37,519 nt of DNA, taken from positions 1 through 37,519 of the forward strand of contig NZ_JAUYGL010000014.1 in the NCBI RefSeq assembly GCF_030689745.1, read 5' to 3'. This document shows, one piece after another, positions 1-37,519 of the stretch. Source of the DNA: Devosia sp. (GTDB taxonomy: Bacteria; Pseudomonadota; Alphaproteobacteria; Rhizobiales; Devosiaceae). Position numbers and translations under genes: made by a program. How positions within the stretch are numbered: the stretch's first letter is position 1; every line of letters begins with the position of its first letter. The notes beneath the pieces were generated by a model, which was given only the letters and a program-made list of their open reading frames with translations, searched no databases and was not told where the DNA came from.

Positions 1-2061
<2,061 letters not shown>

Positions 2062-2065
2062 CTAT

Positions 2066-2100
2066 CCGTTCCTGCCGCGATGTTGCCGCGGCAGGAACGG
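2066..2100 (-). other. Strong hairpin in the rpoB-rpoC gap
   Basis: A perfect 14-bp inverted repeat (arms CCGTTCCTGCCGCG and CGCGGCAGGAACGG, 7-nt loop) fills the short gap between rpoB and rpoC, ending just before the rpoC ribosome binding site. No U-tract follows it in the direction of transcription, so it is not a standard intrinsic terminator. An RNase processing site or a translation-level control element is possible. The structure is seen directly; the role is inference. Confidence 0.6.
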
Positions 2101-2128
2101 AAAATGAATGGGGGTAGGAAGTGCCGGA

Positions 2129-5100
2129 TTACTCCGCCGCTTCCTGAGGAGGTGCGAGCTCCGCTTCGGCCTGTTCGGCGCCGCCTTCGATCTCGCGCAT
2201 GTCGAGTTCGACATTGAGACCGAGAGAACGGATTTCCTTGACCAGAACGTTGAAGCTTTCGGGGATGCCCGCTTCGAACGTATCGTCGCCACGCACGATG
2301 GCTTCGTAGACCTTGGTACGACCGGCAACGTCGTCCGACTTGATGGTAAGCATTTCCTGCAGCGTATATGCCGCGCCGTAGGCTTCCAGAGCCCACACTT
2401 CCATCTCGCCGAAGCGCTGACCGCCGAACTGCGCCTTGCCGCCCAGTGGCTGCTGGGTGACCAGCGAGTACGGGCCGATCGAGCGCGCGTGGATCTTGTT
2501 GTCCACAAGGTGGTCGAGCTTGAGCATATAGATATACCCAACCGTCACCTGGCGATCGAACTGCTCGCCGCTACGGCCGTCATACACTGTCGACTGACCC
2601 GAGGCCTTCAGCCCTGCCCGCTCCAGCATCACCACAATGTCGGCTTCCTTGGCGCCGTCGAACACCGGGGTCGCGATCGAGACACCATTGGAGAGGTGCT
2701 CGCCGAGACGAACCATGCCGTCGTCGTCAAGATCGGTGATGGATTCATCACCGGCAAACAGGTCCTGGATTTCCAGGCGCAGTGGCTTGAGATCACCATT
2801 GCGATGATAGGCGCGAACCATCTCATCGATCTTGCGACCCATGCCGGCACAAGCCCAGCCCAGATGCGTTTCGAGGATCTGACCAACGTTCATGCGCGAG
2901 GGCACACCCAGCGGGTTCAGCACGATGTCGACCGACGTACCATCTTCGAGATAGGGCATGTCTTCGATCGGCACGATGCGAGATACTACGCCCTTGTTGC
3001 CGTGACGGCCGGCCATCTTGTCGCCTGGCTGGATCTTGCGCTTGGTAGCGATGAAGACCTTGACCATCTTCATCACGCCCGGTGGCAATTCGTCACCGCG
3101 CTGCAGCTTGTCCACCTTGTCGATGAAGCGCTGCTCAAGCAGTCGGCGGCTCTCTTCATACTGCGCATGAAGGGCTTCCATCTCGGTCATGACCTTGTCG
3201 TCATCAACCGCAAACTGCCACCACTTCGAACGCGGCTGTGCCTCAAACATCTGGTCGTTGAGCTTGGTGCCCACAACATAGCCCTTGGGGCCCGCTGTCG
3301 CGGCCTTGCCAAACAGCATTTCCTTGAGACGCGCGTAGACGTTGCGGTCCAGGATCGACTGTTCGTCGTCACGGTCCTTGGCGAGACGTTCGATTTCCTC
3401 GCGCTCGATAGCCATGGCGCGCTCGTCCTTGTCGATTCCGTGGCGATTGAACACGCGCACTTCAACAACAGTACCAGCATCACCCGGCGGCACGCGCAGG
3501 GAGGTGTCACGCACGTCAGAGGCCTTTTCGCCAAAGATCGCACGCAGCAGCTTTTCTTCCGGCGTCATCGGCGATTCACCCTTGGGGGTGATCTTGCCGA
3601 CGAGGATATCGCCCGGTGCCACTTCGGCACCGATATGCACGATGCCGGCTTCGTCCAGGCTCTTCAGCGCTTCTTCCGACACGTTCGGAATGTCGCGGGT
3701 GATTTCCTCGGGACCAAGCTTGGTATCGCGGGCCATCACTTCATATTCCTCGATGTGGATCGAGGTGAAGACGTCATTCATCGCAATCTTTTCAGACAGC
3801 AGGATGGAGTCTTCGAAGTTGTAGCCGTTCCAGGGCATGAACGCGACGAGCACGTTGCGGCCCAGCGCCAGATCACCCAATTCGGTTGACTGACCATCAG
3901 CAATGATGTCGCCAGCATTGATGTGATCACCAACCACCACCAGCGGACGCTGATTGATGCAGGTTGACTGGTTCGAGCGCTGGAACTTCATCAGATTGTA
4001 GATGTCGACGCCGGACTTTGACGCATCGGTTTCTTCGGTTGCCCGGATAACGATACGTGTGGCGTCCACCTGGTCGACGATACCCTTGCGCTTGGCAACG
4101 ATGGCGGCGCCGGAATCGCGGGCCACAATCGCTTCCATGCCGGTACCGACAAACGGGGCATGCGCCCGCAGCAGCGGCACAGCCTGACGCTGCATGTTCG
4201 AGCCCATCAGCGCCCGGTTGGCGTCGTCGTTCTCGAGGAACGGGATCAGCGAGGCGGCAACCGACACCATCTGCTTGGGGGAAACGTCCATCAGATCGAC
4301 GTTTTCCTTGGGCGTCAGGCCGTTATCACCGGCGTGGCGTGCCACCACCAGATCGTGCTCAAGCTCAAGCTTGTCGTTGAAGGTCACGTTGGCCTGAGCG
4401 ACGTAGTGCTTGGCCTCTTCCATGGCGGAGAGATAGACCACGTCATCGGTCAGCTTGCCGTTGACGATCTTGCGGTACGGGGTCTCGATGAAACCGTACT
4501 TGTTGACGCGGGCAAAGGTCGACAGCGAGTTGATCAGACCAATGTTGGGACCTTCGGGGGTCTCAATCGGGCAGATCCGGCCGTAATGGGTCGGATGCAC
4601 GTCGCGCACTTCAAAACCGGCGCGTTCACGGGTCAGACCACCAGGCCCAAGCGCCGACAGACGGCGCTTGTGGGTGATTTCCGACAGCGGATTGGTCTGG
4701 TCCATGAACTGGCTGAGCTGGCTCGAGCCAAAGAACTCACGCACTGCGGCAGCAGCCGGCTTGGCGTTGATCAGATCCTGCGGCATGACCGTGTCGATTT
4801 CGACCGAGCTCATGCGCTCCTTGATGGCGCGTTCCATGCGCAGCAGGCCGAGACGATAGGAGTTTTCCATCAGCTCGCCCACAGAACGCACCCGACGGTT
4901 GCCGAGATTGTCGATGTCGTCGATTTCACCGCGACCATCGCGCAGGTCGACCAGCGTGCGGACAACCTCAACAATGTCTTCCTTGCGCAGCGTGCGCATG
5001 GTGTCGGGCGCATCGAGCTCGAGGCGCATGTTCATCTTGACGCGGCCGACGGCGGACAGGTCATAGCGCTCGCTGTCAAAGAACAGCGACTGGAACATGG

Positions 5101-6271
5101 CTTCGGCGGTGTCGACGGTGGGCGGCTCGCCCGGGCGCATGACGCGGTAGATGTCGAACAGCGCATCTTCGCGCGTCTCGTTCTTGTCCACGGCCAGCGT
5201 ATTGCGGATATAGCCGCCAATGCTGACGTGATCGATATCGAGGAGCGGCAGTTCGTCAAAGCCGAGTTCAACCAGCGTCTCGAGGTTCTTCTCGTCGAGC
5301 TCGTCGCCTGCCTCCATATAGACCTCGCCGGTCTTCATGTTGATCAGGTCTTCAGCGACATACATGCCATAGAGATCTTCATCGACGGCCAGCAAATGGG
5401 TCAGGCCGTCATCGGCCAGCTTCTTGGCCTGACGGACCGAGAGCTTCTTGCCCGCTTCATGCACCACGTCGCCGGTCTTGGCGTCGATCAGGTCCTGGCT
5501 TGGCTTGGCATTCTTCATCTTCTCGGCGTCGTAGGGCTTCTGCCAGCCCGATGCCGTCTTGGTGAAGGTGAGCGTATTGTAATAGGTCGACAGGATCTCT
5601 TCGGTGTCCATGCCGAGCGCCTTGAGCAGGCTGGTCACGGGGATCTTGCGGCGACGATCGATACGCGCGAACACCACGTCCTTGGCATCAAACTCGATAT
5701 CGAGCCAGCTACCACGGTAGGGAATGATGCGGCCAGCAAACAGCAGCTTGCCCGACGAATGGGTCTTGCCCTTGTCGTGGTCAAAGAACACGCCTGGCGA
5801 ACGATGCATCTGCGAAACGATGACGCGCTCGGTGCCATTGACGATAAAGGTGCCGTTCGACGTCATGAAGGGCATGTCGCCCATATAGACGTCCTGCTCC
5901 TTGATGTCCTTGACCGAGCGGGCGCCGGTCTCTTCATCGACTTCAAACACGATCAGGCGAAGTGTCACCTTGAGCGGGGCAGCGAACGTGATGTCGCGCG
6001 CACGGCACTCATCGATGTCGTATTTCGGCTGCTCGAATTCGTACTTCACGAATTCGAGAGATGCGGTGTTGGAGAAGTCAGTGATCGGAAAGACCGAACG
6101 GAACACGGACTGAAGCCCCTCATCGGGACGGCCAGCTTTTGGCTCGTCGACGAGAAGAAACTGATCATAGGAGGCCTTCTGGACCTCGATCAGATTGGGC
6201 ATCTCCGTGACTTCGCGAATGGACCCGAAGGACTTGCGTACCTTGCGGCGGCCGTTGAACGTGGTAGCCAT
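2129..6271 (-). CDS. rpoB: RNA polymerase subunit beta
   Basis: Complete 1380-residue beta subunit of RNA polymerase, partner of RpoC and target of rifampicin. The N-terminus ([20 protein letters not shown]) is typical of alphaproteobacteria. The rifampicin pocket near residue 515 reads [20 protein letters not shown], followed by RLSALGPGG, and retains the Asp, His and Ser positions most often changed in resistant mutants, so a sensitive allele is expected. Near the C-terminus are [20 protein letters not shown] and then a short acidic Ala/Glu-rich tail ([16 protein letters not shown]). It lies 350 bp downstream of rplL and 79 bp upstream of rpoC, in the standard rplJL-rpoBC arrangement. Identity is certain. 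Confidence 0.99.
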
Positions 6272-6569
6272 GAAAGCTCCTGTTTCTTGTGCGATTGTCT
6301 CGGAGGCAGATATCCAAAGATCCGACTATCAGCCGTCGGGTCTCGGGATATTTGCCCTTCAAATTTTCTCAGGCTGAATGATGTCTCATCGTGCAATTCC
6401 AACCCAAGGAAAGGCATCGGTGCGAAAACGCCAAATACCTCCAGGCCAGCAGCCGGGAGGTCTAACGGACGTCAGCGCACCTCAGACATCAAATTCTTCA
6501 TATATTCCGCAAATTGGCGCCAGGGACCTATCCAACCGGTCCGGCGAATCATCTCGTAGAGACGAAGTA

Positions 6570-6598
6570 GCGAGATGGCACATAACGCGCCATCTCGC
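6570..6598 (-). other. Hairpin after rplL; describes the rplL-rpoB gap
   Basis: The 350-bp gap between rplL and rpoB (6272-6621) holds no gene that I can support. Its clearest structure is a perfect 10-bp stem (GCGAGATGGC / GCCATCTCGC, 9-nt loop) beginning about 24 bp after the rplL stop. In other bacteria this gap carries a partial terminator and an RNase III site that set the ratio of L7/L12 to RNA polymerase. No U-run follows the stem, so attenuation or processing is inferred rather than shown. Confidence 0.5.
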
Positions 6599-6621
6599 AA
6601 GTTTCAAGGGCAGTGGCAGAA

Positions 6622-6993
6622 CTACTTGAGTTCGACCTTGGCGCCAGCGGCTTCCAGCTTCTTCTGAATGTCTTCAGCTTCAGCCTTGTTGACGCCTTCC
6701 TTGACGGCCTTGGGCGCAGCTTCAACAAGCGCCTTGGCTTCGCCCAGGCCCAGACCGGTGATGGCACGGACTTCCTTGATGACGTTGATCTTGTTTTCGC
6801 CAAACGAGGCGAGGATCACGTCAAATTCGGTCTTTTCTTCAGCAGCTGGAGCAGCAGCGCCGCCAGCGGCAGCAACAGCAACAGGAGCGGCGGCGGAAAC
6901 GCCCCACTTCTCTTCCAGCATCTTCGACAGTTCCGAAGCTTCCAGAACGGTCAGGGCAGACAGGTCGTCTACGATCTTGGCGAGATCAGCCAT
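6622..6993 (-). CDS. rplL: 50S ribosomal protein L7/L12
   Basis: Complete 123-residue stalk protein of the large ribosomal subunit, which recruits and stimulates the translational GTPases and binds L10 as dimers. The short N-terminal dimerisation domain ([20 protein letters not shown]) is followed by an Ala/Gly/Pro-rich hinge at about residues 35-52. The globular C-terminal domain contains [20 protein letters not shown] and ends GAKVELK. Length and all three segments are normal for the family. It follows rplJ by 67 bp with an A/G-rich ribosome binding region (AGAGAG) before the ATG. Identity is certain. Confidence 0.99.
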
Positions 6994-7060
6994 TTGATAA
7001 ATCTCTCTTTTTTACGTGTTCAGTTCAAACCAAAGTGGTCCCTTGCGAGGACCGATGGGG

Positions 7061-7582
7061 TTACGCTGCTTCGTTGCTCTTTTCCGCATGCGCGGCCAAA
7101 ACGCGGGCAATGCCGCCAGCCGGTGCCACGATGACCGATGCGATACGCGTAGCGGGCTGCTTGAGCATCCCGGCAAGCGTGGCGCGCAGTTCATCCAGCG
7201 ACGGCATGGTCGACAGCGCCTTGATGTTTTCGGCATCAAGAGCGGTCTTGCCCATGGCGCCACCAAGAACGACGTATTTCGCGTTCTTTTCAGCAAACTT
7301 TGCCGCAATCTTGGGCGCAGTCATGGGGTCGGCCGCATAAGCGATGACGATCGGGCCTACGAGTAGGCTCGACATGTCCGCATTGTCGGTTTCTTTAAGA
7401 GCAAGCTTGGCAAGACGGTTTTTAGCGATCTTGACGAAACCACCGGCGCTCTTCACCTCGCGACGAAGAACCTCCAGATTGGCTACGGTCAGACCGGTAT
7501 TCTGCGCAAGTACGATCGACCCAGCGCCCGTTAGGGCTGACTGAAGCGATGCGACAAGCTCACGCTTTTCCGCTCTTTCCAC
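7061..7582 (-). CDS. rplJ: 50S ribosomal protein L10
   Basis: L10 anchors the L7/L12 stalk to 23S rRNA and, as the L10-L7/L12 complex, represses its own operon in many bacteria. I chose the GTG at 7582, giving VERAEKRELVASLQSALTGA and 173 residues, because GGAG sits seven bases upstream and the alphaproteobacterial family starts this way. A possible ATG at 7597 would add five residues but lacks a ribosome binding site. Conserved segments include RREVKSAGGFVKIAKNRLAK and a C-terminal helical tail that binds L7/L12. It is preceded by a long structured leader and followed by rplL. Confidence 0.98.
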   Translation of the reverse strand: MERAEKRELVASLQSALTGAGSIVLAQNTGLTVANLEVLRREVKSAGGFVKIAKNRLAKLALKETDNADMSSLLVGPIVIAYAADPMTAPKIAAKFAEKNAKYVVLGGAMGKTALDAENIKALSTMPSLDELRATLAGMLKQPATRIASVIVAPAGGIARVLAAHAEKSNEAA

Positions 7583-7858
7583 TGCTAGTCTCCACATTTA
7601 GCCCGACGAAAGTCAGTCGGGCCATTGCCAATTGCTGCCCTCCGGTCTCCTATAAAGGAGGAGAGGAGCAACGGTTACACGCCTGTCAACCGTGCTGCCC
7701 GAAAGGGCAACTGGCCTGGTTCGAACCGCCACCCTGCCCTTGCGGACAAAATTTCGGTCTTCACCCCATCTATGCTGGCATCTTGCGACATTAAGCCAAC
7801 CCAAATTGGCTGGCACCGGCAGTCTCGGACAGGACTTGTTGCCGCCCCGAAGAGCGAC
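7583..7858 (-). promoter_or_regulatory. Candidate L10 mRNA leader and promoter region of rplJL
   Basis: The 311-bp gap between rplA and rplJ contains the rplA terminator and then about 275 bp without a gene. A perfect hairpin (GCCCGAC / GTCGGGC, 7601-7622) sits just upstream of the rplJ ribosome binding site, and further self-complementary stretches lie behind it. The position matches the autoregulatory L10 leader known from other bacteria. Because a terminator precedes it, a separate promoter must lie here; the best guess is weak (TTGGCT, 17 bp, AGCATA near 7770-7800). Confidence 0.45.
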
Positions 7859-7885
7859 AAAAACCGGGCGATCGAAACCGCCCGG
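7859..7885 (-). terminator. Intrinsic terminator after rplA
   Basis: Read on the minus strand, a perfect 7-bp GC-rich stem (CCGGGCG / CGCCCGG) with an 8-nt loop is followed directly by five T residues. It begins about 8 bp after the rplA stop codon. This is a textbook intrinsic terminator that separates secE-nusG-rplKA from rplJL-rpoBC. Confidence 0.85.
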
Positions 7886-7893
7886 AATTGGAA

Positions 7894-8580
7894 TTACATC
7901 GCCGAGGCGGGCTCGACATGCACGCCCGGGCCCATAGTCGAGGACACGGCAACGCGCTTGACATAGGTGCCCTTGGCACCCGCTGGCTTGGACTTCATCA
8001 CCGCATCGGTGAAGGCCTTGATGTTCTGCAGCAGGGCTTCTTCCGAGAACGACACCTTGCCAACGCCAGCATGCAGGATGCCGGCCTTTTCAACGCGGTA
8101 TTCCACGGCGCCGCCCTTGGCAGCCTTGACGGCCCCGGCAACGTCAGGAGTAACCGTGCCGACCTTGGGGTTTGGCATCAGATTGCGTGGGCCCAGGATC
8201 TTGCCCAGGCGACCGACCAGCGGCATCATATCAGGCGTTGCAATGCACCGATCGAAATCGATCTTGCCGCCCAAAATGGCTTCCATCAGGTCTTCGGCAC
8301 CAACGATGTCAGCACCAGCCTTGCGGGCTTCATCAGCCTTGGCGTCCTTGGCGAACACGGCAACGCGCACGGTCTTGCCAGTGCCATTGGGCAGGTTGAC
8401 CACGCCGCGGACCATCTGGTCAGCGTGGCGGGGATCAACGCCCAGATTGATGGCGATTTCGATGGTTTCGTCAAACTTGGCTGCGGCGCGCGACTTGACC
8501 ATCTTGATGGCTTCATCGAGCTTGTACAGCTTGTTGCGATCGATGCCCTCGCGGGCTGCGGTGAGTTTCTTACCAGCCAT
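7894..8580 (-). CDS. rplA: 50S ribosomal protein L1
   Basis: Complete 228-residue L1, the mobile stalk protein that binds 23S rRNA and helps release deacylated tRNA from the E site; in many bacteria it also represses its own rplKA message. Seen are the N-terminal [20 protein letters not shown], the domain II segment [20 protein letters not shown] and the C-terminal [16 protein letters not shown]. Length is normal (about 230). The ATG lies 3 bp after the rplK stop, so the two are probably translationally coupled. It is followed immediately by an intrinsic terminator. Identity is certain. Confidence 0.99.
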
Positions 8581-8583
8581 TTA

Positions 8584-9012
8584 TCAGCCCTCGACCTGAA
8601 TGCCCATGGAACGGGCAGAGCCGGCAATCATCGATGCAGCAGCGTCGATATTGTCAGCGTTGAGATCCTTCATCTTCTTTTCGGCAATATCACGCAGCTG
8701 AGCCTGGGTGATGGTGCCAACCGATTCCTTGCCGGGCAGCTTGCTGCCGGCCTTGAGGTTGACGGCCTTCTTGATGAAGTAGGTTACCGGCGGCTGCTTC
8801 ATCACAAAGGTGAAGCTCTTGTCGGCATAGGCAGTGATCACGACTGGAATGGGCGCACCCTTTTCCACTTCCTGCGTGGCGGCATTGAACGCCTTGCAGA
8901 ATTCCATGATGTTCAGACCGCGCTGACCCAGTGCTGGGCCGATTGGCGGGGATGGTGTTGCGGAACCCGCAGGCACCTGGAGCTTTACGTAGCCAACGAT
9001 TTTCTTTGCCAA
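8584..9012 (-). CDS. rplK: 50S ribosomal protein L11
   Basis: Complete 142-residue L11, which with L10 and L7/L12 forms the GTPase-associated centre and is needed for RelA-dependent stringent response signalling. The proline-rich N-terminal segment [20 protein letters not shown] and the C-terminal rRNA-binding domain ([20 protein letters not shown]) are both typical. The start is TTG at 9012 with a strong AGGAG eight bases upstream; no ATG fits the family N-terminus [16 protein letters not shown]. It follows nusG by 172 bp and precedes rplA by 3 bp. Confidence 0.98.
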
Positions 9013-9136
9013 TTCCGTCTCCTATTCGTGGCCACAATCGGCCGGGTAGGCGCCAACTAGTTAAAGCCGGCTAGACACCGTGGTCTGAGGTGGAACTGGT
9101 GCTGGCAGTGCACCATCCTCTACCACAGTTTCTGCA

Positions 9137-9175
9137 CCCGGCCAGAGCCGGGCATATTCCGGCTCACACCGGAAT
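9137..9175 (-). other. Two adjacent hairpins after nusG
   Basis: The 172-bp gap between nusG and rplK begins with two back-to-back perfect stems: ATTCCGG/CCGGAAT (9156-9175) and CCCGGC/GCCGGG (9137-9152). No U-tract follows, so read-through from nusG into rplK is expected. The pair could be a processing site or part of the leader bound by L1 in rplKA autoregulation. The structures are seen; the role is inference. Confidence 0.45.
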
Positions 9176-9184
9176 TCTTGAGTG

Positions 9185-9715
9185 TCAGACCTTTTCGACC
9201 TGACTGTATTCGAGCTCCACCGGGGTGGGACGACCAAAGATCGACACTTCCACCTTGAGGCGGGCGCGCTCTTCGTCGACTTCTTCCACCACGCCATTGA
9301 AGCTGGCGAACGGACCGTCCGAAACGCGGACATTCTCGCCCACTTCGAACGATATCGATGGCTTGGGATGCTCAACGCCTTCCTGCACCTGCTGCAGAAT
9401 GGCCTGGGCCTCCTTCTCCGAAATCGGCATCGGCTTGTTGTCCGAACCGAGAAAGCCGGTAACCTTCGGGGTGTTCTTGATCAGATGGAACGCCTCGTCG
9501 GTCATGTCCATCTTCACCAGCACATAGCCCGGGAAGAACTTGCGTTCAGCATCGACCTTGCGGCCGCGACGGATCTCCACGACCTTTTCGGTCGGCACGA
9601 TCACGTCTTCAAACAGATGGTCAAGCTTCTTTTGCGCAACCTTCTGGCGGATGTCTTCCGCCACCTTGCGCTCGAAGTTCGAGTAAGCTTGAACGATATA
9701 CCAGCGCATGGCCAT
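9185..9715 (-). CDS. nusG: Transcription antitermination/elongation factor NusG
   Basis: Complete 176-residue NusG, which binds the beta' clamp helices of RNA polymerase through its N-terminal domain and Rho or ribosomal S10 through its C-terminal KOW domain. The N-terminus MAMRWYIVQAYSNFERKVAE and the motif FFPGYVLVKMDMTDEAFHLI mark the NGN domain. The KOW domain contains VSDGPFASFNGVVEEVDEER. The ATG is preceded by AGGAG. It lies 41 bp after secE and upstream of rplK, as in most bacteria. Identity is certain. Confidence 0.99.
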   Translation of the reverse strand: MAMRWYIVQAYSNFERKVAEDIRQKVAQKKLDHLFEDVIVPTEKVVEIRRGRKVDAERKFFPGYVLVKMDMTDEAFHLIKNTPKVTGFLGSDNKPMPISEKEAQAILQQVQEGVEHPKPSISFEVGENVRVSDGPFASFNGVVEEVDEERARLKVEVSIFGRPTPVELEYSQVEKV

Positions 9716-9756
9716 AAAGCGTCGCCGCTCCTAGATGTTGTGTGTCCGAGACCCGA

Positions 9757-9951
9757 CTAGCGGATCGAAAGCATCAGCCCGACAAGCCAAGAAATGAGCT
9801 GATCGGCTGCGAGAAAAAACAGGCTGGCGGCCAGCACCAACACGATCACCATAATCGTGGAGATCAGGACTTCGTTTCGCCCCGGCCAGATGACTTTGGA
9901 AACTTCCTGCCGCGTCTGCTGCAGGAACTTGATTGGGTTCTTCACGGCCAT
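9757..9951 (-). CDS. secE: Preprotein translocase subunit SecE
   Basis: SecE is the small essential membrane subunit that stabilises SecY in the SecYEG protein-export channel. I chose the ATG at 9951, giving MAVKNPIKFLQQTRQEVSKV and 64 residues, which matches the usual length of single-span SecE proteins. The open frame extends upstream to 10011, but that N-terminus would be atypical. The conserved amphipathic segment QEVSKVIWPGRNEVL precedes one transmembrane helix (about residues 34-60). It is the first gene of the nusG-ribosomal protein cluster, with a putative promoter about 75 bp upstream. Confidence 0.95.
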   Translation of the reverse strand: MAVKNPIKFLQQTRQEVSKVIWPGRNEVLISTIMVIVLVLAASLFFLAADQLISWLVGLMLSIR

Positions 9952-10025
9952 CAACGAATCTACTCTTTGGTGTTTTGGTGCAAAACCAAAGGCCGCGCAG
10001 GAATCCCGCACGGCTGGAATGTGGG

Positions 10026-10054
10026 TTTCTAGAGAAACTCCCGGTCAAATGCAA
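10026..10054 (-). promoter_or_regulatory. Putative sigma70 promoter of secE-nusG
   Basis: On the minus strand TTGCAT (10049-10054) and TAGAAA (10026-10031) are spaced by exactly 17 bp, a reasonable -35/-10 pair. Transcription would start near 10019 and leave about 70 nt before secE. Pattern recognition only, so moderate confidence. Confidence 0.45.
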
Positions 10055-10191
10055 CAGCCCACCCGCACAATTTGCCCGACGGGAAAACCCTGCTGATGAA
10101 CGACGCCTGCAGGGCGGCGTGATTCGTCCTTGATTCGGCATGGCTACGGGACTTAAATGGGTCTGGAACGTGTGACGAATGGAGGCGTGCC

Positions 10192-10473
10192 ATGACTGCA
10201 GGTACCGCGTCGTTCGAAGTAAAGGCCTGTGAAATCGCTTTTTACGCCCCCCACCCGACCATTGAGGGGCGGGTAACGGGTGTCGTGCGGGTCCGCATTG
10301 AAGAACACTTCATGGGCAATATCAGCCGCTATGCCCTTGATCTCAAGGTGAAAGCCGATGTGCCAAGCGCAACGGCCGACCAGGTACGCACGGCGTTGCT
10401 GGCTCATGCGGCCCATCAGCTCAACCGGCTAAAGGCCCGTCATTCCGACAGGATGCCAACCGCCGCTGAATAG
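10192..10473 (+). CDS. Small conserved-looking hypothetical protein (93 aa)
   Basis: I do not recognise this family. The 93-residue product has no signal peptide, membrane segment or cysteine. It alternates charged and hydrophobic residues in a beta-rich pattern (SFEVKACEIAFYAPHPTIEG, then RVTGVVRVRIEEHFMGNISR) and ends in an Ala/Leu/His-rich helix (QVRTALLAHAAHQLNRLKAR). The ATG has a strong GGAGG seven bases upstream, which supports real translation. It stands alone on the plus strand between secE and tRNA-Trp, both on the other strand. A small cytoplasmic protein of unknown role is the most that can be said. Confidence 0.75.
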   Translation: MTAGTASFEVKACEIAFYAPHPTIEGRVTGVVRVRIEEHFMGNISRYALDLKVKADVPSATADQVRTALLAHAAHQLNRLKARHSDRMPTAAE

Positions 10474-10530
10474 AATTTGCGGCGGCAGGCCGGAATTGCT
10501 GGATGTGTTGGATATATTGGTTTGAGTGCC

Positions 10531-10606
10531 TGGCAGGGGCTGGGGGACTCGAACCCACGACCCTCGGTTTTGGAGACCGATGCTCTACCAACTGAGCTAA
10601 ACCCCT
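10531..10606 (-). tRNA. trnW: tRNA-Trp (anticodon CCA)
   Basis: A 76-nt tRNA with the 3' CCA encoded. The acceptor stem is AGGGGTT paired with AGCCCCT (one G-U pair), the D loop reads AGTTGGTA, and the anticodon CCA lies at 10571-10573 in the loop CTCCAAA. The T arm contains TTCGAGT, with one T-C mismatch in its stem. tRNA-Trp upstream of secE-nusG is a common bacterial arrangement. Confidence 0.97.
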
Positions 10607-10619
10607 TCAGACGAGGCTG

Positions 10620-10648
10620 TGTCTAAATGTAAAGCGGGCGCTTCGCAA
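10620..10648 (-). promoter_or_regulatory. Putative promoter of tRNA-Trp
   Basis: On the minus strand TTGCGA (10643-10648) and TAGACA (10620-10625) are separated by 17 bp, and the tRNA 5' end lies 13 bp beyond the -10 box. Spacing and position fit a sigma70 promoter for a short tRNA leader. Confidence 0.5.
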
Positions 10649-10682
10649 GACCCTTCCCAACCTCAATGCCCACTTCCCGGCC

Positions 10683-11075
10683 CTAAGCCCAGATATGGGG
10701 CAGCAAGGGCAGTGCCATGAGTACCAGACCGCCCAGCGCCACTGTGAAGCTGATCGACCGCCAGGGCGACAAAGCGGCCATGTAGCACACCACGTGCCCT
10801 GCCCGCCCCAGCAGGTAAAGCATTGCCCCGGCCAGGCTGACCCAGCCCTGCTCGCCCAGCACAATCGCCAGCACGGCGAACACCAGAAATATCGGCAGCG
10901 TTTCCTGCAGATTGCCCAAGGCCCGCCGCGCCCTTGCCAGTTGCAGACTTGGCTCGGGAAGGTTATCGCGCGGCCCCATCTGCGCCTGCGGCCCGACCTG
11001 CTGGGTCAAATAATAGCCCGGCAGGAAAACCTGCACCAGCAAGAGCAGCAGCACGAGAAAGATGAGCGCCAGCAT
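10683..11075 (-). CDS. MAPEG-family integral membrane protein
   Basis: A 130-residue protein with four predicted membrane helices (MLALIFLVLLLLLVQVFLPG, about 51-68, 77-98 and 107-127). The conserved segment RARRALGNLQETLPIFLVFA and the later LLGRAGHVVCYMAALSPWRS are characteristic of the MAPEG family (membrane-associated proteins in eicosanoid and glutathione metabolism). Bacterial members have few assigned substrates, so no reaction is proposed. It lies alone 76 bp upstream of the tRNA-Trp gene on the same strand. Family assignment is fairly secure; function is unknown. Confidence 0.85.
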   Translation of the reverse strand: MLALIFLVLLLLLVQVFLPGYYLTQQVGPQAQMGPRDNLPEPSLQLARARRALGNLQETLPIFLVFAVLAIVLGEQGWVSLAGAMLYLLGRAGHVVCYMAALSPWRSISFTVALGGLVLMALPLLPHIWA

Positions 11076-11239
11076 TGATCAACCTTGTCACGTTGGGAGT
11101 GTATGAGAATAGTCACGTCGCGCGGCCTTGAACAGATCACCCCGTGCGAATGGCGTACAGCGTCGTGTTTTGCACCAGCGAGACAGACCGGGCCGCTATG
11201 GCGTCAGCCCGATTGAACCAGCACTGAATGCGGGCCCCT

Positions 11240-12427
11240 TCAGGCGACCGACCAGTAACCCGGCTCACCGCGGCGACCAAGCCAGAGAATCGCCAGCCCC
11301 GCCATGGCCAGCCAGGGCAGCAGCGCCAGGTTGAGATTTTGCCAGCCAATGGTGTTTTGCAGCACACCAGCGCTGAGTGAAGCGAACAGGCCAACCACGA
11401 AGATGGTAAAGTCATTGGTTGCCTGCGCCTTGCCCTTTTCGGCGGTGCTATAGGCGCGGGTCAGCAGATTGGTGCCACCGATATAGAGAAAATTCCAGCC
11501 TACCCCCAACAGCACCAGGGCGGCGCTGAATGAATAGAACCCCGTGCCGGACAGGGTGATCAAGACGTGACAGGTGAGCAGAACAACGCCGGCGAGCATG
11601 ATCTGCAACACGCCGAAGCGGGCAATCAGCGAACCGGTGAAGAACGACGGCAGGAACATGCCGAGCACGTGTAACTGGATGACCGTGGCCGTGGCGCCCA
11701 GACCATGATTGTGGTGCACCATGGCCAGCGGGGTCGCCGTCATCGCCAGGATCATGACGCCATAGCCGATTGTCGCGCCAAACAGCGCCACCAGATAGAT
11801 CGGCTGCCGCACGATGTCGATGAGCGGTCGAGCCGAGGCCCGTTCATCGGCGGTATCGAGCGCCTTGGGAACATTGACGCCAAGCAGCACACCCACTGCC
11901 AGCAGGGAGGTGAGGGCCAGGAACAGGAACGAGGCAGTGTAGGCCGGTTGCAGCAGGTCGCCACCCAGCCGGGCCAGCAGCGGCCCTACCAGCGCGGCGA
12001 CGACCCCGCCAGCCAGCACCAGCGATATGGCGCGCGGCTTGAAGGCGGTGTCGGCAACTTCAGCGGCGGCAAAGCGATAGAACTGGGCGAAGCCCTGATA
12101 GGCGCCAGCCAGAAACGTGCCGAGACAAAGCAGCAGCAATGAGGAGGTGAGCATGCCCGCAGCCGCCAGCAAACCGCCCAAAGTGCCCAGGCTGGCGCCG
12201 GCAATGAACCCGACCCGGCGCCCGACCCGAGCCATCCACATCGATGCCGGCACGGTTGCCACCGCAGTGCCAAGGAACATGGTGGCGATCGGCGCCGTCG
12301 CCCATTCCGGTGATGGCGCCAGGATACTGCCGGCCAACGCGCCAATGGTCATCACCAGCACCGACACGATCTGAAACAGCGCCTGCGCCGTGGCCAGCAG
12401 GAAGACTTGTCGGTGCATGGCTTGCAT
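11240..12427 (-). CDS. Major facilitator superfamily transporter
   Basis: A 395-residue inner-membrane transporter with about twelve hydrophobic helices and the MFS loop motif between helices 2 and 3 (MWMARVGRRVGFIAGASLGT). The ATG at 12427 has GGAG upstream; a TTG at 12457 could add ten residues. The second half includes LHVLGMFLPSFFTGSLIARF and a long hydrophobic C-terminal segment. Substrate cannot be read from sequence; drug or metabolite efflux is common in such single-gene MFS proteins. It ends 165 bp from the MAPEG gene, with nothing supportable between them, and borders the accessory region on the other side. Confidence 0.9.
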   Translation of the reverse strand: MQAMHRQVFLLATAQALFQIVSVLVMTIGALAGSILAPSPEWATAPIATMFLGTAVATVPASMWMARVGRRVGFIAGASLGTLGGLLAAAGMLTSSLLLLCLGTFLAGAYQGFAQFYRFAAAEVADTAFKPRAISLVLAGGVVAALVGPLLARLGGDLLQPAYTASFLFLALTSLLAVGVLLGVNVPKALDTADERASARPLIDIVRQPIYLVALFGATIGYGVMILAMTATPLAMVHHNHGLGATATVIQLHVLGMFLPSFFTGSLIARFGVLQIMLAGVVLLTCHVLITLSGTGFYSFSAALVLLGVGWNFLYIGGTNLLTRAYSTAEKGKAQATNDFTIFVVGLFASLSAGVLQNTIGWQNLNLALLPWLAMAGLAILWLGRRGEPGYWSVA

Positions 12428-13018
12428 GGTTGCGTTTTCTCCGTTTGGGATGGTCAAGGCACGGCGGCTTACCCTGCGGCCACCCCATTCGGGCCTGCCG
12501 TCTTGCAGGCATTAGTCTTGAACTCTTGCGCCCGCAACTGGGATCCGCGACGACTTAGGTGCTTCGCGCAAAATGCCGGCCTACCTGCCGGATGCAGATG
12601 GTCGCCAGGCTGCCAGCGCGGCGATTACCGCACCAAGCAATATCGCCCCAATGCCCGTTCGGCTTTACCCATGCTCACCGCCAATAAATTGGCGATGGTA
12701 CCGGCCGATTCAGATCAGTCGGCACACAGCGTTTCCGCACCCGGGAATGCGACCCAAAGGCGTTACGGTTGCATGCCACAACAATCGGCTAGACCATTGA
12801 TTTATTTGATAAAAGAGATTTGGCTGGGGAACCTGGATTCCATATGAGAACTAGTTCTCACAGTAAGCCGTTGAAAATGCTAAGTAAAAGTCGATCCCAA
12901 AAACGCTTGTGTGTAAGGTTGAGTGGCAGTCTGTGTGAAAGTTCCACCCAATCGGGAATGTAGTCAAGTGTCCACTCCAATGCCGGTCACTGTGCACTAG
13001 AAGTCGTGGCAGGGTTGC
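12428..13018. other. Gene-poor left edge of the accessory island
   Basis: About 590 bp with no intact gene. On the minus strand near 12590-12680 one frame reads QFIGGEHG, a stop, then SRTGIGAILLGAVIAALAAW, which resembles the last helix of a DMT/EamA-type transporter; this could be a decayed fragment but is too short to be sure. The AT-richer part from 12780 to 13018 shows no gene, tRNA or att-like repeat that I can recognise. It probably marks the boundary between core and island. Confidence 0.35.
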
Positions 13019-13694
13019 TCAATCGAAAGGCAGCGAGCCATCGGCTCGAGGTGCAGGCACTGGAATGTTGTCTCTCTGAAACATTGCGGTCATGGCTGAC
13101 ATGACTGCATCGCCCCCACTGCTAGTCACGCCATCCGCCACCATGCGCTGGAGATCACCAGCATCGGCCTCGGTGTCGCCCATCGGCCAAAGTGCCGAAG
13201 TCGCTAAACGCCGCTTGCGCTGCATGAGGCTATGCAACAGGCAGTCGAAAGAGTGCTCACGAAATCCAGGGTGAATGGACATGGGCACGTGCACGCTGAC
13301 TGGCCAAAGCGGCGGTGTGTGCCGCGCCAGGCTCATAGCTGCCGATAAACACGGCAACCATGGTGTTGAGGAACGTTCGGTGATCGCTGCTTTCGATTTC
13401 CTCGCAGTAAAACTTCCGCAGGGCCGACAGGTCAGTCCGCTCACGACGATCCTGATCAAACAGGGCAACGGCAGCCGTGGTGACGAGCGACATCCTTGTG
13501 TCGCTCCAGTCGCCCGTTTCCAATAGCATTAGCATCTCCTGGACGAGTCGCTCCCGATCTCGCTCTGGCGGTTCAACCACCACATCCGGCCATCTGGCCA
13601 GGATTCGATCGGTGGTCGACGCCAACCTATTGATCGCCGCCAGCGCCATTGGTTGAAAGCTTGCCGGCTTGGCTAGGAAGCGCGTGAGGCTCAT
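13019..13694 (-). pseudogene. Frameshifted ZorC-like gene remnant (Zorya)
   Basis: The first part (13257-13694) encodes 145 residues, including RFYCEEIESS-like helical sequence and FLNTMVAVFIGSYEPGAAHT, before a stop. The reading continues in another frame from about 13270 to 13019 (FREHSFDCLLHSLMQRKRRL through to PAPRADGSLPFD), also with coding-like codon use. I read this as one frameshifted gene. Its ATG overlaps the stop of the upstream OmpA-domain remnant (ATGA), the arrangement expected for zorB-zorC, and the N-terminal part resembles EH-signature ZorC proteins. ZorC is known as a DNA-associated effector component of Zorya anti-phage systems. At this size it cannot be functional. The family call is tentative. 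Confidence 0.45.
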
Positions 13695-14134
13695 GGGCTC
13701 TCCAATTCAACGCCGGCCTGCAGCTCGTTACGAATGCGCTCGATTTCTTCCGAACTGCCAGGCGTGAACATGATGATGCGCAAATCGATGCGGCGGTTGG
13801 TGGAGCGCCCTTCGGATGTCTCGTTGTCAGCAATCGGTCGCATCTTGCCGTATCCAGCGACGGAAAGCACAGGTTGTTCGCGGTAATTTTGGTGGCTCAC
13901 CAGATCGCGCTGGTTGCCCGCCATTTCCGCATAGGTGGTGTTGGCGCGTTCAGTAGATAACCGAAGATTGGAGATATCAGCACCGGTGGAGTCGGTATGT
14001 CCCTCTATTTGTACTGCCTCGATAATCACTCCGTTGGGGTTGCAGCCGGTGTCCCAGGCAGAAAGTGGCCCAAGCGTGTAGCAGGGCAAAATCTCGTTCA
14101 GGCGAGCGGCAATGCGCTGGACGACCAGAACGGT
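13691..14134 (-). pseudogene. Truncated ZorB-like protein (OmpA/MotB C-terminal domain)
   Basis: The frame opens after a stop at 14135-14137 and encodes about 147 residues of an OmpA-like peptidoglycan-binding domain: VVQRIAARLNEILPCYTLG, then VQIEGHTDSTGADISNLRLS with TERAN, then VLSVAGYGKMRPIADNETSE and GRSTNRRIDLRIIM. The Asp of GHTD and the Arg of STERA, which bind diaminopimelate, are present. The N-terminal membrane anchor is missing, and the only possible start is a TTG inside the domain (14089). In Zorya, ZorB is the MotB-like stator partner of ZorA; the LPCY segment and the overlap with a ZorC-like gene favour ZorB over a generic OmpA protein. It was apparently cut off by the neighbouring vsr cassette. 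Confidence 0.6.
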
Positions 14135-14205
14135 TCACATCTAATCAGGACGAAATCTAACGGCTTAGTAGCGGCTGGAAAGGAGCAGATTGCTTGACAG
14201 CTCAT

Positions 14206-14634
14206 TCAACGAGAAGCGCCTTTGATCTCCTCGCCAAGTGAAATCGCCTTGGCGGTCACCTTCGCGAATGAAGCCAGCTCACATTCCCACGCGACGAGTA
14301 CCTGCCATCCCGCGGCTTCCAATTGATCAATCACAACCGCGTCCCGGCGAACATTGCGGTCGAACTTTTCGACCCAGAATTTGGTATTCGACTTAGGCGT
14401 GGTCGCCACCTTGCAACCCTCGTGCCGGTGCCAGAAGCATCCATGAACCAAGATCACGGTGTGGTACGTCGGGAGGATGATATCGGGCTTCCCGGGAAGC
14501 CGGCGCCCGTGCAACCTGAATCGAAACCCAAGGCGGTGGAGTGCCTTCCGCAGGGTAACCTCGGGGAGGGTATTGGCCGATCGGATCCGAGACATACGTT
14601 CAGATCGTTGGGCCGGTGTAAGGGTGTCCACCAC
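14206..14634 (-). CDS. vsr: Very short patch repair endonuclease Vsr
   Basis: A complete 142-residue Vsr, which nicks 5' to the T of T:G mismatches arising from deaminated 5-methylcytosine in Dcm-type sites. The sequence begins with SERMSRIRSANTLPEVTLRK and carries GKPDIIL with catalytic Asp51, then LVHGCFWHRHEGC with His64, His69, His71 and the zinc-site cysteines, and ends with the conserved WECEL. All residues known to be needed in E. coli Vsr have counterparts. It starts at GTG 14634, five bases after the stop of the giant ATPase gene and without an evident ribosome binding site, so coupled translation is likely. It is the last gene of the five-gene methylase-ATPase operon, consistent with protecting the 5mC sites made by its own methylase. 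Confidence 0.96.
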   Translation of the reverse strand: MVDTLTPAQRSERMSRIRSANTLPEVTLRKALHRLGFRFRLHGRRLPGKPDIILPTYHTVILVHGCFWHRHEGCKVATTPKSNTKFWVEKFDRNVRRDAVVIDQLEAAGWQVLVAWECELASFAKVTAKAISLGEEIKGASR

Positions 14635-14639
14635 GCTTG

Positions 14640-17600
14640 TCAGGCCCCGTCCTTGCCCCTCAGCGCATCCAGCTCAAAGAACGGCAAGCCCCGGACTACC
14701 TCGCCGGAAACATCAAACGACTTGTATAGGCACTGGTGTACTTGGAGCGACTTTACTCGTTCTGCCATCTCAGCGGCGCTGCTCGTCAGCCCCAGCGCGG
14801 ACAACTCAGCAGGCGTAACGTTGGGGACCTTGTGGATGAACCAAGTAAGCAGCGGCTCGCGATAGTCCGTCGCGTTCACCTTGAAATGCCGTAAGTATTG
14901 GGAGGCAAGGATAACGCCGGTCCCGAACTCCCGGCCTTGCAGGAGTAGTTTGCGCAGCACGTCAAACTCATACCGCATGATATTGTCGGCTTCGTCGACC
15001 AGCAGATAGGAATCGACAGCGCGAAGCTGGGGATCGCTACCAATGAAAGAGCGTTTGGGCGTCCGTAGCATGTTCTCGTAAAACATATTTAGCATGACCG
15101 CGACAAGCATGTTCTTGCTGCGATCGTCCTGGCCCAAGGCATCTAGCGAGATAACCACTACGCCATCCAGAAACTCGTCGAATGGCTTTGTATCGCTAGT
15201 CTTGGCAGCAAATACCTCCATATCTACGAGGTCGTCGATGATCGACATGGGCGCGTCAGACTTGCCATCTAACAACTCGGCATAAGCAGCATGAACATCA
15301 TAAAGCGTGGGTTGTTGCCCATGTGGGCATGCGTCATACGCAGCACGGACCGCCCGCTTGAGCTTGTCGCGTTGCACGGGCCCGATGCCAGAATAGATCT
15401 TGTCTAGAACGTCAGCAAAGAAACGGAACCGATCAAGCCACGGCGCCGGTGCATCGCCAATCTCGCTCGTGTCGAACAAGTTGAGCGGTAGTTTGTATGG
15501 CTTCACAACGCGCGCGCCAGTCGCCTTGACGAACTCGTCACTGCTATAATCGCGCTTGTAGTCAAAGATCAGAAAGCGTGGTCGGATCCCACGGTTGGCG
15601 GCTGACGCGTCTGAGATCTGCATTATCAGCGACTTCAACAGTTGCGTTTTTCCCGTGCCCAGATCGCCGACCACGCCCATGTTGAGTTGGTTTAATCGGG
15701 TATCAGAAATATTTAAACGGACATCGCCGGGTCGAAAGCTGTCAACGGTGGTGCCGATCGAGAGCACAATCCCGGCGGGAGCTTCGTCGGGGATGGAGCC
15801 ACCGGGCGTTTGCTCGAGGAGAATTGGCCGCACTTCTTCCACTCTAGTCCCCGTTGGCGCCTCGGATGTAGCTTCAGCCTGCAAATCCGCACCAGATTGC
15901 ACAAGATTGGCGGTGAACGTTCTGTCGGACGGGAACAAATCCCACTGACCCACCCTGGCTCGGACACTTTCGTAGAAGGCCAGCGGGTCGCCGGCGATAA
16001 CCTGTCCCGCGTCGGTGCTTCCGATCGTGATTGTCTCTTCAAAACCGTCGTCGTCACGGTCGCGCACGCCGCTGCGTGGACTATCGTCCACGATTATCAG
16101 ACGTCCATGCTGGTCGACCGAAATGCACGGCCGAGGGTCGAGAATGGCGGACGCTATGCGCTCATGGAGGGACGCCCATTGTGCCTCTCGGCCGACCACA
16201 TCTGGATGCTGGCTATAGACTCGCATTCCAAAACCGATAATCGAAAGCAGCAGGTGTTGGAAACCAAGCTTCCAGGCAACAGGCTGGCCCTCGTGTGGGA
16301 GCATACTCGTCAAGAGCCGAGAGAACGTTCGGGCTTGCTCCAATGCCTCATCCACCTCCGATGGTGGGAAGATAGAGCCTGGCCGGCATTTCACCTCGAT
16401 AGGCGTGAGATGGATCTGGACTCCCTCTAGCCCCAGCTTGACGCCGACCACCAAAAAATCGGGGCGCGATAAAGAGCCATCGTTTTTATCCTTGCCCAGG
16501 GATTTAGCCAGATCGGAGAAATACCCCCGAAAGGGATCGACCGGCACAATTATGCACACGGTAACGTCCTCGCCAGTGCCATCGATCACGGACAGGAGGC
16601 TTTCGCCAATATTTGATAACCGAAAGCGATCCTGCAGCAATCGAACGGCCACGAACATGCCGAGGTCGCCAGTTGCTCCGGCATTATCGCCAGCAAGGCC
16701 CCTAATCGTCGGTATTCCCCGGCGAGCGATCTCAAGCAGGACATCCTGAACTTGATCAGGGTCAATTGCTGCGCATCCTGGAAGGCGCGCGAGCGCCTTT
16801 GACAGGGCTTCGAGATCCGCCTGCTTGACCCGCGACAACAGGTAGTAACCATTGGTATCGCCCGCCCGATGGGAATAGGACGGCATATCGTAATCCCAAA
16901 GGTAGGCGTCCTCCAGCCATCCCCCTAAAAAGCAGGCGGGATCGATCGCTGAAGACGAAACCGCGACGAAGTCAGTCCGGCGTGTTTCAAGCATGTCGCG
17001 CACGGCGTTGACATTCGGAGCGAACCGCATGCCGGTGCGACGGTCGCCAAGGCTTTCCATAGAGCCGACACAGGCAGCGACCTTGTCGGCAAGTACGTCG
17101 CCGGAGGTCGACCCCGCCACGGATTGGCGTGTCTCGCTCAGGAACGCGCCAGGAAGCTGCCGCCGCACTCGATGTCGAAGCAAGCCACCGTAGCCGAGTG
17201 GGGATCGACCAGAAACAGGCGAGGCGCTGGGCTCCGACATGTCGAGCTGGGCGATGATCCCGAGATCGGGACGAGCGCGTGGTGGTTGGCCATCGAACCA
17301 TCGCACGCTATTTCGAGTATCCTCCGACAGGTTGGCTATCGTTGCATCATCAGGCCGCGAGTCATCATTCCGGTGGTCGTAAATCTCGACAAAACGCGGC
17401 CCGGCCGCCCGGCGTGGAGCGCGGCCTTCGCCATCTCGGTACCGATCCGAGCACCAGCTGATAAGCCCCTCGTTGCAGGCATCCGTTGTGCCGCCAGCAC
17501 TAGCGACCACGACGCCTATCACCGGCTTTGCCGATAGTAGCCCCGAGACGTCTTCCATCGCACGAGCGACCTGAGCGGCGCTAAATCCGACGGAAATACC

Positions 17601-20093
17601 ACCGACCGAAATGCCGAAGGCGTCGCCGAAGGGGGCAATTTTCGACCGGCTAGGAAGGCGACCAAGTCGGTCCCCATTCCACAGAACGGACCAATAGTCG
17701 CTGCCATTTTCTACGGCAAGAAAATCGACTTTCTCTATGCCGCCAGGGGATCGAAGCGAAAGCGTCAGGAGGTCTGGGACGCAGTCTGGATCGAGGACAC
17801 TTACGGCCGGACACGGATTGCCGCCAGCCTCAGCCTCTAGCAGGACGCCCTGGGCAACCGTGTGCCATGCAAGGCGCAGCGGATGGAGCGGCGACAGCAC
17901 GATAGCATCCGGAATCCGTGAGATGGTTCTGCGGTCATCCTCCAGCGAGGTGACGATACCAACGTCGACCCAGCATGCAACGTCGGGGTCTGCGACAAGC
18001 CATGCTTGGTAGGCGTCCAGATATTGCTCGATGAGGGCCCGGAAGCTCTCGTCGCTTGCGAGCCACCTTCCGAGCTCAGCCGACTCAGTCAGCCCGGTTT
18101 GGTCGCCAGTGCCACGAATGCGCCCCGCTAGTTGCTCCCGCGCTACCACGAAACCCATTGGCGGTTGGAAATCGGCGGCGTCCGGACGCGGATCTTGCAG
18201 GAAACGTCCCGTGGAGAATAGTGGTCCGGTGCCAGTGCCCCATGTTGGCTGCACCCAGGCATCGACGTAGTCATCGGCGAGCACTATTGGGAGGTAGGAT
18301 CTCCCGGCAGAGTCCTCGGACAGCATCCAATCCTGCAGGCTCGACGCTCGGGCGGTCCGGTTCAGCTGGACAACCGGCTTCGCCTCCAAGGGCTCGATCA
18401 ACCGACGATTTGCTCGGATCAATCTTTCAAACTCACTCCGGCAGCCCCGCTCGACGACATCTTCGACCGCGAGGAATACCCTGCAAGTCTCGTGCGAAAC
18501 CGAGCCATCCGACACCGGCCGGCTAAAACCAATGTCAACCTGATAGTTCGTTTCTGCTTCGACTTCGACCTGATGGAATCCCTCCCGCACGGAACGGACG
18601 ACAAGCTGCTGGGTGGCGTTGATGCCATTCAAGCCATCTTGGGCATCGTCGGCGGTCCCCATCGCTAGGGCATCTACTTCAACCCCTGGCGACGTGAATA
18701 CCAAAAGTTCATACCGACCGCTGCCGGGCAGGACTAAGCTCGTCTCCAGTTCGGGCGCGCCCTTGGCGCGACGCGCTGGTTTGCGCGGTGGCGTCAGCTT
18801 GCGTGCGAGCCGGCAGGCGATGAAAATACCAGGCGCCCAGGTGGCAAGCGACACGACCTTGATCGCGCCGGGCTTGAAGCCGTCTGCGAAAGCCGCGTAC
18901 CGAAGGGGCGTCTTGTGGCTTGGCGGCGCCTGATCGAGGTAAACGGCCTCTTCGTCACCAACCCGGACCTCCGATAGCTTGTTGCCCTTGCCGCGCTCGA
19001 TCGAGACCGCGGTACCCCTCGCGTCCGGGCCGACTGTCTCGAATGTCAAAGCAACATTGCTTTGGACGAGGATGGGCATGCCCTTGCCAAGCGGAACGAT
19101 GGCATTTGAGCAGCCCATCCGGATATCGCCCTGCGCGGTGGCATCCTCGGTCAGTAGCTCAGACCACTTTTCAGCTGTTAGGGCTCTCCACCAATCGGGG
19201 GCGACCGGCATATCCAAGCCACTTTCTGGAGCATAAAAGGCAGCCGTCGCTCGTTCGAATGCCGTTGGAAGGTCGCACGTCTCACGCAAATGGCGGAGGA
19301 ACATATCGAGATGGTGACTATCTTCTTCGTTGGCATTTTCCTGCGCACGTCGAATGCCGGGTGTGAACCCATCGGACATGGCATCAGCGATTTTCTCCAG
19401 AACCGCCACTTGCTCCCGAGAGGATACCGTACCGTCACGCATCGGCGGCATCCCGCAGGCAAGGCTGACTTGCTCGGCAGGCGTGAGGCCAGCTAGGCCC
19501 GGCGTCGCCGAGAACAGGCGCGAGAGTACCTTCCAGGCGGCGGCACGCTGGGTTCTCTCGGCATCCATTTCATCCGCGGCAGAGGCCGCCCTGCCAACCA
19601 AAGTGCGCGCATCGTCGCGCTGCTGCTGTTCCAGTATCCCTGCTTGCCTAATGCCGACGCGTACCAGTTCCTGGATAAACTCGTCTCCCCACCAATCCTC
19701 GAACGGTACGTTGCCCCCATTGTTGGCGGCCGCCACTCCAAACTCATCGGTCGTTGACGTCACCGATCGCATGCTGTGCTGGCCTGGCGGGACAAGGGCC
19801 AGAAACGTCGGCTGCGAGGGTGAATTGCGAAGGTTCAGCAAATGGGTATCGTCGCAACGACCAGACACGCCGACAGGCGGATTCTCCTCGCCCGCCGACA
19901 AGCTTGGCAGTTGAAGCAAGATAGGCACCCGCGGACTAACGCCTTCATCGGCATTTAGGAGGTCGAATACCTCGGTCAGGACTTCCTTCTGGGGTCCGTG
20001 GAATATCAGGCGCACCTCGTCCCGATCGTCGGCAGAGGAGTTCGAAAGCTTGTCGCGAATTAGGTCCGCGATAGTGGATGCCAAGCGTTTCAT
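14640..20093 (-). CDS. Giant DptH-like HerA/FtsK ATPase with PD-(D/E)xK nuclease site
   Basis: A single 1817-residue protein. The C-terminal domain (about 1455-1790) is a HerA/FtsK-type ATPase: Walker A GDLGTGKTQ with Lys1482, Walker B YLLVDEADN with Asp1700-Glu1701, then LLQGREFGTGVILASQYL. The middle contains SRPDFLVVGV with Asp1212 and PIEVKC with Glu1233 and Lys1235, the spacing and setting of a PD-(D/E)xK nuclease. The first 1200 residues are not recognised. Size, position as last of three genes and the Walker B region resemble DptH of the Dnd phosphorothioation restriction arm DptFGH. The ATG overlaps the stop of the preceding gene (ATGA). I infer a DNA-translocating nuclease that forms the effector of this operon. 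DptH assignment is by recall of the family, not by a search. Confidence 0.8.
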   Translation of the reverse strand: MKRLASTIADLIRDKLSNSSADDRDEVRLIFHGPQKEVLTEVFDLLNADEGVSPRVPILLQLPSLSAGEENPPVGVSGRCDDTHLLNLRNSPSQPTFLALVPPGQHSMRSVTSTTDEFGVAAANNGGNVPFEDWWGDEFIQELVRVGIRQAGILEQQQRDDARTLVGRAASAADEMDAERTQRAAAWKVLSRLFSATPGLAGLTPAEQVSLACGMPPMRDGTVSSREQVAVLEKIADAMSDGFTPGIRRAQENANEEDSHHLDMFLRHLRETCDLPTAFERATAAFYAPESGLDMPVAPDWWRALTAEKWSELLTEDATAQGDIRMGCSNAIVPLGKGMPILVQSNVALTFETVGPDARGTAVSIERGKGNKLSEVRVGDEEAVYLDQAPPSHKTPLRYAAFADGFKPGAIKVVSLATWAPGIFIACRLARKLTPPRKPARRAKGAPELETSLVLPGSGRYELLVFTSPGVEVDALAMGTADDAQDGLNGINATQQLVVRSVREGFHQVEVEAETNYQVDIGFSRPVSDGSVSHETCRVFLAVEDVVERGCRSEFERLIRANRRLIEPLEAKPVVQLNRTARASSLQDWMLSEDSAGRSYLPIVLADDYVDAWVQPTWGTGTGPLFSTGRFLQDPRPDAADFQPPMGFVVAREQLAGRIRGTGDQTGLTESAELGRWLASDESFRALIEQYLDAYQAWLVADPDVACWVDVGIVTSLEDDRRTISRIPDAIVLSPLHPLRLAWHTVAQGVLLEAEAGGNPCPAVSVLDPDCVPDLLTLSLRSPGGIEKVDFLAVENGSDYWSVLWNGDRLGRLPSRSKIAPFGDAFGISVGGISVGFSAAQVARAMEDVSGLLSAKPVIGVVVASAGGTTDACNEGLISWCSDRYRDGEGRAPRRAAGPRFVEIYDHRNDDSRPDDATIANLSEDTRNSVRWFDGQPPRARPDLGIIAQLDMSEPSASPVSGRSPLGYGGLLRHRVRRQLPGAFLSETRQSVAGSTSGDVLADKVAACVGSMESLGDRRTGMRFAPNVNAVRDMLETRRTDFVAVSSSAIDPACFLGGWLEDAYLWDYDMPSYSHRAGDTNGYYLLSRVKQADLEALSKALARLPGCAAIDPDQVQDVLLEIARRGIPTIRGLAGDNAGATGDLGMFVAVRLLQDRFRLSNIGESLLSVIDGTGEDVTVCIIVPVDPFRGYFSDLAKSLGKDKNDGSLSRPDFLVVGVKLGLEGVQIHLTPIEVKCRPGSIFPPSEVDEALEQARTFSRLLTSMLPHEGQPVAWKLGFQHLLLSIIGFGMRVYSQHPDVVGREAQWASLHERIASAILDPRPCISVDQHGRLIIVDDSPRSGVRDRDDDGFEETITIGSTDAGQVIAGDPLAFYESVRARVGQWDLFPSDRTFTANLVQSGADLQAEATSEAPTGTRVEEVRPILLEQTPGGSIPDEAPAGIVLSIGTTVDSFRPGDVRLNISDTRLNQLNMGVVGDLGTGKTQLLKSLIMQISDASAANRGIRPRFLIFDYKRDYSSDEFVKATGARVVKPYKLPLNLFDTSEIGDAPAPWLDRFRFFADVLDKIYSGIGPVQRDKLKRAVRAAYDACPHGQQPTLYDVHAAYAELLDGKSDAPMSIIDDLVDMEVFAAKTSDTKPFDEFLDGVVVISLDALGQDDRSKNMLVAVMLNMFYENMLRTPKRSFIGSDPQLRAVDSYLLVDEADNIMRYEFDVLRKLLLQGREFGTGVILASQYLRHFKVNATDYREPLLTWFIHKVPNVTPAELSALGLTSSAAEMAERVKSLQVHQCLYKSFDVSGEVVRGLPFFELDALRGKDGA

Positions 20094-21601
20094 GCGGTTG
20101 ATTCCTGGCGGTTGGGAAATGGCGGCACGAGCAGCATCCCGCTTTCAGCATCTGGGCTATCGAGCACCAACCCCAGCATGCGCAATTGATGGCCAAGGTC
20201 GTTCGTAGCGATATCCCTATAGTCGACAATCGCCCCATATCGAGCCAGATGTTGCGACAGGCGGCGCACCGACCGAGGACCTGTCGTGCCCGCCAATGAG
20301 CAATGCACCAGCGCCAGTACGCTGACTGGTCCCAGCCCAACAACCCAGGGACTCGAATTGCTCGTGCCGCGCTTTCGCAGTGAAAAGCCCTGATCATAGC
20401 CGCGCAGGACGGGGTTGGCGGCCTGTCGCTGCCCGAGGACATGGCGAGCGAACTCCATGATGTTCGAGCCAATTCCTTTCTTGCATAACAGCGTTCGGGT
20501 CTCGCGTTCGGATACGTCTGCCAATACATCACGGAGCCCAGTTGTCTCCACGGCACTAGCCTTTACCCGGACAAGCTCGCAGACTTCAGCGACGGCCGCG
20601 GCCGATGACAGGGAGGTTACCTCGACACCGGCTGCCTGCAGCGCCCACAAGGTTGCGTTGATACCTAGTCTGGCTTGGAGGAAAGCTGACGCGCGGTCCT
20701 TAATGCCTGGAAGTGCGCGGTCACCATAGGACAGGAACTGGAACGCCTTGGGGTAAATCGCCGAACGCGCGGCAGCAGCGTCGGCGGGGCCGACACCGTC
20801 GAGCGCTCCCCTGATACATTCCCATGATTTAGCATGAACTTCGCACAGCCACGCCACGTGCGCTACTGCGGCGAGCCTAACGATCGCCTCGAGAAGACTC
20901 GTCCATTGTCGACGGGTCATCGAACCCTTGGCGGAGATGATGGAGCCTAAGTCACGAACGAATTGTCGCGCCGGATAGTCGAGGCCGTCCCGGTCCGCTG
21001 GGTCGAGAATAGATTGCTCGCCAGGGTCAACGATCGACCAGGCTGGTTGGGGCGACCAAGCTTCGATCTCAGCTTGAAGGAAACGAGCAAAAATGTCGTC
21101 GTCTTCGTCCACAGACAGTGCGTCGAACAAGGCCTGCCAGATCAACACAGCTGCTGCCGCGTCAGGAGATCCTAACCAGACCATGCGCCTGACTAGCGCC
21201 CCAGCTGGCCATGAATTGCTGCTCAGTCGTGCAGATCCAGAGAAAGTCGCCGCCTGAGGCACTAGCGGCGTGACCTGCAGAAACCGCTTCGAGGATTGGT
21301 TTGGAAGCTTCGGGCTCTCCAGAACCGAATGGAGCAACACGTGGAATGTGTCAGCGTCAAGAGCTGCTGCGTCTGGTTGTTGTGTTCGGTCGCGATACCG
21401 CTGGACTTCCCTGTCGAGATCACGACCGCGTTGTGGCACGGTGCGTTCGGTTGCTCCCTCTAGGCCGACGTGGCGATAGAGGGACGAAAGGATCACCTCA
21501 GAACTCGCGTATTCGGGAGCCGGCGACATCGCGAGCGCTGATTCCTGGTAAGCAGCGTGGGAGGTGCGCCAGGGCTCGTCCCTGAACTTGGATAGTGTCA
21601 T
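20090..21601 (-). CDS. DptG-position protein of unknown fold (503 aa)
   Basis: A 503-residue protein between the two ATPase genes, overlapping both by ATGA. I see no P-loop, nuclease or membrane motif. It is largely helical. The C-terminal part (VLRGYDQGFSLRKRGTSNSS, then WVVGLGPVSVLALVHC and RRLSQHLARYGAIVDY) looks like a winged-helix DNA-binding region, and it ends with LRMLGLVLDSPDAESGMLLV. Its position matches DptG in dptFGH operons, and the perfect coupling implies fixed stoichiometry with its neighbours. Role as a structural or DNA-binding subunit of the complex is inference. Homology to DptG itself is plausible but unproven. Confidence 0.65.
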   Translation of the reverse strand: MTLSKFRDEPWRTSHAAYQESALAMSPAPEYASSEVILSSLYRHVGLEGATERTVPQRGRDLDREVQRYRDRTQQPDAAALDADTFHVLLHSVLESPKLPNQSSKRFLQVTPLVPQAATFSGSARLSSNSWPAGALVRRMVWLGSPDAAAAVLIWQALFDALSVDEDDDIFARFLQAEIEAWSPQPAWSIVDPGEQSILDPADRDGLDYPARQFVRDLGSIISAKGSMTRRQWTSLLEAIVRLAAVAHVAWLCEVHAKSWECIRGALDGVGPADAAAARSAIYPKAFQFLSYGDRALPGIKDRASAFLQARLGINATLWALQAAGVEVTSLSSAAAVAEVCELVRVKASAVETTGLRDVLADVSERETRTLLCKKGIGSNIMEFARHVLGQRQAANPVLRGYDQGFSLRKRGTSNSSPWVVGLGPVSVLALVHCSLAGTTGPRSVRRLSQHLARYGAIVDYRDIATNDLGHQLRMLGLVLDSPDAESGMLLVPPFPNRQESTA

Positions 21602-23709
21602 CGGCTCCGAGTCTCCTTGCGCACGGCGAAGCCCGATCGCCGTTGCACGATCGACGTGCCGCTTGATCCGATCCGAATGCGGGCGCGGTCGAGGACGAGC
21701 CTGTCCCGGACGATCGGACCGGAAAGACGCGCTCGCGTCGTGTCCAACAGTGCAAGCACGGTGCGCGGAAGCGATGCGACGGACATGCCGTTCTCTAGTT
21801 CTTTAAGTGCCTTAAACAGGTCATAGGTAAGCGCAATCGGTTGCTCCGATCGGCCGTCCCCTACCTTCAAGAAGCAAATAGGGGACGCGGGCCTGCCGGT
21901 CTTCTCAGCATTAAGCGGCTGCACCGAGCGCGATGGAACGACCAGAGTGGCCCGGCGGATCATGGGCGGCAGCGGCTGGCCAAAGGTAGTCGTCAGGGAA
22001 ATCTCGAAGTCATGAGTCTGATTGAGGAGCTGTTCCACCTCATGTGCCACGTCGAATAGATCGTCACCAGCTGTGTCTTCGACTACGCGCTGGAAATCCA
22101 TGAGGATCGGCGCATCGAGTACGGCAGCCGTCCGGGCACCAAGCGCTCGGCGGACAAGGCGACACGCAAAATCGCGAACAAAGCGCTGGACATTGGTCGC
22201 CGATGCGGGACGCTTCCTGCGTACTCCACCGACCGACAATGCAGCGTCCAGCTTGGCAAGTCGTTCGACCAGGTCTACTTCTAGCCTCGAAAGAACCTGC
22301 AGCTTACGGATGAAGTCCAGACCTTCCAGTACCGAGCGGCTGAACCTGACGTCGAGCTCGCGCAACGCGAAGCGGGTGTTCTTTGTGGCCTGCACCTCTG
22401 TGTCTGGATCAGTGAGCGCAGGATCGAGAAGTTCGGAGAGGCCTTCGAGTGCGCTGCTGATCATAGCTGGCAGGTAAGCCGTTCGACGCGAAGACAGGAA
22501 CCATTGCAGGCCCATTGCAGTGTTATCGTCTTCGAGACCAAGTTCTTTGATGTCGTGCAGAAGTGAGGGACCAGCGTCGCGCTCCCAGCGATGGAAGAGA
22601 GCATGCTGATACTGGGCCGTAACCAATTGGAAGATAGCGGTCGACTGTTCCTTCGAAGGCTTTCCGCCACGGCGCGCAGTCTCGTCCAGCCCCACAAGCT
22701 TCCCCGCCCACTCGCAGGGCTCGAGGCTGGCCTCGCGAGGTGAAACGCGGTGGCCGGCAAGCAAGTACGAGACCAAGGAGAATAGATCGCGAAAGCTCCA
22801 GCGCTTCCCGCTCGCCACTTCAAACCATCGAAGGATTTGGAGAAATGACGTTTCCTCGCGTTCTCGCGAAAGTCGTTCGCGGCTGCCGCAAAATGGACAG
22901 GAGGCGCCGCCAGCGCACGACCCTGCCGCTGGCCATTTGTTGTCATCGAGCGCAGTGCGCAAAAGGCTTCGGGCAGGTGCCTCGCCGCCCGCCAAAGGAG
23001 CAACTAGCAACGACTCCGCGTCCATGGGCCATACGGCGACGTCGGGGAAGCCGGCGAGTGGCCAGCAAGATTGGGCGTCGGGAGCCAAACTGACGGCGCG
23101 CGTCACGGCCTCGAGCAGGCGACGCGAACTTTCTCGGTCAGTGTCGATCGCCTCAATCAGCGCATCATCAAGCACTCCCCGGTTCACGCAGCACAAGTAG
23201 GCGTCCCTCGGACCAGCTGCCTGCACGGCGTCGAGTTCTTCGAGCAATATCTGGGCGGCTTGCTTACCTCCGGCATGCACTACGGCGGTAGCATCTTGCA
23301 CGATCGACAAGCCCAGTTGCGGCAATCCGGGCCTTAGAACCGCAGTATCAACGCGGACGAGGCGTGGAACTACAGCGCCTTCGGGCGGGAAGAAGGATTT
23401 TCTGAGCTCGCCCTCAAGTTCGCCGTCGGCGCCCAATGCCGCGTCGAGCCAGCCCACAGTAGATTCTATCGCCTCGGTCTTGCCATTTCCCGGCCCGCCA
23501 ACGAGCAACAAGATGCGTGGGGCACGACCAGGCCCGGACGCGATTGATCCAGCCCACGCTTCCAGCCGATGCAAAAGGTTTGTCTCGAACACGTCCTTGC
23601 CTGGCCGGCCACTGCTGGCATCGAATAAGCGTCGAACGCCGCCCGACCGGTTTCCGGCCCAATTCAGGAGTTGCGCCGGAAACGGCGCTACTATCACTTC
23701 CTCCTCCAA
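21598..23709 (-). CDS. DptF-like P-loop ATPase
   Basis: A 703-residue ATPase. Walker A is GGPGNGKTE with Lys77, in a context (ILLLVGGPGNGKTEAIESTV) typical of AAA/STAND-type enzymes; a beta strand with a sensor-like Asn follows (AYLCCVNRGVLDDALI, about 170-185). A cysteine cluster at Cys265, Cys271 and Cys274 (ASCPFC) may bind zinc. The C-terminal half is helical and of unknown fold. As the first of three coupled genes before a DptH-like protein it corresponds to DptF, although it seems longer than the DptF proteins I recall. The start is either TTG 23709 (AGGAGGGG upstream) or GTG 23697 (GGAGGAGG very close). Nine base pairs separate it from the methylase gene, so it is in the same operon. 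Confidence 0.7.
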   Translation of the reverse strand: MEEEVIVAPFPAQLLNWAGNRSGGVRRLFDASSGRPGKDVFETNLLHRLEAWAGSIASGPGRAPRILLLVGGPGNGKTEAIESTVGWLDAALGADGELEGELRKSFFPPEGAVVPRLVRVDTAVLRPGLPQLGLSIVQDATAVVHAGGKQAAQILLEELDAVQAAGPRDAYLCCVNRGVLDDALIEAIDTDRESSRRLLEAVTRAVSLAPDAQSCWPLAGFPDVAVWPMDAESLLVAPLAGGEAPARSLLRTALDDNKWPAAGSCAGGASCPFCGSRERLSREREETSFLQILRWFEVASGKRWSFRDLFSLVSYLLAGHRVSPREASLEPCEWAGKLVGLDETARRGGKPSKEQSTAIFQLVTAQYQHALFHRWERDAGPSLLHDIKELGLEDDNTAMGLQWFLSSRRTAYLPAMISSALEGLSELLDPALTDPDTEVQATKNTRFALRELDVRFSRSVLEGLDFIRKLQVLSRLEVDLVERLAKLDAALSVGGVRRKRPASATNVQRFVRDFACRLVRRALGARTAAVLDAPILMDFQRVVEDTAGDDLFDVAHEVEQLLNQTHDFEISLTTTFGQPLPPMIRRATLVVPSRSVQPLNAEKTGRPASPICFLKVGDGRSEQPIALTYDLFKALKELENGMSVASLPRTVLALLDTTRARLSGPIVRDRLVLDRARIRIGSSGTSIVQRRSGFAVRKETRSR

Positions 23710-23718
23710 GATCCCCTC

Positions 23719-25047
23719 CTAGGCAGTTGCGACGGCCGGTGATCGCACCGCGCGGTCTCCGAAAAGCGACTTCTTGAGTGCAACCTCCACAAGGAGATTG
23801 CGAACAGCAATGCCGATTGCGCGAGCAAGGTAGGGGGGTACCGCATTTCCAACCTGTGTGTAGCGCGGGCATTCCTTCGTGCGTCGCTGACCACCGGTCG
23901 TGTATTTTCCCTTGAACGCAAACCAGTCCGGGAACGATTGAAGCCGAGCGGTTTCGCGAACAGTCAAAATGCGAGGTTCGCAATAATGGAGGATGTCGTC
24001 TGGGAGAGTGGTGATTGTCGGGGCGGGTTCGTTGCTTGCCATCGGATAGATCCGATGCTTTTTAAGACCGTATGTTTTACGGTTTTCGTCACTCATCCGG
24101 ACCCCCCTGCGACATTCTGCGAGGATGCGGGCGAACCGTTCCCTCACATCGTCGCGGTGCCGAGCGAGGCGCATGCTATCCATTCCGCCATGGTGCCCAG
24201 CTTGCATTAGCTGCTGGTATGTAGTCGTCGGCGCGCCATATTTTACTTCGTGGAACCCACGGCCAGAATTCGGATCAGTACAGTCGATCATCTCTCGGCC
24301 AACTGTCTCCAAGTCCGACAAAGCACTTGAGGCGCTGATTGCCTCAGGAAGACCAAGCTCTTTAAGCTGAGCAAGTCGCGCTTCCTCGAGCAGCACGAAC
24401 ATCCGCGCGAGACCGCCGTCCAGCCATTCGCAAAGATCCTTGCGGATGCCGACTGCGATCAGGCGTGAGCGACGCTGGGGCACGCCAAACCGGGACGAAT
24501 CGACGAGCATGGCCTCCATCTTGTAGCCTGCCGCATCTAGGCTATCGACGAGCTTGTCGTAGAAGGACTTGGGCTTTTCTACCTGTTCGCCAGGTATTCT
24601 TAGGTCCACGACGTTTCGCCGCGCATGGGCGACGCGCATCCCTGGTACGTTCTCAACGATAAGGGCCTGCGGTTGAAGAGCGTCCACGACCTCAACATAT
24701 TTCTCGAATAGCAAGTTGCGCGGGTCATCTTCGACGCGCCGTCCTGCGAAGCTAAAGCCTTGGCAAGGAGGGCCTCCGGCCAAGACGTCGATTGCCCCCC
24801 TCAACTTAGCGAGCTCATCCTTGTGCTGAGCGAGGAGGTGTTCAATGTCCCACGCTTGCTTTGCGAGCCATTTCGGCCACTCGAAGGCGACGCTGGACGA
24901 TTGATTTTCGATGAAGTTGGCCGAGAAGGTCTCGAATGCCATCGGATCGCGCTCGATAGCGAACTTGCCTTTTAGTCCCGCCTGGGACAGTCCGAGCGAA
25001 AAGCCCCCGCATCCTGCGAATAAATCGGCGAAACTATAGGGCTTCAT
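23719..25047 (-). CDS. dcm: DNA (cytosine-5)-methyltransferase
   Basis: A complete 442-residue C5-methylase with all key motifs in order: motif I DLFAGCGGFSLG (residues 8-19, binds S-adenosylmethionine), motif IV GGPPCQGFSF with catalytic Cys95, motif VI ENV (132-134), motif VIII QRRSR (191-195), motif IX RETARLQSFPDWF (364-376) and motif X QVGNAVPPYLARAIG. The target-recognition region (about 235-345) contains YGAPTTTYQQLMQAGHHGGM and VRMSDENRKTYGL; its site cannot be read from sequence. It is the first gene of the operon and would methylate host DNA, while the downstream Vsr repairs its deamination products. GAGG lies about 14 bases before the ATG. The symbol is used for the family, not for CCWGG specificity. 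Confidence 0.96.
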   Translation of the reverse strand: MKPYSFADLFAGCGGFSLGLSQAGLKGKFAIERDPMAFETFSANFIENQSSSVAFEWPKWLAKQAWDIEHLLAQHKDELAKLRGAIDVLAGGPPCQGFSFAGRRVEDDPRNLLFEKYVEVVDALQPQALIVENVPGMRVAHARRNVVDLRIPGEQVEKPKSFYDKLVDSLDAAGYKMEAMLVDSSRFGVPQRRSRLIAVGIRKDLCEWLDGGLARMFVLLEEARLAQLKELGLPEAISASSALSDLETVGREMIDCTDPNSGRGFHEVKYGAPTTTYQQLMQAGHHGGMDSMRLARHRDDVRERFARILAECRRGVRMSDENRKTYGLKKHRIYPMASNEPAPTITTLPDDILHYCEPRILTVRETARLQSFPDWFAFKGKYTTGGQRRTKECPRYTQVGNAVPPYLARAIGIAVRNLLVEVALKKSLFGDRAVRSPAVATA

Positions 25048-25196
25048 TGGCCAAAAAATACCTCGTTGGCTTGCAGGCTACCCGGCTAGGCTAGCTTCAA
25101 GGTCCGGTTGTCCATGGCCATCAAAATAGTGTAGGCCAGGGCCTGAACTGGCGATCTTGCATCGACGTATCCGGCCCCCGAGTGAGCATAGCAACG

Positions 25197-25219
25197 TCGC
25201 GATGATACTACCATCGCGA
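25197..25219. promoter_or_regulatory. Perfect palindrome upstream of the methylase operon
   Basis: TCGCGATG (25197-25204) and CATCGCGA (25212-25219) form an 8-bp inverted repeat with a 7-bp spacer, 150 bp upstream of the methylase start. Such palindromes are common operators, for example of controller proteins of restriction systems. No regulator gene is evident close by. The 25048-25459 stretch otherwise holds no gene I can support. Confidence 0.35.
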
Positions 25220-25459
25220 AGAGTTGAGCGCACCGAAACTGCCGGTATCGGCTGCAATTTAAGGTAAAACGACTGGGAGAGACGCCGCGATACCGCGTTA
25301 GCCGAGCTGCGGCCGATCCTGCGCCGCCGGGGCATCAGAAGAATCACCTTTGAAAGTGGAATCGCTTGTAAGTGATCTGCGCTAAGGGTCCTCCGAAACA
25401 ACGAGCTCCATTTTCCATCTGCCAAAGCTCAATGCTGGCTCATGCTGGGATAGAGATCG

Positions 25460-25627
25460 TCACGTTACTGCTCGAACGTTGCCGGCGTCCCTGACTATGC
25501 CAAATTTGGCGGGGGGGCGTGCCTCGAGTGGTTTCTCGTTCCACCTTTCGTCGTCGACGAAGCTGTCGAGCGGATCAAGGACGGCTCTACCGCCGAGCTG
25601 GGATACGATCCATAGACCGCCAGGCAT
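25460..25627 (-). CDS. Small hypothetical protein (55 aa) upstream of the methylase operon
   Basis: A 55-codon frame starts at ATG 25627 with an ideal AGGAGG five bases upstream and runs to TGA at 25460. The product (MPGGLWIVSQLGGRAVLDPL, then DSFVDDERWNEKPLEARPPA and KFGIVRDAGNVRAVT) has protein-like composition, is mildly acidic in the middle and has no membrane segment. I do not recognise it. It points toward the methylase operon but lies 412 bp before it. It could be a small regulator or a fragment of a decayed gene; the main support is the ribosome binding site. Confidence 0.4.
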   Translation of the reverse strand: MPGGLWIVSQLGGRAVLDPLDSFVDDERWNEKPLEARPPAKFGIVRDAGNVRAVT

Positions 25628-25694
25628 GTGGCCTCCTGCGGCTTTCTCCTCTCAATGCAGGGCATCTCTATTTCTCGGCTACGCCTCGTAGGTG

Positions 25695-25722
25695 AGGTGT
25701 TCTGGTGTGATCGAGGTGTTCT
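25695..25722 (+). repeat. Left pair of AGGTGTTCT repeats
   Basis: Two direct copies of AGGTGTTCT at 25695-25703 and 25714-25722, 19 bp apart start to start. The same 9-mer occurs twice in inverted orientation on the far side of the hairpin array, so the array is bracketed. Possible recombinase or transposase binding sites. Confidence 0.7.
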
Positions 25723-25735
25723 TTTTTGCGTCTGT

Positions 25736-25791
25736 CTCGAACCGGCCGCCCCTCGCGCGATGCGCAGGGCGGCAAGCTTCGCCGGTTCGAG
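25736..25791. repeat. Nested hairpin element 1
   Basis: Outer stem of 11 perfect base pairs (CTCGAACCGGC 25736-25746 with GCCGGTTCGAG 25781-25791). Inside is the core shared by all three elements, CCGCCC(C/T)TCGC, then a variable loop, then GCAGGGCGGCAAGC. The outer arms differ from those of elements 2 and 3 but are complementary to each other. Confidence 0.8.
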
Positions 25792-25798
25792 CCAGCCG

Positions 25799-25882
25799 TC
25801 GAATGCCCGTCACGACCGCCCTTCGCATCACATGGTGCTGCAGGGCGGCAAGCTCTCTTCGTTCGTCATGCCGGTCATTCGA
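25799..25882. repeat. Nested hairpin element 2
   Basis: Outer stem TCGAATG (25799-25805) with CATTCGA (25876-25882), extended imperfectly inward. The inner core CCGCCCTTCGC and GCAGGGCGGCAAGC matches elements 1 and 3, with an inner stem GCATCAC/GTGCTGC carrying one mismatch. Confidence 0.75.
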
Positions 25883-25907
25883 GCATCTTTCCAAAGTGGA
25901 AAGATGC
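25883..25907. repeat. Simple hairpin between elements 2 and 3
   Basis: Perfect 10-bp stem GCATCTTTCC (25883-25892) and GGAAAGATGC (25898-25907) with a 5-nt loop. It separates the second and third nested elements and does not carry the shared core. Confidence 0.75.
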
Positions 25908-25910
25908 TGT

Positions 25911-25996
25911 CCATTCCAATGTCAAACCGCCCTTCGCTTACCTACGGTAAGCAGGGCGGCAAGCTCGCTGAAGAAGCTCGTTTGACATCGTAATGG
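25911..25996. repeat. Nested hairpin element 3
   Basis: Outer stem ATGTCAAAC (25919-25927) with GTTTGACAT (25980-25988), extended by CCATT/AATGG. The inner core CCGCCCTTCGC and GCAGGGCGGCAAGC is shared with elements 1 and 2, and the inner stem GCTTACC/GGTAAGC is perfect with a 3-nt loop. Confidence 0.8.
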
Positions 25997-26034
25997 CCGT
26001 ATTCTCGGGGGGTTCCCGCCCCGACAATACGGCC
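25995..26034. repeat. Long hairpin at the right end of the array
   Basis: GGCCGTATT and AATACGGCC (25995-26003, 26026-26034) pair, then after one C-C mismatch TCGGGG pairs with CCCCGA. It lacks the shared core and slightly overlaps the outer stem of element 3. Confidence 0.75.
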
Positions 26035-26038
26035 AGCA

Positions 26039-26070
26039 AGAACACCTGATTTGGAGTGGAGAGAACACCT
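26039..26070 (-). repeat. Right pair of AGGTGTTCT repeats (inverted)
   Basis: AGAACACCT, the reverse complement of the left-hand 9-mer, occurs at 26039-26047 and 26062-26070, 23 bp apart. Together with the left pair it brackets the hairpin array in inverted orientation. Confidence 0.7.
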
Positions 26071-26075
26071 TTTAC

Positions 26076-26114
26076 CAGTCGGGTAAGATGCCCTTATGTC
26101 AGTCGGGTAAGATG
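26076..26114 (+). repeat. Tandem direct repeat before the recombinase gene
   Basis: CAGTCGGGTAAGATG occurs at 26076-26090 and again at 26100-26114, a 24-bp period. It lies about 120 bp upstream of the tyrosine recombinase gene and could be its arm-type binding site or an insertion-sequence end. The repeat is seen directly; the role is inference. Confidence 0.7.
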
Positions 26115-26234
26115 GGCTGTTTCACCCTCAGTCTGACCAGAGAATTTTGTCCTACCAGATTTACGTGCGGAGAAGCTTGAAAACCTGAGATCTGGAGTTA
26201 TCTGGATTCCACAGGGACAGGCACCGAGGGTTTT

Positions 26235-27233
26235 ATGACGCTCAATGAGCTGCGCCAATTTATGTTGGACCAGACTAAGGACATGAAGTTTGACTTGGCT
26301 GCCAGCACCCAGGTTGACTACCGACGCATCATCGAGGCCGTCGATGATGACTTCGTCGCCTATCTCCGTTCGGCACCCAACAGCACTTTCTACAAAAGAA
26401 AAGCTGCAATCCTTTGGCGCCTGAGGTTCTCTTTGGCGGAGAGCATCACCAGCATTGATGAAGCTTCGGCCCACGGTGAGACCAATTTGGGTTGGCGACT
26501 GGATCAGGCCCGCGTTTACGCGGAGTTGATCAAAAGCGTAGCCGCTGAAACACGGAAAAAGTCCCGCTCACAAAAGGGTAAAAGTAAAAAGATTGGCCTC
26601 AAGGCATTAAGCAAGAAGGGCGATTTCCGGGAACGTCTTGTTACGGCGGCCGGGAAAGCCGGAGTCGTCGGAATACTCCTGCTGTCGATCGCGGGTGTGC
26701 GTCCGGCAGAGATCGCCAAAGGTGTTGCTCTAAAGGCTTTTGGTGAACACGGGCTGGAAATCCACATCAATGGGGTAAAGCACACCCAAACCACCGGTCA
26801 CGAGCGGCGAGCGCAAAGACATGATGCGCGCAGGTGGAGCCTTTCCGCGAAGCTGTTGACCTTTGTCAAAAAGGCCGGCGGCAACTTGCTGTTTTCCCGC
26901 AGCCCCGATTTGTTACGCGACGACATCAAAAGAGCGGCCGCGCGTGCAAAGTTGCCGCTTACGATCAGCCCTTACACGCTTCGTCACTGTTTTTCTGGAG
27001 ACCTAAAGAAAGCAGGTTGGTCTCCCGTTGAGATAGCGAAAGCTATGGGGCATGCCTCGACAAGGACTGGCGGGCGGTACGCTCGAAAGCAATCAGCTGG
27101 AAGCGGCACCAGCAGTATGACGGCGGTGTGGGCTTCTGGCGAGGTAAGGGAGTTCGACAAGCCAACAGCAGAAGAATTCGCCAGAATGGGGCGTTCAAAA
27201 TCCGAAGACTTGGCTATTGAGGGGCCTCAATAA
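26235..27233 (+). CDS. Tyrosine recombinase / site-specific integrase
   Basis: A 332-residue phage-type integrase that would cut and rejoin DNA through a 3'-phosphotyrosine. The catalytic domain shows Arg156 in AGVRPAEIAKG, a Lys near 182, YTLRHCF with Arg250 (first box His replaced by Tyr247), MGHAS with His273, and GGRYARK with nucleophile Tyr282. The N-terminal SAM-like core-binding domain spans about 1-110, followed by a Lys-rich linker (KKSRSQKGKSKK). The ATG follows a weak GAGGG. Upstream tandem repeats and a hairpin array may be its sites; downstream is a broken toxin-antitoxin pair. Codon use appears less GC-rich than in the core genes, suggesting foreign origin. Probably intact. Confidence 0.88.
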   Translation: MTLNELRQFMLDQTKDMKFDLAASTQVDYRRIIEAVDDDFVAYLRSAPNSTFYKRKAAILWRLRFSLAESITSIDEASAHGETNLGWRLDQARVYAELIKSVAAETRKKSRSQKGKSKKIGLKALSKKGDFRERLVTAAGKAGVVGILLLSIAGVRPAEIAKGVALKAFGEHGLEIHINGVKHTQTTGHERRAQRHDARRWSLSAKLLTFVKKAGGNLLFSRSPDLLRDDIKRAAARAKLPLTISPYTLRHCFSGDLKKAGWSPVEIAKAMGHASTRTGGRYARKQSAGSGTSSMTAVWASGEVREFDKPTAEEFARMGRSKSEDLAIEGPQ

Positions 27234-27448
27234 TCACAACAGGCGAGGCAATGGCCGCGGCAAGCGCAGTCTCCGCCCTCTCGCTAATAGCGGCGGTCTC
27301 CGACACGCCGATTCCTGGCCCTGACCGCACAGCGTCCGTCCATGGCATAGCCGGCCACCAGCGCTTCGATAGTAGGCACGGCGACCTGGACGATGGTGAC
27401 GATGGGCAGCGGCCCGGATGCCAGCCACGACCATGTTGATCACCAGCT

Positions 27449-27747
27449 ATGGGTCTGACCACCAAGCGTCTGGCCGCGGTGATCGGCGCCAGCGACCTAC
27501 TGTTTCGCAAATGAAGGCAGGCGTCTTTGTGCTCGACGACAGGGGCAAACCCTATGAGCTGGCCGTGTTGCTAATCCGCCTGTTTCGGTCGCTCGACGCC
27601 ATCGTGGGCGGCGACGCAAAGGTCCTGCGGCAATGGCTGATCAACCCCAACGCTGTCCTGGGCGGCAAGCCTGTCGACAAGCTCGAGACCGTCTCCGGAT
27701 TAACCGACGTCCTTACCTATCTGAACGCCCGCCGCGCTCTCGTCTAG
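27449..27747 (+). pseudogene. Frameshifted Xre/MbcA-type antitoxin
   Basis: A helix-turn-helix piece (MGLTTKRLAAVIGASDLLFR from 27449) hits a stop at 27512, and the protein continues in another frame from 27511: KPYELAVLLIRLFRSLDAIV, then KVLRQWLINPNAVLGGKPVD and a DVLTYLNARRALV ending. The second part is the toxin-binding domain (DUF2384) of Xre/MbcA/ParS antitoxins that pair with RES toxins. A single-base indel around 27505-27515 explains both frames. A RES toxin remnant overlaps its 3' end, as in real RES-Xre operons. If translated alone from ATG 27511, only the toxin-binding domain would be made. The 27234-27448 stretch before it shows no recognisable gene. Confidence 0.65.
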
Positions 27748-27930
27748 CGCCCGCCGCTATTCCGAGACGGCCTGGCGGCTGGTCGACACCCTGCCAGAGC
27801 TGTATCTGCTCAAGGAGATCCTCGACGAGAGCAAACCCGTTGTGCCGGCAGAATGCCAAGGGCTAAATATCTCCTCTAAACGCCATGCCGCTACGGCGCA
27901 GCCTATCCCCATGGCTCCGCTTCCGCCGGT
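27737..27930 (+). pseudogene. Broken RES-domain toxin fragment
   Basis: One frame encodes ARRYSETAWRLVDTLPELYL and LKEILDESKPVVPAECQGL; the next frame continues as YLL, a stop codon, then TPCRYGAAYPHGS. Joined, these match the start of RES-family toxins, where the segment YLL.TPFRYGAPYPHGSRFR is typical. RES toxins degrade NAD+ in the cell. No start codon survives, there is a frameshift near 27866 and a stop at 27877, and similarity ends after about 27920, so the catalytic domain is gone. It sits directly after the antitoxin remnant. Nothing else is seen up to the kinase gene at 28094. Confidence 0.6.
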
Positions 27931-28093
27931 GTGGAATGGGCTGGCCGTGATTTTTCACACATCCTCGGGTCGGTAGTCGACATTCGGTAATGCGCCCCAT
28001 TTCGGCCCTTCAACCAATATCAGGTATTTCCCTTAAGCTGCCATTGGCGGCCATGGCCATACCTAGCGTTTCCAGTAAGACGGCATCTGCCGG

Positions 28094-29539
28094 TCAGAAG
28101 CGAGCGTTGAACGCGCGCAGGTTTCGATAGAGGGCGGAATATTTGCCGAGGCGGTCGGTGTAGTGGGCGGACAACCCCAGGTTGGGTTTGAAGGTGCGGT
28201 CGAAGCGGACGAGTCGCCGCACCACCTCGGGCAGAGGCGTGGCGGCGTCCTGCGACTGGCCGGCCAGAATCGCGGCGCCGAGGGCGGCGGCCTCCGGGAT
28301 GGCGCAGCGGCGCAATGGGATGCCCAGGACATCGGCTCGCAATTGGCACCAGGCGTCCGAGGCCGCGCCGCCGCCGCCGATATTGATGATGGCGGGATCG
28401 ACCGCAGCGGACAGTTTGAGCGCGTCGAAAGCCAGGCGGACCGAGAAGGCGATGCCCTCGAGCACAGCACGGGCCATTTCCGGTGCCCCGGCGCTGGGGT
28501 CGAGCCGCGCGAAGACGCCACGGCTGGCACTGTCCCAGAGCGGCGCTCGTTCGCCCTGCAGATGCGGCAGGAAAAAGGGGATGGTTCCCGTGGCATCGAA
28601 GGCCAACGCCGCGGTGTCGCCCGGCGAGCGTCCGAGGACCTGGGCAAACCAGCCCAGGGCGGCGCCACCGGTCTGAGTGGGTGCGGCATGCAGGGTAATG
28701 CCCGCGTAAGACGGGAACAGGATGACCCCGGCGGTCGGCACTATGGTCGAGGACACGAGGCCGGCGATCTCGCTGGTGCCGCTCTGGTACATGGCGTCGC
28801 CATCGGCCACGACGCCGACTCCGAACATGCCGCCCCAGGCGTCCATGGTGCCGATCACCACGGGCGTGCCGGCACAGGGCAGCCCGGGCTTGACCCGGCC
28901 GGCGACGGTGGTGATGCCGGCCAGCGGCGGCAGGCGAGCAGCCGCGCCCGGTGCAAGGGCCAGCAGGTCGGCGATGTAGCCCCCGGCATCGACGAGGCCC
29001 ACCGCGGCGATCGTATCGGCCAGCACCATCCCGGTCAGCTGCAGGACGCTGTAATCCTTGGGCAGCAGCACATGCGCGGTGCGCGCGTAAAGCTCGGGCC
29101 AGACGCGGCGGACATGAGCCATGCGCGACAGGGCGTGGCTCGCATCGATCGGCATCGGCGCCCCAAACCAGGCCGTCTTCTGCGCGGCGTTGGTCTGGGC
29201 TTCGAGCGCTGCCGCATCGGGAGCCGCGCGCCCGTCCTGCCAGATGATGGCCGGCAGCAGTGGCGCTCCGGCGGCATCTACGAAGACATGTGTGTTGACC
29301 TGGCTGCAAATGCCGATGGCCGCAAGGCCGCCGAGATCATGGCCCTGGGCGAAGTGCTGCAAAGCGCCGAGCACCCCATCCATCCAGTGCTGGGGATCCT
29401 GTTCGGCATGCCCCGGATGCGGCCGGCTGGTGGGATGATGATGCACGAAACCGGCCAGGCGCCGGCCCTCGTCATCAATGAGCACGGCCTTGGTCGCGGT
29501 GGTGCCCACGTCCAACCCGATCAGGGTGATTTTTGCCAC
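28094..29539 (-). CDS. FGGY carbohydrate kinase, xylulokinase-like
   Basis: A 481-residue sugar kinase of the FGGY family, likely phosphorylating D-xylulose or a related pentulose with ATP. The N-terminal phosphate-binding motif is LDVGTTATKAVL. The probable catalytic Asp lies in GTMDAWGG, followed by QSGTSEIAG. The C-terminal signature is INIGGGGAASDAWCQLRADV, then EAAALGAAILAG. The GTG at 29539 is preferred because GGGAG lies seven bases upstream; GTG 29545 is an alternative. It is divergent from the ABC transporter genes, with a 105-bp shared promoter region, and would take the product of the xylitol dehydrogenase encoded further on. The exact substrate is inferred. Confidence 0.85.
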   Translation of the reverse strand: MAKITLIGLDVGTTATKAVLIDDEGRRLAGFVHHHPTSRPHPGHAEQDPQHWMDGVLGALQHFAQGHDLGGLAAIGICSQVNTHVFVDAAGAPLLPAIIWQDGRAAPDAAALEAQTNAAQKTAWFGAPMPIDASHALSRMAHVRRVWPELYARTAHVLLPKDYSVLQLTGMVLADTIAAVGLVDAGGYIADLLALAPGAAARLPPLAGITTVAGRVKPGLPCAGTPVVIGTMDAWGGMFGVGVVADGDAMYQSGTSEIAGLVSSTIVPTAGVILFPSYAGITLHAAPTQTGGAALGWFAQVLGRSPGDTAALAFDATGTIPFFLPHLQGERAPLWDSASRGVFARLDPSAGAPEMARAVLEGIAFSVRLAFDALKLSAAVDPAIINIGGGGAASDAWCQLRADVLGIPLRRCAIPEAAALGAAILAGQSQDAATPLPEVVRRLVRFDRTFKPNLGLSAHYTDRLGKYSALYRNLRAFNARF

Positions 29540-29650
29540 GCCCACGCTCCCAAAATCTCTAGCCGTCCCCTGACCTCTTCAATAAGGTGGCTGCGGGAAA
29601 AAGAAAACCAGTGGCAGGGTTGCAACCGCCACAGCAGGGGAACACATCAC

Positions 29651-30589
29651 ATGACACGTCACGCCCGGGCCATTCGTGCCCTTCTCGCCGGTACCGCGCT
29701 GCTCGCGACCGGCTTTTCCGCCACGGCTGCCGTGGCGCAATCCAAGATTGCTGTGATCACGCCCTATCTGTCGCAGCCGGGCACGCAGTTTTATGTGGAG
29801 GCCTTCGAGGCTGCCGCAGAGGGCAAGGACTGGGACGTCAATGTCATCGACACAGCCGGTGACGTCGCCGCCGTGATCAGCCGCATCGAGGACATGGTCA
29901 CGCAGAATGTCGATGCCATCGTCATCAATGTCGATCCGACCCAGGTAACCGCGGGCCTGCAGTCCGCCAAGGACGCCGGCATCCCGGTGATCGGCATGGA
30001 CGCCGGTGCCGATCCGCTGCTGGTGACCAATATCACCTCCAACGGCTATGCCATGGCCGCCGAAACGGCCACCTACGTTGCCGACCGCATCGATGGGGCG
30101 GGTAATGTGGTGATGTTCGTGTTCGAGGCTTTCCCGCCGGTGCAGGTGCGCGGCGTGGTGGCCGATGCGGTGTTCGGCAACTTCCCCGACATCACCATTC
30201 TCGACCATGTCACGCCTGACGTGTCCGACGGCGGCATTGCCGACAGCCGCGCCAAGATGGAAGCGATCCTCGCCGCAAATCCCGAGCCGGGCAGCGTCAA
30301 GGCGGTGTGGGCCGCCTGGGACCAGCCGGCGCTCGGCGCGCTTCAGGCGATCGAAGCGGCGGGTCGGGGTGGCGAAGGCATTGTCATCACAGGTATCGAC
30401 GCCAATCCGCAGGCGCGCGAAGCGATTGCCGCCGGTGGCAATTTCGAAGCCAGCGTGGCGCAGGATTTCAAGGGTATCGGCGCCACGGCAGCCGATGTCG
30501 TCGCCCGCGTGCTGGCTGCCGAGGAGATTAAGCAGGGCTCGATTTATGTGCCGACCCAGCTGATCACCGCGTCCAACGCCGCAGAGTAA
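29651..30589 (+). CDS. Sugar/polyol ABC transporter substrate-binding protein
   Basis: A 312-residue periplasmic binding protein of the ribose-binding (Peripla_BP_4) type. A Sec signal peptide is clear (MTRHARAIRALLAGTALLAT, cleavage after AVA at residue 29). The mature part begins QSKIAVITPYLSQPGTQFYV and contains DAIVINVDPTQVTAGLQSAK with DAGIPVIGMDAG, the usual fold-I pattern. The open frame extends far upstream, but the ATG at 29651 has AGGGGA at the right distance and precedes the signal peptide. It is the first gene of a binding protein-ATPase-permease operon. The neighbouring pentitol dehydrogenases suggest ribitol, xylitol or a similar polyol as ligand; this is inference. Confidence 0.92.
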   Translation: MTRHARAIRALLAGTALLATGFSATAAVAQSKIAVITPYLSQPGTQFYVEAFEAAAEGKDWDVNVIDTAGDVAAVISRIEDMVTQNVDAIVINVDPTQVTAGLQSAKDAGIPVIGMDAGADPLLVTNITSNGYAMAAETATYVADRIDGAGNVVMFVFEAFPPVQVRGVVADAVFGNFPDITILDHVTPDVSDGGIADSRAKMEAILAANPEPGSVKAVWAAWDQPALGALQAIEAAGRGGEGIVITGIDANPQAREAIAAGGNFEASVAQDFKGIGATAADVVARVLAAEEIKQGSIYVPTQLITASNAAE

Positions 30590-30640
30590 GCCGCCCATCG
30601 ACCATTGCTGGCGGGTGCGCCCGCCGGCTCGGACAAGCCT

Positions 30641-32152
30641 ATGACCCTTCTCTCCCTCAAAGACGTGACCAAGGCCTATGGCGGGGTGCCGGCGCTCAAA
30701 GGCGTCGACCTCAGCATTGCGCCGGGGGAAATCCATGCGCTGATGGGCGAGAACGGCGCCGGCAAGTCCACCCTGATCAAGATCCTGGCCGGCGTGGTCC
30801 ATCCCGACACGGCCGATATCCGCATCGACGAACACCGCGTCGAGATCGGCAGCCCGCGCCAGGCCCATCGCCTGGGCCTGCGCTTCATCCACCAGGAATT
30901 CAACGTCGTGCCGGCCCTGTCGGTGGCCGAGAACATCTTCATGGGCCGGACCTATCCGATGCGCGGCGGGCTGTTCGTCGACTGGCGCAGGCTGAACCTG
31001 GCCGCGCGCGACACGCTGTCCCGGCTCGGGATCTGCCATATCGACCCGTCCCGGTCGCAGGGCAGTCTCAGCCTTGGCGACCAGATGCTGGTGCGCATTT
31101 CGAGCGCCTTTATCGGCGAGGATGGCGCGCCTGCCCGGCTCTACGTGCTCGACGAGCCGACCGCGGCGCTCAATCGCAGCGAATCCGAGCGCCTGTTCAG
31201 CGTCTTGCGCGAGCTGCGCGGCAGCGGCGCCTCGGTGCTTTATGTCTCCCACCGCCTCGACGAGGTGATGGCGATCTGCGACATGGCCACCGTGGTGCGC
31301 GACGGGCGCAGCATCGATACCGGCCGGATCGCCGACATCACCCACGATGACCTGGTCACCCTGATGATCGGCCGCAAGGTGGAAGAGGCCTATCCACCGG
31401 CCCTCGTGGCGCCCGGCGCGGACACGGTGCTGAGCGCCAAGGACCTGGCTGTTCGTGGCGGCGGCCGGATGTCCTTTGCCGTGCGGGCCGGCGAGGTGCT
31501 GGGGATTGCCGGCATCGCCAATGCCGGGCAGCGCAATCTCTTGCGCACGCTGTTCGGCGACCTGCCCAGCCATGGCGGTTCGATCACTTTGGCTGGCGAA
31601 CGCTACCGCCCCAGGAGCCCCGCCGATGCCTGGCGCGCCGGCGTGGGCTATATCCCGCGCGAGCGGCGGTCAGAGGGACTGATCACCTCGCGCCCGATCT
31701 TTGAAAACATCACCCTGCCCCATCTCGCCGCCCAGAGCAGTTGGAAGATCTGGCTGACGCCATGGCGCGAAAAGCGCGTTTCGGCGCAGCAGGGCGAGCT
31801 GGTGCGCCTCAAGGCATCGGGTCCCGGCCAGCGCGTGCGCGAACTCAGCGGCGGCAACCAGCAGAAGGTGGTGTTCGCCAAGGCCCTGCTGGGCAAGCCG
31901 CGCCTGCTGCTGCTCGACGAGCCGACGCGGGGCGTCGATGTCGGGGCCAAGTTCGACATCTATTCGCTCATCCGCGACATGGCGGCGCGGGGCATGGGCG
32001 TGGTGCTGGTATCGTCCGACCTGCCCGAACTGATCGGCATGGCCGACCGCATCGCCGTGATGCGCGACGGCGCCGTCACCGATATCGTCGCGGCCAGGGG
32101 CCTCGACGAAGAACGCCTGCTCAACCTCTGCTATGGCCGCGCCACAGGATAG
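30641..32152 (+). CDS. Ribose-type ABC transporter double ATPase
   Basis: A 503-residue ATPase with two nucleotide-binding domains in one chain, as in RbsA/XylG. The first has Walker A GENGAGKST (Lys42), Walker B LYVLDEPTAAL and a degenerate signature (LSLGDQ). The second has a degenerate Walker A (GIANAGQRN), which is normal for this family, a good signature LSGGNQQK and Walker B LLLLDEPTRGVDVG. I chose ATG 30641 because MTLLSLKDVTKAYGG is the family N-terminus; a TTG at 30605 is unlikely. It lies 51 bp after the binding-protein gene and just before the permease gene. It would power pentitol or pentose import at the inner membrane. Confidence 0.95.
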   Translation: MTLLSLKDVTKAYGGVPALKGVDLSIAPGEIHALMGENGAGKSTLIKILAGVVHPDTADIRIDEHRVEIGSPRQAHRLGLRFIHQEFNVVPALSVAENIFMGRTYPMRGGLFVDWRRLNLAARDTLSRLGICHIDPSRSQGSLSLGDQMLVRISSAFIGEDGAPARLYVLDEPTAALNRSESERLFSVLRELRGSGASVLYVSHRLDEVMAICDMATVVRDGRSIDTGRIADITHDDLVTLMIGRKVEEAYPPALVAPGADTVLSAKDLAVRGGGRMSFAVRAGEVLGIAGIANAGQRNLLRTLFGDLPSHGGSITLAGERYRPRSPADAWRAGVGYIPRERRSEGLITSRPIFENITLPHLAAQSSWKIWLTPWREKRVSAQQGELVRLKASGPGQRVRELSGGNQQKVVFAKALLGKPRLLLLDEPTRGVDVGAKFDIYSLIRDMAARGMGVVLVSSDLPELIGMADRIAVMRDGAVTDIVAARGLDEERLLNLCYGRATG

Positions 32153-32156
32153 ATCC

Positions 32157-33119
32157 ATGCTCACCCTCCTCCGGCGCTACGGCACTCTGGTCGGCTTTGC
32201 CGCCATTCTGATCTTTTTCTGGGTCAGCCTGCCCGACACGTTCATGACAGCCCGCAACTGGCTCAACATTTCCCAGCAGATGTCGATGCTGATCGTCGTC
32301 GCCTCCGGCATGACCATCGTCATGGTGATGGGCGACTTCGACCTGTCGGTCGGTTCGATGGCCAGTCTTGCCGGCATCGTCGCGGCAATCCTGTTCACGT
32401 TCGACTATCCGATCTGGGCCGCCGTCTCTGTGGCCCTGCTGGTCGGGTTGGCGGGAGGCGCGGTCAATGGCCTGCTGATCAGCTTCGTCGGTATATTGCC
32501 ATTCGTCGCAACGCTGGCGACCCTCACCATGCTTTCCGGCGTAGCCTTCGTGGTTAGCGGTGGCAAGACCATCTCCGGGCGCGCCATTCCCGAAAGCTTC
32601 GGCAATTTTGCCCGCGAGGGCATTGCCTTGGGCGATTGGGGCGGCGTCGCCGTCAGCCTGCCCAACCTGACCATCGTGGCCATTGTCGTGGTGGCGCTCG
32701 TCTGGGTGCTGCTGGAGCAGACGACGTTCGGGCGCAGACTCTATGCCATCGGCGGCAATATCGAGGCGGCCCATCTCAGCGGCGTCGCGGTGCGCCGGCT
32801 CAAGCTGATCGCCTTCTCGCTCACCGGCGGCACGGCGGCCCTTGCGGGCATTATGTATGCCAGCCGCGTCGCCTCCTCCAATCCCACCCAGGGCAGCGGG
32901 CTGATGCTCAATGCCATCGCTGCGGTGTTTTTGGGCTCGACGCTGAGCGAACATGGGGAGCCCCGCCTGCTCTATACGATCGTTGGGGTGCTGGTGCTGG
33001 GAGTGTTGGACAATGGCCTGACCCAGCTCAGCGTCGACAGCTACGTGCGCCAAATCCTCGTTGGCGGCATCATCCTTCTGGCCGTGTCGACCAGTTCATA
33101 CGCCCGCCGCCTGAACTAG
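32157..33119 (+). CDS. Ribose-type ABC transporter permease
   Basis: A 320-residue RbsC-type permease with about eight to ten membrane helices. The family motif appears as VMVMGDFDLSVGSMASLAGI, and the cytoplasmic coupling region as FGRRLYAIGGNIEAAHLSGV. The ATG at 32157 has AGGAT at a suitable distance; an ATG at 32133 overlapping the ATPase gene is an alternative. The C-terminus (QILVGGIILLAVSTSSYARR) is usual. It is the last gene of the transport operon. It forms the channel through which the polyol presented by the binding protein would pass. Confidence 0.95.
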   Translation: MLTLLRRYGTLVGFAAILIFFWVSLPDTFMTARNWLNISQQMSMLIVVASGMTIVMVMGDFDLSVGSMASLAGIVAAILFTFDYPIWAAVSVALLVGLAGGAVNGLLISFVGILPFVATLATLTMLSGVAFVVSGGKTISGRAIPESFGNFAREGIALGDWGGVAVSLPNLTIVAIVVVALVWVLLEQTTFGRRLYAIGGNIEAAHLSGVAVRRLKLIAFSLTGGTAALAGIMYASRVASSNPTQGSGLMLNAIAAVFLGSTLSEHGEPRLLYTIVGVLVLGVLDNGLTQLSVDSYVRQILVGGIILLAVSTSSYARRLN

Positions 33120-33492
33120 GCGGCACCCGCGTTGATCAACCCAGACATCTTACCGGCGAAGCGCCTTGGGTGATAACGAGGCAAATTTGCGCCCCTTTTC
33201 TGCCATTCGTGCACTATACGCCAGACTCTAAGAGCGGACGGCGGACTACGAAAACGATCACTACCGGGATGGGAAAGGACGGCACTTTCGGCTGTCCAAG
33301 CAAAGGCAGGCGAAAATGGGATCTAGCTGCCGCAATGCTTGCCTATGTCCTTTGGTGGTCAGCACCATCGAGAACCTGCCGTTGCCGGGCTCTGGGGAAG
33401 AGTAGGAGCGCGACCGGCCAAACGAGCATTTCTGGCTCGAGCTGCAGGCAGGATCGCCAACAGCCGCCCTCCTCCACCGGTTCGACAGCCCT
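33120..33492. other. Gap between convergent operons
   Basis: 373 bp between the permease gene and the xylitol dehydrogenase gene, which converge here. I see no gene, no intrinsic terminator with a U-tract and no recognisable repeat. Short open frames on both strands have poor composition and no ribosome binding site. Confidence 0.5.
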
Positions 33493-34539
33493 TCACTCAG
33501 GCATTCTGATCTGGATTTTGACATCATCGGGCCGCGCTTCCACCGCCCGGTCAAACGCCTTGACGCTGTCTTCAAAGGCGAAGGTCGCCGAAATCAGCGG
33601 CTTGAGATCGACCTTGCCCGAGGCAATAAGCGCGATCGCCCGGTCATATTGGTGGGCATAGCGAAACACATTCTCGATCCGCAGCTCCTTGATCGAGGCG
33701 CCAGCAATATCGACCGCCACCGGCTCAACCGGCAAGCCGACCACCACAATGGTTCCCCCCGGGCGTGGCAGCTCCATGATGGTCTTCCAGGCCTGCGGGG
33801 ATCCGGAACATTCAAACACCACATCGGCCCCCCAGCCCTCGGTAAGCCGGGCGACTTCCTCGACCACGTTCTTGTCCCGGATATTGACGGGGATGATGCC
33901 CTGGTATTGCGCCGCAATGTCGAGCTTGGGCTGGGCCAGATCGGCCACCATGACGCGCGCGCAGCCCCCCGCAAGCGCCGCCAGGGCAACCATGGTGCCG
34001 ATCGGCCCCGCCCCCAGCACAACGGCCGTATCGCCCGGCGCGATCCGCGCCTTGCTGGCAGCCTGCATCCCCACCGCAAACGGCTCCACCATGGCGCCCT
34101 CGGCAAAGCTGACATGGTCGGGCAGCTTGAAGGTATAATTGGCCGGATGCACCACCTCGGCAGTCAGCACGCCATGCACCGGCGGCGTCGCCCAGAAGCT
34201 GACGGCCGGATCGACATTGTACATGCCCAGCCGGCTGGCCCGCGAATTGGCATCGGGAATGCCCGGCTCCATGCAGACCCGGTCACCGACCATGAGATGG
34301 GTGACGCCGGCGCCGACGGCACTGATCGTGCCGGCCGCCTCATGCCCCAGCACCATGGGCGCCTCCACCACAAAGGGACCGATCTTGCCATGGGTATAGT
34401 AATGCACGTCCGAACCGCACACGCCCACCGTATGAATGGAGATCCCGACCATGCCTGGCCCGACATCGAGCGGCAGGTCGATGTCGCGCAGGGCCAGCTC
34501 GTGCTGGCGTTCAAGAACGAGGGCGCGCACTTTGGTCAT
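33493..34539 (-). CDS. Zinc-dependent NAD xylitol/sorbitol dehydrogenase
   Basis: A 348-residue medium-chain dehydrogenase of the polyol dehydrogenase family, probably oxidising xylitol to D-xylulose with NAD+. Zinc ligands appear as [11 protein letters not shown] (Cys41) and VLGHEAAG (His and Glu). The Rossmann motif is [18 protein letters not shown]. The loop that carries four structural-zinc cysteines in many homologues here reads [20 protein letters not shown] and has none, as in rhizobial xylitol dehydrogenases. GGAG lies seven bases before the ATG. It is the last visible gene of a four-gene operon with an SDR, a pentulose kinase and ribitol dehydrogenase. The xylulose produced would go to an FGGY kinase. 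Confidence 0.88.
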
Positions 34540-34592
34540 GGTCGAACTCCACAGAGAGGCGTAACAGGATCGCCAGGGGAAAGGTGGTCTAA

Positions 34593-35318
34593 TCAGACCG
34601 CGAGGAAACCACCGTCAACCGGCAGGACAGTTCCCGTGATCATACGGCCGTCATCGGACAGCAGCAGCGCGATGCTTTGCGCCACTTCTTGGGCTATTGC
34701 GAAACGGTTCAGCGGATGGCGCACCATCATCGGCGCGCTCTTTGCCGGGTCGCTCCAGGCTTCGGCGGCCAGTTCCGTCAAGGTTATGGTCGGCGCGACG
34801 CAGTTGACACGAATGCCATGGGGCCCGAGTTCCTTGGCCAGAACGCGACTGGCGCCCTCCAGCCCTGCCTTGGACGCGGCGTAGCAGAGATGATCCTGGA
34901 AGCCGCGGTGACCGGCAATCGAGGTGATGTTGACGATGGCGCCGCCGCCGCCGGCGGCGATGCGTGCCCGGGCAAATTCCTGGCTGGTTATCAGGGCAGC
35001 GCGCAGGTTGATACCGAGCACTGCCTCGTACCCGGCTTCCGTCATCCCCGTGACACTTTCGAGGACGTTGACGCCGGCGCTGTTGACAAGGAAATCGCTG
35101 GTGCCGGCCTCGACCATTGCCGCGCGGGTCGCAGCGACATCGGCCAGGTCGACCCTTATGGAGCGGCCGCCGATCTCAGCGCGCAGGCTGTCGAGGTCCG
35201 ATTGCGTACGGCTCATGGCGATAATGTCGGCGCCCCGCGCGGCAAGCAACTGCGCCGTGGCGCGGCCGATGCCCTTGCCAGCGCCGGTGATGATGATGGT
35301 CTTGCCGGAAAATTGCAT
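34593..35318 (-). CDS. SDR oxidoreductase, L-xylulose reductase-like
   Basis: A 241-residue classical short-chain dehydrogenase. The cofactor motif is [13 protein letters not shown] and is followed by [16 protein letters not shown], where the Arg after Ser favours NADP(H). Then come NSAGV (NAG in most members), the catalytic Ser in [10 protein letters not shown], and YAASKAG with Tyr and Lys; the end is [13 protein letters not shown]. The pattern is close to the DCXR-type L-xylulose/carbonyl reductases, so interconversion of L-xylulose with xylitol or of another pentulose/pentitol pair is plausible. It lies 31 bp from the kinase gene and 53 bp from the xylitol dehydrogenase gene in one operon. 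Substrate is inferred from context. Confidence 0.85.
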
Positions 35319-35349
35319 GATGTCTCGCTGGGATGAAATGGTGGGGACG

Positions 35350-36969
35350 TCAGTTCAGATGTGTCGTCATCGTTTGGCGGATGTCGCGCGCCGTTTTCTG
35401 CAACAGCAGGAACGCCGCATAGCGCGCGTCCTGAAGGGCGCGTGATTTGGGATCGGGCGTGCAGGTGATCGCAATGCGGGACATTGCCGCCATTGCCGCT
35501 TGTAGCGTCGGAAATACTCCGGACGCGACGGCGCCAAGCATTGCCGAACCAAGCAGTACCGGCTCTTCGCATTCGGTCACGTCTATCGGCAGGCCCGTGG
35601 CGTCTGCCAGAATCTGTCGCGTCAGCGGATGCGCGCCGGCGCCACCGCTGACACTAATGGTCTGGACGGGCGCACCGTGATCGGCCTGCGTCTCGATGAT
35701 CTGGCGCAGTCCATAGCCGAGGCTGCAAATCCCGGCGACATAGAGCGCAACCAGAGAATCCTCTCCCGTTTCCATGCCTTGCCCCATGATGACAGCGCGC
35801 GCATGCGGATCGGCGAAGGGCGCGCGATTGCCCATGAATTCTGGAACGACATGCAGGTCATGGAGCAGAGCGACGGACGCGCTGGCGCCACCGGCCAGCT
35901 CCAGTGCCCGATCGGCAAGCCATTGTGGCAAGGATTTGCCCGCGGCCGCCGCCAACCCTTGGGCCTGGGTGGTGGCCGAATGCAACTGGACCAACTGGTC
36001 GATAGCAGCGCCGGCCGCAGATTGGCCTCCTTCATTCAGCCAGGCGCCCGGGATCATAGCGGAATAATAGGGCCCCCAGACACCAGGCACGAAGGCCGGC
36101 TCGCGCGTCGTGGTCATTGTGCAGGACGAGGTACCGAACACATAGCCCAGCGCCCGGGTAGCGTTGCCGCCTGCCGCCACAGTGCCGACGCCACCGGCAT
36201 GGGCATCGATCAATCCCGCAGCGACGGATGTGTGGGGACGCAGACCAAAGGCCGCCGCGGCTTGGCTGGTCAGTCCCTGGGCCAGAGACGATCCCGGGTG
36301 AACGACACTCTGTCCAATTCGGGCAAAACCGTCATCTGCCAGATCACCCAGACCGATCTGGCGGAAGTAGCTGGGATCCCAGCGCTGTTCATGGGCGAGA
36401 TAGGTCCATTTACAGGTCACCGTGCAGGCCGAACGATCCAGCGCGCCGCTGGCCTTCCAGGTCAAAAAATCGGTGAGGTCAAAGAAATGCTCGGCTCGTG
36501 CATAGACGTCTGGCCGATGTTCGCGCAGCCATAGAAGCTTTGGCGTTTCCATTTCAGGGGAAATGCGACCGCCGACATATTTTAGGACATCGTGGCCCTG
36601 CTCGTTGATGCGTTCCGCCTGCTCAAGTGCACGATGATCCATCCAAACGATTACATTGCGGTCAGGATGAGATGGATCGCCCACAGGAAGACCTGCTCCT
36701 TGGGGGCCAATCACCACCAGCGAACAGGTCGCGTCAAACCCGATGCCGACAACATCGACAGGGTCAATCTTCGCGGCGACGACGCATTCACGCACGCTGG
36801 TACAGACGGCATCCCAGATTTGCGCACTCGACTGCTCGGAGATGCCGCCATCCTGGCGGTGCATGATCACGGCGCGCTTGGCTGTGGCCAGCATCCGACC
36901 GGCAGCATCGAAGACGCCGGCTCGGGCCGAGCCGGTGCCAACATCAACGCCGATCAGATACTGGGCCAA
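35350..36969 (-). CDS. FGGY-family pentulose kinase (D-ribulokinase-like)
   Basis: A 539-residue sugar kinase of the FGGY pentulose-kinase branch, longer than xylulokinases. It has LIGVDVGTGSARAGVFD at the N-terminus, VIVWMDHRA and GGRISPEMETPKLLWLREHR as in ribulokinases, a probable catalytic Asp in AAGLIDAHAGGVGTV, and SVSGGAGAHPLTRQILADAT in the C-terminal domain. TTG 36969 is chosen because GGAG lies seven bases upstream and the product then starts MAQYLIGVDVG; GTG 36975 is the alternative. It follows ribitol dehydrogenase by under 30 bp, so conversion of D-ribulose to D-ribulose 5-phosphate is the natural role. The reaction is inferred from family and context. Confidence 0.88.
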   Translation of the reverse strand: MAQYLIGVDVGTGSARAGVFDAAGRMLATAKRAVIMHRQDGGISEQSSAQIWDAVCTSVRECVVAAKIDPVDVVGIGFDATCSLVVIGPQGAGLPVGDPSHPDRNVIVWMDHRALEQAERINEQGHDVLKYVGGRISPEMETPKLLWLREHRPDVYARAEHFFDLTDFLTWKASGALDRSACTVTCKWTYLAHEQRWDPSYFRQIGLGDLADDGFARIGQSVVHPGSSLAQGLTSQAAAAFGLRPHTSVAAGLIDAHAGGVGTVAAGGNATRALGYVFGTSSCTMTTTREPAFVPGVWGPYYSAMIPGAWLNEGGQSAAGAAIDQLVQLHSATTQAQGLAAAAGKSLPQWLADRALELAGGASASVALLHDLHVVPEFMGNRAPFADPHARAVIMGQGMETGEDSLVALYVAGICSLGYGLRQIIETQADHGAPVQTISVSGGAGAHPLTRQILADATGLPIDVTECEEPVLLGSAMLGAVASGVFPTLQAAMAAMSRIAITCTPDPKSRALQDARYAAFLLLQKTARDIRQTMTTHLN

Positions 36970-36997
36970 GGTCACTCTCCGTGTTGTGAAGATCGTG

Positions 36998-37519
36998 TCA
37001 GACGCGATCGAAATTGGTCGGCAGCACGATCATGTCGCGGATCGTTACCGTCCGCTTACGCGTCAGCATGTAGACGACGGCGTCGGCAACCTCTTCAGGG
37101 TCGATCAGGCTGCCGCTTTCCTTGGCCTTGCGCAGGTTTTCCTCTGGCCAATCGGCCAGCAGCGCCGAGATGACCGGGCCTGGCGAGACCTGCGATACGC
37201 GCACGCCATGCGGAATCATCTGGCGCCGCATTCCCTGCACAAAGCTGGTTATGGCCCATTTGGACCCCGAATAGACGGGCTCCCAATAGGTCGGGAAGTG
37301 ACCGGCAATGGAGCAGGTTACGACGATATCGCCCGTCTTGCGCGCGCTCATATGCGGCACAACGGCATGAACATTCTTCATGACCGCGTTGACGTTGAGG
37401 TTGAGCATATTGTCGATGGCCTCGGGCGTGGTCTCGGTGATGTCGCCGCCGATATAGGTTCCCGCATTGCAGTAGAGGATGTCGATCTGCCCAACCTTGC
37501 CCAGGATTTCAGGGATCAT
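36998..37519 (-). CDS. Ribitol 2-dehydrogenase (3' part, cut by the window end)
   Basis: The C-terminal 173 residues of an SDR enzyme. The sequence ILYCNAGTYIGGDITE, WEPVYSGSKWAITSFVQGMR, VRVSQVSPGPVISALLADWP and the ending VTIRDMIVLPTNFDRV follow the Klebsiella ribitol dehydrogenase pattern closely, including the unusual WEPVY-SK catalytic segment and the VRDIVILP-like tail. It would oxidise ribitol to D-ribulose with NAD+ in the cytoplasm. The N-terminal cofactor motif lies outside the window. It heads the visible operon and feeds the adjacent pentulose kinase. Confidence 0.9.
   Translation of the reverse strand: MIPEILGKVGQIDILYCNAGTYIGGDITETTPEAIDNMLNLNVNAVMKNVHAVVPHMSARKTGDIVVTCSIAGHFPTYWEPVYSGSKWAITSFVQGMRRQMIPHGVRVSQVSPGPVISALLADWPEENLRKAKESGSLIDPEEVADAVVYMLTRKRTVTIRDMIVLPTNFDRV

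Follow-up and report, generated by a model that had tools for sequence, protein, structure and literature searches.

A C5-cytosine DNA methylase and a Vsr mismatch endonuclease are found here on either side of three genes that resemble the DndFGH (DptFGH) restriction arm, and the question arises as to which DNA such an arm would attack and which mark would spare its host. For DndFGH itself, the discrimination between self and non-self is debated, because only some of the phosphorothioate sites carry the modification and because modification genes are missing from many FGH loci (PMC10853773). The window, meaning the whole stretch of 37,519 nucleotides analysed, carries the five genes on its minus strand in the order M-F-G-H-Vsr, separated or joined by 9 bp, a 4-bp ATGA overlap, another 4-bp ATGA overlap and 5 bp; an earlier sequence-only reading had described these one-strand ORFs and their joins, and all are in place. 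The genes and the segments that matter below are as follows.

23719..25047, minus strand: C5-cytosine DNA methylase (M), 442 aa (PF00145, 4.9e-54; TIGR00675, 8.7e-44)
21598..23709, minus strand: F, P-loop NTPase of the SspF/DndF group, 703 aa, TTG start (profile-profile comparison)
23476..23505, minus strand: Walker A segment of F, residues 69-78 (G71-K77 identical in 67/67 F rows)
22888..22917, minus strand: cysteine cluster of F, C265, C271 and C274, possible zinc site (conservation; zinc binding is presumed)
20090..21601, minus strand: G, subunit with a predicted DndG fold, probably DNA-binding, 503 aa (predicted structure)
14640..20093, minus strand: H, DndH-like nuclease-translocase, 1817 aa (PADLOC DndH, 231 bits; DptH 7es4_A, 5.2e-46)
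16335..16466, minus strand: PD-(D/E)xK nuclease motif of H, residues 1210-1253, RPD...EVKxR...Q (H alignment)
14670..15695, minus strand: C-terminal HerA/FtsK ATPase of H, residues 1467-1808 (PADLOC, 7es4_A, H alignment, hhalign)
14206..14634, minus strand: Vsr mismatch endonuclease, 142 aa, GTG start (TIGR00632, 2.7e-40; solved E. coli Vsr 1cw0, 1.8e-29)

The two outer genes are what the sequence-only reading took them for, as the Pfam and NCBIfam profiles (TIGR00675 being the dcm superfamily) and the match to 1cw0 confirm. M contains the C5 methylase motifs PPCQ, ENV and QRRSR, and it has the conserved motifs expected of the methylase in a C5-methylation restriction-modification system. When simple patterns were applied to 64 adjacent methylases, ENV was present in 64, PPC[QR] in 61, motif X in 59, motif I in 55 and motif VIII in 51. 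Vsr conserves the HGCFWH core motif of the E. coli enzyme, as in Dcm-Vsr pairs, but unlike in those pairs the two genes flank a three-gene nuclease-translocase module. Two further C5 methylases are encoded in the same genome, outside the locus.

The three middle proteins had been called DptFGH-like. This description stood for H by sequence, for F by profile-profile comparison and for G by predicted structure only, and it has to be narrowed: the module is not DptFGH proper, because it is matched by none of the curated models of DndF and DndG, and because F is nearer, in profile comparison, to SspF than to DptF. For H, PADLOC DndH models match the C-terminal part, residues 1467-1807 match the solved DptH, and the H family profile aligns to six canonical DptH sequences with an hhalign probability of 100; the nuclease region alone scores 78 against DptH (E 1.7e-5, 51 columns), and the N-terminal 560 residues, at 4.3, are not convincingly similar. 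The architecture of DndH, a restriction endonuclease domain and a C-terminal HerA/FtsK ATPase in a protein of about 1700 aa, is present in H, and the active-site residues are intact: R1210, P1211, D1212, E1233, K1235, R1237 and Q1253 are identical in 64/64 rows of an alignment of window, plasmid and genome copies (ORFs of at least 1600 aa, cut or broken copies left out), in which both Walker motifs A and B are nearly invariant and R1721 and Q1732 are the same in every row. Family H compares poorly with SspH (probability 14), and aligns over 1083 columns (98.8) with the H proteins of L109, L111 and L113, three loci in which F is enlarged. The canonical sets came from eight dpt loci (eight F, seven G and six H sequences, L083 being left out of G and H and L084 out of H for lack of an intact ORF); L077 was dropped from the alignments as a repeat of L008, and matches H10 and H12 were left out of the locus set. 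Two Vibrio plasmid matches, L087 and L088, were set aside as conjugation-linked ATPase genes beside mobI.

F starts at a TTG codon a few bases downstream of AGGAGG. By itself it matches no PADLOC family at E <= 1, and no DndF appears among its Pfam and NCBIfam rows; one SspF model run against its own genome found nothing. The family F profile, however, reaches probability 95 (E 3.9e-8) against a set of three SspF sequences versus a weak 57 (E 1e-4) against canonical DptF, wrong-subunit controls giving at most 0.5 in this comparison and up to 4.2 in another; it also reaches 95 against the F of L110, a locus described below, and against the enlarged F of L109, L111 and L113. PADLOC SspF models match distant family members directly (L067, 5e-8; L072, 4.6e-6; L060, 5.4e-4). 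Taken with the ATPase scores of H, these values place F nearest the Ssp side and the ATPase end of H nearest DptH. The AF2 model of F has a pLDDT of 88.7. Across 67 rows (ORFs of at least 600 aa; truncated or disrupted copies, L071 among them, left out), G71-K77, D139, N176-R177-G178, C265 and C271 are invariant, and C274 is kept in 63, the three cysteines making a possible zinc site. Section 20 of PMC10853773 describes DndF as having an intact Walker A, a Walker B with asparagine and an optional zinc site; in outline F seems to fit, which is a likeness to that description and not a residue mapping on a structure.

G resembles DndG no better by sequence than it does the wrong subunit (hhalign probability 1.3, versus 1.2 for DptH); it has no PADLOC family at E <= 1 and no DndG among its Pfam and NCBIfam rows. 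Its predicted structure has the DndG fold, a feature of DndFGH, and from predicted structure only we assign G to the FGH type and regard it as probably DNA-binding.

The module has the three-gene F-G-H arm of DndFGH, with PD-(D/E)xK and HerA/FtsK domains in H, a P-loop in F and, as predicted, the DndG fold in G. Unlike DndFGH paired with DndABCDE, it is accompanied by a C5 methylase and Vsr. Its three-gene layout is likewise that of SspFGH, and its F is closest to SspF, along with the F of L110 and of the three enlarged-F loci; G and H match no SspG or SspH model of PADLOC, a library that recognises both in locus L106, and cytosine methylation would stand where Ssp, with SspBCD, has phosphorothioate. 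Might a dnd modification cluster elsewhere in the genome serve these proteins? The check covered DndC, the sole dnd or ssp modification gene searched: DndC has no match in the genome, and pairing with DndC-dependent phosphorothioate modification is not found there. Among the 50 searched of 64 related genomes, four have a DndC match at E <= 0.001 and one passes the cut-off.

Linkage was assessed with G as the sole query against the genomes of 84,980 species, which yielded 64 loci, a lower bound since the scan requires exact peptide patterns, and fewer than 64 independent events since some loci are near relatives. They span Alpha-, Beta- and Gammaproteobacteria, Phycisphaerae, Verrucomicrobia, Bacteroidota, Gemmatimonas and others. 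In 60 of the 64, FGH has a C5 methylase within 1 kb, and in 52 that gene is the immediate 5' neighbour in the same orientation; some of the 60 methylases belong to other C5 subfamilies and match the profile weakly. In 36 loci Vsr immediately follows H, in three it lies 5' of the methylase and in one further downstream; it is not directly 3' of H in 28, of which 20 have at least 2 kb of sequence there. The full M-F-G-H-Vsr order occurs in 35. As background, there is one methylase match in the 390,784 bp of the same loci that lie beyond 2.5 kb of the block. The grouping exceeds chance by far, and the linkage of the five genes, which the sequence-only reading had proposed to survey, is kept across genomes. 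No C5 methylase match was found in L065, L069, L075 and L060, the first two being cut at contig ends and L075 cut downstream. In a small control with the same profiles, neither a C5 methylase nor Vsr was found at any of eight canonical dpt loci; in one of these, L089, the genes upstream encode an adenine methylase and a restriction enzyme. Outside the 64, matches came from three Rhizobiaceae plasmids, from one viral contig (present twice, as L008 and L077) and from a Pseudoalteromonas plasmid with the methylase on the 3' side and no Vsr match.

Over 61 loci the distances of F, G and H co-vary at 0.98-0.99 and those of the methylase at 0.65-0.67, values not corrected for shared ancestry; which FGH windows track methylase divergence differs between the full and the core sets. 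Two loci do not fit well with a simple picture. In L016 (17309-18769), G is 86% identical to that of the window, yet a different C5 methylase lies on the opposite strand, with no Vsr match in the 2.6 kb left on the contig; a different methylase beside so close an F-G-H set is a poor fit with a fixed shared target. The other is L060 (17024-18253, 4530-6527), from an uncultured Verrucomicrobia, where an HNH endonuclease gene follows H and a reverse transcriptase gene lies upstream.

A second FGH lineage shows the same association. In L110 (G843:C1:940000-959999, 6686-17325), after an F-G-H set of the SspFGH type (PADLOC SspF 143 bits, SspG 43, SspH 301) come a C5 methylase, encoded on the other strand, and a Vsr. 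Judged by the distance between the FGH sets, the pairing in this single locus would have arisen separately.

MADS, made up of mad1-8, is a DNA methylase-linked system. MADS models were checked on one of the three enlarged-F loci, L113 (G814:C1:1368000-1387999), which matches mad2 to mad8, with mad6, mad7 and mad8 in the F, G and H places; there the counterpart of F forms the C-terminal part of a 1379-aa protein that carries kinase-like domains. The mad7 model also matches canonical DptG, at 206 bits. MADS, like the window, links a DNA methylase to an FGH-type arm, and methylation in place of phosphorothioate has precedent there, mad6-mad8 being FGH-like in the one locus checked. The methylase of L113, however, matches mad2 and Type I models and comes with a specificity-type subunit (mad5) and the F-kinase fusion, whereas in the window the methylase is of the C5 type, a specificity gene is absent and F measures 703 aa. 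The combination of mad2 with mad3-mad8 is not found in the window, where the sole mad match among the matches listed (for the methylase, the best 25 of 63) is mad8, at 40.5 bits in the ATPase domain of H (PADLOC).

We consider it likely that the five genes form a restriction-modification system in which 5-methylcytosine is the self mark and FGH acts on unmarked DNA. M would place its mark on a short host sequence, and F, G and H would assemble into a large complex in which G, whose fold is predicted to be that of DndG, reads the DNA together with parts of H, F binds nucleotide and exerts control, the HerA/FtsK end of H moves the DNA and its PD-(D/E)xK domain cuts or nicks wherever the 5mC mark is missing. 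The polarity of the mark in this model follows that of DndFGH and SspFGH, both of which are reported to damage hosts without their own modification and to act on unmodified DNA (PMC8092258). Vsr would serve solely to repair the T:G mismatches that arise by deamination of 5mC. In Caulobacter lacking a cytosine methylase, an SOS response is reported that depends on an unlinked Vsr-like protein (PMC12907096), and given this result Vsr might also raise the cost of losing M.

FGH could instead be a standalone machine against invaders, as proposed for decoupled DndFGH, with M and Vsr as passengers or serving another purpose. DndFGH is indeed said to stand alone and to be often uncoupled from DndABCDE (PMC10853773), L060 carries FGH with no C5 methylase match, and methylase divergence tracks FGH only moderately. 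Yet retention of a nearby C5 methylase in nearly all loci, sometimes from another C5 subfamily, and the repetition of the pairing on the FGH lineage of L110, make this reading unlikely in our judgment. Activation of FGH by 5mC, such that methylated host DNA primes the nuclease once infection is sensed, would recall SspE, which senses the phosphorothioate mark (PMC8092258, in part), and the invariant P-loop of F could bind a signal nucleotide; the same source reports DndFGH and SspFGH as acting on unmodified DNA, and the present data give no sign of stimulation by 5mC, so that we hold this possibility to be quite improbable.

The genes could also be unrelated defence functions that chance has packed onto a mobile island and that do not work together. 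An integrase gene lies beside the module, relatives occur on plasmids, and none of the other 200 relatives searched has a full-length H. The overlaps between start and stop codons, and a gene order shared by more than half of the loci over distant taxa, already disfavour such packing, to which we give very little credence.

Returning to the restriction-modification reading, the five-gene set recurs in many distant bacteria, and we could find no name for it in the literature searched. A C5 methylase, FGH and Vsr appear together in no title or abstract among the matches listed, supplements, preprints and most subscription journals lying outside that search; the word Vsr is absent from the main text of PMC10853773, and other HerA-based systems are described in PMC12839542. 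FGH may be a mark-agnostic engine, served by phosphorothioate in Dnd and Ssp, by a Type I-like methylase in MADS and, apparently more than once, by a C5 methylase with Vsr, G and the recognition parts of H being tuned to each mark; we put this suggestion forward tentatively, at slightly less than an even chance. The five-gene version would bring Dnd, Ssp and MADS together as forms of a single engine. Being compact, with a single standard C5 methylase, it would make the self/non-self question testable with ordinary methylation tools.

Among near relatives the block is scarce: F is found in one of 385 genomes of the class, that of the window itself, and H has a match in three of 201 relatives, at full length in the same genome only. 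The tRNA-Trp gene has no second copy of at least 15 bp elsewhere in the whole window. The module lies on the opposite side of this gene from rpoB and L10 (window 2129-12457, 26235-27233), with an MFS gene on one flank and a phage-type integrase on the other. On the Pseudoalteromonas plasmid (L012; 11707-13448, 17633-24385), genes for a methyltransferase-domain protein and an HNH protein precede F, H is split over two ORFs, and the C5 methylase follows H.
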